Shown: positions 1 to 64,000 of the stretch, piece after piece
Position numbering within the stretch: the stretch's first letter is position 1
How the letters are laid out: each line of letters begins with the position of its first letter
NCBI RefSeq assembly: GCF_016919245.1
Contig: NZ_JAFEJA010000001.1
Coordinates: 2,638,001 to 2,702,000, forward strand
Source: Streptomyces zhihengii
GTDB taxonomy: Bacteria; Actinomycetota; Actinomycetes; Streptomycetales; Streptomycetaceae
Direction of reading: 5' to 3'
Length of the DNA stretch: 64,000 bases
Notes under the pieces: model-generated
Database searches by the model: none
Told to the model about the DNA's origin: nothing
The model's input: the letters and a program-made list of their open reading frames with translations, nothing else
Translations under genes and position numbers: made by a program

Positions 1-1315
1 CGAGCGCCCGGCGGAGGTCGCCGAGCAGGCCGAGCCGGTCGGGGGTGTTGCTGTCCCGCTTGGACTCGTACACCTCGACGCCCGTGCGGTCGCGCTTGGC
101 CTGGTACATCGCCACGTCGGCCCGGCGCAGCAGCCCTTCGGCGTCCAGGGCGTGGTCGGGGAAGACGGCGAGGCCGGCGCTGGCCTCCAGGACGAGGGTG
201 AGGCCGTCCAGGTCGAGCGGGGAGGAGAGTTCGGAGACGAGATGGCGCGCGACGCGCTGCGCGCTGGTGGTGGAGTCGGCGGTGGGCAGCAGGACGGCGA
301 ACTCGTCGCCGCCGAGCCGGGCCGCCTCGGCCCCGCGGGGCAGGGCGAGCCGGAGCCGGTCGGCTATCTGGAGCAGCAGCCGGTCTCCGGCGAGGTGGCC
401 GAGGGTGTCGTTGACGGAGCGGAAGCGGTCGAGGTCGATGAGGACGAGGGCCGAGCGGGCGCCGGACCGCTCGGCCTCCTCCAGGGCGGACCAGGTGCGC
501 TCCAGCAGCCACTGGCGGTTGGGCAGCCCGGTGAGCGGGTCCTTGAGCTGCTCCTCGGCCCTGGCCCGCGCTATCCACAGGGTGGAGTCGAGGGCGATCA
601 GCGCGACGGCGAAGAGCGGCAGCAGCATCGGCACGGCGACCGCGACGACGCAGATCAGCGGGGCGATGCAGACGAGGGCGACGGCGACCAGTCCCTGGCG
701 GACCAGGGCGGTGCGCGCGACGGTGGGCAGTCCGCCGCCCTGGGGGGTGAGGACGTACCACAGCAGCAGGCGGGTGACGGCGAGGTAGGCCGCGGCGGCG
801 AGCACGATCTCGGCGGCGGCCCCGACGCCCCACTCCAGCGGGTCCCAGGGGCGTTCGACGCTGGGGGTCACCCCGAAGGCGGCGAGCACGAGGGCGGCCG
901 CGCCGATGCCGAGGACGTCGACCGCTCCGTGCAGCAGGCCGTGGCGCCGGCGGCCGCGGCCCGCGGCGCCGACGAGGGCGACCACGGAGAGGCTGACGAG
1001 CGTGGCGGGCACCCAGCCGTAGAGGAGCAGGGCGGCGAGGGTGAGCGCGGCGCCCGAGCCGGTGCCGCCCCACCAGCGGTCGCGGCCGAGCATCACGAGA
1101 TGGCCGACGATGATCCCGGTGAGCAGCGCGAAGGCCCAGCCGGCGGTGGAGCCGGGGAAGAGCGCGCTGCGTTCCCGGACGGTGGTCACGACGCCGGTCA
1201 GGAGCAGGGCGCCGCCCGCCGTGACGACGGCGGCGGTGAGCCCGGGGGCGGTGCCCGTCAGTGCCGCGAGCGCGCGCGGTCGTGAGACCGGGGCGGCGCT
1301 ATCCGTCGGTTCCAT
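1..1315 (-). CDS. rmdB: Membrane-bound GGDEF (probable GGDEF-EAL) cyclic-di-GMP protein, 3' end outside window
   Basis: Read on the minus strand from an ATG at 1315 (an in-frame GTG lies at 1330). The first ~240 residues are hydrophobic, with several membrane segments separated by short Arg-rich loops. A GGDEF domain follows, with the active-site motif RLGGDEF (GGDEF at residues 335-339) and the preceding FRSVNDTLGHLAGD block. No RxxD inhibitory site is visible just upstream of GGDEF. The reading frame is open to the window edge, where the linker usual before an EAL domain begins (DRLGLLGDLRRAL). GGDEF domains make cyclic di-GMP and EAL domains degrade it; in Streptomyces this messenger controls the switch to sporulation. 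The position next to ligA and the architecture match S. coelicolor RmdB (recalled, SCO5495). The EAL half is inferred because it lies outside the window. Confidence 0.85.
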   Translation of the reverse strand, partial: MEPTDSAAPVSRPRALAALTGTAPGLTAAVVTAGGALLLTGVVTTVRERSALFPGSTAGWAFALLTGIIVGHLVMLGRDRWWGGTGSGAALTLAALLLYGWVPATLVSLSVVALVGAAGRGRRRHGLLHGAVDVLGIGAAALVLAAFGVTPSVERPWDPLEWGVGAAAEIVLAAAAYLAVTRLLLWYVLTPQGGGLPTVARTALVRQGLVAVALVCIAPLICVVAVAVPMLLPLFAVALIALDSTLWIARARAEEQLKDPLTGLPNRQWLLERTWSALEEAERSGARSALVLIDLDRFRSVNDTLGHLAGDRLLLQIADRLRLALPRGAEAARLGGDEFAVLLPTADSTTSAQRVARHLVSELSSPLDLDGLTLVLEASAGLAVFPDHALDAEGLLRRADVAMYQAKRDRTGVEVYESKRDSNTPDRLGLLGDLRRAL

Positions 1316-1672
1316 TCCCGTCCCTCTCACAGCCGGCGGTGCCGATGCCCGGGTTGTCTCCGGTCGTTCGTGTGCGGGGCCGCCGGTCGGCGGACGACCG
1401 GCGGTGGCTTTCCCCGTGCCTCGCCCCCACGGCCGAACGACCCCCGCGCAGCCGTGCACGACAGCGCACAGCTCAACAGTAGGACGCGGGAGGCACGGAC
1501 GGGCAGCGCTCTACAGCTCTTGCCCGAATGCGACCCGGCCACCCTTCTTCCGCTGATTTGCACGGAACGCGTGACCTGTACTCGGCGTTCCACCGGCGGC
1601 TGTTGGGGTGCTTTCCGGACGCGCGCGCCGCGGGGAGCGCCCTCGTGCGCCCCTGGTGTCGGTGACGTGTCG
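1316..1672. other. Intergenic region between rmdB-like gene and ligA
   Basis: No convincing gene. It must hold the 5' region of the rmdB-like gene and the 3' end of ligA. A perfect 10-bp stem with a 5-nt loop lies at 1380-1404 (arm CCGCCGGTCG). It could be a ligA terminator or 5'-leader structure; no T-run follows it. Confidence 0.4.
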
Positions 1673-4892
<3,220 letters not shown>

Positions 4893-4985
4893 CCGGGAAG
4901 CGTACGCGGCCCCGGCGGTCGGGCCGGGGCGGGGAGCCGCCCGCCCGACCCGGCCCCGGGGCCGCCCGGCCCCGGGCCGGCCCGC

Positions 4986-5684
4986 TCAGCGTCCGGGGCG
5001 GACCGTCAGGTCGTTGACCTCGGCGTCGCGCGGGAGGTCGAGCGCCATGACGAGCGCCGTCGCGACGGACTCGGGGTCGATCCAGCGCGCCTCGTCGTAC
5101 TCCTTGCCCTCCTGCGCGTGCACCTTCGCCTGCATGGGGCTGGCCGTGCGCCCCGGGTACACCGTGGTGACCCGCACCCCGGCCGGGTGCTCCTCGTGGC
5201 GCAGCGAGTCGGCGAGCGCCTTGAGCCCGTGCTTGGAGGCCGCGTACGCGCCCCACTGGGCGTGCGCGGCGAGCCCGGCGCCCGAGTTCACGAAGACGAC
5301 ATGGCCCTGGGCGACGCGCAGTTGGGGCAGGAACAGCCGGGTGAGCTCGGCGGGCGCGACCAGGTTGACGTCGAGCTGGTGGTGCCAGGTCTTCGTGGTG
5401 AGTTCGCCGACCTCGCCGAGGTCGACGACCCCCGCGATGTGCAGCAGCGAGTCGAGGCGGTCGGGCATCGTCTGGTGCCCGAGGGCCCAGGAGATGCGGT
5501 CGGGCTCGGCGAGGTCGGCGACGAGGGTGCCGGCTCCGGGGAACCGGGTCGCGAGCTCCTTGGCGCGGCCGGCGTCGCGCGCGACGAGGATCAGCTCGTC
5601 GCCGCGTGCGTGCAGCCGTCGCGCCACGGCCTCGCCGATTCCGGATCCGGCGCCGGTGATCAGGTGGGTAGCCATGCCCGCCAT
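4986..5684 (-). CDS. Short-chain dehydrogenase/reductase
   Basis: Classical SDR of 232 residues and probably a cytosolic NAD(P)-dependent oxidoreductase of unknown substrate. Visible are the dinucleotide-binding motif TGAGSGIG near the N-terminus, the LHIAGVVD segment in place of NNAG, FVNSGAG with the catalytic Ser, and the YAASK motif (Tyr and Lys of the active site). The PGRT segment after the active site is also typical. Translation may start at the first Met or three codons later (MATHL). It ends about 90 bp upstream of the MetE-like gene; a GC-rich self-complementary block (CGGCCCCGGGGCCG at 4951-4964) lies in that gap and may terminate transcription. Confidence 0.93.
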   Translation of the reverse strand: MAGMATHLITGAGSGIGEAVARRLHARGDELILVARDAGRAKELATRFPGAGTLVADLAEPDRISWALGHQTMPDRLDSLLHIAGVVDLGEVGELTTKTWHHQLDVNLVAPAELTRLFLPQLRVAQGHVVFVNSGAGLAAHAQWGAYAASKHGLKALADSLRHEEHPAGVRVTTVYPGRTASPMQAKVHAQEGKEYDEARWIDPESVATALVMALDLPRDAEVNDLTVRPGR

Positions 5685-5691
5685 GCTCGCA

Positions 5692-6231
5692 CTACCGCAC
5701 GCCCGCGCTCTCCTCCAGGTACGCGAGCGCCGACGCGCCGTCCTCCGCGAAGAACACCAGCTCGGTGAGGGGCAGCGGCAGGAAGCCCTCCTCGTCCATC
5801 CTGCGGAACTGCTGCTTCAGCCCGTCGTAGAAGCCCGCCGTGTTGAGCAGCACCACGGGCTTGGTGTGGTGCCCGTGCTTCTTGAACTCCAGGATCTCGG
5901 TGGCCTCGTCGAGGGTCCCCGTGCCGCCGACCATGATCACGATCGCGTCCGACCTGGCGAGCAGCTCCGCCTTGCGCTCGGCGAGGTCCCTGGTGATCAC
6001 CATCTCGTCGGCGACGGCCCGCGCGCTGGAGCGGAGGAACTCGACCGAGACGCCCACCAGCCGCCCGCCCGCCTGCGCGACGCCGTCCGCGACGACCTTC
6101 ATCAGCCCGACGTCGGAGCCGCCCCAGACCAGGGTGTGGCCGCCCTTGCCGATCAGCTCCGCGAATTCGCGGGCGGGGCCGGTGTAGCGCTCGTCGAGGT
6201 CGGCGGCGGAGAGGAAGACGCAGATGTTCAT
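5692..6231 (-). CDS. LOG-family (TIGR00730-like) Rossmann-fold protein
   Basis: 179 residues from the ATG at 6231; the frame continues upstream but that part is low-complexity and not protein-like. It has the LOG/lysine-decarboxylase-like Rossmann fold: MNICVFLSA start, LVWGGSDVGLMKVVADG with the conserved GGxxxGLM pattern, the R-K pair (DLAERKAELL), and MVGGTGTLDEATEI matching the PGGxGTxxE signature except for Val in place of Pro. LOG proteins hydrolyse cytokinin riboside monophosphates or similar nucleotides, releasing ribose 5-phosphate. The physiological substrate in Streptomyces is unknown. Only 7 bp separate it from the SDR gene on the same strand, so the two are probably co-transcribed. 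Confidence 0.88.
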   Translation of the reverse strand: MNICVFLSAADLDERYTGPAREFAELIGKGGHTLVWGGSDVGLMKVVADGVAQAGGRLVGVSVEFLRSSARAVADEMVITRDLAERKAELLARSDAIVIMVGGTGTLDEATEILEFKKHGHHTKPVVLLNTAGFYDGLKQQFRRMDEEGFLPLPLTELVFFAEDGASALAYLEESAGVR

Positions 6232-6625
6232 GCCGCCACCGTACGGGCCGCCGCTCCGGCTCCCGGCGGGAGGCCCGCCGGGGGCAGGCGCCGGGGGGCG
6301 GTGACGGGAGGCGGCGCCGGGGGACGGTGACGGGGGACGGCCCCCGGCCGGGAGGCCGGGGCGGGTCCGCCGGGCCCGACCGGGAGGTCGTCCGAAGATC
6401 GCCGGCAGCCCGCCGCGCACCGCCGGGCCCGCCCCGCGCGCCGGGTGCGGCCCCGTCGCCCTCCCGCCAGGACCACCCCGCGTGCCGCACAAGCACCCGC
6501 CGCGCACCGTCCACGCCGGCGGGACGCGCCCCCTCGGCCCACCCGCCGGAGAATTCCTCCGCCGCGCCGCAGGAATTCCTGCGCCTCGCCGATGAGTTCC
6601 GCCGCGTGCTCCGGTCAGCACTCGC
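6232..6625. other. Divergent intergenic region between LOG gene and hydrolase
   Basis: 394 bp without a convincing gene. The left two-thirds are GC-rich and low complexity. The right end holds two EcoRI-like palindromes (listed separately) just upstream of the hydrolase start, which probably mark its control region. Confidence 0.4.
6547..6583. promoter_or_regulatory. Paired palindromes upstream of hydrolase
   Basis: A perfect 16-bp palindrome CGCAGGAATTCCTGCG (6568-6583) follows an imperfect one, CGGAGAATTCCTCCG (6547-6561). The centres are about 21 bp apart, two helix turns, on the same DNA face. They lie 43-79 bp before the hydrolase ATG, which fits a two-dimer operator site. The regulator is unknown. 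Confidence 0.45.
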
Positions 6626-7423
6626 ATGGACAACCGCAGCAGCACCGTGAGCCTGACCACGTCGTCCGACGGCACCGCCATCGCCTGCGAACAGCGCGGC
6701 GCGGGACCGGCGTTGGTCCTGGTCGGCGGTGCCCTGTGCACCGCCGCCTCGGACGCGCCGCTGGCCGGCTTACTGGCGGCCGACTTCACCGTGTACACCT
6801 ACGACCGGCGGGGCCGCGGCGGCAGCGGGGACCGGTCCCCGTACGCCGTCGAGCGCGAGATCGAGGACCTGGCGGCGGTCGTCGCGCTGGCCGGCGGCGA
6901 GGTGATGGTGCACGGCATGTCGTCCGGCGCCGCGCTGGCCCTGCGGGCGGCCGCCGCCGGGGTCCCCGTCCGCCGGCTCTCCGTCTACGAGCCGCCGTAC
7001 GCGACCGGCCCCGAGGCCCGGACGGCCCATCTGGCCCGCACGCGGCGGCTGCGGGAGCTGCTGGCCGAGGGCCGCGCGGGCGACGCCCTGGCGGAGTTCC
7101 TGCGGGCCGTCGGGATGCCCGACGAGGCGCTGTACGGGCTGCGCCGGCTCCCCGTGTGGGCGGACATGGAGAAGCTCGCCCCCACCCTGGTGTACGACCA
7201 CGAGGTGCTGGGCGACGGCACGGTGCCGGTGGACGTGCTGGCGTCCGTGACCGACCGCGTGCTGGTCGTCGACGGCGGCGCCAGCCCCGCCCCGATGCGC
7301 GAGGCCGCCCGCAGCGTGGCCACGGCCCTCCCCCGCGCCCGCCACCGCACCCTGACCGGCCAGACCCACGAGGTGGCCCCGCACATCCTGGCCCCGGCGC
7401 TGGCGGCGTTCCTCGCGGAGTGA
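6626..7423 (+). CDS. Alpha/beta hydrolase with TTA codon
   Basis: 265-residue alpha/beta-hydrolase-fold enzyme. It has the DRRGRGGSGD oxyanion/turn motif at ~60-69, the nucleophile elbow GMSSG (Ser99), a late catalytic-Asp candidate in VLVVDGGASPAPM, and a terminal His candidate in LTGQTHEV. The substrate cannot be deduced. Codon 49 is TTA (6770-6772), a codon read by the bldA tRNA in Streptomyces, so translation may be delayed until differentiation. No strong ribosome-binding site is seen before the ATG. Two palindromes sit immediately upstream. It is divergent from the LOG gene and convergent with the sulfatase cassette, and probably part of the accessory segment. Confidence 0.9.
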   Translation: MDNRSSTVSLTTSSDGTAIACEQRGAGPALVLVGGALCTAASDAPLAGLLAADFTVYTYDRRGRGGSGDRSPYAVEREIEDLAAVVALAGGEVMVHGMSSGAALALRAAAAGVPVRRLSVYEPPYATGPEARTAHLARTRRLRELLAEGRAGDALAEFLRAVGMPDEALYGLRRLPVWADMEKLAPTLVYDHEVLGDGTVPVDVLASVTDRVLVVDGGASPAPMREAARSVATALPRARHRTLTGQTHEVAPHILAPALAAFLAE

Positions 7424-7631
7424 GGCGTCCGGATCCGGAGCGCCGCGAGCCGGAGCGCCCCGGCGCCGAAGCGCCGCCGAAGTCCTGGAGCACCTCGGCT
7501 CCGCAGCGCCGAAGCACCGCAGCGCCGAAGGACCGAAGCGTCACGAGCCGCGGCACCACGAGCCGCGGCCTCACGGGCCGAAGTGCCGGCCCCGGCGGGC
7601 CCCGGCGCTGCACGGCGGTGTACGGCGCGGC

Positions 7632-9656
7632 TCAGGCGCGGTGCGCCGTGAGGCCGTCGAGCGAGACGGTGCCGTCGTCGAGCCGGACGCTCGCGGCCCA
7701 GCGGTACCGGGCCCGCACGACGGGATCGCTCAGGTCGAGCGCGCCGCCGGTGTCGGCCGTGAAGAGGTACTCCCAGCCCCTGCCCTGGTCCGCGTAGGCC
7801 GTCGCCGCCGTCCCGCGGAGCACGAAGGCGAAGCGGGCGCCCGGGCCGGTGAGGTCGACGGTGCCGTCCAGGTTGTCCAGCGGTTCGGCCCCGGCCGTGA
7901 TCAGCCGGCCGCCCACACGCAGGTCCCAGCCGACCCGGTGGAGCCCGTTGTGGTAGCGGAACAGCAGGTAGTTGGCGGCGTCCTGGGCGACACCGACGAA
8001 GACGGTGTCCTGCGTGCCGGCCTCGGCGAAGGCCCCGGGGGCGAGCACCGCCACCGCCTCGTCGGAGCCGGGAGCGACGTCCGAACGGAACACCAGATGC
8101 GTCATCCGCCGCGCGCTCACGCTCAGCCGGCCGCCGTCCACGGCGACCGTGCCGGCCTCCGGGGTCACCGGCAGGACGCTCCAGCGCGCCAGACCCCCGT
8201 CGAAGGTCTCCTCCAGTTCGGTGACCGGGTACGCCCTTGCCCCGGGCGGGGCGGGCAGGACGCCGACGTCGGCGATGTGCGCCTCCAGCCGGGCGCGGAG
8301 GGCGCGGGTCAGCCCGGGGTGCCGGGCCGCGATGTCGGTGGTCTCGCCCGGGTCGTGGGCGAGGTCGTACAGCTCCGTCCGGCCGTCGCGGAAGTACCGG
8401 ACCAGCTTGTGGCGTCCGCTGCGGACGGCGGCGTGCGGGTGGGTCCGGCCGATGAAGTGCGGGTAGACCCAGAAGAGTTCGCCGCGTTCGGGCCGGCGGC
8501 CGGTACCGGTCAGCAGCGGTGCGATGCTGACGCCGTCGAACCGGCCGCCGGGTCTGCCGCCCGCGAGGTCGAGCGCGGTGGGCAGGAGGTCGATGGTGCT
8601 CACGGGCGTGGCCTCCCGGTGTCCGGCGCGGACACCGCCCGGCCGGTGGGCGATCAGCGGCACCCGGATGCCGCCCTCGTAGAGCTCGCCCTTGCCGCCG
8701 CGCAGGGGTGCGTTGGCCGGCCGGTGGGCGCCGCCGTTGTCCGCGGTGACCAGCAGCAGGGTGTCGCGGTCCAGCCCGAGACCGGCCAGGGTGTCGGCGA
8801 TCAGGCCGACCTGCGCGTCCACGCGTTCCAGCATCGCGGCGAGCACGGGCCGGTTCGGCGGCGCGTCGGCACCGGGCTTCGCCTCGTACTCGGCGACCAG
8901 GTCCGCCGGAGCGTCGAGGGCGGTGTGCACGGCGTAGTTGGAGACATGGAGGAAGAACGACTCGTCGCGGTGGCGGGTGATGTAGTCGGCTGCCTCCGCC
9001 GCCAGCCGGTCGGTGAGGTGTTCTCCCGGTTCCCGGGCCGGGAGGTCCGGCATGAAGGAGTACGGGTGGAAGTAGTCGCCGTCCGCGATGTACTTCTGCT
9101 CGCTGGCGATCACCTCGTCGAAGCCGTGGGCGTACGGGTTGCCGGGCCGCTGCTCGTAGGGGCCGCTGTAGGTCTCGGTGAGGTGCCACTTGCCGATCAG
9201 GGCGGTGGTGTAGCCGTACGGGCGGAGCACGTCCGGCACGGTGGGGACCGACGGGGAGAGGTGCTTGTCACTGGCGGCGTTCTCGCCCCGCAGGAAGTCG
9301 GTGATGCCGGTGCGCGCCGGATAGCGCCCGGTCACCAGCGCGGCGCGGGTCGGCGAGCAGAGCGGGGCGGCGGCGTACGCGTCGGTGAAGAGGGTTCCCT
9401 CGCGGGCCAGCCGGTCGATGCGGGGCGTCTCGTTGAACGTGTTGCCGTAGGCGCCGAGTTCGTACAGTCCGAGGTCGTCGACGGTGACGACGACGATGTT
9501 GGGAGGGCGGCGGCGCGGGCGGCCGGGACGCGGACCGGGGTCGCGGGGGTGCGGTGCGGCGGGCGGGGCGGCGGCGAGCTGGGCGGCGACGGCGGCGCCG
9601 GAGACGCCGCCGATGAAGCGGCGCCGGGTGGCGCCCGCCGGGACATGGCTGCTCAT
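7632..9656 (-). CDS. Tat-exported arylsulfatase with C-terminal beta-sandwich extension
   Basis: 674 residues. The N-terminus has a twin-arginine signal (RRRFIGGVSGAAVAA). The sulfatase domain follows (~52-460): NIVVVTVDDLG with the metal-binding Asp pair, then the sulfatase signature CSPTR with Cys100 as the residue converted to formylglycine, GKWHL, and TADNGG with metal-binding Asp/Asn. The last ~190 residues start at ELEETFDGGLARWSVLP and read as a LamG/concanavalin-like domain (LLFRYHNGLHRVGWDL), which may bind a carbohydrate or surface. It would hydrolyse sulfate esters outside the cell. It is the last gene of a minus-strand cassette behind a second sulfatase and a formylglycine-generating enzyme. 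Folding and modification before Tat export fits the cytosolic FGE next door. Confidence 0.93.
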   Translation of the reverse strand: MSSHVPAGATRRRFIGGVSGAAVAAQLAAAPPAAPHPRDPGPRPGRPRRRPPNIVVVTVDDLGLYELGAYGNTFNETPRIDRLAREGTLFTDAYAAAPLCSPTRAALVTGRYPARTGITDFLRGENAASDKHLSPSVPTVPDVLRPYGYTTALIGKWHLTETYSGPYEQRPGNPYAHGFDEVIASEQKYIADGDYFHPYSFMPDLPAREPGEHLTDRLAAEAADYITRHRDESFFLHVSNYAVHTALDAPADLVAEYEAKPGADAPPNRPVLAAMLERVDAQVGLIADTLAGLGLDRDTLLLVTADNGGAHRPANAPLRGGKGELYEGGIRVPLIAHRPGGVRAGHREATPVSTIDLLPTALDLAGGRPGGRFDGVSIAPLLTGTGRRPERGELFWVYPHFIGRTHPHAAVRSGRHKLVRYFRDGRTELYDLAHDPGETTDIAARHPGLTRALRARLEAHIADVGVLPAPPGARAYPVTELEETFDGGLARWSVLPVTPEAGTVAVDGGRLSVSARRMTHLVFRSDVAPGSDEAVAVLAPGAFAEAGTQDTVFVGVAQDAANYLLFRYHNGLHRVGWDLRVGGRLITAGAEPLDNLDGTVDLTGPGARFAFVLRGTAATAYADQGRGWEYLFTADTGGALDLSDPVVRARYRWAASVRLDDGTVSLDGLTAHRA

Positions 9657-9741
9657 GGGGACTCCGTACGTGGTCGGGTGACGGGCGGGCGACGGCGGGC
9701 CCGGGGCGGCCGCCGCGGGGTGCGGCGGCCGCCCCGGCGCG

Positions 9742-11478
9742 TCAGCGGCCGGCGGGTGTCCGGAGCACCAGGGGCACCTCCTCGCCCGGCCGGACGACGA
9801 CGGTCTCCCCGGTCCGCACGGTGGCCCGGCCGTCGGCGTAGGTGGTCCCGCGGACGGTGAACCGGAGCGGCTCCCTGCCCTCGCGCAGGGTGGCCAGCGG
9901 CGCGTCCACCTCGTCCAGCCAGCGGATCAGATCGCGTCCGAGGCGCTGCACCTGGTCCGGCCGCTCGCCCGCGAGGTCGCGTGTCTCGCCGATGTCGGTG
10001 GCCAGGTCGTACAGCTCCCAGGAGCGGTCCTCGTAGGAGTGGACCAGCTTCCAGCGGCCGGAGCGGATCACCGACTGCGGACGCTGGTCGCGGTCGCCCG
10101 CGATCAGGTAACCGGGCAGGTGCCAGAAGATCGCCTGCCGGCCGAGCCCGGCGCCGTCGCCGGCGAACAGCCCCTTCAGGGACACCCCGTCGACGGGCCG
10201 GGCGGCAGGCGCGGCCCCGGCGAGCGAGGCGATGGTGGCGTGGTGGTCGGCGGCGTACACCGGCGTGTGGTCGATCCGGCCGCCCTTCACCAGGGCGGGA
10301 TTGCCGCTCCAGGCGATCAGCGGGACGCGGATGCCGCCCTCCCGGAGCTCGCCCTTCTGGCCGCGCAGCGGGCCGTTGTCGGTGAAGTTCTCCACTCCCC
10401 CGTTGTCGGCGGTGAAGACGACGACGGTGTTGTCGGCGAGCGGGTGGCCGGGGTTGCGCGGGTCCGGGGTGGTCTCCAGGTGGCGCACCACCCGGGCGAC
10501 GCTCTGGTCGAGGCCCTCGACCAGAGCCCCGTACGCCGGGTTCGACGTGCTCGTACCCGGTGTCTTCGCCTTGTACGTGGCCAGCAGGTCCTTACGGCCC
10601 TGCGCGTCCCCGACCGGGGTGTGGACGGCGTAGGGGCTCAGGAAGGCGAGGAAGGGGTCCTGCTTGTTGCGGTCGACGAAGTCGATGGTGGCGTCGGCCA
10701 GCGCGTCGGAGACGTGCTTGTCCGTGCCCACCAGCGCGTCCAGCGCCGCCGGGTCGGTGCCCGCGCTCCAGGGGCGGATGTTCTCGTCGACGTAGGCCCG
10801 GGTGTAGTCGCCGGCGAAGGCGTCGAGGGCGGGGCCGATCTTCGGGCCGAACTGCCCGTCCTTCGCGTGGTAGGCGCCCGGGTCGCCGCTGGCCTGGCCG
10901 CCGATGTTCTCGTCGAAGCCGTGCTGCGCGGTGATGGCCTCGGCCGTCCGCGTCACATGGAACTTCCCGAGGTACCCGGTGGTGTACCCGGCGCCCTGGA
11001 GGCGCTCGCCGAAGGTGACGGCCTCCGGGGGCAGTGCGGTGGCGCCGTCGGGACGGCCCTGGGCGGGGCCCTTGAGCAGGGTGTCGTCGCCGCCGCGGTT
11101 GAGGTCGCCGACGAGGTAGATGTTGTTCTCCGCCCGGGGGGCGTAGAGCCCGGTGAGCAGGGCGGCACGGGTCGGCGTGCAGTTCACGGACGTGTACGCG
11201 TTGTCGAAGGCGACGCCCTCGCGGGCGATCCGCTCCAGGGCCGGTGTCTCGTAGAAGTCGCTGCCGTTGCCCTGGTTGGTGAGCGGGCTGCTCGTGCTGG
11301 TCCAGCCGAAGTCGTCGGCGAGGACGTAGACGATGTTGGGCCGCGGCGCCCGGGGCCCGGCGGCGCGGTCGACTCCGGGGGTGGCCGCGGCGGGCGCGCT
11401 GAGCGTCGTGAGCGTGAGGATCGCGGGGAGGGCGAGCAGGCCGAACGGGCGTGATCGTCGGGTGGGTCGGCTGGGCAT
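9742..11478 (-). CDS. Secreted sulfatase
   Basis: 578 residues with an N-terminal Arg-rich signal peptide (RRSRPFGLLALPAILTLTTLSAPAAA). The sulfatase fold begins at PNIVYVLADDFG (two metal-binding Asp), the modification signature is CTPTR with Cys100 as predicted formylglycine, and GKFHVT and FTADNGG supply the later active-site and calcium ligands. The C-terminal region ends with a short beta-rich stretch. It probably removes sulfate from an extracellular polysaccharide or small ester; the substrate is not evident. It lies 134 bp downstream of the FGE gene and 85 bp upstream of the second sulfatase, all on one strand, so one transcript is likely. Confidence 0.92.
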   Translation of the reverse strand: MPSRPTRRSRPFGLLALPAILTLTTLSAPAAATPGVDRAAGPRAPRPNIVYVLADDFGWTSTSSPLTNQGNGSDFYETPALERIAREGVAFDNAYTSVNCTPTRAALLTGLYAPRAENNIYLVGDLNRGGDDTLLKGPAQGRPDGATALPPEAVTFGERLQGAGYTTGYLGKFHVTRTAEAITAQHGFDENIGGQASGDPGAYHAKDGQFGPKIGPALDAFAGDYTRAYVDENIRPWSAGTDPAALDALVGTDKHVSDALADATIDFVDRNKQDPFLAFLSPYAVHTPVGDAQGRKDLLATYKAKTPGTSTSNPAYGALVEGLDQSVARVVRHLETTPDPRNPGHPLADNTVVVFTADNGGVENFTDNGPLRGQKGELREGGIRVPLIAWSGNPALVKGGRIDHTPVYAADHHATIASLAGAAPAARPVDGVSLKGLFAGDGAGLGRQAIFWHLPGYLIAGDRDQRPQSVIRSGRWKLVHSYEDRSWELYDLATDIGETRDLAGERPDQVQRLGRDLIRWLDEVDAPLATLREGREPLRFTVRGTTYADGRATVRTGETVVVRPGEEVPLVLRTPAGR

Positions 11479-11484
11479 GGGGAC

Positions 11485-11600
11485 CTCTCCTTCGGGCGGG
11501 GGCGGTTGGAGCGGGGCGGTTCCGGGCGAGGGCGGTTCCGGGCAGGGCGGGGCAGGGCGGTTCGGAGCGGGTGCATGTGGAGCGGGTGCGCTTCGGCGCG
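11485..11600. repeat. Degenerate GC-rich tandem repeat
   Basis: Between the FGE and sulfatase genes, short units built on GGGCGGTTCCGGGC/GGAGCGGG are repeated imperfectly. No gene is present. Confidence 0.4.
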
Positions 11601-11612
11601 GGTGCGGGGTCG

Positions 11613-12623
11613 TCAGAGGGCGTCGTTGGCGCAGCGGAAGCCGATGTTCGCCGCCGCCGAATCGGCGGTGTTGCCGGAACGGGCGGCGACCCGGTAGCGG
11701 TGGCAGTAGGAGTCGTGGCAGAGGTACGAGCCGCCGCGCATGACGCGCTGCGCGTCATGGCCCGGGTCGTGCCACGGGCCGCGCGGGTCGTGCACCGGCG
11801 CGGCACCGGCACGCGCCGCGTAGGCGTCGGCGGCGAAGGTGTCGGCGCACCACTCCCAGACGTTGCCGACCGTGTTCCACAGCCCGTGGCCGTTGGGACG
11901 GTAGGACGTGACCGGTGCGGTGGTCTCGTGACCGTCCTCGGCCGTGTTGAGGGTGGGGAAGGTGCCCTGCCAGATGTTGCACATCCACCGTCCGCGCGGA
12001 GTGAGTTCGTCGCCCCACGGGAAGCGCCGGCCCTCCAGACCGCCGCGCGCGCCGTACTCCCACTCGGCCTCGGTCGGCAGCCGCTTCCCGGCCCACGCGC
12101 AGTACGCCTGGGCGTCGTTCCAGCTGACCTGCACCACCGGGTGGTTCTGGAGGGTGCCGGCGGACGAGAGCGGTCCGGCGGGGTGGCGCCACGAGGCGCC
12201 CCGCACCACCAGCCACCAGGGGGTGCCGGCGGCCCGGCCCAGCACGTCCCCGGGCTCGGCGCGCACCGCGAGGTGGAACACGGCGGACATGCCCAGCCGT
12301 TCGGCGTCCGTGACGTAGCCGGTGTCCTTGACGAAGGCGGCGAACGCGGCGTTGGTGACCGTGGCGGCGTCCATGAGGAACGGGTCGAGACGGACCTGGT
12401 GCACGGGCCCCTCGCCGTCCGCCGCGTATCCCTCGCCGAAGCCGTCGCCCATGGCGAACGTGCCGCCCGGCAGGCGCACTTGGCCCCGGGTGCCGCGCCG
12501 GTCCGCGGCCGGGCGGAACGGACCGGGAGGGGCGGCACCGATGGAACCGATCAGCACGCCGCCGGCGCCGGCGGACGCGTGGCAGCGGCCGTGGCCGTCG
12601 GCTGACGGGACGCAGCAGGACAT
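11613..12623 (-). CDS. Formylglycine-generating enzyme (SUMF1/FGE family)
   Basis: 336 residues from the ATG at 12623, which gives the MSCC start common in actinobacterial FGEs. FGE is a copper-dependent oxidase that converts the Cys of C-x-P-x-R in sulfatases into formylglycine, the catalytic aldehyde. Conserved FGE blocks are clear: LPGGTFAMGD, NHPVVQVSWNDAQAYCAWAGKRLPTEAEWEY, GNVWEWC, and the active-site segment GGSYLCHDSYCHRYR with the copper-binding Cys302 and Cys307. The C-terminal IGFRCA motif is present. Its two presumed clients, both with canonical C-x-P-x-R motifs, lie directly downstream. The gene is unlike its flanking core genes in position and looks like part of an inserted cassette. 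Confidence 0.95.
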   Translation of the reverse strand: MSCCVPSADGHGRCHASAGAGGVLIGSIGAAPPGPFRPAADRRGTRGQVRLPGGTFAMGDGFGEGYAADGEGPVHQVRLDPFLMDAATVTNAAFAAFVKDTGYVTDAERLGMSAVFHLAVRAEPGDVLGRAAGTPWWLVVRGASWRHPAGPLSSAGTLQNHPVVQVSWNDAQAYCAWAGKRLPTEAEWEYGARGGLEGRRFPWGDELTPRGRWMCNIWQGTFPTLNTAEDGHETTAPVTSYRPNGHGLWNTVGNVWEWCADTFAADAYAARAGAAPVHDPRGPWHDPGHDAQRVMRGGSYLCHDSYCHRYRVAARSGNTADSAAANIGFRCANDAL

Positions 12624-13404
12624 GGCGGGGCTCCATGGGTCGGCGGAAGGGGACACATGGCCCCCACCGGGCACGCGCACGGTGCCGTCCGCCCCACCGC
12701 CGCGGCGGCCCCGGAGCGGGGCACGGCAGGCGGGTGGGCGGTGCGCGGACGCGGCGGCCCGGCGGAAGGGCACGGGACGGAAGGCGGACGGGCTACGGCG
12801 AGCGCGTCGGCGTCACAGGAACGGCGGGACGGACACCCAGGGGGTTTTCGCCGGGGTCTTCGTCGGCCGTGTCACGGGGAGCAGCCCCGAGGGCACCCGC
12901 GAAAGGGGCCGGAGGCTGTGGAGAACGAGGTGCTCAGCGACAGATCTGGTCGAAGTGGTCGGCGCGGCGGCTGGGCCAGAAGGGGTCCAGCGGCACGGTG
13001 TGACCTGTGTGGGCACTCCTCATGCCGGAGATGACACCACGTCACCCTCCGCACCGCAACGCCCTGTCCGTCCCCTGAGACCCTTCGTCCCGGCATGCGG
13101 CGGCCCGGCGCCGCATGCCGGGCAGAGCTGCGCGGAGGTCAGCCGGGGTGGGCGGCCGGCCGGAACCGCGCCCGGGGTCCGGCCGGGCGGACGGTCGGCC
13201 GCGACCCGAGGGTGCCGGGGCGCCGGGAGCGGATGGCCGGCCCGGACGCGGCAGGGCTGTGGCCCCGGGACGGGCGGCCGGGACCGGGCCGATCGACCGG
13301 AGCGGGCGTCGGGCCGATCCACCGGAGCGGGCGCTCCATCGCGCCCCGACAGGGTGCGTCCGCGGCGTCGGCGTGCCTCGCGGCGTCGGGACGACGCGGC
13401 CGCC
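12624..13404. other. 781-bp intergenic region upstream of FGE
   Basis: No gene could be supported. Short frames exist on both strands (for example minus 12813-13016, 67 codons) but lack a ribosome-binding site and recognisable protein features. The left half, less GC-rich at about 12840-13020, is where the promoter of the FGE-sulfatase cassette would lie. The right half carries a strong hairpin (listed separately) and low-complexity GC-rich sequence after mnmA. Confidence 0.45.
13089..13122. terminator. 14-bp perfect hairpin downstream of mnmA
   Basis: Arms CCCGGCATGCGGCG and its complement flank a 6-nt loop. It lies ~280 bp past the mnmA stop on the minus strand. No T-run follows. It is a plausible terminator or insulating structure between mnmA and the FGE cassette. 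Confidence 0.45.
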
Positions 13405-14529
13405 TCAGACCGACGCCGTCGCCCGCCGCGTCGTCGCGATCGTGGCGGAGCCGACGACCCGCGTGCCGTCGTAGAGGACGATCGCCTGGCCGGGGGCGAC
13501 GCCCCGCACCGGCTCGCCGAAGGAGACCCGGAGCTCGGCGCCGTCCACCAGCTCGGCCGTGACCTCGGTCTCGCCGCCGTGGGCGCGGAGCTGGGCCGTG
13601 TACGTGCCCGGGCCGGCCGGGGGCGCCCCGCACCAGCGGGGCTTGATCGCGGTGAGGGCGTCGACGTCCAGCGCCTCGGCGGGGCCGACGGTGACGGTGT
13701 TGTCGACCGGGGAGATGTCCAGGACGTAGCGCGGCTTGCCGTCGGGCGCGGGGTGGCCGATGCGCAGGCCCTTGCGCTGCCCGATGGTGAAGCCGTAGGC
13801 GCCCTCGTGGGTGCCGAGCTTCGCGCCCGCCTCGTCGACGATGTCGCCCTCGGCGCGGCCGAGGCGGTTCGCCAGGAAGCCCTGGGTGTCGCCGTCGGCG
13901 ATGAAGCAGATGTCGTGGCTGTCGGGCTTCTTGGCCACGGCCAGGCCCCGGCGCTCGGCCTCCGCCCGGATCTCGTCCTTGGTGGTGAGGGTGTCACCCA
14001 GCGGGAACATGGCGTGGGCGAGCTGCTTCTCGTCCAGCACGCCGAGCACGTACGACTGGTCCTTGGCCATGTCGCTGGCCCGGTGCAGCTCGCGGGTGCC
14101 GTCGTCGTTCAGCACCACGGTCGCGTAGTGGCCCGTGCACACCGCGTCGAAGCCCAGCGCGAGCGCCTTGTCGAGGAGCGCGGCGAACTTGATCTTCTCG
14201 TTGCAGCGCAGGCAGGGGTTGGGCGTGCGCCCGGCCTCGTACTCGGCGACGAAGTCCTCGACGACGTCCTCACGGAAGCGCTCGGCGAGGTCCCACACGT
14301 AGAAGGGGATGCCGATGACGTCGGCGGCCCGGCGCGCGTCGCGCGAGTCCTCGATGGTGCAGCACCCGCGGGCGCCGGTGCGGAAGGACTGCGGATTCGC
14401 GGAGAGCGCCAGGTGCACGCCGGTGACGTCGTGCCCCGCCTCGGCTGCGCGGGCTGCGGCGACGGCGGAGTCGACACCGCCCGACATGGCGGCGAGGACG
14501 CGGAGGGGGCGCTGGGGGGTCTCAGTCAT
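13405..14529 (-). CDS. mnmA: tRNA-specific 2-thiouridylase MnmA
   Basis: 374 residues from the ATG at 14529; upstream codons in frame are not protein-like. MnmA adenylates and thiolates U34 of tRNA for Lys, Glu and Gln to give 2-thiouridine, receiving sulfur that starts at a cysteine desulfurase. The PP-loop [12 protein letters not shown] is near the N-terminus, [14 protein letters not shown] supplies the first catalytic Cys, GHYA follows, and [11 protein letters not shown] the second Cys of the persulfide pair. The IGQRKGL segment and the C-terminal beta-barrel are also typical. A cysteine desulfurase gene, the probable sulfur donor, is found 6.5 kb away, with the amidase gene and accessory genes between them. 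Confidence 0.96.
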
Positions 14530-14590
14530 AGCGCTACCAGGGTACGGGGCCCGGGGAACCGAAAGCTCGTGAGTATGCGTTGTGGTCGGC

Positions 14591-15295
14591 ATGGGGAGCG
14601 AGAGCGGTCGCGGCAGCCGGAAGAAGCCCGCGGAGAAACCGAACATGACCAGGCGCGCCGTGCTGATCGGCGGCGGCGCCGCGGTGGTGGGCGGCGGGAT
14701 CTGGGCCGAGGAGGAGATCCGCCGGCTGTGGCGCGGCATGCCCTGGGTGCGCCCGCCGCGCAAGGAGGGCGAGCTGGACTTCGCGGGCGCCCAGTGGGTC
14801 TCGGCGAACGCGGCGAACTGGCGGCTGGCCTGGCGGCCGGACGACTACGAGATCGACCGGGTCGTGATCCATGTCGTGCAGGGCAGCTACGCGACGGCGC
14901 TGAAGGTGTTCCGCGACCCCCTGCACAAGGCGGCGACCCACTACGTGGTGCGCAAGGACGGTCACGTCGCGCAGATGATCCGGGAGTACGACGTCGCCTA
15001 CCACTGCGGCAACCGCTCCTACAACGAGCGCAGCATCGGCATCGAGCACGAGGGGTTCGTCGACCGGCCCAAGGACCTCACGGACGCGATGTACGCCGGT
15101 TCGGCCAGGCTGACGGCCGACATCTGCGCCCGTCACGACATACCGGTGGACCGTGAGCACATCGTCGGCCATGTGGAGATCCCCGGCACCGACCACACCG
15201 ACCCGGGCCCGCACTGGGACTGGGACCGCTACATGAAGCTGGTGGGCGAGGCGCTGCCCGAGGCGAAGCGGGCCGCGGAGGCGCGCAAGGCCTGA
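14591..15295 (+). CDS. Exported N-acetylmuramoyl-L-alanine amidase (PGRP/Amidase_2)
   Basis: Zinc amidase that cleaves the bond between N-acetylmuramic acid and L-alanine in peptidoglycan. A twin-arginine signal, [17 protein letters not shown], lies at the N-terminus. The amidase domain shows VVIHVVQGS (first zinc His), [20 protein letters not shown] and [14 protein letters not shown] (later zinc His and partner). The start is uncertain: GTG 14582 and ATG 14591 lack clear ribosome-binding sites, whereas ATG 14645 has GGAG nine bases upstream and puts the RR pair almost at the N-terminus. It is divergent from mnmA, whose start is ~60 bp away, so the two share a promoter region. Confidence 0.92.
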
Positions 15296-15306
15296 CACGA
15301 GCCCGG

Positions 15307-15340
15307 CGCGGGGCGTTCCGGTGGCCCGGACCGCCCCGCG
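15307..15340. terminator. Bidirectional terminator-like hairpin
   Basis: Perfect 9-bp arms CGCGGGGCG/CGCCCCGCG with a 16-nt loop, between the convergent amidase and small secreted protein genes. Confidence 0.5.
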
Positions 15341-15359
15341 AGGGTCCCTGCGGGGCCGC

Positions 15360-15596
15360 TCAGTAGCGGACCCACAGGACGTAGACGTCCGGTCTCGTCG
15401 GGAAGGGCTCGCAGAAGTAGATCAGGCCCCACAGGTGCCGCCCGGCCTGGCCGGCCGCGTCGCACTCCGCGAGCGAGGCATGGTGGCTGCGGGCGTAGGT
15501 CCCGGGGGGTGCGGCGGCGGCCGGTGCGGCGGTCGTGCCGATGGCGAGAAGACAGGCGGCGGCCGTGACGACGGCTCCGGCGATGCGACGGTACAC
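15360..15596 (-). CDS. Small secreted protein of unknown function
   Basis: 78 residues. The start is GTG 15596, chosen because AGGAGG lies eight bases upstream. A signal peptide (VYRRIAGAVVTAAACLLAIG...APAAAA) is followed by a mature chain of ~49 residues containing two Cys (SLAECDAAG and IYFCEPF) that could form one disulfide, and a Tyr/Trp-rich end (RPDVYVLWVRY). No family is recognised. The size and two-Cys pattern recall small extracellular Streptomyces proteins such as inhibitors, but that is only an impression. It is the first gene after the amidase and marks the left end of the accessory segment that continues to ~21 kb. Confidence 0.75.
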   Translation of the reverse strand: MYRRIAGAVVTAAACLLAIGTTAAPAAAAPPGTYARSHHASLAECDAAGQAGRHLWGLIYFCEPFPTRPDVYVLWVRY

Positions 15597-16410
15597 GCGT
15601 CTTTCCTCCTGGTCGTGCCGGGTCGTCCCGGCGGCGGAAGATACGAGGTGTGACGAGGCGTTTCCGTACGGCTGCGCAGCCGGGGCCAACGTAGCGCCGG
15701 GCACCCGCGGCACACAAGGTCTAGACCAAGGGTCGGACGGGGTGCGGCGGGGCCAGGATGCCCGGAGCCCGGCACCGTGCCGCCGCTCGCCGGCACGGCG
15801 TCCCGCCGCCGCGCCGTCTCCCGCCCCCACGGACGCGCACCGGGCACGCAACGCACGGGCGACGGACGGACGCCGGACGGGCACCTCGCCTGAGGCGCCT
15901 TCTCGCCAAAATGACCGCCCACAGGACCGCCCGCCTGGTGAGAGCGGGAGGGAAGGGACTCCTGTGCACACGCCGGGCCGCCGCCGGCAGGGCCCGGCCG
16001 GTCACGCCCCTCGACGGACCCGGCCGCCCGGATAACCGCGTTCAACTGGGGATTCCCGTCCGCACCCGCATGCGGGACCCGCACGGAACGGACAGCCGGA
16101 TCCTCCCGCGCGTACACGGCGCATTCATCAGGCCATCGCCCGCACGGCCGGGCGGAAGGGGAATCACCCTGTTGACCGGCCGGGTCCGTGACGCCTTCAA
16201 TACCGGCAGCGCCAGGCGCCGGAGCCGGTCGGATTTCGCCTCGGGGATTCCCCCGCGGTGGCCGCCTCCTCGCGTCCGCGCTTCGGTTGTCCGCTCATGA
16301 GGTACGTGCACCGCCGCGATAGTGAGTCGTGCTCGCACCCGTTCCTCGTGACGCGTGCGCCGGCCCGATTCCTCATGTCCGGAGGGCGCGTTCCCGGAAA
16401 TGGAGGAGCA
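15597..16410. other. 814-bp intergenic region upstream of the peptide precursor
   Basis: No gene could be supported. A short palindrome GGTCTAGACC lies at 15718-15727. The right part (16190-16410) is less GC-rich and should carry the promoter for the precursor gene. Frames crossing it lack ribosome-binding sites. Confidence 0.45.
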
Positions 16411-16779
16411 ATGAGACCCGTCGATCCCCAGCGCTATCTCGCCTATCTGGCGACCCTGGCCGCCGGTCTGACCGCACCGGCCCTCGCGGCCGGTGCGGCC
16501 CACGCCGCCGCCGCGCCCGCTCAGCCCGCGCAGACGGTCGCCGTCTCCGACTCGGCACGGGCGACGCTCGCCGCCCAGTCGGCGGAGGCGGACCAGGAGG
16601 CGCTCTCCGCCGACGGCCTGTACTCGCAGTTCAACGAGATCTACAACAGGGTCTACAACGAGGTGATCAACCCCTACCTGCAGCGGGTCCAGCCGTACCT
16701 CCAGGGCTTCACCCCTGCCGAGTCCGGGAGGACGGCCGCCGACGCGCCGCTGAGCCGGATCCTCGACGACCTGTCCTGA
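16411..16779 (+). CDS. Putative RiPP precursor peptide with aromatic three-residue motifs
   Basis: 122 residues. The ATG at 16411 follows GGAGGA five to ten bases upstream; the frame is open further upstream but not protein-like. Residues 9-36 are hydrophobic and Ala-rich and look like a signal peptide or leader. Residues 48-68 are a charged linker. Residues 71-100 hold seven aromatics, six of them in Y/F-x-[Q/E/R] triplets: YSQ, FNE, YNR, YNE, YLQ, YLQ, the last two inside a repeated PYLQ. Such triplets are typical substrates of radical SAM enzymes that make three-residue cyclophanes. A radical SAM/SPASM gene lies 123 bp downstream. From memory this resembles the AmcA family of multiply cyclophane-modified precursors, but no search was possible. 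Confidence 0.72.
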   Translation: MRPVDPQRYLAYLATLAAGLTAPALAAGAAHAAAAPAQPAQTVAVSDSARATLAAQSAEADQEALSADGLYSQFNEIYNRVYNEVINPYLQRVQPYLQGFTPAESGRTAADAPLSRILDDLS

Positions 16780-16902
16780 TCTCACCCGCCGGTGCCCGTA
16801 CCGGCGGCGTTCACCAGGCACCGAACCGGGTGCGGACCGCGTCCGCCGGCCGCATCCGGTGATCCGCGTTCCTGACATCCCTACGTGCGAGGAGGCCGGC
16901 GA

Positions 16903-18078
16903 GTGGCGAGGGAAACGAAGAGACAGGTCCAATTCGTCGTCAAGATATCCAAGTTCTGCAATCTGCGATGCTCGTACTGCTACGAGTTCGCCGACCTCGG
17001 ACAGCGCGAACGGATGAGCCGGGAACAACTGCGTTCCATGTACGTGCACATGCGCGACTACTACGTGGAAAGGGACCGGGAGGACGGTGCGCGCACGCAC
17101 GTCCACATCGTCTGGCACGGCGGCGAACCGCTCATGATCGAACCGGAATACTATTGGCAGAGCCTGGACGACCAGCGTGAAATCTTCGGTGACGCGCTGA
17201 CGGTGAGCAATTTCGTCCAGACGAATCTCACCGTCCTCGACGACGAACGGATCAGACTCCTGAAGGACGGATTCGACCATGTCGGCGTCTCCGTCGACCT
17301 CTTCAGCGGACTCCGCGTCAACATCGCCGGCCGGGACCAGCAGAGCAAGGTCGTCGCCAACATGGAGCGGCTGCGGTCCGAAGGGGTGCAGTTCGGCTGC
17401 ATCACCGTGCTCACCCGGCGGAACCTGCGCAGGGTGAAGGACACCTTCGCCTTCTACGAGAAGGCGGGCATCGGCTTCCGGGTGCTCCCCCTCTTCGACG
17501 GCGCCTACGACGACCAGCACCTGGCGTACGACATCACCGTGCCGGAGATCGTCTCCGCGCTCAGCGAGATGGCCGACCTCTGGCTGGAGAGCGACACCCC
17601 GGTGCAGGTCTCCCCGCTGGACAGCCACTTCCAGATCGTGCTGCGCCACCTCAACCCCGACGCCCCGCGCGTGTACTTCAACCAGCGCGAGTGGATGTCG
17701 GTCATGGTCGTCGACACCCCCGGGGACGTCTACGCCTACGGAGACCCCTACGAGGACCCCGACGCCTGTCTCGGCAACATCTTCACCACCCCGATCGGAG
17801 AGCTGCTCTCGGGGTCACGCTTCGAGGCATCGGCCGTCGCCGCAGAGTCCCGGATGGCCGCGAACTGCCTGAACTGCAAGTACTTCGGCGCGTGCTCCGG
17901 CGCACCCATCGCGAGCAACCGCGACAACGTGCACACGGTCGTCGACGGCATCGCCGTCTGCGACGTCGAGCGCGCCGTGCTGGAACACATCGAGCACCGG
18001 CTGCGGAGCAGCGACGTCGTCGACCCCGACGGACGGATCAGGGCGGCGTCGGCACCCGCCGTCGATCCCGTCGCCTGA
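16903..18078 (+). CDS. Radical SAM/SPASM peptide maturase (cyclophane-forming type)
   Basis: 391 residues from GTG 16903, preceded by GGAGG. A longer start at 16885 would include the ribosome-binding site and is less likely. The radical SAM motif is CNLRCSYC (Cys19, Cys23, Cys26), which binds the [4Fe-4S] cluster that cleaves S-adenosylmethionine. The GGEPL segment (HIVWHGGEPLM) contacts SAM. The C-terminal third has a SPASM domain: DACLGNI, NCLNCKYFGACSGAP and VCDVERA supply Cys ligands for auxiliary clusters. Proteins of this layout install C-C or C-S crosslinks in ribosomal peptides. With the aromatic-rich precursor just upstream, the likely reaction is crosslinking of Tyr/Phe rings to nearby side chains. 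From memory the closest described type is AmcB; assignment is tentative. Confidence 0.88.
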   Translation: MARETKRQVQFVVKISKFCNLRCSYCYEFADLGQRERMSREQLRSMYVHMRDYYVERDREDGARTHVHIVWHGGEPLMIEPEYYWQSLDDQREIFGDALTVSNFVQTNLTVLDDERIRLLKDGFDHVGVSVDLFSGLRVNIAGRDQQSKVVANMERLRSEGVQFGCITVLTRRNLRRVKDTFAFYEKAGIGFRVLPLFDGAYDDQHLAYDITVPEIVSALSEMADLWLESDTPVQVSPLDSHFQIVLRHLNPDAPRVYFNQREWMSVMVVDTPGDVYAYGDPYEDPDACLGNIFTTPIGELLSGSRFEASAVAAESRMAANCLNCKYFGACSGAPIASNRDNVHTVVDGIAVCDVERAVLEHIEHRLRSSDVVDPDGRIRAASAPAVDPVA

Positions 18079-18084
18079 CGGCGG

Positions 18085-18678
18085 ATGGACGGCGGCAGGG
18101 GCGGCCCGCCCCGCGATCCCTTCGAGGTGACGGTCACCGCGGCGGACGGCCCCCGCTCCCCCGTGCCCGACCCGCCGTTCCACGACGCCGCACCGCTGGT
18201 CGCCGTGACCCTGGAGACCATGCCGGACGCGGACTCAGGGCAGGCACCCCTGCCGTTCCTGTACCTCGACCTGGACGGTCTGCCGGGCTCGGCGGCGATC
18301 GTCCGGGGAGACCGCATGCCGGGCACGGCCCTGGAGAAGGCGCTGACGCTGTTCGTCCACAGCTCCGGCAACGGCTACGTCGGCATCACGGTCACGGAAC
18401 GCGCCACGGAGCCCGCTGCCTCGGGCCCCGCCCCGCGCGTCCTGCGCGTGGCCGTCGACCCCGTCCGGCACGCGGCGGGCCTCGCGGCCGCCGTCCGCGG
18501 CGGGCGCCTGGTGGTGGCCCACCTCCGGACGTCACCGACGGGTGAGCGCCGCCGTTCCCTGCTTCCGGTCGACGTCGACGGCCGCCTGCTCGAACGGATC
18601 GTCCACGCGGCGCTGACGCATCCGCGGCGGGTGCGGGTGGGGCTGGGAGGCGCGATGCCCCGCTCCCTCGCCCCGTAG
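18085..18678 (+). CDS. Hypothetical protein coupled to the radical SAM maturase
   Basis: 197 residues, starting 6 bp after the maturase stop, so translation is probably coupled. Third-position G/C bias is strong, which supports a real gene. No domain is recognised. The chain is mostly beta-rich with conserved-looking hydrophobic stretches (APLPFLYLDLDGLPGSAAIV, LTLFVHSSGNGYVGITV, RLVVAHLRTSP), no signal peptide and no membrane segment. Position suggests a role with the peptide cluster, such as precursor recognition, a partner of the maturase, or immunity. None of these can be chosen from sequence alone. Confidence 0.7.
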   Translation: MDGGRGGPPRDPFEVTVTAADGPRSPVPDPPFHDAAPLVAVTLETMPDADSGQAPLPFLYLDLDGLPGSAAIVRGDRMPGTALEKALTLFVHSSGNGYVGITVTERATEPAASGPAPRVLRVAVDPVRHAAGLAAAVRGGRLVVAHLRTSPTGERRRSLLPVDVDGRLLERIVHAALTHPRRVRVGLGGAMPRSLAP

Positions 18679-18679
18679 G

Positions 18680-18710
18680 TTGACCCTCTACCTGGTGCAG
18701 GGCCCAGGGT
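18680..18710 (+). promoter_or_regulatory. MerR-type promoter with 19-bp spacer
   Basis: TTGACC (18680-18685) and CAGGGT (18705-18710) are separated by 19 bp, the long spacer characteristic of MerR-controlled promoters. The outer ACCCT/AGGGT arms form a short dyad. It directly precedes a MerR-type gene and suggests autoregulation. Confidence 0.5.
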
Positions 18711-18729
18711 CATGGGTGTGGAGAGCGAG

Positions 18730-19812
18730 ATGCGCAGTATCGGCGAGATGGCCGGGGACAGCGGGCTGAGCGCGAGTGCGCTGCGGTTCTACGACCGGTC
18801 CGGGGTCCTCGTGCCCGCGTGGGTGGATCCGCTGAGCGGCTACCGGTGGTACGAGCCGGGGCAGCTCGACGAGGCCAGGGTGCTGACCCGGCTGCGACGG
18901 GCCCAGATGCCGCTGGCCGACATCAGGCTGGTGCTGGCGGGCTGGTCCGGCGCGGACACGGAGCTGGTCCGGGGGCTGCTGGAAGCCCATCTGCGCCGGC
19001 TCGAAGAGGGCCTTGCCGACGCCCGCACCGAGTTCTCCGCGATCCGAGCGCTACTGGACGACAGGGAGAACCTCATGACCTCACTCGGCACCGCCGCCCC
19101 CGTACGCGTCGGCGTCCCCGCCGACCGTCTCGCCGCGGCCCTGGACGCGGTCCGCTTCGCGGTGGGCACCGACCCCGCGCTGCCGGTGCTCGGCGGGGTG
19201 TTGTTCGACGTGGAGGGCGACGCGCTGCGGGTCGTGGCGACCGACCGCTACCGGCTGGCCGTCGCCGAGACGGGCACCGAGGGCCACGGCGGCGACCGGG
19301 TGCAGGCCCTCGTCGACGCCCCGCTGGTCGACGCGATGCGGGCACTGCTCCGCGGCGAGGGGACCGCGCAGCTGACCGTCGACGGGGACAGGGTGTCGCT
19401 GGAGACCGACGGCGGCCAGGCGGGCGGGCAGCGCCTGGAGCACGAGTTCCCCGACTACCGGCGTCTCGTCCAGCTCCCGGCCGGCCGCACCGCCGTCGTG
19501 GACGTCGCCGCCTTCGGCGAGGCCCTGCGGTCCGGCCCGGTGCGCGACCACGAGGACTCCGAGCGGAGCGGCGTCTCCTACGAGGTGAGCGTCGTCGCGG
19601 TGGACGGCGGGACGGTGACGGTCCGCGGCGAGGGTGACGAGGACGAGCACCGCGTCGGCGTGAACCGCGCCTATCTGCTGGACGCGCTCGCCGCCGGCGC
19701 CCGGGACCGGCTCGTCCTGGAACTCGGCGCGCCCACGGCCCCCGTGGTGATCCGGCGTCCGGACGACGCGGGCACGTACTCGCTGCTGATGCCGGTCCGC
19801 CTGGAGGGCTGA
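18730..19812 (+). CDS. MerR-type regulator fused to DNA polymerase III beta (sliding clamp)-like domains
   Basis: 360 residues from ATG 18730, chosen because GGAG lies six bases upstream and because the predicted promoter would place an ATG at 18712 upstream of transcription start. Residues ~1-115 are a MerR DNA-binding domain (RSIGEMAGDSGLSASALRFYDRSGVL, GYRWYEPGQL) with a coiled dimerisation helix. From ~residue 125 the chain resembles domains 2 and 3 of the beta sliding clamp: DPALPVLGGVLFDVEGDALRVVATDRYRLAV, then HEFPDYRRLVQ, and VGVNRAYLLDALAAG near the end, followed by a TYSLLMPVRL tail like that of DnaN. The clamp-like part may act as a dimerisation or sensor module. Its ligand is unknown. 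Confidence 0.85.
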   Translation: MRSIGEMAGDSGLSASALRFYDRSGVLVPAWVDPLSGYRWYEPGQLDEARVLTRLRRAQMPLADIRLVLAGWSGADTELVRGLLEAHLRRLEEGLADARTEFSAIRALLDDRENLMTSLGTAAPVRVGVPADRLAAALDAVRFAVGTDPALPVLGGVLFDVEGDALRVVATDRYRLAVAETGTEGHGGDRVQALVDAPLVDAMRALLRGEGTAQLTVDGDRVSLETDGGQAGGQRLEHEFPDYRRLVQLPAGRTAVVDVAAFGEALRSGPVRDHEDSERSGVSYEVSVVAVDGGTVTVRGEGDEDEHRVGVNRAYLLDALAAGARDRLVLELGAPTAPVVIRRPDDAGTYSLLMPVRLEG

Positions 19813-19966
19813 GCCAGGCCGTCCTCCGTACGTGTACGGCCGTTGTACGGGTGCGATGACGTGTCCCGGGCGTTCCGTGCCGCGTTGAGCACTGCCCCGG
19901 CACCCTGCGTGACCCACGCCGTGTGCCGGGGTGGCGGCGTACGCGGGGACGGGAGACGGGAAGGAC

Positions 19967-20824
19967 GTGAGGGCGGTGCGCGAGACGCGGAACAGCCGTA
20001 CGGCGAAGGAGAAGGCGGAGGGCGGCGATCTGCCGGGGGTGTGGTCCGCCTACGGCAAGCTGCTCCAACACCTGCGCAAGCGGGCGGGCTTGAGCCAGCA
20101 GATGCTCGCCGAGGCGATCGGCTACTCACAGGAGCAGGTCGCCTCGGTGGAACAGGGACGCCGTCCGGCGAAGACGTTGTTCACCACGGCGGCGGACCGG
20201 GTGCTGGAGGCACGGGGCGTGCTGGAGGTGCTCCAGGACGACGTGGACCGGGCCAAACTGCCGCAGTTCTTCCGGAACTTCGCGCTGATCGAGGCGGAGG
20301 TGGTGAGCCGCTTCTCCTACGATCCGCTGCTGGTGCCGGGGCTGTTGCAGACGGAGGCGTACGCGCGCGCCGTGTTCGCGGGGCACTGCCCGCCACTGAG
20401 CGAGGAGACGGTGGACCAGCACACGGAGGCCCGGCTGAGCCGCCAGAAGCTGCTGACGCGGGTGCCACTGGCGGAGCTGTCGTTCATCGTGAGCGAGGAG
20501 GCGTTGCGCGATCCCGTGGGCGATGCCGACGTGATGCGCGGCCAGTGGCGCCGCATCCTGGAGGTCGGTGCCGTGCGGAACGTGGCGATCCAGGTCATGC
20601 CGGCGGGCCGGGGGTTCCATCCGGGCAAGAACGGCGGCTTCGTGGTCGTGGAGACGAACGACCACCGCCACCTCGGGTACTTCGAGTCCCAGGGAGTCGG
20701 CTGCGTCGTGCAAGGTGCGGCCGAGGTCAGCGCCTTCGGTCTGCGCTATGGCAAGCTGCGATCGCAGGCCCTGAACGTCGAGGAGTCTGCGCGGCTCGTC
20801 GAACGGATGGTGGGAGAGACATGA
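19967..20824 (+). CDS. XRE-family regulator with DUF5753 domain
   Basis: About 285 residues. Start is uncertain among GTG codons at 19931, 19967 and 19976; 19967 follows GGAAGGAC closely. The N-terminal helix-turn-helix reads LQHLRKRAGLSQQMLAEAIGYSQEQVASVEQGRRPA. The rest is the DUF5753 domain (FALIEAEVVSRFSYDPLLVPGLLQTEAYARAV). This architecture, followed by a small DUF397 protein, is a multi-copy regulatory pair in Streptomyces (WhiJ/BldB-associated type) that influences development and antibiotic production. The DUF397 gene overlaps by ATGA at its end. The specific targets are not evident. Confidence 0.92.
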   Translation: MRAVRETRNSRTAKEKAEGGDLPGVWSAYGKLLQHLRKRAGLSQQMLAEAIGYSQEQVASVEQGRRPAKTLFTTAADRVLEARGVLEVLQDDVDRAKLPQFFRNFALIEAEVVSRFSYDPLLVPGLLQTEAYARAVFAGHCPPLSEETVDQHTEARLSRQKLLTRVPLAELSFIVSEEALRDPVGDADVMRGQWRRILEVGAVRNVAIQVMPAGRGFHPGKNGGFVVVETNDHRHLGYFESQGVGCVVQGAAEVSAFGLRYGKLRSQALNVEESARLVERMVGET

Positions 20825-21027
20825 GCGCGAAGCAGGCGGCCGGCAACCTGGACGGGCTGCGGTGGTTCAAGAGCAGCCACAGCGGGTCGGACGGCGGGGA
20901 CTGCGTCGAGGTCGCCGCCGCCGTGGACGCCGTGTACGTGCGCGACTCGAAGACCGCCGGCGGCGGCCCGCTGCTGCGGGTCGGCCGGGGCGAGTGGGCC
21001 GCGTTCGTGGCGGCGGCCGCCGCGTAA
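20821..21027 (+). CDS. DUF397 small protein
   Basis: 68 residues. ATG overlaps the stop of the XRE gene by four bases (ATGA), so translation is coupled. The DUF397 hallmarks are present: LRWFKSSHSGSDGGDCVEVA and VYVRDSKTAGGGPLLRVG, then a WAAFVAA tail. DUF397 proteins are the usual partners of XRE-DUF5753 regulators in Streptomyces. It converges with the cysteine desulfurase gene with only 9 bp between them. Confidence 0.94.
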   Translation: MSAKQAAGNLDGLRWFKSSHSGSDGGDCVEVAAAVDAVYVRDSKTAGGGPLLRVGRGEWAAFVAAAAA

Positions 21028-21036
21028 CCCGTCCCG

Positions 21037-22200
21037 CTACGTCAGCCCCGCCGAGCGGGCCCGCTCGACCGCCGGGCCGATGGCGTGGGCGACGGCGTCG
21101 ACGTCCGCCTTGGTGGAGGTGTGGCCGAGGCTGAAGCGCAGGGTGCCGCGGGCCAGGTCGGGGGCGGTGCCGGTGGCGAGGAGGACGTGGCTGGGCTGGG
21201 CGACGCCCGCGGTGCAGGCGGAGCCGGTGGAGCACTCGATGCCCTGGGCGTCGAGGAGCAGGAGCAGCGAGTCGCCCTCGCAGCCGGGGAAGGCGAAGTG
21301 CGCGTTGGCGGGCAGGCGGTCGACGGGGTCGCCGCCGAGGATGGCGTCCGGGACGGCCTCGCGGACGGCGGCCACCAGGCTGTCGCGCAGCGCGCCGACC
21401 TCGCGGGCGAACTCCTCGCGGCGCTCGGCGGCGAGCCGGCCGGCGACGGCGAAGGCGGCCACGGCCGGGACGTCGAGCGTGCCGGAGCGCACATGGCGCT
21501 CCTGGCCGCCGCCGTGGAGCACGGGGACGGGGCTGTACTCGCGGCCGAGCAGCAGCGCGCCGATGCCGTACGGGCCGCCGACCTTGTGACCGGAGACGGT
21601 CATCGCGGCGAGCCCGGAGGCGGCGAAGTCGACGTCGAGCTGGCCGAACGCCTGGACGGCGTCGGCGTGCAGGGGGACGTCGAACTCCTTCGCGACGGCG
21701 GCGAGCCCGGCGACCGGGAAGACCGTGCCGATCTCGTTGTTGGCCCACATGACGGTGGCCAGGGCGACGTCGTCCGGGTTGCGCCCGATGGCCTCGCGCA
21801 GGGCGTCCGGGTGGACCCGTCCGAAGGCGTCGACCGGCAGGTACTCCACCGTGGCGCCCTCGTGCTCGGCGAGCCAGTCCACGGCGTCGAGCACGGCGTG
21901 GTGCTCGACGGGGCTGGCGAGGACGCGTGTCCTCGCGGGGTCGGCGTCGCGGCGGGCCCAGTAGAGGCCCTTCACGGCCAGGTTGTCGGCCTCGGTGCCT
22001 CCCGAGGTGAGGACGACTTCGCTGGGCCGGGCACCGAGGGCTTCGGCGAGGGTTTCGCGGGACTCCTCGACGGTACGGCGGGCCCGGCGGCCGGCGGCGT
22101 GCAGTGCGGACGCGTTGCCGGTGACGGCGAGCTGGGCGGTCATCGCCTCGATCGCCTCCGGAAGCATCGGAGTGGTCGCGGCGTGGTCGAGGTAAGCCAT
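21037..22200 (-). CDS. Cysteine desulfurase (NifS/IscS family)
   Basis: 387-residue PLP enzyme that takes sulfur from L-cysteine as an enzyme persulfide, for tRNA thiolation and Fe-S clusters. Class V aminotransferase features: [13 protein letters not shown] start, [42 protein letters not shown] and the PLP-lysine in [10 protein letters not shown]. The mobile catalytic Cys is in [11 protein letters not shown]. The most likely partner in this neighbourhood is MnmA. In the S. coelicolor genome these genes are close to each other, from memory; here an accessory segment lies between. It converges with the DUF397 gene. Confidence 0.95.
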
Positions 22201-22457
22201 GGTGGCCCCGATTCTACGAGGCGCGCCGAGGGCGCGGACGCGGCGCAGGGGCGCACGCGTGTTCCGGCTGCGCGCCGGGGTGCGAAGACGGGTCGCGCCG
22301 GGGGTCCGTAGGGGTCCGGGCGGGCCGTCGCGGAAGGCGTGTGCGGAGGGCCGGCCGGCGCTGAAAGGCGTGCTGCGGCGGGCGGCTCGACGCCCGGGCG
22401 CCGGGGCCGGGGGGCGGCTCTCCCCCGGGTGCGGCGGGCGCGCCGCGCGGCGGCCGG

Positions 22458-22829
22458 TCAGCCGCCGAAGCCCCAGACGACGGAGCCGTTCGCCGTGACC
22501 AGGACGGCGAGGACCACGAGGTCGGCGACGCCGAGCCCGAGTCCGAGGAGGGCCCGGCCGCGGCGGGCGGTGCCGCGCAGCAGGGCGATCGAGGCGAGCA
22601 CGATCGCGATCGGCCCGAGCACGATGTTCATCACGAGCAGACCGGTGAGGCCGAGCACGAAGGCCGCGACGGCCATGCCGTCGGTGTCCCGGGTGCCGGA
22701 CGGACCTGGGGCCGGGGCGGGTGCGGCGGCGGGCTCCTGGGGGCGCCGCTCGGGAGCGCCGTCCGCAGGGGTGGAGCGCCGGTGGCGGTCCGGGCCCGCG
22801 GTGGGCCGGACGAGGGTGTCGATACGCAT
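22458..22829 (-). CDS. DUF4190-type membrane protein
   Basis: 123 residues. An N-terminal ~50-residue Pro/Ala-rich, probably disordered cytosolic part is followed by two membrane segments typical of DUF4190 ([35 protein letters not shown] and [16 protein letters not shown]) with an [12 protein letters not shown] loop. Function unknown. It lies 26 bp downstream of a smaller membrane protein gene on the same strand, so they are likely co-transcribed from the region shared with the divergent TetR gene. Confidence 0.82.
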
Positions 22830-22855
22830 GGGGTGCTTCTCCTTCCGTTCGAGGG

Positions 22856-23038
22856 TCAGCCGCGCCGGGCGGCGCGGCGCTCGCGCACGGCGAAGGCGAT
22901 CAGCCAGCAGCCGATCGCCGTGCCGGCCACGAGAGATACGGGAGCGGGGAGTTGGACCACGGCGCCCAGCATGATGCCCATGACGAGGAGCGCGGCGACG
23001 ATGACCATCACGGTCGTCCTTCCGGTGGACGAGTGCAT
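22856..23038 (-). CDS. Small two-helix membrane protein
   Basis: 60 residues from ATG 23038; an in-frame ATG at 23083 would add 15 residues. Two membrane segments ([22 protein letters not shown] and [18 protein letters not shown]) precede a short Arg-rich tail. No family recognised. It is divergent from the FabR-like TetR gene, and the repeats in the shared region suggest it may be that regulator's target. Confidence 0.7.
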
Positions 23039-23051
23039 TTGGGAGTACGTA

Positions 23052-23107
23052 TGTTCACTGACCGCTGAGTCTACTCTTCCCAATTCGAGATAACGGTTGT
23101 TTACTGA
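23052..23107. promoter_or_regulatory. Direct repeats in TetR/membrane protein divergent region
   Basis: TGTTCACTGA (23052-23061) and TGTTTACTGA (23098-23107) differ at one base and are 46 bp apart. They flank the less GC-rich stretch where both divergent promoters must lie. Candidate binding sites of the adjacent regulator. Confidence 0.35.
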
Positions 23108-23112
23108 ATGTC

Positions 23113-23727
23113 ATGAGTCACACCGTCGGCATCCGTCAGGCCCAGAAGCAGAAGACCCGTCAGGCCCTGCTCGACGCCGCGCTGCGGCTGCTGGAGGACC
23201 AGAGCCTGAGCAGCGTCGGGCTGCGCGAGGTCACCCGGGCCGTGGGGGTCGCGCCGACCGCCTTCTACCGGCACTTCACGGGCATGGCCGATCTCGGCGT
23301 CGCCCTGGTCGAGGAGGCGCTCGGCTCGCTGCACGCGACGATCGGGGAGGCGCTGACGGAGCCCGCGGACGAGGACCGCATCGACCGCACGGTGGCGCTC
23401 GTGGCGGAGCTGGTGCGCACCTCACCCGCGCATGTGCGCTTCGTGGCACGGGAGCAGCACGGCGGCGTGGCGGCCGTGCGCGCGGCGATCGGCGAGCAGC
23501 TCAGGCGGTTCGCGGACGAGGTGGCGGCGGTGTTCGCGGCCGAGCCGGAGTCGGCGGGCTGGAGCGGGGACGATCTGGAGATGCTGGCCGGGATGTACGT
23601 CGACCACATGGTGATGATCGCCTCGGCGTTCCTGGAGGCGGGCCCCGAGGGCGAGGAGCGGGTCAGCGCGCTGGCGCGGCGCAGGCTGCGACTGGTGAGC
23701 CTCGGACGCCGGCACTGGCTGGACTGA
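23113..23727 (+). CDS. TetR-family regulator, FabR-like
   Basis: 204 residues. The N-terminal helix-turn-helix reads RQAQKQKTRQALLDAALRLL...LREVTRAVGVAPTAFYRHFTGMADLG, which closely follows the pattern of E. coli FabR (REVAREAGIAPTSFYRHF). The C-terminal ligand domain ends in ARRRLRLVSLGRRHWLD, comparable to the FabR end. FabR-type repressors sense the balance of saturated and unsaturated acyl chains and control membrane lipid genes. The divergent small membrane protein and nearby thioesterase fit a lipid theme, but the targets are inferred. ATG 23113 is the only good start. Confidence 0.88.
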   Translation: MSHTVGIRQAQKQKTRQALLDAALRLLEDQSLSSVGLREVTRAVGVAPTAFYRHFTGMADLGVALVEEALGSLHATIGEALTEPADEDRIDRTVALVAELVRTSPAHVRFVAREQHGGVAAVRAAIGEQLRRFADEVAAVFAAEPESAGWSGDDLEMLAGMYVDHMVMIASAFLEAGPEGEERVSALARRRLRLVSLGRRHWLD

Positions 23728-23744
23728 CCGGCGGGGGCCCGGAG

Positions 23745-23883
23745 GCGCGGGCGGTGGCCGACGGCACGGGCGGCGCTTGCGGGGACCGGAGGCGCGGGCG
23801 GCGACCGGAGGCGCGGGCGGCGCATGCGGTGACCGGCCGCGCGGGCGGTGACCGGCCGCGCGGGCGGTGACCGGCGGCACGGG
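23745..23883. repeat. 19-bp GC-rich tandem repeats
   Basis: Three head-to-tail copies of CGGTGACCGGCCGCGCGGG (23827-23845, 23846-23864, 23865-23883, the last diverged) follow earlier related units of the form CGACCGGAGGCGCGGGCGG. They lie between the convergent TetR and thioesterase genes. Confidence 0.65.
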
Positions 23884-23982
23884 CTCGGGCGGCCCCGCAC
23901 ACGGCAGCCAGGAGGCGTGAACCCGGACGCGGCCGCGCCCCCGGCCGGTCTCGGACGGGGGCACATGGCACGAAGGCGTGCG

Positions 23983-24861
23983 TCAGGCGGTGCGGGGCGC
24001 CTTGGCGAGCTGGCGGGACTGGGCGACGAGGCGGTCCGCGGAGTCCCAGACCTCGGCGTCCTCCTCCAGGAAGCCGCCCGCCAGGTTGCGGGTGGTGATC
24101 GCGACGCGCAGCGGACCGGGCGCGGGGCGGCAGCGCACGTGGGTGGTCAGCTCGACCGTCGGGGTCCAGCCCGTGAGGCCCAGCTCGAACGAGGTCGGCG
24201 GCAGCGCGTCCACCGTCAGCAGCAGCGACAGCGGGTCCGCGTCACGGCCGTCGGCCAGGCCGAACCAGCCGCGCATCTCGCCCTTGCCGGAGGGGGCGCC
24301 GATCGCCCAGCCGACGGTCGCCGGGTCGAGCCTGATGTCCAGCCGCTCCGTGATGGCGGAGCTGCCGGGGATCGGGGCCGGGCCGTCCGAGGGGCCGAAG
24401 CAGTGCTCGATCGGGGCGATCGCGGGCGGCTTCGCCGTGGTGCGCACCTCGCCGGGCAGCGCGTCGAGGTCGCCGTAGGTGGCGAGGACGCGGATGCGCT
24501 CGACCTCGGTGCCGTCCTCCTCGAACTGGAGGAGGGACGCCTGGCCGGTGGAGAGGGTGCGGCCGGTGCGGACGACCTCGGTGCGGATCACGGCGGGGCC
24601 GGGACGGGACGCCGTGAGGTAGTGCGCCGACACGGAGAAGGGGTCGGGGTGCGGGAGGGCGTCGCCGAGCGCGCGGCCCAGCATCGCGAGGAGGTAGCCG
24701 CCGTTGACGGCGTGGATGATCGTCCAGCCGGCCGAGAGCTCCGCGTCGTAGACGCCGGGCTCGCGGCGGGTGACCGCGGTGTCGCGGTCGAACTCGCTGT
24801 CGCCGACGGTCGCCTGCGCGGAACGCGCCGCGGGCGCCGCCGTCTGCACTGCCTCTGCCAT
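23983..24861 (-). CDS. Acyl-CoA thioesterase family protein
   Basis: 292 residues from the ATG giving MAEAVQ. Double hot-dog thioesterase (TesB/Acot type, thioesterase-like superfamily): VYDAELSAGWTIIHAVNGGYLLAMLGRAL matches the N-terminal hot-dog helix, PDPFSVSAHYLTASRPGPAVI the first-strand region, and LTGWTPTVELTTHVRCRPAPGPL the second domain. It probably hydrolyses acyl-CoA esters in the cytosol; chain-length preference is unknown. It is convergent with the FabR-like regulator and lies 22 bp downstream of the TRIC channel gene, so it may be co-transcribed with that gene. Confidence 0.85.
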   Translation of the reverse strand: MAEAVQTAAPAARSAQATVGDSEFDRDTAVTRREPGVYDAELSAGWTIIHAVNGGYLLAMLGRALGDALPHPDPFSVSAHYLTASRPGPAVIRTEVVRTGRTLSTGQASLLQFEEDGTEVERIRVLATYGDLDALPGEVRTTAKPPAIAPIEHCFGPSDGPAPIPGSSAITERLDIRLDPATVGWAIGAPSGKGEMRGWFGLADGRDADPLSLLLTVDALPPTSFELGLTGWTPTVELTTHVRCRPAPGPLRVAITTRNLAGGFLEEDAEVWDSADRLVAQSRQLAKAPRTA

Positions 24862-24883
24862 GCCGGTACGGTACAACAAACGA

Positions 24884-25555
24884 TTACTGAGCGGTAGCTT
24901 TTTCCTCGGTGGCCGCCGAGCGACGGTTCCAGGCGCGGGGTGCGCGCCAGTGGTAGCGCATGGCCAGCAGCCGCAGGACGAAGGCGGTCACCACGGCGAC
25001 ACCGCTGGTCAGCGCGTTCAGGGTGTCGAACTGGATGCACAGCACCACGATGGTGGCGCCGACGATCGCGGGCACCGCGTAGAGGTCCCGGTCCCAGCGC
25101 AGCAGCGAGGGCACCTCGTTGGCGAGGACGTCGCGCAGCACACCGCCGCCGACGGCCGTCGCCACGCCCAGCGCGGCGGAGGAGGTGAGGCCCAGGCCGA
25201 ACTCGTACGCCTTGGTCGTCCCGGTCACGCAGAAGAGGCCGAGCCCGGCCGCGTCGAAGACGTTCACACCGACCTGGATGCGCTCCACGTGCGGGTGGAG
25301 GAAGAACACGAGCACGGTGGCGACCAGGGGCATCACGAAGTACCCGAGATCGGTGAAGGCAGCGGGCGGTACGGCCCCGATGATCAGGTCACGGATCAGC
25401 CCTCCGCCCAGTGCCGTGACCTCGGCGAGGACGGCGATGCCGAAGACGTCGAAGTTCTTCCGTACAGCGAGCAGCGCGCCCGAGATCGCGAAGACGAAGA
25501 TCCCCGAGAGGTCGAGCGCGTGCTGGACGGAGGGCGTGAAGAGTTCTTGGAACAC
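24884..25555 (-). CDS. Trimeric intracellular cation (TRIC)-type channel, UPF0126 family
   Basis: 223 residues with seven predicted membrane segments arranged as two related halves. The halves carry the Gly-rich repeats ALGGGLIRDLIIG and AVGGGVLRDVLANEVP, hallmarks of the UPF0126/YadS family whose prokaryotic members form TRIC-like potassium channels. The N-terminus (ALDLSGIFVFAISGALLAVRKNFDVFG) is also typical. A basic/acidic cytosolic tail of ~25 residues follows the last segment. The ion transported by this member is inferred from family structures, not shown here. Confidence 0.9.
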   Translation of the reverse strand: MFQELFTPSVQHALDLSGIFVFAISGALLAVRKNFDVFGIAVLAEVTALGGGLIRDLIIGAVPPAAFTDLGYFVMPLVATVLVFFLHPHVERIQVGVNVFDAAGLGLFCVTGTTKAYEFGLGLTSSAALGVATAVGGGVLRDVLANEVPSLLRWDRDLYAVPAIVGATIVVLCIQFDTLNALTSGVAVVTAFVLRLLAMRYHWRAPRAWNRRSAATEEKATAQ

Positions 25556-25611
25556 CGGACAGTTCTACCGTGCGTGTCCGTGCCCGGTGTTCCCGGCCAC
25601 TCCCGAGCCCG

Positions 25612-27210
25612 TCAGCCGGCCTCGGGAGCCTCCTTCGCGGACCCCTTGCCGGCGGACCCCTTGCCGGCGGGCTCCGCCGCCGGGGCGGCGGAGTCGGAGC
25701 CCTTGGCCTCGTCGGCGTCGTCACCGGCAAAGTCGCCTCCGCCGGCTGCGGGCGCCTCGGCGTCCGAGTCCTTCGGCGCGGCGGCGTCGGCGGTGCTGTC
25801 GGCCTCGACGGCGTCCGAGCCCTCGGGCTCGTCGGCCGCCTTCGGCGCGTCCGCGTCCGCCGCGGAGCCCTCGGGCTCGACGGCGGCAGCATCCTCGGCG
25901 GGCGCGGCCGACGCGGCGCCCTCGGACGGATCGGCGTCGCTCGTGGCAGCGGCTTCGGCGGGCGCGGCCGACGCGGCGCCCTCGGACGGATCGGCGTCGC
26001 TCGTGGCAGCGGCGTCGGCGGCGTCCGCGGTGACGGGCGCGTCACCGGAGGCGTCCGCGCCCTCCGCCGGCGCCGCGTCGTCCGTGGACGGGCGGGGCGC
26101 GGGGACGGCGACCGCGGCGGAGGACGGGTCCGTCACCGTCTCGGAGACCGCGGCCTCCTTCGACGCCACCGCCTCCGTCGCCACGACCGCGTCGATCCCG
26201 GTCGAGCGGGTCTGCGGGACCGTGCCCTCGTCGATCTCCCGGGCGAAGTGGCAGGCCACCTTGTGCCCGTCGCCGAGGTCGGTCAGCACCGGGCGCTCGA
26301 CGGCGCACCTGTCCTGTGCCCACGGGCAGCGTGTGTGGAAGCGGCAGCCGGCCGGCGGATTCGCCGGCGACGGCAGGTCGCCCTGGAGCAGGATGCGCTC
26401 CCGGCGGTCCTCGATCTCGGGGTCGGGCACCGGGACGGCCGACATCAGCGCCTTGGTGTACGGGTGCTTGGGGCCCTCGTACAGCACGTCGCTGGGCGCC
26501 TCCTCGACGAGCCCGCCGAGGTACATCACGCCGATGACGTCGGAGATGTGCCGGACGACGGCGAGGTCGTGCGCGATCACCAGGTAGGTGAGGCCCAGGG
26601 ACTCCTGGAGCTCCTCCAGCAGGTTGATGACCTGCGCCTGGACGGAGACGTCCAGCGCGGACACCGGCTCGTCGCAGATGATCACGTCCGGTTCCAGGAC
26701 GAGCGCCCGCGCGATGCCGATGCGCTGGCGCTGACCGCCGGAGAACTCGTGCGGGTAGCGGGAGAGCGCGTTGGCCGGCAGGCCGACCTTGGCGAGGATC
26801 TCCTTGATCTTCTCCCGCCGCTCGTTCTGGTCCTTGCCGATGCCGTGCGCGGCCATGCCCTCGGCGAGGATCGACTCGATGTTCTGCCGGGGGTTGAGGC
26901 TGCCCAGCGGGTCCTGGAAGACCATCTGGAGGCGGCGGCGGAAGCGGCGCATCTCCTCGTCGGGCAGCTTCGCCAGGTCGGTGCCGTCGAAGACGACCTC
27001 GCCGTCGGTGATGTCCACCAGCCGCAGCACGGCCCGGCCGAGCGTCGTCTTGCCGCAGCCCGACTCGCCGACGAGACCGTACGTCTGACCGGCCTCGACC
27101 TTCAGCGAGACACCGTCGACCGCGTACACATGGCCGACCGTGCGGTCGAAGAAGATGCCCTTCTTGACGGGGAAGTGGACCTTCACGTCGTCGAGTTCGA
27201 GCAGACTCAT
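25612..27210 (-). CDS. Oligopeptide ABC transporter ATPase (DppF/OppF-like) with long acidic tail
   Basis: 532 residues from ATG 27210. Residues 1-~332 are a normal DppF/OppF ATPase: Walker A GESGCGKT (48-55), Q-loop [13 protein letters not shown], signature SGGQRQR (158-163), Walker B IICDEP, H-loop IAHD, and the C-terminal oligopeptide-family domain with its Cys cluster ([14 protein letters not shown]...C). Residues ~333-532 are an unusual extension rich in Ala, Asp, Glu, Ser and Pro with no predicted fold, containing a 20-residue direct repeat. It powers peptide import with its partner ATPase. The start overlaps the upstream ATPase stop by ATGA. It is the last gene of a five-gene operon. 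Confidence 0.95.
25895..26014. repeat. Two 60-bp direct repeats inside the DppF-like tail
   Basis: Two almost identical 60-bp units (25895-25954 and 25955-26014) encode the repeated [18 protein letters not shown] block of the acidic tail. In-frame length suggests slippage or unequal crossover. Confidence 0.85.
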
Positions 27211-28205
27211 GCCGAGACCTCCGCCTGGTTCTTGGGAAGGACCGGGTTGACGCAGCGCACCTGGTGGCCCGCGGCGCGTGGTTCGGTCAGTTCGGGGGTG
27301 CCCGTCAGGCACTCCATCGTGTAGTGGTCGCAGCGCGGGGCGAAGGCGCAGCCGTCGGCCCAGGCGATGCGGTCGTTGATGGAGCCGCGGATCGGGCTGA
27401 GCGGCTCGCCGCGCGGGGCGTCGAGACGCGGGATGGAGCCGAGCAGCCCGTGCGCGTACGGGTGGGTGGGGTGGGCGAACAGCTCGCGCCGTGCCGCGGA
27501 CTCCACCGCCCGACCCGCGTAGAGCACGTTGACCTGGTCGCACAGGCCGGCGACGACACCCAGGTCGTGGGTGATCATCAGCAGCGCGGTGCCCTCCTGG
27601 TCGACCAGTTCCTTGAGCAGTTCGAGGATCTGCGCCTGGATGGTGACGTCGAGCGCGGTGGTCGGCTCGTCCGCGATCAGCATCCGGGGGGCGCAGGCGA
27701 CGGCCATGGCGATCAGCGCGCGCTGGCGCATACCGCCGGAGAGCTGGTGCGGGTATTCCTTGAGCCTGCGCGTCGGGTCGGGGATGCCGACCCGGTCCAG
27801 CAGGTGTGCTGCCTCCTTGCGGGCCGCCTCGCCCTTCAGCCCGCGGTGGCGCTGGAGGATCTCGGTGACCTGCACGCCGATCGGGATGACCGGGTTGAGC
27901 GAGGACAGCGGGTCCTGGAAGATCATCGCGAGCTGGCTGCCGCGCAGGTCGCGCCGCTTGCGCGGGCTCATGGAGAGCAGGTCCTGGCCGTCGAAGACGG
28001 CCCGTCCGCCGATCCGCACGCCCTTGTCCGGCAGCAGGCCCATCAGCGCGAGCGAGGTGACGGACTTGCCGCAGCCCGACTCGCCGACGAGACCGACGAC
28101 CTGGCCCTGGTCCACGTCGAAGGAGACCCCGTCGACCGCGGTGGAGTCCTTGCGGCCCTTGGCGGTGAAGGTGACGCTGAGTTCGTCAACAGAAAGCAGT
28201 GCCAT
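27207..28205 (-). CDS. Oligopeptide ABC transporter ATPase (DppD/OppD-like)
   Basis: 332 residues. Walker A GESGCGKS, Q-loop IFQDPLSSLNPVIPIG, signature LSGGMRQRALIAMA, Walker B LIADEPTTALD and the TIQAQILELLKEL segment identify the D-type ATPase of the Opp/Dpp family. The C-terminal solute-family domain carries HPTHPYAHGLLGSIPRL and a Cys-rich end (CAFAPRCDHYTMEC...C) that in this family can bind an Fe-S cluster. It forms a heterodimer with the DppF-like ATPase encoded directly downstream. It starts 6 bp after the permease gene. Confidence 0.96.
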   Translation of the reverse strand: MALLSVDELSVTFTAKGRKDSTAVDGVSFDVDQGQVVGLVGESGCGKSVTSLALMGLLPDKGVRIGGRAVFDGQDLLSMSPRKRRDLRGSQLAMIFQDPLSSLNPVIPIGVQVTEILQRHRGLKGEAARKEAAHLLDRVGIPDPTRRLKEYPHQLSGGMRQRALIAMAVACAPRMLIADEPTTALDVTIQAQILELLKELVDQEGTALLMITHDLGVVAGLCDQVNVLYAGRAVESAARRELFAHPTHPYAHGLLGSIPRLDAPRGEPLSPIRGSINDRIAWADGCAFAPRCDHYTMECLTGTPELTEPRAAGHQVRCVNPVLPKNQAEVSA

Positions 28206-28211
28206 GGGACT

Positions 28212-29174
28212 TCAGCCTCGCAGCTTGGGGTCGAGGGCTTCGCGCATGGCCTCGCCGAGCAGGGTGAAGCCGAGGGCGGTGATGATGATGCCGATGGCCG
28301 GGTAGGCCGCCATCATGGGCTCGTTGTCGAAGAACCGCTGCGCCTGGGAGAGCATGACGCCCCACTCGGGCACGGCGGGGTCGGGGTTGCCGAGGCCCAG
28401 GTAGGAGAGCGCCGCCGCCTCGATGATCGCGGTGGCGAGGCTGAGCGTCGCCTGGACGATCACGGGGCTGAGCGAGTTCGGCAGGATCTGCGTGAGCACG
28501 ATCCGCCGCTTGCGCACACCGAGCGCCTTGGCCGCGAGCACGTAGTCGGCGCCGCCCTGGGCGAGCATCGAACCACGCAGCATGCGGGCGAAGACGGGGA
28601 TCTGCACGACGCCGACGGCGATCATCACGGTGGTCAGGGACTGGCCCATGACGGCGGCGATCGAGACCGCGAGCAGCAGGCCCGGCAGCGACAGCATGAT
28701 GTCGGTGATGCGCATGATCACGGTGTCGACCCGCTGGCCGGCCCGTCCGCCGAGCGTGGCCGCGGCGCCGGACAGGATGCCGACGAGCGCGCCGACGACG
28801 AGGCCGATCAGCATCGAGACGACACCGACGAGCAGGGTCTGGCGCGCGCCGACGAGCATCCGGGAGAACAGGTCGCGGCCCAGGTGGTCGAGGCCGAACC
28901 AGTTCTCGCCGCGCATGCCGACGAACTTGCCCTGGTTGGGGAAGACCTCGCCGCGCCAGGTCTGCGCGGTGGGGGTGTGCGGGGCGATCCACGGGCCGAT
29001 GATCGCGAGCACCACGAAGACGGCGATGACGGCGGCGCCGATGATCGCCATCTTGCTGGAGCGCAGCCGCCGCATGGCCTCGCGCCACAGGCTGGCGCCG
29101 GTGGTGGCCTCGGAGGTCTGCATCAGCTCGGCGAGCCGATCGATCTTGTCGGCCTTCTTGGTCATGGTCGTCAC
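28212..29174 (-). CDS. Oligopeptide ABC transporter permease (DppC/OppC-like)
   Basis: 320 residues. An N-terminal cytosolic stretch leads into a first membrane helix (MAIIGAAVIAVFVVLAIIGPWIA), then a periplasm-facing loop with HLGRDLFSRML, the usual DppC motif, and five more membrane segments. The EAA coupling loop is EAAALSYLGLGNPDPAVPEWGVML. It pairs with the DppB-like permease encoded one base upstream. Substrate preference (oligo- or dipeptides) cannot be told from the permease. Confidence 0.95.
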   Translation of the reverse strand: MTTMTKKADKIDRLAELMQTSEATTGASLWREAMRRLRSSKMAIIGAAVIAVFVVLAIIGPWIAPHTPTAQTWRGEVFPNQGKFVGMRGENWFGLDHLGRDLFSRMLVGARQTLLVGVVSMLIGLVVGALVGILSGAAATLGGRAGQRVDTVIMRITDIMLSLPGLLLAVSIAAVMGQSLTTVMIAVGVVQIPVFARMLRGSMLAQGGADYVLAAKALGVRKRRIVLTQILPNSLSPVIVQATLSLATAIIEAAALSYLGLGNPDPAVPEWGVMLSQAQRFFDNEPMMAAYPAIGIIITALGFTLLGEAMREALDPKLRG

Positions 29175-29175
29175 G

Positions 29176-30180
29176 TCAGTGCACCCGCACTCTCGGGTCG
29201 ATGATGCTGTACGCGAGGTCGACCAGCAGGTTGATGAGGACGTACACCATCGCGATGAAGAGGATGAACCCGACGAGCACCGGGTAGTCGCGGGCGTCGA
29301 TCGAGGTGCGGATGAAGGAGCCGATGCCGCCGAAGGAGAACACCGACTCGGTGAGCACCGCGCCCGACAGGAGGCTGCCGGTCAGCAGGCCCACGGCGGT
29401 GATCACGGGGAGCATCGCGTTGCGCAGCACGTGCCGGCCGCGCACCACGCGCTTCTCCAGGCCCTTGGACTCCGCCGTGCGGACGTAGTCCTCGCCGAGG
29501 ACCTCCAGCACGCTGGCCCGGGTCATGCGCACGATCACCGCGAGGGGGATGGAGGCGAGCGCGACGGCGGGCAGGATCAGGTGCATGATCGCGTCCCAGC
29601 TCGCGTCGAACTCACCGGTGAGCAGGCCGTCCAGGACGGCGAACCCGGTGACGTCCGTCGCGTTGAGGCCCGTCGAGAGGCGCCCGTAGCTGGGGAACCA
29701 CTGGAGCTGGACGGCGAAGACGCCCTTGAGCAGCAGCGCCAGGAAGAACACCGGGATGCAGATGCCGAGCAGGGACCCGGACACCGAGGCCACGTCGAGC
29801 CAGCCGCCGCGCCGCTTGGCGGCCAGGTAGCCGAGCGGGATGCCGACGACGACGGCGATGAGGATCGCCGCGATGCTGAGCTCCACCGTCGCCGGGAAGC
29901 GCAGGGCGAACTCGTCCCACACCGGCTGTCCGGTCTGGGTGGACGTGCCGAGGTCGAGCTCGACGATGCGCTTGAGGAAGCGCCAGTACTGGACGTAGAC
30001 GGGCTGGTCGAGGCCCAGCGCCCGGTTGATTCTCGCCACTTCGGCTTCGGTCGCCCGCTCGCCCAGGATCGCTGAGGCGGGTCCGCCGGGCAGTCGGTTC
30101 AGCCACAGGAAGAGCAGAACCGACAGGCCGAGCAGGGTGGGAATGAGCTGTAGCAGTCTTCGTACGACGAGTCGCAGCAC
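29176..30180 (-). CDS. Oligopeptide ABC transporter permease (DppB/OppB-like)
   Basis: 334 residues from GTG 30180, with AAAGGGG upstream; longer frames run through the hairpin and are not real. Six membrane segments: the N-terminal RRLLQLIPTLLGLSVLLFLW is the typical DppB start, followed by PGGPASAILGERAT, the RFPATVELSIAA segment and the coupling loop RTAESKGLEKRVVRGRHVLRNAMLPV. With DppC it forms the translocation pore. It lies 86 bp downstream of the binding-protein gene, with a strong hairpin between them. Confidence 0.95.
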   Translation of the reverse strand: MLRLVVRRLLQLIPTLLGLSVLLFLWLNRLPGGPASAILGERATEAEVARINRALGLDQPVYVQYWRFLKRIVELDLGTSTQTGQPVWDEFALRFPATVELSIAAILIAVVVGIPLGYLAAKRRGGWLDVASVSGSLLGICIPVFFLALLLKGVFAVQLQWFPSYGRLSTGLNATDVTGFAVLDGLLTGEFDASWDAIMHLILPAVALASIPLAVIVRMTRASVLEVLGEDYVRTAESKGLEKRVVRGRHVLRNAMLPVITAVGLLTGSLLSGAVLTESVFSFGGIGSFIRTSIDARDYPVLVGFILFIAMVYVLINLLVDLAYSIIDPRVRVH

Positions 30181-30210
30181 CCCGCATGCCCCTTTCTCAC
30201 GTGCGTCGAA

Positions 30211-30255
30211 GCGGGTCCGCCCGGCCACGGAAGTGCTGTGGCCGGGCGGACCCGC
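30211..30255 (-). terminator. 18-bp hairpin between binding protein and permease genes
   Basis: Perfect 18-bp arms (left arm 30211-30228, begins GCGGGTCCGCCC) with a 9-nt loop. It lies 11 bp after the stop of the solute-binding protein gene. Such structures commonly allow partial termination or protect the upstream mRNA, giving more binding protein than permease. Confidence 0.7.
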
Positions 30256-30266
30256 AGGGTTTTCGA

Positions 30267-31937
30267 TTACTTGAAGGAGACCTCGGCGAAGTTCTCCTGC
30301 GTCAGCGGGGAGACCTTCGGCGGGTTGACGTTCTTGCCGAACGCGATGGCCGGCGGGGAGGACGAGATCGGCACGCCCGGGGCGTAGGCCATGATCGCGT
30401 CGTTGGCGGCCTTGTAGGCGTCGACGCGACCCGCGGGGTCGGTCACCTTGGAAGCGGCGTTGACGGCGTCGAAGACCTTCTGGTCCTTGAAGCCCCACTG
30501 CTTGTCGTACCCGGCGAACCAGGTGCCGATGAAGTTGAAGCCGTCGTTGAAGTCACCGGTCCAGCCGAGCATGTGCAGGGCGCAGGAGCCCGCCTCGGTG
30601 GCGTCCAGGTAGTCCGGGGCCCACTTCATGGCCTTCGGCTTGACGGTGATGCCGGCCTTCTCCAGGTCGGCCTTCATCAGCTCGAACATGTCCTGCGGAG
30701 CGGGCATGTACGGGCGGGTGACCTCGGTCGGGTAGCAGAACTCGACCGTCAGCTTCTCCTCACCGGCGGCCTTGAGGAGCTCCTTGGCCTTGTTGGTGTC
30801 GAAGGGGTAGGTCTTCACCTTGTCGGAGAAGCCGGCGACCGTGTCGGGCATGAACTGGGTCGCGGCCTTGCCGCCCTCGGGAAGCTGGGTCTTGACCAGG
30901 TTCTCGCGGTCGATGGCGTGGGTGATGGCCTGGCGGACCTCGGGCTTCTTCAGCGCCGGGTTCACCTCCTGGCTCATACCGACGTAGAAGATGTTGAAGA
31001 CGTCACGGGTCGGGACCTGGTAGCCCTCGCCCTCCAGCGTCTTCACATCGGCCGGGGCGACGAGGTCGTAGCCGTCGATGTCGCCGGCCTGGAGGGCCTG
31101 GCGGCGGCCGTCCTCGGTGTCGATCGTGCGGAAGACCAGGTTCTTGACCTTGGCCTTCTCACCCCAGTAGCCGTCGAAGGCCTCCAGGGAGACCTCCTTG
31201 TTGCCCTTGTTCCACTTGGTGATCTTGTACGGGCCGGTGCCGGCGACCGTGCCGGCCTCCTGGCTGTACTTGGGGTACGTGATCGCGTCGCCCTTGGCGG
31301 TCGCGTCCTGCTTCTCGTACTCCTTGAGGGCCTTCGGCGAGTGGATCGCGAGCGCCTGGAGGGAGAAGCCGCCCGGGAGGTTGGCGGAGGGCTCGTTGAC
31401 CTCGATGACGGCGGTGTTCTCGTCCTTGGCGGTGCAGGACTTGAAGTTCGCCTTCGGGGCCTCGGGGTCCTCGTTCTTCGCGAACCCGCCCATGATGGTC
31501 TGCCAGTAGTAGGAGACCGCGCTGGACTGGTACGTGCCCTTCCAGTTGAACCAGTGGTTGTAGTTCGCGCAGACGGCGTCGGCGTTGAACGCCTCGCCGT
31601 CGTGGAACTTCACGCCCTGGCGCAGGTTGAACGTCCAGACCTTGCCGGCCGGGTCGCTGGACCACTTCTCGGCGAGGCCGCCGACGAGCTTGCTGCCTCC
31701 GGGCTCGTGCTCGAGAAGCGCCTCGAACGCCTGACGGGTGACGCGGAACGTCTCGCCGTCACTCGCAAGGGCCGGGTCGAGGGAACCCGGGTCACCGGCA
31801 CCGGCGAAGACGAAGGTGTCCTTCGCGCCGGCCTTGTCACCGCCCTCGCCGCGCTCGGAGGAGCATCCCGTGGCAACCAGTCCGACAGCCACGGCTGCCG
31901 TGATCACCCGAGCAGCTCGGGACTTGAGTATTCGCAT
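30267..31937 (-). CDS. Peptide-binding lipoprotein of ABC transporter (SBP family 5)
   Basis: 556 residues. The lipoprotein signal has lipobox VATGC with Cys25 as the lipidated residue, anchoring the protein outside the membrane. The body follows the DppA/OppA family-5 fold: GDPGSLDPALASDGETFRV, WTFNLRQGVKFHDGEAFNADAV, GTGPYKI, RQALQAGDIDGYDL, VRQAITHAIDRENLV and MLGWTGDFNDGFNFIG. It captures peptides for the downstream DppBCDF-like proteins. It is the first gene of the operon. Charged and aromatic binding-site residues do not point to a particular ligand. Confidence 0.96.
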   Translation of the reverse strand: MRILKSRAARVITAAVAVGLVATGCSSERGEGGDKAGAKDTFVFAGAGDPGSLDPALASDGETFRVTRQAFEALLEHEPGGSKLVGGLAEKWSSDPAGKVWTFNLRQGVKFHDGEAFNADAVCANYNHWFNWKGTYQSSAVSYYWQTIMGGFAKNEDPEAPKANFKSCTAKDENTAVIEVNEPSANLPGGFSLQALAIHSPKALKEYEKQDATAKGDAITYPKYSQEAGTVAGTGPYKITKWNKGNKEVSLEAFDGYWGEKAKVKNLVFRTIDTEDGRRQALQAGDIDGYDLVAPADVKTLEGEGYQVPTRDVFNIFYVGMSQEVNPALKKPEVRQAITHAIDRENLVKTQLPEGGKAATQFMPDTVAGFSDKVKTYPFDTNKAKELLKAAGEEKLTVEFCYPTEVTRPYMPAPQDMFELMKADLEKAGITVKPKAMKWAPDYLDATEAGSCALHMLGWTGDFNDGFNFIGTWFAGYDKQWGFKDQKVFDAVNAASKVTDPAGRVDAYKAANDAIMAYAPGVPISSSPPAIAFGKNVNPPKVSPLTQENFAEVSFK

Positions 31938-31980
31938 GGGTCCACCCCTGGTTCACCATGTGGAAGGTCTTGACGGCCGA

Positions 31981-32009
31981 ACACTACAGATCAGGGGCAC
32001 GACGGTGAA
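31981..32009 (-). promoter_or_regulatory. Predicted promoter of the peptide transporter operon
   Basis: On the minus strand, TTCACC (32004-32009) and TAGTGT (31981-31986) are 17 bp apart, a reasonable match to the principal sigma factor pattern. It lies about 44 bp upstream of the binding-protein start. Confidence 0.45.
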
Positions 32010-32189
32010 CAGTCCGGATAGCGGTGATACCTACCTGAGACCCGGACACTCAACAAACCGGTCATATCCGGGACATCCTCCCCCGGCCAGTTAACACCCT
32101 TGACATCTGGCGCAGTTCGAGGATGGGTGTTCGAGGCGCGTCTCAACCCGTGGGCGGGTCGATGCGTCCGGGCAGCGGACGGAGACGGA

Positions 32190-32996
32190 TCAGCGCAGGC
32201 CACCGGCCGCGCCGGGCTGCGGGTAGCCGTACCCGCCGCCCCCGGCGGGAGGTCCGCCGGCATGCGCCTCGCGGTCGTAGAAGGGGCGGGTATTGGCCCG
32301 CATCCACATCGTCACGGGGTCGTACTCGTCGGCGAGCGCGACCGTCGAGACCGGCAGCCCGTCCGGGACCGCGCCGACCGACTGCTGCATCATCACGCGG
32401 ACCGACTCGACCGCCTGCGGACCGGTGTCGTAGAGGTCGAGGCCGACGGCGAGGTAGGCCGGGCCGACCGCCGGCTGCACCCAGGCGCGGCGCAGCGAGC
32501 GCACGGCGGGGGTGCGGTGCGCGTTCTGCGTGAGGAGGGCGTAGAACTGGGGGATCTCGACGGCCGGTTCGGACAGCCGCAGCGGGCCGGCCGGCATCCG
32601 GTCGAGACCGGCGGCGATACGGCGCAGATCCAGCCACGGGATGCCGACACCGCCGCCCGGCGCGTGCGGGTTGAGCCAGATGCCCCAGCGCTCCGGATAG
32701 AGGATGCGGGCGATGTCCGGGCCGCTCACCACCTCGTGGGCGCGGGTCCAGCCGGACGCGGCGAGCTCCTGGGGGGAGGTGACGCACGGGGCGTAGCCCG
32801 CGCCGTCGACCTCGATGTTCCCGTACTGGGCGTCCGGGGAGCCGGGCTGCCCGTGCCACAGGAGCATCCAGATCCTGCCGCCCGCCGGATCGGAGAGGGC
32901 GCGCAGCAGTGCCTCGTACGTGTCGAAGCGACCGGGAGTCACCTGGCGCAGCATGTGCTCGACCTGCCCGGCCGCCGCGGTGCCTGACGCGCTCAC
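32190..32996 (-). CDS. SseB-family protein (enhanced serine sensitivity type)
   Basis: 268 residues. Soluble, no signal peptide. N-terminal SseB-like domain (FDTYEALLRALSDPAGGRIWMLLWHGQPG, YAPCVTSPQELAASGW), then the region GIWLNPHAPGGGVGIPWLDLRRIAAGL, and a C-terminal SseB domain (RRAWVQPAVGPAYLAVGLDLYDTGPQ...). It ends in a Gly/Pro/Tyr-rich tail. SseB overexpression in E. coli causes serine sensitivity; the biochemical role is unknown. A second SseB-like gene follows 230 bp upstream on the same strand, and the glycine/serine gene block lies ~3 kb away. That proximity is suggestive only. Confidence 0.82.
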   Translation of the reverse strand: MSASGTAAAGQVEHMLRQVTPGRFDTYEALLRALSDPAGGRIWMLLWHGQPGSPDAQYGNIEVDGAGYAPCVTSPQELAASGWTRAHEVVSGPDIARILYPERWGIWLNPHAPGGGVGIPWLDLRRIAAGLDRMPAGPLRLSEPAVEIPQFYALLTQNAHRTPAVRSLRRAWVQPAVGPAYLAVGLDLYDTGPQAVESVRVMMQQSVGAVPDGLPVSTVALADEYDPVTMWMRANTRPFYDREAHAGGPPAGGGGYGYPQPGAAGGLR

Positions 32997-33225
32997 CCTG
33001 GGTTCCGCCCCTTCGTCCCTGCACGGCGGCGCGATCCGCGCCCCGCCGCCCGTCGTTGCCTGCTGGTGCCGTGTACTTCGCTGTGCGTGTGCTTCGCCGG
33101 TGCGTGTGCCCTGCCGGTGGTGGTGCCCTCCCGGTGGTGTGCCGCCGCCGGTGGTGGTGCCGTGCCGCCGTACCGTTCAGGCCATCAAACCAGCTTAATC
33201 GGCAGTTCCGACACAGACCTGGCGT

Positions 33226-33999
33226 CTACCGCGGAAGTCGCTCGTAGAAGGGGCGGACCCGCTCCAGCATCCAGTCGGACACCGGGTCCTGCGCAACGTC
33301 CAGAAGGACGAGATTCACCGGCCACGGGACCTGGACCCGGCCGAGCGCGCGGCCGAGGGCGTCCATCGGCGCGTTGCGGTCCGGGCCCTCCCAGGAGGAG
33401 AGCCGCACCCCGACGAAGAGGGAGGGCGCCTCGCCCTCGACGGAGGCGAGCGCGCGGCGGGCGCTGACGACGACGCCGGACGCCTCGAACTCACCGGCCG
33501 CGGCGGCGAGGAAGTCGACCGGCTCCTCCTGCCAGTCCGGCTCGAACAGCCGGACCCGGCCGCCGGAGGCGGGACCGTCGAGCGGGGTCCGTCCCGACCG
33601 GCAGAGTTCGGCCACGGCGGGCGGGGGGAGGGGGACGCCGACCGCGCCGCCCGGGTTCACGGCGATGCCGAGCTGCGGGGGGAGTCCGCGGGCGAACTCG
33701 CGGGCGGGCGCCACGGTGAACGGCATGTGGGCGCCGACGATGGCGAGGAACTGCTGCTCGGAGCTGAAGACGGGGACGTAGGCGGCGCCGGCTATCTCGG
33801 TGGTCGGCAGGTCGAGGTCCCGGCTGTCGGGGCCCCCGCCGTTGGGCAGCGGCACCCATATGTGGCTGCGCCCGAGCACCTCGACGATGCGGCCGCCGGC
33901 GGCGGGGTTGCCGAGGGCGGCGGCGAGGGTCTCTTCCAGCTCGTTTCCGGGCCAGCCGTGGTGGTTGTCCATGCGCGTCGTCTCTGTCTTCCCGCTCAT
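33226..33999 (-). CDS. SseB-family protein, second copy
   Basis: 257 residues; Met10 (33972) is an alternative start. The N-terminal SseB fold is recognisable: NELEETLAAALGNPAAGGRIVEVLGRSHIWVPL, AAYVPVFSSEQQFLAIVGAHMPFTVAPAREFARGLPPQLGIAVNPGGAVGVPL. The C-terminal half (GVVVSARRALASVEGEAPSLFVGVRL) parallels the neighbouring SseB protein, and both end in the shared pattern D-x-W-M-x-x-x-x-RPFY. The two are therefore likely paralogues. Between them is a 229-bp spacer of GT-rich imperfect repeats (GCCGGTGGTGGTGCC type). Confidence 0.82.
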   Translation of the reverse strand: MSGKTETTRMDNHHGWPGNELEETLAAALGNPAAGGRIVEVLGRSHIWVPLPNGGGPDSRDLDLPTTEIAGAAYVPVFSSEQQFLAIVGAHMPFTVAPAREFARGLPPQLGIAVNPGGAVGVPLPPPAVAELCRSGRTPLDGPASGGRVRLFEPDWQEEPVDFLAAAAGEFEASGVVVSARRALASVEGEAPSLFVGVRLSSWEGPDRNAPMDALGRALGRVQVPWPVNLVLLDVAQDPVSDWMLERVRPFYERLPR

Positions 34000-34065
34000 G
34001 CCCGGGGGCGCTCCCGGGGCCGCTCCGACTGTAGCGGGGGTGCCCTCCGGGCGGGGTGCCTCCGG

Positions 34066-34190
34066 GTGGGGGCGCGGTCATGGGGGCTCCGTGGCGGGGT
34101 GCGGTCATGGGGGGCTCCGTGGCGGGGTGCGTCCCGGGGGGCTCCCCAGGTGGGGGTGCGGTCACGGGGTGGGGGTGCTCGTGGGGATCG
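34066..34190. repeat. G-rich short tandem repeats
   Basis: Imperfect ~28-bp units built on GGGGTGCGGTCATGGGGG and CTCCGTGGC, repeated about three times. Runs of four to six G could form quadruplexes. Confidence 0.6.
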
Positions 34191-34283
34191 GCTGCTCCGG
34201 GGCGGGGCTCGGGGCTCCGGTCGCCCGTGCGCGCAGCGCCTTTCCAGGGGCTCCGCCCCCGGACCCCCGCGCCTCAATCGCCG

Positions 34284-34738
34284 GCGGGGCTGAACAGGCC
34301 CGGAGGACCCCCCAGCCTCACCCGGAGCAACCGGTCCCGCCGGCGATTGAGGCGCGGGGCAGAGCCCCGCCGGACCCGGGTGCGGGGACGGGCGCGGGCA
34401 CCCCGGCACGCAGGACACGCCCCGCAGGCGCGTCCTCGAACCCGCGGGGCTGAACAGGCCCGGGGCAACCCCCCGGCCTCACCCGGAGCACCCCAGCCCC
34501 GCCGGCGATTGAGGCGCGGGGCGCGGGGCAGAGCCCCGCCGGACCCGGGTGCGGGGACGGGCGCGGGCACCCCGGCACGCAGGACACGCCCCGCAGGCGC
34601 GTCCTCGAACCCGCGGGGCTGAACAGGCCCGGAGCAACCCCCCAGCCTCACCCGGAGCACCCCAGCCCCGCCGGCGATTGAGGCGCGGGGCGCGGGGCAG
34701 AGCCCCGCCGGACCCGGGTGCGGGGACGGGCGCGTGCA
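34284..34738. repeat. Three tandem copies of a ~160-169-bp intergenic repeat
   Basis: Units start with GCGGGGCTGAACAGGCCCGG at 34284, 34444 and 34613. The first is 160 bp, the second 169 bp (an extra GCGGGGC), the third is cut at about 34738. Each holds CCGGCGATTGAGGCGCGGGG, the small hairpin GGGGCAGAGCCCC and GCCGGACCCGGGTGCGGGGA. An inverted part of the same sequence lies just left (34251-34290, read CCCGCGCCTCAATCGCCGGC), so long hairpins can form. The hairpin core recurs near 52 kb. Confidence 0.9.
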
Positions 34739-34797
34739 GCCCGGGCCGGCGGGCACGCCGGAGCAGACGAGGGGCGCCCCGGAGGAGGCGCCCAGGC

Positions 34798-35466
34798 TCA
34801 GGAGGGCCCGAAGATCAGAGACCGCAGCGTCGCCGCCGCGTCGCGGTCGAGGAGGACGGCGGAGGAGCAGCCCGACGGGAGGCGGCCGGACTCCGCGTCG
34901 GCGACGAGGCGGCCGACGGCGCGGCGGTGGCGGGCGAAGGCGTAGCCGGAGACGCCGCGGCCGCGCTCGCGCTGCCCGTCGCGGGCGACCCGCGGCGGCA
35001 CGTCGAGGAGGAGCAGATGGAGTTCGCGGCCGCGCCGCGCCGCCTCGCGGGCGAGCCAGCGGCGCACCCACGCCTGGGTGCCGCAGTCGTGCACGACGAC
35101 GCTCTCCCCGGAGCGCAGGGCCCGGCGCAGGCCCGCGTAGTGGGCGAGGCGCACGAGCGGGCGGTAGGCGGCGTAGGGCAGCAGGCCCGGCATCCGCGCG
35201 TCCCAGCGGTCGCGGGTGTCCTGCGAGTCGATGCCCAGGCCGCGCGCCGCGCGCTGGATCAGCGTCGTCTTGCCGCTGCCGGGCAGGCCGGAGACGACCA
35301 CCAGGTCCCCTTCGCCGAACACCAGCCGCCGCGGACCGCGGCCCGCGCGCTCGCGCAGGTCCCGCAGGACCGGCGCGGGTGTGTCGATCAGGCCGTCGAC
35401 GGGCACGGCCGGTCTCGCGGGCACCCCCGCGGCCGCGGCGTATGCACCGGAGCTCTGCAACGTCAT
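34798..35466 (-). CDS. P-loop ATPase/kinase-like protein
   Basis: 222 residues from ATG 35466 with GGGGGA upstream. A single nucleotide-binding domain: DLVVVSGLPGSGKTTLIQRAARGLGID (Walker A GLPGSGKT) and ELHLLLLDVPPRVARDGQRERGRGVSG (Walker B-like plus Arg-rich lid). The pattern is like small AAA/zeta-toxin or gluconate-kinase-like P-loop proteins that phosphorylate small molecules. No substrate domain is recognised. No antitoxin-like partner is adjacent, so a toxin role is not supported. It is transcribed away from the riboswitch. Confidence 0.85.
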   Translation of the reverse strand: MTLQSSGAYAAAAGVPARPAVPVDGLIDTPAPVLRDLRERAGRGPRRLVFGEGDLVVVSGLPGSGKTTLIQRAARGLGIDSQDTRDRWDARMPGLLPYAAYRPLVRLAHYAGLRRALRSGESVVVHDCGTQAWVRRWLAREAARRGRELHLLLLDVPPRVARDGQRERGRGVSGYAFARHRRAVGRLVADAESGRLPSGCSSAVLLDRDAAATLRSLIFGPS

Positions 35467-35690
35467 CAGCGTCCCCCTTGTCACGTCGTCCGACCCTTGC
35501 CCATTAACCTGACCCATGAAGTGTAAAGAATTGGTAATACGAATCCACCGATTTCGGCGCGGCAGGCGCGTTCGGTGTCACCGCGCGCACCCGGACCGTC
35601 ACATGCCGCCGCCTGGTACCGCACTCCCCCGCTTCGCCCGCGGGCATGCAATGATGTGCGCGCCAACTCCATACAGGCCGCTTGAATCCG
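35467..35690. other. Divergent promoter region between P-loop gene and glycine riboswitch
   Basis: 224 bp, less GC-rich near 35515-35560 and 35645-35690. It should hold promoters for both directions. No protein-coding frame is supported. Confidence 0.4.
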
Positions 35691-35900
35691 CGCGGGAGAG
35701 TCCCTGCCACCTGGTGTGGCGGGCGCCGAAGGAGCAAGTTCCTCCCTTGAATCTCTCAGGCCCCGTACCGCGTGCGATGAGGCAGATCTGAAAAGCGAGC
35801 CGCGCTCACACCCGGCTCCACCCAAGGTGCAAGTCACGACCATCCGTACGCGGGGTCGCGGCGAACCTCTCAGGTTCCGATGACAGATGGGGAGGATTGT
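35691..35900 (+). promoter_or_regulatory. Tandem glycine riboswitch upstream of gcvT
   Basis: Two glycine aptamers in a row. The first shows GCGGGAGAGTCCC, GCGCCGAAGGAGCAAG, GAATCTCTCAGGCCCC and GATGAGGCAGATCTG, closing with the interdomain linker GAAAAGCGAGC. The second shows ACCCAAGGTGCAAGTC, CGGCGAACCTCTCAGGTTCCGATGACAGATGGGGA. The CUCUCAGG core is present twice, as expected. Glycine binding should switch on expression of the glycine cleavage genes. The gcvT start is ~30 bp after the element, so control may act on translation. Confidence 0.93.
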
Positions 35901-35930
35901 CCTCGCCGTCATGCCCTGGGAGCCACACCT

Positions 35931-37046
35931 ATGAGCACTTCGCCCCGCCGCACCGCGCTCGATGCCCTGCATCGTTCGCTGGGCGCGACCATGACCGACT
36001 TCGCCGGCTGGGACATGCCGCTGCGGTACGCCAGCGAGCGCGACGAGCACAACGCCGTCCGCACCCGGGCCGGACTGTTCGACCTCTCGCACATGGGCGA
36101 GATCACCGTCACCGGTCCCGAGGCCGTCGCCCTGCTCGACCACGCCCTGGTCGGCAACATCTCCACGGTGGGCCCGGGCCGCGCCCGGTACACGATGATC
36201 TGCCGCGAGGACGGCGGGATCCTCGACGACCTGATCGTCTACCGCCTGGGCGGGACCGAGTACATGGTGGTCGCCAACGCGGGCAACGCCCAGACCGTGC
36301 TGGACGCCCTGCGCGAGCGCGCGGCGGGCTTCGACGCCGAGGTGCGCGACGACCGCGACGCCTACGCGCTGATCGCGGTGCAGGGACCGGAGTCCCCCGG
36401 CATCCTCGCCTCGCTGACCGACGCGGACCTGGACGGCCTGAAGTACTACGCGGGCCTGCCCGGCACGGTGGCCGGCGTCCCGGCGCTGATCGCGCGCACC
36501 GGCTACACCGGGGAGGACGGCTTCGAGCTGTTCACCGAGCCGCAGCACGCGGAGAAGCTGTGGACCGCGCTCACCGAGGCCGGCCGGGACGCCGGCCTCA
36601 TCCCCTGCGGCCTGTCCTGCCGAGACACGCTGCGCCTGGAGGCGGGCATGCCGCTGTACGGGCACGAGCTGACGACCGCGCTGACCCCGTTCGACGCCGG
36701 TCTAGGCCGGGTCGTGAAGTTCGAGAAGACCGGTGACTTCGTCGGCCGCGAGGCCCTGGCCGCCGCCGCGGAGCGCGCCGGGCAGGCTCCGCCGCGCAAG
36801 CTCGTCGGCCTGATCGCCGAGGGCCGGCGGGTGCCGCGCGCGGGGATGCAGGTCGTCGCCGGCGGCGAGGTCGTCGGCGAGGTGACCTCCGGCGCGCCCA
36901 GCCCGACGCTCGGCCGTCCGATCGCCATGGCGTACGTCGACGCGGCCCACGCCGCGCCGGGCACCGAGGGTGTCGGGGTCGACATCCGTGGTACGCACGA
37001 GCCGTACGAGGTCGTCGCGCTGCCGTTCTACCAGCGCGCGAAGTGA
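35931..37046 (+). CDS. gcvT: Aminomethyltransferase, glycine cleavage system T protein
   Basis: 371 residues. ATG 35931 chosen because GGGAG lies eight bases upstream; an earlier frame would overlap the riboswitch. T protein transfers the aminomethyl carbon of glycine from lipoyl-H protein to tetrahydrofolate, releasing ammonia. Features: [11 protein letters not shown] start domain, [26 protein letters not shown] (folate-binding region with GYTGE), [16 protein letters not shown] and [21 protein letters not shown] near the C-terminus. It is the first gene of gcvT-gcvH-glyA. Confidence 0.97.
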
Positions 37047-37125
37047 TACTCCGGGGGCACGACGTGACCCCCCGCACTCCCCTCCCGTTCACCACCACTC
37101 CCCCGCGTACAGGAGAATTCACCTC

Positions 37126-37503
37126 ATGAGCAACCCGCAGCAGCTGCGCTACAGCAAGGAGCACGAGTGGCTGTCGGCCGCCGAGGACGGCGTGTCGACG
37201 GTCGGCATCACGGAGTTCGCGGCCAACGCGCTCGGCGATGTCGTCTACGCCCAGCTCCCGGAGGTCGGCCAGAGCGTGACCGCGGGCGAGACCTGCGGCG
37301 AACTGGAGTCGACCAAGTCCGTCAGCGACCTCTACTCGCCGGTGACCGGTGAGGTCGTCGAGGCGAACCAGGACGTCGTGGACGACCCGTCGCTGGTGAA
37401 CTCGGCGCCCTTCGAGGGCGGGTGGCTCTTCAAGGTGCGCGTCGCCGGGGAGCCGGACGATCTGCTCTCCGCCGACGAGTACACCGAGTTCTCCGGGAAC
37501 TGA
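37126..37503 (+). CDS. gcvH: Glycine cleavage system H protein
   Basis: 125 residues from ATG 37126 with AGGAG about 10 bases upstream. H protein carries the aminomethyl group on a lipoyl arm between P, T and L proteins. The lipoylation site is Lys64 in [11 protein letters not shown], and the YSKEHEWL start and [22 protein letters not shown] segments are diagnostic. The gene for P protein (gcvP) is not in this window, as in other Streptomyces where it is elsewhere. Confidence 0.97.
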
Positions 37504-37514
37504 GGATCTTCTCC

Positions 37515-38774
37515 ATGTCGCTCCTGAACACCCCCCTCCATGAGCTGGACCCGGACGTCGCCGCCGCCGTCGACGCCGAGCTCCACCGCCAGCAGTCCAC
37601 CCTCGAGATGATCGCCTCGGAGAACTTCGCTCCGGTCGCGGTCATGGAGGCGCAGGGCTCCGTCCTCACCAACAAGTACGCCGAGGGCTACCCCGGCCGC
37701 CGCTACTACGGCGGCTGCGAGCACGTCGACGTGATCGAGCAGATCGCCATCGACCGCATCAAGGAGCTCTTCGGCGCCGAGCACGCCAACGTGCAGCCCC
37801 ACTCGGGCGCGCAGGCCAACGCCGCGGCGATGTTCGCGCTGCTGAAGCCGGGCGACACGATCATGGGCCTGAACCTGGCCCACGGCGGTCACCTGACCCA
37901 CGGCATGAAGATCAACTTCTCCGGCAAGCTCTACAACGTGGTCGCGTACCACGTCGACGAGCAGACCGGCCAGGTCGACATGGCCGAGGTCGAGAGGCTG
38001 GCCAAGGAGTCCAAGCCGAAGCTGATCGTCGCCGGCTGGTCCGCCTACCCGCGGCAGCTCGACTTCGCCGCCTTCCGCCGGATCGCGGACGAGGTCGGCG
38101 CGTACCTGATGGTCGACATGGCGCACTTCGCCGGTCTGGTCGCCGCGGGTCTGCACCCGAACCCGGTGCCGCACGCCCATGTCGTCACCACGACCACCCA
38201 CAAGACCCTCGGCGGTCCGCGCGGCGGTGTGATCCTCTCGACGGCCGAGCTCGCCAAGAAGATCAACTCCGCGGTCTTCCCCGGTCAGCAGGGCGGTCCG
38301 CTGGAGCACGTGATCGCGGCCAAGGCGGTCTCCTTCAAGGTCGCCGCCTCCGAGGACTTCCGCGAGCGCCAGCAGCGTACGCTGGACGGCGCCCGCATCC
38401 TCGCCGAGCGCCTGGTCAAGGACGACGTCACGCAGCACGGCGTCTCCGTGCTGTCCGGCGGCACGGACGTGCACCTGGTCCTGGTGGACCTGCGCAACTC
38501 CGAGCTCGACGGCCAGCAGGCCGAGGACCGCCTCCACGAGGTCGGCATCACGGTCAACCGCAACGCGGTCCCGAACGACCCCCGGCCGCCGATGGTCACC
38601 TCGGGTCTGCGGATCGGCACCCCGGCCCTGGCCACCCGCGGCTTCCAGGACGAGGACTTCCGCGAGGTCGCGGACATCATCGCCGAGGCGCTGAAGCCGG
38701 AGTACGACGCCGCCGCCCTGCGCGCCCGCGTCACGGCCCTCGCCGGGAAGCACCCGCTGTACCCCGGTCTGTAA
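37515..38774 (+). CDS. glyA: Serine hydroxymethyltransferase
   Basis: 419 residues from ATG 37515, 11 bp after gcvH. PLP enzyme that interconverts serine and glycine with tetrahydrofolate. The PLP-lysine is in [16 protein letters not shown]; other hallmarks are [47 protein letters not shown] and [19 protein letters not shown]. It uses the methylene-tetrahydrofolate produced by the glycine cleavage system to make serine from another glycine. Glycine riboswitch control probably extends to it through the polycistronic mRNA. A terminator-like hairpin follows. Confidence 0.97.
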
Positions 38775-38796
38775 CCCGGACCACAGCACAACAAAA

Positions 38797-38834
38797 GGGG
38801 CACCGCGCACACTGGACAGTGCGTGCGGTGCCCC
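38797..38834 (+). terminator. Hairpin between glyA and sdaA
   Basis: GGGGCACCGC (38797-38806) pairs with GCGGTGCCCC (38825-38834); inner bases extend the stem with a bulge. It follows the glyA stop and precedes the sdaA ribosome-binding site, so may reduce read-through. Confidence 0.6.
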
Positions 38835-38905
38835 GCACCGCGTCAGCCCGCATTGCCGCACCACCGGCAGACAACGGCGTCTACCACCCCCACAAGGAGT
38901 TCTCC

Positions 38906-40276
38906 GTGGCCATCTCGGTCTTCGACCTGTTCTCGGTCGGCATCGGCCCGTCCAGCTCCCACACGGTCGGCCCGATGCGCGCCGCCCGCATGTTCTCCCG
39001 GCGGCTGAAGAACGAGGGCCTGCTGGCGCACACCGCCTCCATACGGGCCGAGCTCTTCGGTTCCCTCGGCGCGACGGGCCACGGCCACGGCACCCCGAAG
39101 GCGGTGCTGCTGGGCCTGGAGGGGAACTCCCCGCGCACGGTCGACGTCGAGACCGCCGACGAGCAGGTGGAGCGGATCAAGGCCGAGGGGCGCATCAGCC
39201 TGCTGGGCGTCCACGAGATCGGCTTCTCCTTCGACGACCACCTCGTGCTGCACCGCCGCAAGGCCCTGCCGTACCACGCGAACGGGATGACCGTGGCCGC
39301 GTACGACGCGGAGGGCGCGGCGCTGCTGGAGAAGACCTACTACTCGGTCGGCGGCGGCTTCGTCGTGGACGAGGACGCCGTGGCCGGCGACGACCCGATC
39401 GTCCCCGAGGACACCGTCCTCAAGCACCCCTTCCGCACCGGTGACGAGCTGCTGCGGCTGACCCGGGAGACGGGCCTGTCGATCTCCGCGCTGATGCTGG
39501 AGAACGAGAAGGCGTGGCGCTCGGAGGCGGAGATCCGCGAGGGACTGCTGGAGATCTGGCGGGTCATGCAGGCCTGTGTCGCCCGCGGCATGTCGCGCGA
39601 GGGCATCCTCCCCGGCGGCCTCAAGGTCCGCCGCCGCGCCGCGACCACCGCCCGCAAGCTGCGCTCCGAGGGCGACGCGGCGGCGCTCGCGATGGAGTGG
39701 ATCACCCTCTACGCGATGGCCGTCAACGAGGAGAACGCGGCCGGCGGCCGGGTCGTGACCGCGCCCACCAACGGCGCGGCCGGCATCATCCCCGCCGTCC
39801 TGCACTACTACATGAACTTCGTCCCGGGCGCCGACGAGGAGGGCGTGGTCCGCTTCCTGCTGGCCGCCGGGGCGATCGGCATGCTCTTCAAGGAGAACGC
39901 CTCCATCTCCGGCGCCGAGGTCGGCTGCCAGGGCGAGGTCGGCTCGGCCTGCTCCATGGCGGCCGGCGCGCTGGCCGAGGTGCTCGGCGGCTCCCCGGAG
40001 CAGGTGGAGAACGCCGCGGAGATCGGCATGGAGCACAACCTCGGCCTGACCTGCGACCCGGTGGGCGGCCTGGTGCAGATCCCCTGCATCGAGCGCAACG
40101 GCATGGCGGCGGTCAAGGCCGTCACCGCGGCCCGCATGGCGATGCGGGGCGACGGCAGCCACAAGGTCTCCCTCGACAAGGTCATCAAGACCATGAAGGA
40201 GACCGGCGCCGACATGTCCGTCAAGTACAAGGAGACGGCCCGCGGCGGGCTCGCGGTGAACATCATCGAGTGCTGA
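38906..40276 (+). CDS. sdaA: L-serine ammonia-lyase (iron-sulfur type)
   Basis: 456 residues from GTG 38906 with AAGGAG upstream. Single-chain [4Fe-4S] serine deaminase that converts L-serine to pyruvate and ammonia. The N-terminal beta domain starts [26 protein letters not shown]. The catalytic half has [28 protein letters not shown] and [18 protein letters not shown], whose Cys residues supply the cluster ligands; the C-terminal region ends [19 protein letters not shown] with the tail Cys. It completes the route glycine to serine to pyruvate begun by gcvT, gcvH and glyA. Confidence 0.97.
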
Positions 40277-40280
40277 GGGC

Positions 40281-40311
40281 AGGGGGCCCGGGCGGCACGC
40301 CCGGGCCCCCT
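40281..40311. terminator. Bidirectional terminator between sdaA and LPMO gene
   Basis: Perfect 14-bp stem AGGGGGCCCGGGCG with a GCA loop, between two convergent genes. Confidence 0.75.
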
Positions 40312-40318
40312 CCCCGGC

Positions 40319-40993
40319 TCAGCCGAAGTTCACGTCGCTGCACCACATGTAGGCCTGGTCGAGGTGCGAGGCCTGCCAGATCACGAACACGACGTGGTGT
40401 CCGGTGTACCCGGAGGTCTGCACCGGGAACGTGATGTTCTGCGAAGGGGCGTAGCTGCCGGTCTGCGTGATGAAGTCGAGGTTGCCCCAGCCCAGGTTCT
40501 GGGTCTTGGGGTCGAAGCCCTGCTTGCTCACGTAGACCTTGAAGTAGTCGGCACCGTGCGACGCCTGGTCGTACAGGTGGACCGAGAAGTTGTTGCCGAC
40601 GGTGGTCGTCTTCCACTGCCCGGGCTTGTTCAGGCTGTCGTTCCTCGACAGGTTGTTGCTGCAGAGCGTCCCGTCGGGGGTCCGCGCCTGGAACTGGCCG
40701 CCGAGGCCGTCCCGGAGAGCGCTCATCCAGTTCCACATGGTGTCCGCGTTGGCCTGGAAGGCCTGCCAGCACATGGGGTCCTGGGTCTGCATGGCCGGGT
40801 TCATGTGGTCGCTGCCCCACGTCTTCCAGCACTGGTACGCGCGGCTGGCGGGACCGACGATGGTGCCGTGGGCCTGGGCGGGGGCCGACCAGGTCAGGGC
40901 ACCGGCGACTAAGGCGAACAGCATGAGGAGCGCTTGGAGCGGCCGGTGGAGGGGCGACCGCGGATGCCCCGTGAGGGGGGTCCGTGTGCGCAT
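40319..40993 (-). CDS. Lytic polysaccharide monooxygenase, AA10 family
   Basis: 224 residues from ATG 40993, which has AAGGAG eight bases upstream. A long signal peptide ends APAQA, exposing His42 (HGTIVGPASRAYQCW) as the N-terminal residue of the mature enzyme, the first ligand of the copper 'histidine brace'. The second His is in DQASHGADYFKVYV. Family features include GHHVVFVIWQASHLDQAYMWCSDVNF at the C-terminus. AA10 enzymes oxidatively cut crystalline chitin or cellulose. There is no extra binding module. Codon 28 is TTA (40910-40912), so translation may need bldA tRNA. The CebR-type operator upstream favours cellulose as the target. Confidence 0.95.
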   Translation of the reverse strand: MRTRTPLTGHPRSPLHRPLQALLMLFALVAGALTWSAPAQAHGTIVGPASRAYQCWKTWGSDHMNPAMQTQDPMCWQAFQANADTMWNWMSALRDGLGGQFQARTPDGTLCSNNLSRNDSLNKPGQWKTTTVGNNFSVHLYDQASHGADYFKVYVSKQGFDPKTQNLGWGNLDFITQTGSYAPSQNITFPVQTSGYTGHHVVFVIWQASHLDQAYMWCSDVNFG

Positions 40994-41025
40994 GGGGGGA
41001 ACTCCTTCCAGTTGTGAGACTGTCA

Positions 41026-41039
41026 TGGGAGCGCTCCCA
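41026..41039. promoter_or_regulatory. CebR/CelR-type operator upstream of LPMO
   Basis: Perfect palindrome TGGGAGCGCTCCCA. This is the published binding sequence of the cellobiose-sensing LacI-family repressor CebR of Streptomyces and CelR of Thermobifida. It lies 33-46 bp upstream of the LPMO start and directly after the predicted -10 element. Confidence 0.93.
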
Positions 41040-41067
41040 ACATCGAGGCTCCCGCGGGAAATGTCAA
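41039..41067 (-). promoter_or_regulatory. Predicted LPMO promoter
   Basis: On the minus strand TTGACA (41062-41067) and GATGTT (41039-41044) are 17 bp apart. The CebR-type palindrome overlaps the last base of the -10 element, placing the repressor at the transcription start. Confidence 0.6.
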
Positions 41068-41207
41068 TGAAACAAACAAAGTTGATGCCAGGGGTGGCAG
41101 CGGGCGGGGGCGGCGGGGAGACTGCCCTCGCGTCCGTGTCCGTCCGGCCCCCGGCAGCACCGCGCCGAGCGGGCCGGTACACCGTCACCCCATCGAGACG
41201 AGGTCCC

Positions 41208-41978
41208 ATGTACCGGAACCGAGCCGCCGTCAGCGCGGTCGCCGTGACCCTGTTAGCCGCCGGCCTCGCCGTCGGCCCGGCGGCCACCGCCGGCGCCACC
41301 GAGGCGAAGGCCCGTGTCGGAGCCGACTGGTCGACCCAGTCGATCGTCTTCACCGCCGCCGCGGGGCAGGTGAACGACCTCAGCATCTACGCCATGTACA
41401 CCAGTGACGGGATCAAGCGGATCGGCTTCCGCGACGTGGTCCCGATCGAACCGGGCGACCACTGCGCCCACTCCAGGGCCGAGGATCCCACCACCGTCGT
41501 CTGCGAACTGCCCGCCGACAGCCCCCGGCCCGACAGGATCGACGCCTTCCTCGGCGACGGCGACGACACGATCGCCGCCTTCACCCCCGGGGTCGGCACC
41601 GTCAGCGGCGGCCCCGGCGACGACGAACTGCACGCCCACACCGCCCGCACGGTATTCGGCGACGCGGGGAACGACATGGTCATGGGCCCCGGAGTCCTGC
41701 ACGGCGGCGACGGCATGGACCACCTGATGGGCGACGACGGCGACCAGCGGATCTGGGGCGGCCGGGGCGACGACATGATCGAGGGCTTCGGCGGTGACGA
41801 CGCCGTGTACGGCGGCGACGGCGACGACCACGCCATGGGCGGGGACGGCCGCGACATCCTCCTCGGCGGTCCCGGCGACGACACACTGGACGGCGAAGGC
41901 GGCGACGACCTGGTCTGCGGCGGCCGCGGGGAGGACACCCTCGAAGGCGGCGAAGGCCGCGACATCGTCCTCCCCTGA
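41208..41978 (+). CDS. Secreted RTX-like calcium-binding repeat protein
   Basis: 256 residues from ATG 41208. A signal peptide (AVSAVAVTLLAAGLAVGPAATAGA) leads into a ~100-residue domain of unknown function. From ~residue 110 it has about ten nonapeptide RTX repeats of the form GGxGxDxhx (GGPGDDELH, GGDGMDHLM, GGRGDDMIE, GGDGDDHAM, GGEGRDIVL), which fold into a calcium-bound parallel beta-roll. No protease or lipase domain is present, so enzymatic activity is not indicated. Codon 16 is TTA (41253-41255), suggesting bldA dependence, as in the divergent LPMO gene. A convergent terminator follows. Confidence 0.87.
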   Translation: MYRNRAAVSAVAVTLLAAGLAVGPAATAGATEAKARVGADWSTQSIVFTAAAGQVNDLSIYAMYTSDGIKRIGFRDVVPIEPGDHCAHSRAEDPTTVVCELPADSPRPDRIDAFLGDGDDTIAAFTPGVGTVSGGPGDDELHAHTARTVFGDAGNDMVMGPGVLHGGDGMDHLMGDDGDQRIWGGRGDDMIEGFGGDDAVYGGDGDDHAMGGDGRDILLGGPGDDTLDGEGGDDLVCGGRGEDTLEGGEGRDIVLP

Positions 41979-42018
41979 GAACACCCGCGCGACGACGGCA
42001 CGACGGCACGGCAACGGC

Positions 42019-42053
42019 GACGGCCCCCGGCGGGGAATCCGCCGGGGGCCGTC
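42019..42053. terminator. Bidirectional terminator between RTX and EF-hand genes
   Basis: 15-bp perfect stem, GACGGCCCCCGGCGG and its complement, with a 5-nt loop, between convergent genes. Confidence 0.8.
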
Positions 42054-42063
42054 GTCTGCGCGA

Positions 42064-42279
42064 TCAGGCCTTGTTCAGGTGGGCCCAGAACTCGTCGAAC
42101 GACAGGAGCTTGTCCTTGTCGGTGTCCTGCGCGGCGATCACGGCCTCGGCCACGGACTCCGTGACGTTCCAGTCGCCCATCTGGGCCATCGCCGTCTTGT
42201 ACTCGGCCGCCGTGATGAAGCCGTCGCCGTCCGCGTCGTAACGGTCGAACGCCTTGCGTGCTGCCTCGATGTCCGCCAC
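42064..42279 (-). CDS. Small EF-hand calcium-binding (calmodulin-like) protein
   Basis: 71 residues from GTG 42279, with GAAGGGG eight bases upstream; an ATG 24 bp further upstream is in frame. Two EF-hands: DADGDGFITAAE and DTDKDKLLSFDE, each with the usual acidic residues at loop positions 1, 3, 5 and 12. Cytosolic. Streptomyces encode a set of such proteins (Cab family); one of them is at the equivalent locus in S. coelicolor by memory. Role, probably calcium buffering or signalling, is not resolved. Confidence 0.92.
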   Translation of the reverse strand: MADIEAARKAFDRYDADGDGFITAAEYKTAMAQMGDWNVTESVAEAVIAAQDTDKDKLLSFDEFWAHLNKA

Positions 42280-42387
42280 CGGGTCCACCCCTTCTTGGTG
42301 CATAACTGACGGGCCCAGATTATCGGCCCGGGCGCGGACCCCGGAGGGCAGGCCGGTACGGCGGACGGCGCGGTCGGACGGCCGGGG

Positions 42388-43029
42388 TCAGCTGCGCCAG
42401 GGCTCGTAGTGCGGGTTGTCCACGCACTCGGCCATGATCTCCCGCTTGGTCTTCCTGTCGACCGGGCAGACACCGACGACGAACTCGCGCGCGATGCCGC
42501 CGGGGAAGGCGACCTCGACCTGGTCGGCCCACTTGTGGGTGTCGCCGATGGTCCGGTTCACGTCCACGCCGCCGGGGGCGTCGATGTAGTAGTTCCAGGC
42601 GCTCTTCCACTGCTTGTACAGGTCGTGGTCGTAGGTGGTGGAGACGTACGGGGAGGGCTGGTTGACCAGGACGTACTTCTCGATGTCGTACTGGCCGTCG
42701 AGCGGCGCCTTGGGGTGGAAGCCCTGCTCGAAGACGATCTCCGGGCCGCGGCCGTCCGCGCGGTAGAGCTGCCCGCAGGTGCTGCGGTAGGCGGGCTCCG
42801 GCGTGATCCGCCCGACGTCCACCCGACGGTCGGCGGCGGCGTGGAGGCGGTCCGAGACGACGGGGCACGCGGCGGCAACAGCGGCGGCGGGGACGGCCCG
42901 GGCGGCGGCAGGAGCCGCGGCGGGGGCCGGTGCCGCGCCCGCCGAGGCGGAGGCGGCGGCGGGGGCGAGGAGTGCGGACAGGGACAGCGCGACGACGGCG
43001 GCCCGGCGCCGCAGACGGGAAGTGATCAT
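42388..43029 (-). CDS. Secreted pierisin/ScARP-type DNA (guanine) mono-ADP-ribosyltransferase
   Basis: 213 residues from ATG 43029 (AAAGG eight bases upstream; GTG 43038 also possible). A signal peptide (RRRAAVVALSLSALLAPAAASASA) and an Ala/Pro-rich linker precede the catalytic domain. It follows the pierisin/scabin pattern: Arg motif LYRADGRGPEIVFEQGF (Arg90 on this numbering), central VSTT in place of S-T-S, and the Q-x-E motif DQVEVAFPG (Gln170, Glu172), the combination linked to modification of guanine in DNA. Four or more Cys may form disulfides. The homologue ScARP (SCO5461, recalled) is at the same locus, and its loss affects sporulation and antibiotic production. Homology assigned by motif only. 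Confidence 0.88.
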   Translation of the reverse strand: MITSRLRRRAAVVALSLSALLAPAAASASAGAAPAPAAAPAAARAVPAAAVAAACPVVSDRLHAAADRRVDVGRITPEPAYRSTCGQLYRADGRGPEIVFEQGFHPKAPLDGQYDIEKYVLVNQPSPYVSTTYDHDLYKQWKSAWNYYIDAPGGVDVNRTIGDTHKWADQVEVAFPGGIAREFVVGVCPVDRKTKREIMAECVDNPHYEPWRS

Positions 43030-43449
43030 GAAGATCACCTTTCCGCGACCGTGGCGGCGGGCGTCGCACCGTCACCCGGGAGCGGGCGATTCGCTCCACG
43101 GGTTGACGCGGGAGCCCTCCGGCCCGGTGAGAAACACATGAAGGTTCATTAAAGATTCACCCGAGCATCGCCATAGTTATGCATGGATTGCCAGGTCAGT
43201 GGCCCATCGCACCTAAGATTCACCTCGCGAATGAGGCGATTGTGACTGTTTGTCCCGTTAAGGACTTTTGGCGGTACGGAGTCCGTATGCCATAGTCGGT
43301 GGCACGACCCCCATTGACCCGGGCCAGGTCGTCGAAGACCGCCGTGGATACACCCCCCCGTCCACGGCGCTCCACACAGAAGCCCCCACAGCGCCTCCAC
43401 CCCGGCGCACGGGGGCTTCTGTGCACGCGTCCGCGGGGAGGGCGACGGG
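43030..43449. other. 420-bp AT-richer intergenic region
   Basis: No gene supported. The stretch 43135-43290 is markedly less GC-rich than its surroundings. It contains a repeated AAGATTCACC (43152-43161 and 43215-43224) and the palindrome TACGGAGTCCGTA (43275-43287). It probably holds the promoter of the ADP-ribosyltransferase gene. The right end carries a terminator. Confidence 0.5.
43375..43423 (-). terminator. Terminator of the anti-sigma-type gene
   Basis: 13-bp perfect stem, CACAGAAGCCCCC with its complement, and a 23-nt loop, 27 bp after the stop of the minus-strand ATPase gene. Confidence 0.75.
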
Positions 43450-43953
43450 TCAGCGATCGGCCGTGCGCATCTCGAACCAGGTGGTCTTGCCGCGCGGGAG
43501 CAGATCGACGCCCCACCGGTCGGAGAGCGTGTCCACCAGGAAGAGCCCCCGGCCGCTGGTGTCCATCTCCTGGACCGGCATCAGACAGGGCAGCCCCCGG
43601 GACGGATCGCGCACCTCGATCCGGATCCAGCCGCGCCGGCGCACCATCCGTAACCCGAACACCCGGGCGCCGGTGTGCCGGACGGCGTTGCCCACCAGTT
43701 CGGAGACGAGCAGGACGGCGTGTTCGCACGTCTGGGCGGGCAGCGCCCACTGCCGCAGCACCACGCCCTGGGTGAGCCGCCGCGCGATGCCCGCCGATTC
43801 CGGACGGGACGGCAGCCGTACCTCGCCCTCCGTCGGATTGCCGTACAACTCCAGCGCCTTGAGCGCCTGTTCGTCGTCCACGGCCGGGATCCACCGAGCG
43901 GCGGTCGCGCTCGCACGCTGCCGCGGTGGTCCCGCACCCTCCAGGCCCGCCAT
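43450..43953 (-). CDS. Anti-sigma-factor-type ATP-binding protein (RsbW/HATPase_c_2)
   Basis: 167 residues from ATG 43953. Histidine-kinase-like ATPase fold without a phosphoacceptor domain: LPSRPESAGIARRLTQGVVLRQW, then VLLVSELVGNAVRHTGA (N-box with Asn), IRIEVRDPSRGLP (G1-like) and GRGLFLVDTLSDRWGVD (G2). These proteins are abundant in Streptomyces and act as serine kinases or sequester sigma factors. No sigma factor or anti-anti-sigma gene is adjacent, so the partner is unknown. Confidence 0.9.
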   Translation of the reverse strand: MAGLEGAGPPRQRASATAARWIPAVDDEQALKALELYGNPTEGEVRLPSRPESAGIARRLTQGVVLRQWALPAQTCEHAVLLVSELVGNAVRHTGARVFGLRMVRRRGWIRIEVRDPSRGLPCLMPVQEMDTSGRGLFLVDTLSDRWGVDLLPRGKTTWFEMRTADR

Positions 43954-44227
43954 GCGTCCATGATGGCCGCAAAGACGGGGCGCCGTGGGCGATCCGGCGG
44001 AATCGAGCCCCTGGAATGCCTGATTCCGGGAGGGTCGTCGGGCATATGCCAGGCGTCGCGATCCGACCCCGAAACCCCGTCCGACCTGCGGCGACGCACC
44101 CCTGCCGGTCGGCGCGCGCCAGGAGAGGGGACCTGCGGAGCCCGTGGGCGCCGCCACCCCGACGGGTCACGCCGCCAGGCGCACACGATTGACGTGCGCC
44201 GCCCCGGCGGCGTCAACACCGCAGCGA

Positions 44228-44995
44228 TCAGGAGAACTTGGCCTTCCCGGGGCCCTCCTCCACGAAGCTGCGCATGCCCCGCTCACGGTCTTCGGTGGCG
44301 AACAGGCCCGCGAACCAGTTCCGTTCGATGGCGAGACCGGTCTCGATGTCGGTCTCCAGACCGGCGTCCACCGACTCCTTCGCGGCCCGCAGCGCCAGCG
44401 CGGGGCCCTTCGCCAGCCTGCCCGCCCACGCGAGCGCCTGCTCGTACACCTCGGCGGCGGGCACGACGCGGTCGACGAGCCCCAGCGACAGGGCCTCCTC
44501 CGCCTTGACCATCCGGCCCGTGAAGATCAGGTCCTTGGCGCGGGAGGGGCCGATCAGCCGGGACAGGCGCTGGGTGCCGCCGGCGCCCGGGATGAGGCCG
44601 AGAAGGATCTCCGGCTGACCGAGCTTCGCGTTCTCGGCGGCGATCCGGTAGTCGGCGCAGAGCGCCAGCTCGCAGCCGCCGCCGAGGGCGTAACCGGTCA
44701 CGGCGGCCACCACGGGCTTCGGGATGCGGGCGACGGCGGTGAAGGCCTCCTGGAGACCCCGGGAGCGCAGGACCATCGCCGTGTGGTCCATGTTCTGCAT
44801 CTCCTTGATGTCCGCGCCCGCCGCGAACACCCGCTCGCCTCCGTAGAGGATCACGGCCCGCACGTCGTCGCGCCGGGTCGCCTCCCCGGCGAGCTCGCGG
44901 AGCCGGTCCTGGACGGCGATGTCCAGGGCGTTCATCGGGGGCCGGTCCAGGCGGATCGTGCCGACGCCTTCGGAGACTTCGAGGGAAACAGTCAT
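44228..44995 (-). CDS. Enoyl-CoA hydratase/isomerase
   Basis: 255-residue crotonase. Visible are the oxyanion loop FAAGADIKEMQ, then GYALGGGCELALCADYRIAA and LGQPEILLGLIPGAGGTQRLSRLIG with the two catalytic Glu residues expected of a hydratase. Hydrates 2-enoyl-CoA during fatty acid breakdown. No other beta-oxidation genes are next to it. The C-terminus GMRSFVEEGPGKAKF is also usual for the family. Confidence 0.95.
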   Translation of the reverse strand: MTVSLEVSEGVGTIRLDRPPMNALDIAVQDRLRELAGEATRRDDVRAVILYGGERVFAAGADIKEMQNMDHTAMVLRSRGLQEAFTAVARIPKPVVAAVTGYALGGGCELALCADYRIAAENAKLGQPEILLGLIPGAGGTQRLSRLIGPSRAKDLIFTGRMVKAEEALSLGLVDRVVPAAEVYEQALAWAGRLAKGPALALRAAKESVDAGLETDIETGLAIERNWFAGLFATEDRERGMRSFVEEGPGKAKFS

Positions 44996-45022
44996 GGGCC
45001 GAAGGTTAGCCGCCGTTAACGG

Positions 45023-45063
45023 GACGGGGCCCGGTGCCGTTGCTCACAGCACCGGGCCCCGTC
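45023..45063. terminator. Terminator downstream of first L,D-transpeptidase
   Basis: 15-bp perfect stem (GACGGGGCCCGGTGC and complement) with an 11-nt loop, between the enoyl-CoA hydratase start and the transpeptidase stop. Confidence 0.7.
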
Positions 45064-45078
45064 CGCGGGGTGCGCGGA

Positions 45079-46320
45079 CTACTTCGTCCACTCGGCCCAG
45101 GACATGTTCCAGCCGTTCAGCCCGTTGTCGGGGGCGATCTGCTTGTCCTTGGAGTTCTTCACGACCACGACGTCGCCGATGATGGAGTTGTCGTAGAACC
45201 ACGCCGAGGGCATGCCCTTGTCGTAGCCGCCGCGCACGTCCCGCAGGCCGATGCAGCCGTGGCTGACGTTCGCCGAACCGAAGGTCCCGGCCGAGGCCCA
45301 GTAGTTGCCGTGCACGAAGGTGCCCGAGGTGGACAGCCGCATCGCGTGGGGCACGTCCTTGATGTCGTACTCGCCGCCGAAGCCCACGGTGGCGCCGTTC
45401 ATCCGGGTCACCTTGTACTTCTCGCTGATGACCATCTGGCCGTTGTACGTGGTGGTCGACGGCGCGCCCGCGGTGATCGGGACGTTCTTGATCTCCTTGC
45501 CGTCCCGCACGACGCTCATCGTGTGGGCCGCCGCGTCCACGGTGGAGACCTGGGAGCGGCCGATGGTGAAGGTGAAGGTCTTGGCCTGCTTGCCGTACAC
45601 GCCCTCTCGGCCCTCGACGCCGTCGAGGTTGAGCTTGACGGTCACCTTGGTGCCGGCCGCCCAGTACTTCTCGGGACGGAAGTCGAGGCGGTCGTTGCCG
45701 AACCAGTGGCCCTCGACGGGCACGGCGGGCTCGGCCGTGACCTTGATCGCCTTCTCGACGCCCTCGGGGTTGGTGATGCCCCGGGTGAAGTTGATGGAGA
45801 CCGGCATGCCGACGCCGACGGTCGAACCGTTCTCCGGCGTGTAGTGGCCGATGAAGGTGTTCTGCGGGACCAGCGTGGTGAACGTGGTGTCCTTGGCGGA
45901 CTCACGGCCGTCCGCGTCCTTCGCCACCGCGTGGACCTTGTACTTGGTGGAGCCCGCCAGGTGGTGCAGCGGCTCCCAGCTCGCGCCGTCGGCGGATATC
46001 TTCCCCTCCACCGCGGTGCCCTTGTCGTCCTGCACCGTGACCGTGGTCAGCTTGCCCTTCTCCGCGGTCACCTTCAGCGCGCCCGTCGTCGCGACGGCGT
46101 CGGCGCCGTCCTTCGGCGCGATGTCCACCACGGCCTGGGAGGCGGCGTTCTCCACCGTCCCGCCGCCCTTGCCGTCGGACCGCGCGCCGTCCTTGCCGTC
46201 GTCGCCGCCACCGCAGGCCGTCAGCACCAGCAGCGCCCCCAGCGCCAGAGCGGACAGCCTGGCGCCCCCGCGCCTGCGTCCGGTCCGGACCGATGCCCCC
46301 GAAATCGGCTGCCCGTTCAC
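45079..46320 (-). CDS. Lipoprotein L,D-transpeptidase with Ig-like domains
   Basis: 413 residues from GTG 46320, which has AGGGGAG nine bases upstream; GTG 46341 is an alternative. Lipobox LTAC (Cys36) marks a lipoprotein. Two Ig-like domains (~80-270) precede the YkuD catalytic domain with VSHGCIGLRD, whose Cys is the nucleophile; the His in HGNYW is nearby. It forms 3-3 crosslinks in peptidoglycan (meso/LL-diaminopimelate). The layout matches mycobacterial LdtMt2-type enzymes. A paralogue with the same architecture lies directly upstream on the same strand. Confidence 0.94.
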   Translation of the reverse strand: MNGQPISGASVRTGRRRGGARLSALALGALLVLTACGGGDDGKDGARSDGKGGGTVENAASQAVVDIAPKDGADAVATTGALKVTAEKGKLTTVTVQDDKGTAVEGKISADGASWEPLHHLAGSTKYKVHAVAKDADGRESAKDTTFTTLVPQNTFIGHYTPENGSTVGVGMPVSINFTRGITNPEGVEKAIKVTAEPAVPVEGHWFGNDRLDFRPEKYWAAGTKVTVKLNLDGVEGREGVYGKQAKTFTFTIGRSQVSTVDAAAHTMSVVRDGKEIKNVPITAGAPSTTTYNGQMVISEKYKVTRMNGATVGFGGEYDIKDVPHAMRLSTSGTFVHGNYWASAGTFGSANVSHGCIGLRDVRGGYDKGMPSAWFYDNSIIGDVVVVKNSKDKQIAPDNGLNGWNMSWAEWTK

Positions 46321-46558
46321 CGTTGTCGTCTCCCCTCGCACGGCCTGGCAACGCCACGGCCCGCACCCCCGCGCACCTCACGCACGCACAGGGTTCAGAA
46401 AATCACACCGCACGTCATGAGAAGTCCCCTCGGATGTCACCGTTCCGTCCCAACTTCTCCGCCGGGACGGACGGTGAAACCGCTGATGAGGGTGGTGGCG
46501 GCGCGGGGCGGGAGGAGACCGCGCGCCGCGCCGGGGGCCCGGGCCGCCGCGGGCGGGA

Positions 46559-47785
46559 TCAGCGCAGGGCCGAACCGGCCCGCCAGCGCTCCCAGTCGAG
46601 GTTCCAGCCGCCCAGACCGTTGTCCGGCGCGACCGTGCGGTCCTTGGAGTTGACGACCTCGACCACGTCGCCGATCAGGGTCCGGTCGAAGAACCAGCCG
46701 GCCGGGGACTCGCTGCTGCCGCCCTTGTCGTCCCGCAGGCCGACACAGCCGTGGGAGACGTTCTCGCTGCCGAAGGTCTCCGGCTCGGCCCAGTAGTTGC
46801 CGTGCAGGAAGGTGCCCGACGTGGTGAGCCGGATCGCGTGCGGCACGTCCTTGATGTCGTACTCGCCGCGGCCGTCCTTCGTGGTGAAGCCGACCGTCGC
46901 GCCGTTCATCCGGGTCACGTCGTACATCTCGGTGACCACCATCTTCCCGTTGTACGTGGTGGTCCTGGGCGCTCCCGCGGTGATCGGGACCTTCGCCAGC
47001 AGCGCGCCGTCGCGCACCACCCGCATGGTGTGCGCCTCGGCGTCGACCGTGGACACCTGCGAGCGCCCGATGGTGAACGTGATCCTCTTCTGCTGGATGC
47101 CGTAGGACCCGGGGGCCGCCGCCACGTCGCGCAGCCGCATGTCGACCGTCACCTTGGTGCCCGGCTTCCAGTACGCCCGCGGCCGGAAGTCGAGCCGCTC
47201 GGCGCCGAACCAGTGGCCGGCGACCTCCACCGGCGGATCGGACGTCACCCGGATCGCCCGTTCGACGGCCGCCCGGTTCTCGATCGCCCGGTTGAACGAG
47301 AACGAGACGATCATGCCGGTGCCGACGGTGGAGCGGTTCTCCGGCTTGAAGTAGCCGATGAAACGGCGCTCGGGGACGGCCGTGGTGAACGTCGTGTGCC
47401 GGGCGGTGCGCCGCCCCTGCTCGTCGAGGGCGACCACGTCGACGCTGTACTTGGCCGCGAGCCCCAGCCGGGCGCCTTCCTCCGGCGCCCAGCGCAGCCC
47501 GTCGCCGGAGATGCGCCCCGGCACTTCGGCGCTGCCCGCCGCCTCGACCCGGGTCACCTCCACCCGCTCCAGCCGGCCGCCGGCCAGCCGGACGGCGAGC
47601 GGGCCGTCCGGGCCGACGTCCTTCGCGCCGTCCCGCGGCGTCACCTGGATGGTCTCGTCGGGCGAGCGCGGCTTGCCCTCGCCGCCGTCCCCCGCGCCGG
47701 TGCACGCGGCGAGCCCCGCGATCAGCCCGGCCCCTGCCAGTGCGAGCCCCGCCCGCCGCCCTGCCCGCTTCAGTACATGTCTCAC
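46559..47785 (-). CDS. Lipoprotein L,D-transpeptidase, second paralogue
   Basis: 408 residues from GTG 47785; longer frames upstream are not protein-like. Lipobox LAAC with Cys28. Ig-like region (~50-255) and YkuD catalytic motif VSHGCVGLRD. It is very similar to the following paralogue (for example GRSQVSTVDAEAHTM versus GRSQVSTVDAAAHTM, and MNGATVGF, DIKDVPHA, TTSGTF in both). It differs by short insertions such as TTKDGRG. Tandem duplication is likely. The two enzymes may differ in expression or location. It is divergent from glgX. Confidence 0.94.
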   Translation of the reverse strand: MRHVLKRAGRRAGLALAGAGLIAGLAACTGAGDGGEGKPRSPDETIQVTPRDGAKDVGPDGPLAVRLAGGRLERVEVTRVEAAGSAEVPGRISGDGLRWAPEEGARLGLAAKYSVDVVALDEQGRRTARHTTFTTAVPERRFIGYFKPENRSTVGTGMIVSFSFNRAIENRAAVERAIRVTSDPPVEVAGHWFGAERLDFRPRAYWKPGTKVTVDMRLRDVAAAPGSYGIQQKRITFTIGRSQVSTVDAEAHTMRVVRDGALLAKVPITAGAPRTTTYNGKMVVTEMYDVTRMNGATVGFTTKDGRGEYDIKDVPHAIRLTTSGTFLHGNYWAEPETFGSENVSHGCVGLRDDKGGSSESPAGWFFDRTLIGDVVEVVNSKDRTVAPDNGLGGWNLDWERWRAGSALR

Positions 47786-47959
47786 ACAGGCCCAACGACG
47801 GCCCCCCTCCCCGGGCAACGTGGGCGCGCGATGTTGGGACGGGTGCCGCGCGGGAAGACATGACGGGAGGAGAGACGCGGGGCGAACGGCCGGGACGCCG
47901 TCCGCCCCCTGTCCGTGCCCCGCCGAAGGGCGGGGCGACGAGCCGCGGGAGGCCGCAGG

Positions 47960-50236
47960 GTGTCGAGCGCAGCCGAGCAGGAGACGGTGGACGACGGGGT
48001 GCGCGACGCCGTGCCGGCCGCCCTCGGACAGGCGGCCGGCCCGCGGGGACGCCCGGCCGGCGGCCCGGCCCGGCCGGTCTGGCCGGGTGCCCCGACACCG
48101 CTGGGGGCCCGGTACCGGGTGGGACCGGACGGTGCCGCCGGGACCAACTTCGCCCTCTGGGCAGGCGGGGCGGAGGGCGTGGAGCTGTGCCTCTTCGACG
48201 GCCCCGGGCCCTCGGCGGCCGAGACCAGGATGCCGCTGACGGAGCTGACCCACGGGATCTGGCACGGCTTCGTGCCCGGCATCGGCCCCGGGCAGCGCTA
48301 CGGCTTCCGGGTGCAGGGCCGCTGGGACCCGTGGACGGGCGCCCGCTGGAATCCGGCCAAACTGCTCCTCGACCCGTACGCCCGCGCGGTGGACGGCGAC
48401 TTCGCGCTGCCGCCGCAGGTGTACGGGCACGTCCGGGACTGGCCGGAGCAGCATGTCGCCGACACCGTCCGCGACGACCGGGACTCGGCGCCGTACGTGC
48501 CGAAGGCAGTCGTGGTGCACGACGAGGCGGGCGGCCAGGACGAGTGGATGGACGACCGCAGGCCCAAGACCCCTTGGGCCGACTCCGTCATCTACGAGGT
48601 GCACGTGCGCGGCTTCACCCGGCGGCACCCCGGGATCCCCGAGGAACTGCGGGGCACCTACGCGGGGCTGGCCCACCCCGCGGCGATCGAGCACCTGACC
48701 GGGCTCGGGGTGACGGCGGTCGAGCTGCTGCCGGTGCACCAGTTCGCCCACGAGGACCATCTGCTGCGCAGGGGCCTGGTCAACTACTGGGGCTACAACT
48801 CCATCGGCTACTTCGCCCCGCACGCCGGCTACGCGGCGACGGGCACGGCGGGGCAGCAGGTCGGCGAGTTCAAGCGGATGGTGCGGGCGCTGCACGAGGC
48901 CGGCATCGAGGTGATCCTCGACGTCGTCTACAACCACACCGCCGAGGCGGGCGAACTCGGCCCGACGCTGTCGCTGAAGGGCGTCGACAACCGCGGCTAC
49001 TACCGGCTCCAGCAGGACGCCCGCCGGTACGCCGACTACACCGGCTGCGGCAACACCCTGCACGTGGTGCAGCCCCATGTGCTGCGGCTGATCACCGACT
49101 CGCTGCGGTACTGGGTCACGGAGATGGGCGTCGACGGCTTCCGCTTCGACCTGGCGGCCGCCCTCGCCCGCTCCATGCACGACGTGGACATGCTCTCCCC
49201 GTTCCTCGCCGTGATCGCCCAGGACCCGGTGCTGCGGCGGGTGAAGCTGATCGCCGAGCCGTGGGACGTGGGCAACGGCGGCTACCAGGTGGGGGCGTTC
49301 CCGCCGCTGTGGACGGAGTGGAACGACCGCTACCGCGACGCGGTGCGGGACTTCTGGCGGGGCGCGCTGCCCGATGTGCGGGACCTCGGCTACCGGCTGT
49401 CCGGGTCGAGCGACCTGTACGCCTGGGGCGGCAGGCGCCCGCACGCGTCGATCAACTTCGTCACCGCCCACGACGGCTTCACCCTGCGGGACCTGGTGAG
49501 CTACGACCACAAGCACAACGAGGCGAACGGCGAGGGCAACCGCGACGGCACGAACGACAACCGCTCCTGGAACTGCGGCGCCGAGGGCGAGACCGACGAC
49601 CCCGAGGTCAACGCGCTGCGGCGGCGCCAGATGCGCAATCTGATCACCACCCTGCTGCTGTCCACGGGGGTGCCGATGCTGGTCGCCGGCGACGAGATGG
49701 GGCGCACCCAGGGCGGCAGCAACAACGCGTACTGCCAGGACAACGAGACGAGCTGGCTGGACTGGTCGCTGCCGGACGGGGAGCCGGGCCGGGGGCTGCT
49801 CGCCCTCACCCGCCGGCTGCTCGCCCTGCGCCAGGCCCATCCGGTGCTGCGCAGGCGGGCCTTCTTCTCCGGGCGCCCGCAGGCCCCCGACGGGCTGCGG
49901 GACCTGGCCTGGTTCACGGTGCGGGGCGCGGAGATGACCGAGGCCGACTGGTACGCCCGGTCGGCGACGCTGGCGCTGTTCCTGTCGGGCCGCGACATCC
50001 CGGGGCGGGACGCGCGGGGCGAGCAGGTGACCGACGACAGCTTCCTGACGGTGCTGCACGCCGGGGCGGATCCGGTGGACTTCCGGCTGCCGGGGCCGCC
50101 GTGGGCCCAGTCGTACGAGCTGGTGCTGGACACCTCGCGGGAGGAGCAGACCGAGGCGCCGGGCACGGTGCACGAGGGCGGTGCCGTGGTCACCGTGCCC
50201 GCGCGGTCGGTGCTGCTGCTGCGGGTGCGCGGCTGA
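47960..50236 (+). CDS. glgX: Glycogen debranching enzyme GlgX
   Basis: 758 residues from GTG 47960, with GGGAGG seven bases upstream. GH13 isoamylase/debranching enzyme that removes alpha-1,6 branches from glycogen remnants. N-terminal CBM48-like domain (PLGARYRVGPDGAAGTNFALWAGGAEGVELCLF), then the TIM barrel: LDVVYNHTAE, VDGFRFDLAAAL (nucleophile Asp), KLIAEPWDVG (acid Glu) and VTAHDGFTLRDLVSY. The C-terminal domain ends VPARSVLLLRV. Glycogen turnover in Streptomyces accompanies sporulation. The gene stands alone here. Confidence 0.96.
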   Translation: MSSAAEQETVDDGVRDAVPAALGQAAGPRGRPAGGPARPVWPGAPTPLGARYRVGPDGAAGTNFALWAGGAEGVELCLFDGPGPSAAETRMPLTELTHGIWHGFVPGIGPGQRYGFRVQGRWDPWTGARWNPAKLLLDPYARAVDGDFALPPQVYGHVRDWPEQHVADTVRDDRDSAPYVPKAVVVHDEAGGQDEWMDDRRPKTPWADSVIYEVHVRGFTRRHPGIPEELRGTYAGLAHPAAIEHLTGLGVTAVELLPVHQFAHEDHLLRRGLVNYWGYNSIGYFAPHAGYAATGTAGQQVGEFKRMVRALHEAGIEVILDVVYNHTAEAGELGPTLSLKGVDNRGYYRLQQDARRYADYTGCGNTLHVVQPHVLRLITDSLRYWVTEMGVDGFRFDLAAALARSMHDVDMLSPFLAVIAQDPVLRRVKLIAEPWDVGNGGYQVGAFPPLWTEWNDRYRDAVRDFWRGALPDVRDLGYRLSGSSDLYAWGGRRPHASINFVTAHDGFTLRDLVSYDHKHNEANGEGNRDGTNDNRSWNCGAEGETDDPEVNALRRRQMRNLITTLLLSTGVPMLVAGDEMGRTQGGSNNAYCQDNETSWLDWSLPDGEPGRGLLALTRRLLALRQAHPVLRRRAFFSGRPQAPDGLRDLAWFTVRGAEMTEADWYARSATLALFLSGRDIPGRDARGEQVTDDSFLTVLHAGADPVDFRLPGPPWAQSYELVLDTSREEQTEAPGTVHEGGAVVTVPARSVLLLRVRG

Positions 50237-50283
50237 CGGGGGCTCGCGCCGGGGGCGGGGCTGTGCGGTCGAGACGGGGCGGA

Positions 50284-50354
50284 CGGTCCGTCAGGCGCTG
50301 GTGGTCGAGCCCGGGCGGGCGGTCCGTCAGGCGCTGGTGGTCGAGCCCGGGCGG
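50284..50354. repeat. 36-bp direct duplication at a gene end
   Basis: Two copies starting CGGTCCGTCAGGCGCTGGTG (50284 and 50320). The second copy contains the stop and last codons of the following minus-strand membrane protein gene, so the gene's 3' end has been duplicated. Confidence 0.8.
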
Positions 50355-50836
50355 ACGATCATCAGGACGACGACGACCGCCCAGAGCAGGTTGAAGACGC
50401 CGGTGAGCATGGCGAGCCGGGCGGCGGCGGCGCGGGGGCCGGGATGCGCGGGGGCCTCCGGCACCGGGGTGCCCGCCGTGGCGAGGAGGCGTTCCTGGCC
50501 CGGCAGGATCAGCGCGCCCAGGACGACCGCGGCGGCCGTGGTCAGCACCAGTGAGACGACCAGCCAGGCGTCGGTGAGCACACCGAGCCGCGCGCCGGTG
50601 GCGATGCCGAAAACCGGCACGCTCACGCCGACCACCGCGTAGACGCGGCAGATCCGGTGCAGGAAGGCCGCCGTGACCCAGCCGCCGAGCGGCGGCTGCC
50701 CGCCGGCCGCGCCGGGCCCGGCCGGATCGCCCGCGGTCTCCTTCACCGCGCGCGGGAACAGCGAGGCGGCGACGGCGACCGGGCCGATCGCCAGGATCGC
50801 GGCCAGGACGTGTACGGACAGCAGGAACTTGGTCAC
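50327..50836 (-). CDS. Integral membrane protein (DUF2269-like)
   Basis: 169 residues from GTG 50836, with GGAGG eight bases upstream. Four membrane segments: FLLSVHVLAAILAIGPVAVAASLF, a second around ICRVYAVVGVSVPVFGIATG, a third VVSLVLTTAAAVVLGALIL and LLWAVVVVLMIV. Conserved-looking His in VHVLAA resembles DUF2269/MAPEG-like proteins. Function unknown. It is divergent from the PadR gene, and palindromes in the shared region suggest PadR control. Confidence 0.78.
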   Translation of the reverse strand: MTKFLLSVHVLAAILAIGPVAVAASLFPRAVKETAGDPAGPGAAGGQPPLGGWVTAAFLHRICRVYAVVGVSVPVFGIATGARLGVLTDAWLVVSLVLTTAAAVVLGALILPGQERLLATAGTPVPEAPAHPGPRAAAARLAMLTGVFNLLWAVVVVLMIVRPGSTTSA

Positions 50837-50870
50837 CGAGGACGCCTCCGGGACGGACCGTGCAGATATG

Positions 50871-50881
50871 TTGGCTGCCAA
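50871..50881. promoter_or_regulatory. PadR-type palindrome, site 1
   Basis: TTGGCTGCCAA, perfect about its centre, in the PadR/membrane protein divergent region. Confidence 0.5.
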
Positions 50882-50909
50882 TAGATAGCACGCCAAGACA
50901 ACGGATGTG

Positions 50910-50920
50910 TAGGCTGCCTA
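50910..50920. promoter_or_regulatory. PadR-type palindrome, site 2
   Basis: TAGGCTGCCTA, sharing GGCTGCC with site 1 and centred 39 bp from it. It overlaps a possible -10 (TAGGCT) and ends 3 bp before the padR ATG, which would make the mRNA nearly leaderless. Confidence 0.5.
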
Positions 50921-50923
50921 CTC

Positions 50924-51265
50924 ATGAGAGGGGATCCCGTCCGCGGTCATCTCGACGGCCTGCTGCTCGCCGCCCTGGAGTCCGGGCCGAAGCACGGCTA
51001 CGCGATCATCACGGCCGTACAGGAACGCAGCGCCGGCGCGCTGGAACTGCGCACCGGCACCACCTACCCGGCCCTCAACCGGCTGGAGCGGGCGGGCCTG
51101 CTCGCCAGCCGCTGGGAGTCCGTCGGGGAGCGGCGGCGCCGGTGCTACGAACTGACCGACGCGGGGCGCGCCTCGCTGGCCGAGGAACGCGCGTCGTGGC
51201 GGGAGTTCACCGCGGCGATCGGCTCCGTGCTCGATCCGGGGCCGCTGCCCGGGGCCGCCACATGA
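50924..51265 (+). CDS. PadR-family transcriptional regulator
   Basis: 113 residues. Winged helix typical of short (subfamily 2) PadR proteins: LDGLLLAALESGPKHGYAIITAVQERSAGALELRTGTTYPALNRLERAGLLASRW, then RRRCYELTDAGRASLAEE. Such regulators usually repress their own gene and a linked membrane protein or transporter. The next gene overlaps by ATGA and encodes a membrane protein, and a second membrane protein lies divergently. Two palindromes upstream fit autoregulation. Confidence 0.93.
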   Translation: MRGDPVRGHLDGLLLAALESGPKHGYAIITAVQERSAGALELRTGTTYPALNRLERAGLLASRWESVGERRRRCYELTDAGRASLAEERASWREFTAAIGSVLDPGPLPGAAT

Positions 51266-51915
51266 GCGGGGCGGCCGCCCGGCTGGTCGAGGGGCATGTC
51301 GCCGCCCTCGCCGAGGGGCTGCACGGCCCGGCCCGCGCCCGCGCCCGTCTGCTGCGCGAGGCGCACGACGGGCTGAGCGACGCCGTGGCCGACCTCGTGG
51401 GCCGGGGCGTGCCCGAGGGGCGCGCGGCCGAACGCGCGGTGCGGGACTTCGGCACCGCGGACGAGGTGCGGCCGGCCTTCCAGGCCGAACTCACCCTCGC
51501 CCAGGCGCGGGGGACGTCGCGGCTGCTCGCGCTGGTGCTGCCCGCGCTGATCGCCTGCTGGTACCTGGCCGCCACCGTCGCCCCCGCACCGGGCGACGCG
51601 GCGGCGCTCCTCGCCGGGCTGCTCGGGGCGGTCGCCGTGGGCGGCACGCTGCTCGCCGCCGGGGCGGCGGCGATGACCGGCGCGCTGGGCCGGGTCGTCC
51701 CGGCCCCGGCCCGCCTGCCGGAGGCCGTCGCCTGGACGGCCACCTGCATGAGCGTCGCGCTCGCGGTGGGGGCGCTGTCGCTGACCGCGGTCTGGACCGC
51801 CTCCGGCGACTGGGCGGCGGCGGGGGCGGCGGGCGCCCTGACCCTGCTCTCCCACGCCCGGGTCGGGTCGTCCGCCCGGGCCTGCCGGCGGTGCCTGGGG
51901 GGAGCGGGTCGCTGA
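51262..51915 (+). CDS. Permease-prefix-domain membrane protein coupled to PadR
   Basis: 217 residues; ATG overlaps the padR stop (ATGA). N-terminal ~75 residues resemble the 'permease prefix domain' (DGLSDAVADLVGRGVPEGRAAERAVRDFGTADEVRPAFQAEL) found next to PadR regulators. Then about four membrane segments (LLALVLPALIACWYLAATV, ALLAGLLGAVAVGGTLLAAGAAA, AWTATCMSVALAVGALSLTAVW, AAAGAAGALTLLSHARV). Function unknown; it may be a signalling or anti-PadR partner. Confidence 0.88.
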   Translation: MSGAAARLVEGHVAALAEGLHGPARARARLLREAHDGLSDAVADLVGRGVPEGRAAERAVRDFGTADEVRPAFQAELTLAQARGTSRLLALVLPALIACWYLAATVAPAPGDAAALLAGLLGAVAVGGTLLAAGAAAMTGALGRVVPAPARLPEAVAWTATCMSVALAVGALSLTAVWTASGDWAAAGAAGALTLLSHARVGSSARACRRCLGGAGR

Positions 51916-51932
51916 CCCGCAGGACCCGGCCG

Positions 51933-52299
51933 CGCACACGAGCCCGCGCCCCCCGGTGGGCGCAACACCGCGCTCCGCACGGAGTCCTCAGACACCGGAC
52001 GGGCTGAAGCCACCCGACCCCGGCCCGATCCAGCCTCGCCGGCACTTGAGCCGCGGGCTGCGGGGCAGAGCCCCGCCGGACCCGCCTGCGCACACGACCC
52101 CGTGCCCCCCCAGTGGGCACAACACCGCGCTCCGCACGGAGTCCTCAGACACCGGACGGGCTGAAGCCACCCGACCCCGGCCCGATCCAGCCTCGCCGGC
52201 ACTTGAGCCGCGGGGAGCGGGGCAGAGCCCCGCCGGACCCGGCCGCGCACACGGCCCCGTGCCCCCCGGTGGGCACAACACCGCGCTCCGCACGGTGTC
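51933..52299. repeat. Two and a third copies of a ~157-bp intergenic repeat
   Basis: Units start CGCACACG at 51933, 52089 and 52246 (156 bp, 157 bp and a partial third to ~52299). Each contains CGCTCCGCACGGAGTCCTCA, CTCGCCGGCACTTGAGCCGC and the hairpin GGGGCAGAGCCCCGCCGGA. That last part is the same as in the repeats near 34.4 kb. No gene lies in the 407 bp between the flanking genes. Confidence 0.9.
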
Positions 52300-52322
52300 G
52301 GGCCGGGTGTCGCCGAGCTCCG

Positions 52323-52973
52323 TCAGGAAGCCCCGAGGATGCCGCGGTCGTACGCGGTCGCCACCGCCGCCGCCCTGTCCTTCGCGCCGAGTTTGGCGAA
52401 GATGTGGGTGAGGTGGGTCTTCACGGTGGCCTCGCTGATGAACAGCTCCGCCGCGATCTCCTTGTTGGACGTGCCCTTGGCGACCAGCTCCAGCACGTCG
52501 CGCTCGCGGGCCGAGAGCTGTTCGCCGCCCGGGGACGCCGGGGTGCGGACGCGGGAGACCAGGCGGGAGGCGACGGCCGGCGAGAGGACGGTGCGGCCCT
52601 CGGCGGCCGCGCGCACGGCGGTGAACAGTTCGTCGCGCGGGGCGTCCTTGAGGAGGTAGCCGGTGGCGCCCGCCTCGATGGCGGGGAGCGTGTCGGAGTC
52701 GGTGTCGTAGGTGGTGAGCACCAGGACCCGGGAGCGCGCGCCCCTGCGGGCGAGTTCGGCGATGGCCGCCACTCCCCCGCCGCCCGGCATCCGCAGGTCC
52801 ATCAGGACGACGTCCGGTGCGAGCCGGAGGGCGAGTTCGACGCCGGCGACGCCGTCCGCCGCCTCGCCGAGGACCCGGAAGCCGGGCGCGGACTCGAACA
52901 TGCCGCGCAGGCCGTCCCGTACGACGGGATGGTCGTCGACGACGATCAGGGTGATGGTGTGCTGGTCAGCCAT
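52323..52973 (-). CDS. NarL/FixJ-type response regulator
   Basis: 216 residues. Receiver domain with acidic pair VVDDHP, phosphoacceptor Asp59 (DVVLMDLRMPG), VLTTYDTD and LLKDAP (switch Lys). C-terminal LuxR-type helix-turn-helix: LSARERDVLELVAKGTSNKEIAAELFISEATVKTHLTHIFAKL. The start overlaps the end of the histidine kinase gene by 8 bp. Probably controls the ABC transporter genes upstream in the same operon. Confidence 0.96.
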   Translation of the reverse strand: MADQHTITLIVVDDHPVVRDGLRGMFESAPGFRVLGEAADGVAGVELALRLAPDVVLMDLRMPGGGGVAAIAELARRGARSRVLVLTTYDTDSDTLPAIEAGATGYLLKDAPRDELFTAVRAAAEGRTVLSPAVASRLVSRVRTPASPGGEQLSARERDVLELVAKGTSNKEIAAELFISEATVKTHLTHIFAKLGAKDRAAAVATAYDRGILGAS

Positions 52974-54369
52974 GGCGCACCAACGGTACGCGAGCGGAGA
53001 CGGCGGTGCCCTGCCCGGGTTCGGCCTCGACGGCCGCGGAGCCGGCGATGCGTTCGGCGCGGGCGCGCATCCCGGCGAGGCCGAAGCCGCCGGTGCGCGA
53101 ACGGGGCGGCAGGGCGAGGGGGTCGAAGCCGCGGCCGTCGTCGCGGATGTCGAGGGTGACCTCGTCGCCCATGTAGGACAGGGTCACGCCGACCCGGGTG
53201 GCGTCGGCGTGCCGCGCGGTGTTGGCGAGGGCCTCCTCGGCGATCCGCAGCAGGGTGCGGGCGACCTCGTCGTGGAGCGGCTCCTCGGTGCCGGTCACGG
53301 TGAGGCGGGCGGTGACCCCGTGGTCGTCGGACCAGGCGCGGACGGTGCGCTCCAGCGCCTCGGGCAGGCTGTCGTGCTCCAGCGCCGCGGGGGTGAGGTT
53401 GTGCACCGAGCGGCGGGCCTCGCCCAGGCTCTGGCGGGCGAGGTCGGCGGCACGGTCGACGTGCCGGCGGGCCAGCGCCGGGTCGGTGGCCGACTGCACC
53501 ACCTGGAGCTGGGTGATGATGCCGGTGAGGCCCTGGGCGATGGTGTCGTGGATCTCCGCTGCGATCCTGCGCCGCTCGTCGGAGATGCCCGCCTCCCGTG
53601 CCTGGAGCAGCAGTTGGGCGTGCAGGCCGGCATTCTCCGCGAGGGCCTGCTCCAGGCGGGCGTTGGTGTGCTCCAGTTCCCTGATGGTGGTGATGCGCTG
53701 GCGGGCGCGTTCGGCCTCGTGGACGCCGATGTTCGAGAAGACCACGCACAGGGAGGCGTTGAGGAGGTACAGCGCCCCGAACAGGGCCCAGTTCATCCCG
53801 CTCGCGGGCGGCAGTCCGCCGGACTGCGAACCGGCCATGCTGACGGCGGTGGCGAGCAGTCCGATGCGGGCCCCGCGCCGCGGCAGCAGTTCCGTCGCGT
53901 CGAAGTAGCCCATCACCGCGTAGATGGCGTACAGCGGGTTGAGCCAGGTCAGGACGAAGGCGATGAGGGTGCGCAGGGCGAAGTGGAGCTGGGCGGCCGG
54001 GGCGTGCTCGGGTACGCCGGGGCGTATCGCGCTCCAGCGCCACTCCACCGCCAGCGCCACCAGCACCAGGCCGCCGGCCGCGTACATCTCGCCCGCCGTC
54101 ATGAACGCCGGTGCGCTGGCGGCGGAGACCACCGTCGCGAGGGCGAGCAGGGCGTAGGGGCCGTGGACGAAGAAGCGCGCCCACAGGGAGTCCGGCAGGT
54201 CGCCGGCGGGCGGCGGCCCGGCCGCCGCCGGCCGCGGCCTCCCCCACCGGCCGCCCGCCGGGCGGCCCTCCGGGGTGGGCGCGCCGCAGGGCGTGCCGGG
54301 CGCCAGCGGTTCCCGTGATGCCCCCCGGGGCACCGTGTCCGACAGTCTCATGCGCTCAGTGTCGTGCAC
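52966..54369 (-). CDS. Sensor histidine kinase (HisKA_3 type)
   Basis: 467 residues from GTG 54369 (ATG at 54351 possible). A Pro-rich N-terminal tail leads into about five to six membrane segments (ALLALATVVSAASAPAFM, GGLVLVALAVEW, TLIAFVLTWLNPLYAIYAVMGYF, LLATAVSMAG, WALFGALYLLNASLCVVFSN). A coiled linker is followed by the phospho-His motif ERRRIAAEIHDTIAQGLTGIITQLQ and a HATPase domain (IAEEALANTARHADA, DIRDDGRGFDP, GGFGLAGMRARAERI). It phosphorylates the overlapping response regulator. The signal is unknown; co-location with an exporter suggests a small hydrophobic compound. Confidence 0.95.
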   Translation of the reverse strand: MHDTERMRLSDTVPRGASREPLAPGTPCGAPTPEGRPAGGRWGRPRPAAAGPPPAGDLPDSLWARFFVHGPYALLALATVVSAASAPAFMTAGEMYAAGGLVLVALAVEWRWSAIRPGVPEHAPAAQLHFALRTLIAFVLTWLNPLYAIYAVMGYFDATELLPRRGARIGLLATAVSMAGSQSGGLPPASGMNWALFGALYLLNASLCVVFSNIGVHEAERARQRITTIRELEHTNARLEQALAENAGLHAQLLLQAREAGISDERRRIAAEIHDTIAQGLTGIITQLQVVQSATDPALARRHVDRAADLARQSLGEARRSVHNLTPAALEHDSLPEALERTVRAWSDDHGVTARLTVTGTEEPLHDEVARTLLRIAEEALANTARHADATRVGVTLSYMGDEVTLDIRDDGRGFDPLALPPRSRTGGFGLAGMRARAERIAGSAAVEAEPGQGTAVSARVPLVRHG

Positions 54370-54406
54370 GGGCCCCGTCCCCGGCCCTGCTCCCGGCCCA
54401 TTCCCC

Positions 54407-55186
54407 TCACTCCCAGCGGAACCAGCGGACCGCGGCCGCCGTGAGGACCACCGCCCACAGACCGGTCACCGTGAGGTCGCCCCAGGCGGGCCAGCCGCCC
54501 GCCGCGGCCTCGTCGAGGGCCTGGGCCGCCGCGCCGAACGGGGTGAAGGCGACGACGTTCGCGAGGGTGTCGGGCATGGCCTGCACCGGCACCCAGACGC
54601 CGGCCGTGAACATGCTGGGGAAGAAGACGGCGGACCCGACGGCGGTGGCGATCTTCTGGTTCGGCGACACGGCGCACACCGTCGCGCCGAGGGCCAGCGC
54701 GGCGGCGGTCGTCAGCACCAGCGCCAGTACGTAGCCGGCGAACTGCCCGGGCAGCGCGACGCCGAAGGCGATCCGCCCGATCGCGACGGCCAGCACGGAG
54801 GCGACGAGGACCGCCGCGCCGTGCAGCACGAGCTGGGAGGCGAGCAGGGCGGAGGGGCGCACGGGGGTGGTGTGCATCCGGCGCAGGATGCCGCGCTCGC
54901 GGTAGCCGGTGAGGATCGGCGGCATGGCCTGGAGACCCGCCATGATCGTCGCGAGCAGCACCACGACGGGGACGTAGAGGTCGATGACGCTCAGTCCGGC
55001 CAAGTCGTCGGAGGGCTCCCGGAAGGACGGGATCAGTCCGAGGATCGTCAGCAGGACGCTCGGGAACACCACCACCCAGAAGAGCGCGGCGGGCTCCCGG
55101 GCGAACAGGCGGGCCTCGGTGCGCAGGACGGCGAGGGCCGCCGCGCGGCGCACGGGGGCGGGGGTGACGGTGACGGCGGCGGTCAT
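54407..55186 (-). CDS. ABC-2 type exporter permease (DrrB-like)
   Basis: 259 residues with ATG overlapping the ATPase gene stop. Six membrane segments. The first part (LRTEARLFAREPAALFWVVVFPSVLLTILGLI) and the GYRERGILRRMHTTPVRPSALLASQL segment are diagnostic of ABC-2 permeases of the DrrB/NodJ type. The MFTAGVWVPVQAMPDTL segment is also typical. Exports a lipophilic compound together with the following ATPase. 37 bp separate it from the sensor kinase gene, so all four probably form one operon. Confidence 0.93.
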   Translation of the reverse strand: MTAAVTVTPAPVRRAAALAVLRTEARLFAREPAALFWVVVFPSVLLTILGLIPSFREPSDDLAGLSVIDLYVPVVVLLATIMAGLQAMPPILTGYRERGILRRMHTTPVRPSALLASQLVLHGAAVLVASVLAVAIGRIAFGVALPGQFAGYVLALVLTTAAALALGATVCAVSPNQKIATAVGSAVFFPSMFTAGVWVPVQAMPDTLANVVAFTPFGAAAQALDEAAAGGWPAWGDLTVTGLWAVVLTAAAVRWFRWE

Positions 55187-56157
55187 CGGGTCCTCTCTTC
55201 GTGCGCGGGGGTGTGCGCGGGAGCGTGCTCGTCGGCTTCGGCGTCGGCGGCGTCGGGTGCCGCGGATCCGGTCAGGTCGAGGAAGGCGTCGTCGAGCGTG
55301 GCGTCGGAGACCCGCAGCCGTGCGGCGGTGATGCGGTGGCGGGCGAGCAGCGACACGACGGCGTCGACCGTCTCGTCGGTGCCGTTGATCACGATGCGGT
55401 CCGCCCGGCGCTCGATCGACACCGCCTGCGGCAGCCGGTCCAGTTCGTCCTGGTCCAGCGGCTGGGAGGGGGTGAACGAGATGACGGTGGACGCCGTGGA
55501 GCGCGACACGAGACCGGCGGGGGTGTCGAGGGCCGCCACCCGTCCCTGGTCGATGACGGCGATGCGGTCGCAGAGGCGCTGCGCCTCCTCCATGAAGTGG
55601 GTGACCAGCAGCACGGTCACCCCGGAGTCGCGGACCTCCTCGATGAGCTGCCAGGTGTCCCGGCGGGCCCGGGGGTCGAGGCCGGTGGTGAGCTCGTCGA
55701 GGACGACCACCCGGGGGTTGCCGATCAGGGCCAGCGCGATGGACAGCCGCTGCCGCTGCCCTCCGGAGAGCGCGGCGAACCGGGTGGTGAGCTTCTCCTC
55801 CAGGCCGAGGCGCCCGACCAGCGCGCGCCAGTCGGCGGGGTGCTCGTAGAACTTCGTGTACTGCTCCAGCGCCTCGCGGACGGTGATCTTCGGCTGGAGC
55901 TCGCTCTGCTGGAGCTGGGCGCCGAGCACCGTCGTGAGCCGGTCGTGGTCGCGCACCGGGTCGAGCCCGGCGACACTGACCGTGCCGCTGTCGGGGACGC
56001 GCAGTCCCTCGACGCACTCGACGGTGGTGGTCTTGCCCGCCCCGTTGGAGCCGAGGATCCCGAAGATCTCCCCCTCCTCGACGGTGAAGCTCACCCCGTC
56101 GACGACGTTGCGTCCGCCGTACGCCTTGCGCAGGTCCTTCACTTCGACAATCGCCAT
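55183..56157 (-). CDS. ABC exporter ATPase (DrrA-like)
   Basis: 324 residues from ATG 56157. Walker A GSNGAGKTT, signature LSGGQRQRLSIALALIG, Walker B VVVLDELTTGLD and H-loop VTHFMEE. After the ATPase domain comes the C-terminal DrrA-type region (SFTPSQPLDQDELDRLPQAVSIERR...RITAARLRVSDATLDDAFLDLTG). The tail of ~25 residues is Ala/Asp/Glu/His-rich. Pairs with the ABC-2 permease downstream. It is the first gene of the ABC-two-component operon. A 32-bp palindrome lies ~70 bp upstream. Confidence 0.95.
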   Translation of the reverse strand: MAIVEVKDLRKAYGGRNVVDGVSFTVEEGEIFGILGSNGAGKTTTVECVEGLRVPDSGTVSVAGLDPVRDHDRLTTVLGAQLQQSELQPKITVREALEQYTKFYEHPADWRALVGRLGLEEKLTTRFAALSGGQRQRLSIALALIGNPRVVVLDELTTGLDPRARRDTWQLIEEVRDSGVTVLLVTHFMEEAQRLCDRIAVIDQGRVAALDTPAGLVSRSTASTVISFTPSQPLDQDELDRLPQAVSIERRADRIVINGTDETVDAVVSLLARHRITAARLRVSDATLDDAFLDLTGSAAPDAADAEADEHAPAHTPAHEERTR

Positions 56158-56512
56158 GGCGGAAGCCTCCCGCGGGGGGCGGCGCCGGCGGTATCGGCCG
56201 TCGCGCCCGACCGGGCATCGTCCGTTCGCCCGGGCATCGTCCGATCGGACGATGCCCGGGCTACGACCTCCGGGGCGCCGGCACCCCCGACGAGGGCGGC
56301 GGGTGCGCCGAGCAGGCACTCCGGGCGGGCGGGGCGGGTGCGGCCGGGCGGAGGGGCCGGGCGTGGCGGGGAGGGGAGGGCGGGGACGGCCGGGCGGGAG
56401 GCGCGGGTACGGCCGGGTGGACGGGGCGGGCGCGGCGGGGCGGGGCGGGGCGGGCGTGGCGGGGCGGAAAACCATGTGAGGCTGTCAGTGGCGAACCGTA
56501 GGCTCGCTCCTG
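56158..56512. other. Divergent intergenic region between two ABC exporter loci
   Basis: 355 bp without a gene. The left end carries a long palindrome (listed separately). The rest is C+G-rich low-complexity sequence built on GGCGGGGCGGG-type runs; promoters for both directions should lie here. Confidence 0.5.
56229..56260. promoter_or_regulatory. Perfect 32-bp palindrome upstream of ABC/two-component operon
   Basis: Arms of 16 bp starting CCCGGGCATCGTCCG, symmetric about CCGATCGG. The half CGGGCATCGTCCG is repeated directly at 56211-56223 and 56231-56243. It may bind the downstream response regulator or another dimeric factor. Confidence 0.6.
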
Positions 56513-58537
56513 ATGCCCTCCTTCGACAACGACACCCAGGACCGGTCCGCCGTGCGCTCGCTGCTGCGCCTGTGGCCGTACGTACGGCCGGTGCGCACCC
56601 GGCTCTTCAGCGCGGCGTTCGTCGCCGTGGTGGCCTCGTGCCTGAGCCTCGTCATCCCGCTGGTGCTCAAGTGGATCGTGGACGGCCCGGTGGCGGACCG
56701 CGACCCCGGCGGGGTGTGGCTCGGGGCGCTGGCGCTGCTGCTGCTCGGGATCACCGAGGCGGTGCTCTTCGGTTTCCGGCGCTGGCTGGTCGCCCGGCCG
56801 CTCGCGGGGGTGGAGGCGGCCATGCGGGCCGACCTGTTCCGCCATCTCCAGCGGCTGCCGGTCGCCTTCCACGACCGGTGGGCGTCGGGGCAGCTCCTGT
56901 CGCGCGGCACCACGGACCTGATGCTGCTGCGGATGTTCCTGGCGTTCCCGCTGACCTTCCTGCTCGTCAACGGCACGACCATCCTGGCCGGTTTCGTCAT
57001 CCTGTTCCTCCAGGAGTGGACGCTCGGGCTGCTGCTGCTCGCGCCGGTGGTGCCGCTGGTGGTGGCGTGCTCCCTCTTCGAGTCGCGGTACTCGCTGGCG
57101 GCCCGGCGGTCCCAGGACCAGGTGGGCGATCTGACCACCGTCGTCGAGGAGAGCGTGCTGGGCATCCGGGTGGTCAAGGGCTTCGGACGCCACCGCAGCC
57201 AGGCCACGGCCTTCCGGGAGATGGCGGAGCGGCTGCGCGGCACGGAGCTGCTCAAGGCGCGTCTGCTGGGCGGGATCTGGGCGCTGATCACGGTGATCCC
57301 CGAGCTGGCCGTCGGTGCGGCACTGGTCCTCGGCACCGTGCAGGTGGCCGACGGCGACCTGTCCGCCGGGACCCTGGTGGCCTTCCTGTCGACGGCGCTG
57401 GCGCTGCGCTGGCCGGTGGACTCGATCGGCTTCCTGCTCGCCATGAGCCAGGAGGCCGCGACCGCGGCCGACCGCTACTTCGAGGTGATGGACGCCGCCG
57501 TGGAGCACGAGAGCCACGACGGCGCCCCGGAGGCGGAGCGGGCACCCGGCACGGCGGACGGCCTGCGGTTCGAGGGCGTGGTGTTCCGCTACCCGGACGC
57601 GCCCGCGGACGGCGAGCCGGTCCTCGGCCGGATCGACCTGCATGTGCGTTCCGGCGAGACGATGGCGCTCGTCGGCGGCACCGGCAGCGGGAAGACGACG
57701 CTGACGGCGCTGGTGCCGCGGCTGTACGACGTGGACGCGGGGCGGATCCTGCTCGACGGCCACGACGTCACCGGCATGCCGCGGGAGCGGCTGCGGGAAC
57801 TGGTGTCGGTCGCCTTCGAGGAGCCCACGCTGTTCTCGGCGAGCGTCGGCGAGAACGTGCTGATGGGCGCGGGCGGCGGCGCGGGCGACGCGGAGCTGCG
57901 GCGCGCGCTGGACATCGCCCAGGCCGGCTTCGTGGACGGTCTGCCGCACGGGGCCGGCACCCAGGTCGGCGAGCAGGGCCTCAGCCTGTCGGGCGGTCAG
58001 CGCCAGCGTCTCGCGCTGGCCAGGGCGGTCGTCGGGCAGCCGCGCTTCCTGGTCCTCGACGACCCGCTGTCGGCGCTCGACGTGCACACGGAGGCGCTGG
58101 TGGAGGCGGCACTGCGCGAGGTCCTCGCCGGCACCACGGCGCTGGTCGTGGCGCACCGCCCGTCGACGGTGATGCTCGCCGACCGGGTCGCGCTGCTGTC
58201 CGGCGGGCGGATCGCGGCGGTGGGCACCCATCACGAACTGCTGCGCGACAACGCGGAGTACGCGTGGCTGATGTCGGGCGGCGCGGAGCGGCCGGCACCG
58301 GGCGGGCCGCCCGGCACGGCGGCGGCGGCCTACAGAGCACAGGCGGGCGGCGGAGCGCACGCGGGCGGCGAAGCACAGGCGGCCGACGGAGCACCAACGG
58401 ACGGCGAAGCGCACGCGGGCGGCGGAGCGCACGCGGCCGACGGAGCAAAAGCGGACGGCGGAGCACAGGCGCGCGGCGGAGCACGGGCGGCCGGGGCCGC
58501 GGAGAGCGCCGCGGGCGCGGAAGGGAGCATCCGGTGA
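56513..58537 (+). CDS. ABC exporter half-transporter, degenerate-site subunit
   Basis: 674 residues. Six membrane segments (type IV exporter fold) then a nucleotide-binding domain: Walker A GGTGSGKTT, signature LSGGQRQRLALARA, and Walker B LVLDDPLSALD in which the catalytic Glu is replaced by Asp. The Q-loop Gln is Glu (VAFEEPTLF). These changes are usual in one half of heterodimeric exporters. The last ~75 residues are a low-complexity Gly/Ala/His/Asp-rich tail with repeated GGAHAG and AADGA. The stop overlaps the start of the partner gene (GTGA). Substrate unknown. Confidence 0.94.
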   Translation: MPSFDNDTQDRSAVRSLLRLWPYVRPVRTRLFSAAFVAVVASCLSLVIPLVLKWIVDGPVADRDPGGVWLGALALLLLGITEAVLFGFRRWLVARPLAGVEAAMRADLFRHLQRLPVAFHDRWASGQLLSRGTTDLMLLRMFLAFPLTFLLVNGTTILAGFVILFLQEWTLGLLLLAPVVPLVVACSLFESRYSLAARRSQDQVGDLTTVVEESVLGIRVVKGFGRHRSQATAFREMAERLRGTELLKARLLGGIWALITVIPELAVGAALVLGTVQVADGDLSAGTLVAFLSTALALRWPVDSIGFLLAMSQEAATAADRYFEVMDAAVEHESHDGAPEAERAPGTADGLRFEGVVFRYPDAPADGEPVLGRIDLHVRSGETMALVGGTGSGKTTLTALVPRLYDVDAGRILLDGHDVTGMPRERLRELVSVAFEEPTLFSASVGENVLMGAGGGAGDAELRRALDIAQAGFVDGLPHGAGTQVGEQGLSLSGGQRQRLALARAVVGQPRFLVLDDPLSALDVHTEALVEAALREVLAGTTALVVAHRPSTVMLADRVALLSGGRIAAVGTHHELLRDNAEYAWLMSGGAERPAPGGPPGTAAAAYRAQAGGGAHAGGEAQAADGAPTDGEAHAGGGAHAADGAKADGGAQARGGARAAGAAESAAGAEGSIR

Positions 58538-60447
58538 CGGCGGGTCCGGCGACGGTTTCGGCGAAGGAGCCCGCGGAGGAGCGGCCGAAGGACGCGGATC
58601 CCGGCGCGGGCTCGGGCGGACCCGGCCCGGTGCCGGAGCCCGGTGCGGAGGCGGGCGACCCGTTCGACCGGGACGCCCTGCCCGCGCCGCGCGGGGCCAC
58701 CGGCGCGCTGCTGCGCTCGCTGCTGGCGCCGCGCCGCGCCCGGGTGGCGTTCGCCGCGGTGCTCCTGCTGCTCCAGCAGGCGGCGGTGCAGGCCGGGCCG
58801 CTGCTCGTCGCGTACGCCATCGACCGGGGCGTGCCCGCCTTCCGGGCGGGCGACAACGGGCCGCTGGTCGCGGTGGGCGCCGGCTACGCCGTCTGCGCCG
58901 TCGGGGCGGGGGCGCTCCAGTACGGCTTCATCCGCGCCTCGGCACGGGTCAACCAGGACGTGCTGCTCGACCTGCGGGGCCGCATCTTCCGGCATGCGCA
59001 GGCGCTCAGCGTCGACTTCCACGAGCGGTACACCTCGGGCCGGCTGATCTCGCGTTCCACCACGGACGTGGAGTCGCTCCAGGAGCTGCTGAGCGAGGGC
59101 CTCCAGGAACTGATCGGCGTCGTCCTGTCGTTCGTGTACATCTCCGCGATGCTGCTCTGGCTCGACCTGGGGCTCGGCGGTGTCGCGGTGCTGTCCTTCG
59201 TCCCGCTGTACCTGCTGGTGCGGCTCTACCAGCGGCGGGCGAAGTCCGTCTTCATGACCCGGTCGACGGCGATCGCCGCGGTGATCGTCAAGTTCGCCGA
59301 GACGATGAACGGCATCCGCCCGGTGCGCGCCTTCCGCCGCGAGCGGGCCAACGACGAGGCGTTCGCGGGGCTGAACCACCGCCACGAGCGGAGCAACGGG
59401 GACGCGCTGCTGGAGATGGCCCGCTATGTGGTCGGCTCCCGGCTGGTGGCCAACACGGCGGTCGCCGCGATGGTGCTCTGGGGTGCGTACCGGGTCGCGT
59501 CGGGCACCCTGGCGCTCGGGGTGCTGGCGGCGGCGGTGCTCTACCTGCGGCGGCTGTACGACCCGATCGACCGGCTGGGGATGTTCCTCAACTCCTACCA
59601 GTCGGCGGCCGCCTCGCTGGAGAAGATCGCCGGTCTGCTGGCGCAGGTGCCGTCCGTCCCGGAGGCGGCCCGTCCCCGCGAGCTGCCGGTGCGCGGCGGC
59701 ACGGGAGCCGGGCGCGAGGTGGTCTTCGAGGGGGTCGGCTTCGCCTACCGCACGGGCGGCGAGGTGCTGCCCCGGTTCGACCTGACCGTCCCGGCCGGCC
59801 AGACGGTGGCGGTCGTCGGTTCGACGGGCGCGGGCAAGTCCACCCTGGCCAAGCTGCTCGCCCGGTTCTACGACCCGACCGAGGGGCGGGTGCTGCTCGA
59901 CGGGACGGACCTGCGCGAGCTGTCGCTGCCCGAACTGCGCCGCGGGGTGGTGATGGTGACGCAGGAGGCGTTCCTGTTCTCCGGCACGGTCGCGGAGAAC
60001 ATCGCGATCGGGCGTCCGGAGGCGAGCCGCGCGGAGATCGAGCAGGCGGCGAAGGCGATCGGCGCGCACGACTTCATCGCGTCGCTCCCCGACGGCTACG
60101 ACACGGACGTGCGCAAGCGGGGCGGGCGCATCTCGGCAGGTCAGCGTCAGCTCGTGGCATTCGCCCGGGCGCTGCTCGCCGATCCGGCGGTGCTGATCCT
60201 GGACGAGGCGACGAGTTCGCTGGACATCCCGGGCGAGCGGGCGGTGCAGCAGGCGATGGACACGGTGCTGCGGGGGCGTACGGCGGTGGTGATCGCGCAC
60301 CGGCTGTCGACGGTGGAGATCGCGGACCGGGTGCTGGTGATGGAGTCGGGGCGGATCGTGGAGGACGGCACTCCGGCCGAACTCATCGGCGGCGAGGGCC
60401 GGTTCGCGGGGCTGCACCGGGCGTGGCGCGAGAGCCTGGCCGGCTGA
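58534..60447 (+). CDS. ABC exporter half-transporter, canonical-site subunit
   Basis: 637 residues from GTG 58534, with AAGGGAG upstream and GTGA overlap with the previous gene. After ~55 residues of charged, Pro-rich sequence come six membrane segments and a nucleotide-binding domain with canonical motifs: GSTGAGKST, VTQEAFLFSGTV (Q-loop), ISAGQRQLVAFARA (signature variant SAGQ), VLILDEATSSLD (catalytic Glu) and IAHRLSTV. It probably forms a heterodimeric exporter with the preceding protein. A terminator follows. Confidence 0.95.
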   Translation: MTAGPATVSAKEPAEERPKDADPGAGSGGPGPVPEPGAEAGDPFDRDALPAPRGATGALLRSLLAPRRARVAFAAVLLLLQQAAVQAGPLLVAYAIDRGVPAFRAGDNGPLVAVGAGYAVCAVGAGALQYGFIRASARVNQDVLLDLRGRIFRHAQALSVDFHERYTSGRLISRSTTDVESLQELLSEGLQELIGVVLSFVYISAMLLWLDLGLGGVAVLSFVPLYLLVRLYQRRAKSVFMTRSTAIAAVIVKFAETMNGIRPVRAFRRERANDEAFAGLNHRHERSNGDALLEMARYVVGSRLVANTAVAAMVLWGAYRVASGTLALGVLAAAVLYLRRLYDPIDRLGMFLNSYQSAAASLEKIAGLLAQVPSVPEAARPRELPVRGGTGAGREVVFEGVGFAYRTGGEVLPRFDLTVPAGQTVAVVGSTGAGKSTLAKLLARFYDPTEGRVLLDGTDLRELSLPELRRGVVMVTQEAFLFSGTVAENIAIGRPEASRAEIEQAAKAIGAHDFIASLPDGYDTDVRKRGGRISAGQRQLVAFARALLADPAVLILDEATSSLDIPGERAVQQAMDTVLRGRTAVVIAHRLSTVEIADRVLVMESGRIVEDGTPAELIGGEGRFAGLHRAWRESLAG

Positions 60448-60993
60448 CCCGCCCCGTGTGCCCGTCCGAGGGCGGGCACACGGGCCCGCACGGACGGGCA
60501 CCGCCGGAGCGACCCGGGCTCCGGCGCGCCCTCGCCGTGCCCGCCGCCCCGCCGTGCGGGCTTCCGCGCGCCGGGGTGCTCCACGCGGGCGTACGCCGGG
60601 GGCGCTCGGATCCGGCCAAGCGCCGGGGGTGTCGGCCCCCCGGCCGCGACGCCACGCTCCACACTCCTGTCACATTCCGAGACGTCCCCGCGGGGCCCCG
60701 CCGCCCATTCGTCCCCGGCCTGGGGCTACATCCCGGCGGCACCGTCCGCCCACGCGACGAAACGTCCGCTTAACGAACATCAGCCATCGGACACCGGACG
60801 ATTTCCGGCCAACTTCTTGTCGCGCTCCTGACAGGAACCGTTCACGACTGCCACTCTTCCCCCGTTCCACGCAACGGTGTTCCACCGCTCCAGATCCACC
60901 GCGCAGCACCGTATTCCACGCTCCGCACGCCCCACTGCACGCCCGGCCGGCCCGACCCAGCCGACCGGTACCCCCCTCGCAGAAGGAGTCCGC
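60448..60993. other. 546-bp intergenic region upstream of metalloprotease
   Basis: No gene. It begins with a terminator hairpin and has a less GC-rich segment at 60760-60900, upstream of the protease start, where the promoter should lie. No convincing frames on either strand. Confidence 0.5.
60453..60484 (+). terminator. Terminator after ABC exporter genes
   Basis: 12-bp perfect stem CCCGTGTGCCCG with its complement and an 8-nt loop, 5 bp after the stop. Confidence 0.75.
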
Positions 60994-63012
60994 GTGAGAC
61001 CCACGCATCGCCGTCGCGCCACCGCGACCGGAGCCCTCATCGCGTCGGCAGCCCTGATAGCCGTCGGCTTCCAGACCGGCACCTCCGCCGCGGCCCCCGC
61101 GGCCGCCCCGGCCGCACAGGCGTCCGCGGCCGACCCGGGCGCCCTGCCCAAGAGCCTCACCCCGGCTCAGCGCGCCGAGCTGATCCGCGCGGCGACCGCC
61201 ACCACGGCCGCCACCGCGAAGGAACTGGGCCTGGGCGCCCAGGAGAAGCTCGTCGTCCGCGACGTCACGCAGGACCGCGACGGCACCACGCACACCCGCT
61301 ACGAGCGCACCTACGCCGGGCTGCCGGTCCTCGGCGGCGACCTGGTGGTCGCCGAGACCGCGGCCGGGGCCACCGAGGCGGTCACCAAGGCCAACCGGGC
61401 CCAGCTGAGGGGCATCGCCACCACGGCCGGCGTGGCGGCGGCCACCGCCGAGAAGCAGGCGCTCGGCGCGGCGAAGGCGGAGGGCTCCAAGGCGACGGAG
61501 GCCGAGCGCGCCCCGCGCAAGGTGGTCTGGATGGGCACGGGCAGCCCCACGCTCGCCTACGAGACGGTGGTCGGCGGCCTCCAGCACGACGGCACCCCGA
61601 ACGAGCTGCACGTGGTCACCGACGCGGCCACCGGCGAGAAGCTCTTCGAGTGGCAGGCCGTCCACAACGGCACCGGCAACACCCAGTACAGCGGCACGGT
61701 CACCCTGGGCACGGCCCCGTCCTACTCGCTGACGGACACCACCCGCGGCAACCACAAGACCAACAACCTCAACCGGGGCACGTCGGGCACCGGCACGCTG
61801 TTCTCGGGCTCCGACGACGTCTGGGGCGACGGCACCCCGGGCAACGCGGAGACGGCCGGCGCGGACGCCCACTACGGCGCCGCGCTGACGTGGGACTACT
61901 TCAAGAACGTGCACGGCCGTTCGGGCATCCGGGGCGACGGCGTCGGCGCCTACTCCCGTGTGCACTACGGGAACAACTACGTCAACGCGTTCTGGCAGGA
62001 CAGCTGCTTCTGCATGACGTACGGCGACGGCGCGGGCAACGCGAAGCCGCTGACGTCGATCGACGTCGCCGCCCACGAGATGAGCCACGGCGTCACCTCC
62101 AACACCGCGGGCCTGGTCTACAGCGGTGAGTCCGGCGGCCTGAACGAGGCGACCAGCGACATCTTCGCCGCCGCCGTCGAGTTCCACGCCAACAACAGCT
62201 CGGACGTGGGCGACTACCTGGTCGGCGAGAAGATCGACATCCGGGGCAACGGCACGCCGCTGCGGTACATGGACAAGCCGAGCAAGGACGGCTCGTCGAA
62301 GGACTACTGGTACTCCGGCATCGGCAGCATCGACGTCCACTACTCCTCGGGCCCGGCGAACCACTGGTTCTACCTGCTCTCCGAGGGCAGCGGCGCGAAG
62401 ACGGTCAACGGCGTGAGCTACGACTCGCCCACCTCGGACGGTCTGCCGGTCACCGGCATCGGCCGCGAGAAGGCCGCGCTGATCTGGTACAAGGCGCTGA
62501 CCACCAAGTTCAACTCGACCACCAACTACGCGGCCGCCCGCACCGGCACCCTCGCCGTGGCGACGGAGCTGTACGGCGCGAGCAGCGCCGAGGTGAAGTC
62601 GGTGACCGACGCGTGGGCCGGCATCAACGTCGGCGCCCGCCCCGGCGGCGGCAACCCCGACCCGGGCACGGTCTTCGAGAACGCCGCCGACGTCGCCATC
62701 CCGGACGCCGGCGCCGCGGTGACCTCCACGGTCAACGTGACCGGCCGCACCGGCAACGCCCCGGCCGCGCTGAAGGTCGACGTGGACATCGTCCACACCT
62801 GGCGCGGCGACCTGGTGATCGACCTGGTCGCCCCGGACGGCACCGCCTTCCGCCTGAAGAACTCCAGCAGTTCGGACTCGGCGGACAACGTCCAGGCGCA
62901 GTACACCGTCAACGCCTCCGGCGAGGTGGCCAACGGCGCCTGGAAGCTGCGGGTGCAGGACGTGGCCCGGTACGACACGGGCTACATCAACAGCTGGAAG
63001 CTCACCTTCTGA
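60994..63012 (+). CDS. Secreted M4 (thermolysin-type) neutral metalloprotease with P-domain
   Basis: 672 residues from GTG 60994 with AAGGAG six bases upstream. A signal peptide (RRRATATGALIASAALIAVGF) is followed by a propeptide of FTP/PepSY type (~45-225; HTRYERTYAGLPVLGGDLVV). The M4 catalytic domain has HEMSH (His361, Glu362, His365) and the zinc Glu385 in GGLNEATSD. Then a C-terminal proprotein-convertase P-domain (~550-672; VTGRTGNAPAALKVDVDIVHTWRGDLVIDLVAPDGT). Extracellular protein degradation, needed for nutrients and development. The locus matches a neutral zinc protease of S. coelicolor from memory. Confidence 0.96.
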   Translation: MRPTHRRRATATGALIASAALIAVGFQTGTSAAAPAAAPAAQASAADPGALPKSLTPAQRAELIRAATATTAATAKELGLGAQEKLVVRDVTQDRDGTTHTRYERTYAGLPVLGGDLVVAETAAGATEAVTKANRAQLRGIATTAGVAAATAEKQALGAAKAEGSKATEAERAPRKVVWMGTGSPTLAYETVVGGLQHDGTPNELHVVTDAATGEKLFEWQAVHNGTGNTQYSGTVTLGTAPSYSLTDTTRGNHKTNNLNRGTSGTGTLFSGSDDVWGDGTPGNAETAGADAHYGAALTWDYFKNVHGRSGIRGDGVGAYSRVHYGNNYVNAFWQDSCFCMTYGDGAGNAKPLTSIDVAAHEMSHGVTSNTAGLVYSGESGGLNEATSDIFAAAVEFHANNSSDVGDYLVGEKIDIRGNGTPLRYMDKPSKDGSSKDYWYSGIGSIDVHYSSGPANHWFYLLSEGSGAKTVNGVSYDSPTSDGLPVTGIGREKAALIWYKALTTKFNSTTNYAAARTGTLAVATELYGASSAEVKSVTDAWAGINVGARPGGGNPDPGTVFENAADVAIPDAGAAVTSTVNVTGRTGNAPAALKVDVDIVHTWRGDLVIDLVAPDGTAFRLKNSSSSDSADNVQAQYTVNASGEVANGAWKLRVQDVARYDTGYINSWKLTF

Positions 63013-63142
63013 GCCGGCCCCGCACCGGCTGAGAACCACCGAGCACGGCTGAGCGACACCGACACACCATCGAGGAACCGGCCGCCCGGGGTGCCCCACG
63101 CGCCCCGGGCGGCCGCGCGTCGTGCCGTCGTACAGTGACCGG

Positions 63143-63835
63143 ATGATCAGGGTGCTGCTGGCCGACGACGAGGCACTGATGCGGGCCGGTGTACGGGCGG
63201 TGCTCGGCGCGGATCCCGGGATCGAGGTGGTCGCGGAGGCCGCCGACGGCCGGGAGGCCGTGTCGCTCGCCCTCGCCCACCGGCCGGACGTCGCGCTGCT
63301 GGACGTCCGGATGCCCCGGCTGGACGGCCTCGCGGCGGCCGAGGAACTGCGCCGCGCGGCACCCAGCACCGCCGTCGTGATGCTGACGACGTTCTCCGAG
63401 GACGAGTACATCGAGCGGGCGCTCGGCTGCGGCGCGGCCGGCTTCCTCCTCAAGTCCGGTGATCCGCGCGAACTGATCGCGGGGGTACGGGCGGTGACGG
63501 AGGGCGCCGCCTTCCTCTCGCCGGTGATCGCCCGGCGGGTCATCGACCGCCTCGGCACGGGCCGGCTGACCCGCGGCGCCTCGGCGCTGGCGGCCCTGGA
63601 GCCGCTGACGGGGCGGGAACGGGAGGTGGTGGCACTGGTGGGCGCGGGGCTGTCGAACGCGGAGATCGCCGCCCGGCTGCATGTCGTGGAGAGCACGGTC
63701 AAGGCCCATGTCAGCGCCGTCCTGGGGAGGACCGGGCTGCGCAACCGGGTGCGGCTGGCCGTCCTCGCGTACGAGGCGGGGCTGGTGGAGGAGCCGCCCG
63801 CACCGCCCCCGGCACGATCGTCAACCACGGGTTGA
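63143..63835 (+). CDS. NarL-type response regulator
   Basis: 230 residues from ATG 63143. Receiver: VLLADDEALMRAG, phospho-Asp in DVALLDVRMPRLDG, VVMLTTFSEDEY and FLLKSGDPRELI. LuxR-type helix-turn-helix: LTGREREVVALVGAGLSNAEIAARLHVVESTVKAHVSAVLGR. No histidine kinase lies next to it within the window; one could be beyond other genes. A possible -10 (TACAGT, 63131-63136) sits six bases before the ATG, which would give an almost leaderless mRNA. Its C-terminal codons overlap the first operator-like palindrome of the next gene. Confidence 0.93.
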   Translation: MIRVLLADDEALMRAGVRAVLGADPGIEVVAEAADGREAVSLALAHRPDVALLDVRMPRLDGLAAAEELRRAAPSTAVVMLTTFSEDEYIERALGCGAAGFLLKSGDPRELIAGVRAVTEGAAFLSPVIARRVIDRLGTGRLTRGASALAALEPLTGREREVVALVGAGLSNAEIAARLHVVESTVKAHVSAVLGRTGLRNRVRLAVLAYEAGLVEEPPAPPPARSSTTG

Positions 63836-63867
63836 CGATCCGGGGAGCGTCAACCTAGGGTTGTCGC
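63816..63867. promoter_or_regulatory. Two operator-like palindromes and promoter before the last gene
   Basis: Site 1 (63816-63840) is a perfect inverted repeat of GATCGTCAACC with a 3-bp centre. Site 2 (63847-63867) is a near-copy, GCGTCAACC-TAG-GGTTGTCGC, with one mismatch. Centres are about 29 bp apart. They overlap TTGACG (63832-63837) and TAGGGT (63856-63861), 18 bp apart, the predicted promoter. Transcription would begin at or just before the ATG (63868). Confidence 0.65.
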
Positions 63868-64000
63868 ATGACGGACACCGATCCCGTGCGTCTCACGCAC
63901 CCCGTGCGGCTCGACGATCTGATCGAAGCCATCAAGAAGGCCCACTCCCAGCCCCTCGACCAGCTCTCCGACGCGGTCATCGCGGCGGACCACCTCGGCG
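63868..64000 (+). CDS. Probable Clp-N-domain-like protein, 3' end outside window
   Basis: The first 44 residues are visible: MTDTDPVRLTHPVRLDDLIEAIKKA followed by HSQPLDQLSDAVIAADHLG. The pattern resembles Streptomyces proteins with a Clp ATPase N-terminal (repeat) domain linked to a helix-turn-helix-like segment, but the frame runs off the window, so the assignment is tentative. The predicted promoter ends six bases before the ATG, so the message is probably leaderless. Two palindromes overlap that promoter. Confidence 0.5.
   Translation, partial: MTDTDPVRLTHPVRLDDLIEAIKKAHSQPLDQLSDAVIAADHLG

Follow-up and report, generated by a model that had tools for sequence, protein, structure and literature searches.

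A three-gene cassette in Streptomyces zhihengii which probably encodes a triceptide-like RiPP of a new family

We have found in Streptomyces zhihengii a small cassette of three genes, which in our judgement fairly probably forms a new family of triceptide-like RiPPs, i.e. with three-residue cyclophanes. The window in which it lies is a stretch of 64,000 nucleotides; its features are given in Table 1. The genes code for a precursor peptide, a radical SAM maturase and a third protein (gene 3) which starts 6 bp past the maturase stop. They agree with the first-pass annotation of this DNA, which had placed there a precursor, a C19xxxC23xxC26 maturase and a third gene after a 6-bp gap. The precursor has the repeated aromatic-X2-X3 pattern of triceptide RiPPs and adjoins a radical SAM maturase with a SPASM-type C-terminal domain, in which only the AuxII cysteines are found. 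Our more detailed proposal is tentative: the family would produce exported RiPPs of about 90 residues with up to six three-residue cyclophanes, whose partners are Gln, Glu or Arg; their biosynthesis would be carried out by a radical SAM enzyme that has just one auxiliary cluster, together with an orphan partner protein. The three genes would form a mobile cassette in which Sec and signal peptidase take the place of a dedicated transporter and protease. We have found no publication on this cassette in the literature searched, in a coverage that excludes most subscription journals.

Table 1. Features of the cassette and its surroundings in the window
Feature	Positions	Strand	Basis
Inserted island: cassette, MerR/DnaN-like gene and XRE/DUF5753 gene	15296..21036		Borders adjacent in relatives
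Promoter-like pair TTGACC - 18 nt - TTCAAT	16172..16201	+	Putative function
Ribosome-binding site GGAGGAG of precursor	16402..16408	+	Sequence; GGAGGA kept in 5/5 cassettes
Gene of the precursor peptide (122 aa, lacks Cys and Trp)	16411..16779	+	Window ORF; 8 database homologues, aligned
Signal-peptide-like segment, residues 1-32	16411..16506	+	AxA at 30-32, then Ala33; putative export
Core, residues 71-98, six triplets: YSQ FNE (I) YNR (V) YNE (VINP) YLQ (RVQP) YLQ	16621..16704	+	Kept in 12/12 precursors
C-terminal element PLSRILDDLS, residues 113-122	16747..16776	+	LSRILD invariant in 9/9 rows
Radical SAM maturase, 391 aa	16903..18078	+	Window ORF; radical SAM Cys 19/23/26, AuxII Cys 322/325/331/353
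Gene 3, 197 aa, alpha/beta protein without Cys	18085..18678	+	Window ORF; 14 homologues, no Pfam/NCBIfam family

The core of the precursor is its most characteristic part. All six triplets have an aromatic residue (Phe, Tyr or His) at position i and Gln, Glu or Arg at i+2 in the 12 distinct precursors. In the window, six of the seven core aromatics have one of these residues at +2, and four of the seven also have one at -2. When the 37-residue core is shuffled, six out of seven at +2 has P 0.00011, and P 0.00065 if any of ten offsets is accepted, for a residue class (Q/E/R) picked post hoc, with the sequence already seen. The region which had been noted at first as aromatic-rich is thus non-random. 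The only core aromatic in the window without Q/E/R at +2 is F100, which has Pro there; this position is Ile in 3 of the 12 precursors. Position 93 is occupied by five different residues, one of them an extra Tyr in Streptomyces abyssomicinicus, without Q/E/R at +2.

At the other end of the precursor a hydrophobic stretch is found in all 12 distinct sequences, preceded by a basic start in the window. Residues A30, A32 and A33 are invariant in the nine aligned rows, and the segment 1-32 has the appearance of a Sec signal peptide. The C-terminal element is possibly used for recognition. A crude pairwise dN/dS over six loci is 0.46 for the whole precursor; among the segments it is lowest in the last ten residues (0.30), and it is 0.84 in the spacer 103-112. 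The precursor is under moderate purifying selection. Conservation alone is a weak argument, since the precursors are very much alike (mean column identity 86% over nine sequences). Five of the database homologues carry Streptomyces names. A sulfatase-type target in the precursor was also considered and rejected: the motif [CS]x[PA]xR, which we take to be that of sulfatases, is present in 3 of the 12 distinct precursors, only in the linker, and the window precursor has none.

The promoter-like pair ends 209 nt upstream of the precursor start. Its two elements, TTGACCGG and TTCAATACC, are identical in the five aligned cassettes (window counted), with a spacing of 17–18 nt. The region of about 200 nt which follows, 16202-16401, has a patchy conservation over the five cassettes and possibly serves as a regulatory 5' UTR.

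By curated cut-offs the maturase is not a member of the AmcB, GrrM, FxsB, YhhB, DynA or sulfatase maturase families. Its best NCBIfam match is DynA (NF041298), with 154.9 bits against a cut-off of 450, followed by the anaerobic sulfatase maturase (TIGR03942), with 133.2 against 349.45. AmcB (NF041718) gives 101 bits, or 89 when whole genomes are searched, and has a cut-off of 425; YhhB (NF041707) gives 82.9 against 445, GrrM/OscB (TIGR04261) 81.7 against 310 and FxsB (TIGR04269) 66.5 against 370. In none of the 25 NCBIfam families among the matches listed (of 62) does it reach the cut-off. As a positive control, true AmcB appears above its cut-off in 8 of 101 Streptomyces genomes. The AmcB and GrrM families, suggested at first for comparison, do not include this enzyme. 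The SPASM cysteines described in the first-pass annotation stand in part: the AuxII set is present, but the AuxI cysteines are absent and the Pfam SPASM match is sub-threshold (16.0 vs 21.5 bits). In particular Cys 255/261/276 of anSME have no Cys counterparts, and position 335 is Pro. The closest solved structure is that of anSMEcpe. Both the best-scoring profiles and the closest solved structures are enzymes which modify peptides or proteins; a non-peptide substrate, the case which had been set against the RiPP reading, finds no support in them. No recognition domain precedes the radical SAM domain, with which the protein begins directly.

Several known systems resemble the cassette. Triceptide enzymes are reported to form Tyr-Arg, His-Arg, Tyr-Asp and His-Ala links, and Gln and Glu are not named as partner residues in the part of PMC11002830 available to us. 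The YhhB-type triceptides share with the cassette serial aromatic-X-Arg triplets, with Tyr and His as aromatic partners (PMC11002830 and PMC9062424, parts of both). The precursor with a Tyr-Asn-Arg/His-Asn-Arg repeat in the accessible part of PMC9062424 is, we infer, that of the YhhB-type system of PMC11002830. The cassette differs from the YhhB type in its partners, which are mostly Gln and Glu, in the hydrophobic signal-like N-terminus and in the low YhhB score; unlike the cluster of PMC9062424, as far as that part describes it, it has no oxidase or peptidase gene. The AmcA/AmcB multi-cyclophane system also has a cyclophane-forming radical SAM enzyme and also occurs in Streptomyces, but the cassette maturase is far below the AmcB cut-off. 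GrrM/OscB and FxsB are cyclophane-forming according to their NCBIfam descriptions, and the maturase is below both cut-offs.

The precursor, the maturase and gene 3 are found together in five further Streptomyces loci. The closest named one is in Streptomyces sp. t39 (L003), with 93% DNA identity over 4,185 bases; 13 of the 14 window genes tested have a match there. The others are S. abyssomicinicus (L004), S. fragilis (L005), Streptomyces sp. CB02400 (L006; L009 and L016 are probably the same record) and L014/L008. Precursor homologues do adjoin maturase homologues in other genomes, whose lack the first-pass annotation would have held against a RiPP cluster. In L004, L005, L006 and L014, with 13–16 kb fetched for each, the three cassette genes are the only ones of the 14 with a match. 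The three genes travel as one unit, and the cassette looks mobile. Among the database homologues, the length of the longest contig agrees in three precursor/gene 3 pairs and in two maturase/gene 3 pairs, which is consistent with linkage. Two transposase-like ORFs, recognized by eye, lie near it at 2470-3384 in L004 and 919-2553 in L006, in line with mobility.

A decayed cassette is found in a seventh locus, genome G361 (L015 6565-6890 and 7005-8140). Both the precursor and the maturase gene are broken up between two frames, and there is a stop just past the precursor core, while gene 3 is open over the aligned part. Four of the six triplets are kept (FGQ, HNQ, YNE, YLQ) and two are lost. This decay suggests that the cassette is dispensable in G361.

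At E 1e-50 the maturase is found in 5 of 392 genomes of the genus, which include its own and a 39% relative (G060), and in 1 of 396 genomes of the phylum, its own. A profile of the maturase family at 1e-70 finds 2 of 394 genomes of the class, its own and G361, and a search in 199 relatives of G361 finds only G361 itself. The precursor search gives two of 199 genomes of the genus, its own and G088. The G088 match (E 3e-4) covers residues 12-71 and lies inside a frame of 1022 aa; we discounted it as a second copy because G088 has no maturase at 1e-50. Among 72,556 plasmid records there is no maturase match at 1e-20 that would indicate spread by plasmids.

In the window the cassette is part of an insertion of 5.7 kb between an amidase gene (14582-15295) and a cysteine desulfurase gene (21037-22200). 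The amidase has a match in 24 of 41 genomes, its own counted. Of these 24 we fetched eight besides its own: in all eight the orthologues of the two flanking genes are adjacent, 12–430 bases apart as measured between alignment ends, and beyond the amidase lies mnmA. An earlier remark that the flanking genes are close together in other Streptomyces is thus confirmed. The island has the same borders in Streptomyces sp. t39, where the match of the XRE gene is limited to 35 residues. We found no convincing flanking repeats at the island ends within 15200-21100, and no tRNA in 12000-24000. The island also contains, at 18712-19812, an odd pairing in which a DNA-binding domain of the MerR type is joined to a region like the sliding clamp (DNA polymerase III beta). 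This region scores 56 bits with Pfam DNA_pol3_beta_2 and 88.9 bits with NCBIfam dnaN, below its cut-off of 137.65. The gene is matched in 6 of 41 genomes including its own; in the other five it is at least about 1.7 Mb from the amidase or on a different contig. Outside the island there is a sulfatase-like ORF, named by eye, at 9742-11478 on the minus strand. It is also present in Streptomyces sp. t39, and absent from the fetched DNA of L004, L005, L006, L014 and L015.

The cassette might be a true RiPP cassette with another chemistry, such as an i to i+3 or i+4 crosslink, a C-O or C-N crosslink as in the daropeptides and dynobactin, beta-oxidation or epimerisation. The nearest named profile is indeed that of the dynobactin maturase, and DynA and DarE also crosslink aromatic residues. 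According to the parts of these papers at hand, dynobactin contains one C-C and one C-N link (PMC11002830), darobactin an ether and a C-C link (PMC9055067). The core aromatics follow each other at 3, 4, 4, 7, 7 and 4 residues. However +2 has the highest count of the ten offsets, followed by -2, and the maturase is 295 bits short of the DynA cut-off (that of DarE is 650). The precursor also differs from theirs by having no Trp and six short triplets. We consider another chemistry unlikely. It is much less likely still that we are dealing with an ordinary secreted protein in place of a precursor, and with an oxidase similar to sulfatase maturases which acts on this protein or on another target. 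The second-best profile, the closest structure, the secreted appearance of the precursor and the sulfatase-like ORF in the window and in Streptomyces sp. t39 would agree with it. Against it, the maturase has a score well under the cut-off and differs from anSMEcpe by its lack of AuxI cysteines and by its type of substrate; none of the 12 precursors has Cys, and the sulfatase-like ORF lies outside the island and is missing from the DNA fetched for the other loci.

Gene 3 has no relatives beyond its 14 homologues; nine of them have Streptomyces names, and one is a cluster to which the window's own protein belongs. At E 0.1 neither Pfam nor NCBIfam assigns it to a family, and its predicted structure (pLDDT 66) has no significant fold match. 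Our guess is that it holds the precursor, as the maturase has no recognition domain of its own. The main alternative is immunity: within the triceptide-like reading, gene 3 could also be an immunity or receptor protein, or itself a substrate of the maturase, which we find somewhat doubtful. It travels with the precursor and the maturase and has no relatives elsewhere, and in G361 its aligned part remains open where the other two genes are broken, as might be the case for an immunity gene. But G361 is a single case. Gene 3 is nowhere strongly hydrophobic (its highest Kyte-Doolittle mean over 19 residues is 1.14), and this would suit a helper inside the cell equally well.

For the triceptide-like reading we can propose the following scheme. 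The maturase would act in the cytosol with a SAM-derived radical, joining the ring of each core aromatic residue (Phe or Tyr, in some cases His) to C-beta of the Gln, Glu or Arg at i+2, up to six times. Such ring-to-C-beta bonds at i,i+2 are suggested by the triplets together with the links reported for triceptide enzymes. Gene 3 would most likely assist in this step. Radical SAM enzymes function in the reducing cytosol, so that modification should precede export. The crosslinked peptide would then leave through the general Sec path, and a signal peptidase cut past the AxA site would leave about 90 residues, presumably with a biological activity. Passage of three-residue rings through Sec is a plausible conjecture. 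This route would make a transporter or peptidase of its own unnecessary for the cassette, and the Sec-type signal peptide plausibly explains why the cassette has neither.

If the triceptide-like reading is right, a compact cyclophane system is added to Streptomyces, with partner residues beyond those in the part of PMC11002830 consulted. A maturase with one auxiliary cluster would give a direct test of the purpose of AuxI, and such a tiny set of three genes would be simple to express. The cassette could also open the way to a larger, mostly unnamed set of peptide-modifying enzymes, since ten further relatives which we scanned are all under the named NCBIfam cut-offs.

Of 7,998 proteins scored, 713 are relatives of the maturase with E 1e-30 or better; they reach cyanobacteria and myxobacteria, represented here by protein sequences alone. 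In viral contigs there are 57 loci with radical SAM relatives, the best two being L020 and L021. No match to the window precursor or gene 3 is found near the distant maturases L013, L020 and L021; there is thin evidence, from these three loci, that distant relatives adjoin candidate precursors. In L013 (39%) the upstream ORF is aromatic-rich and has no family match. In L021 (32%) a small ORF with a hydrophobic segment and an aromatic-rich end stops 6 bp ahead of the maturase relative. In L020 (43%) the upstream ORF has a Nif11 leader, with 24.9 bits in Pfam (cut-off 23.8) and 31.9 in NCBIfam, just below 32.3. This neighbour supports the RiPP interpretation given at first. The triplet pattern of the window precursor fits the multi-cyclophane product proposed there, whose linkage would be the one described above. 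Directly 3' of the L020 maturase, at 7155-8036, an ORF of 293 aa has no Pfam match at 0.5; its product may be a further enzyme in the tailoring of a Nif11-leader RiPP.
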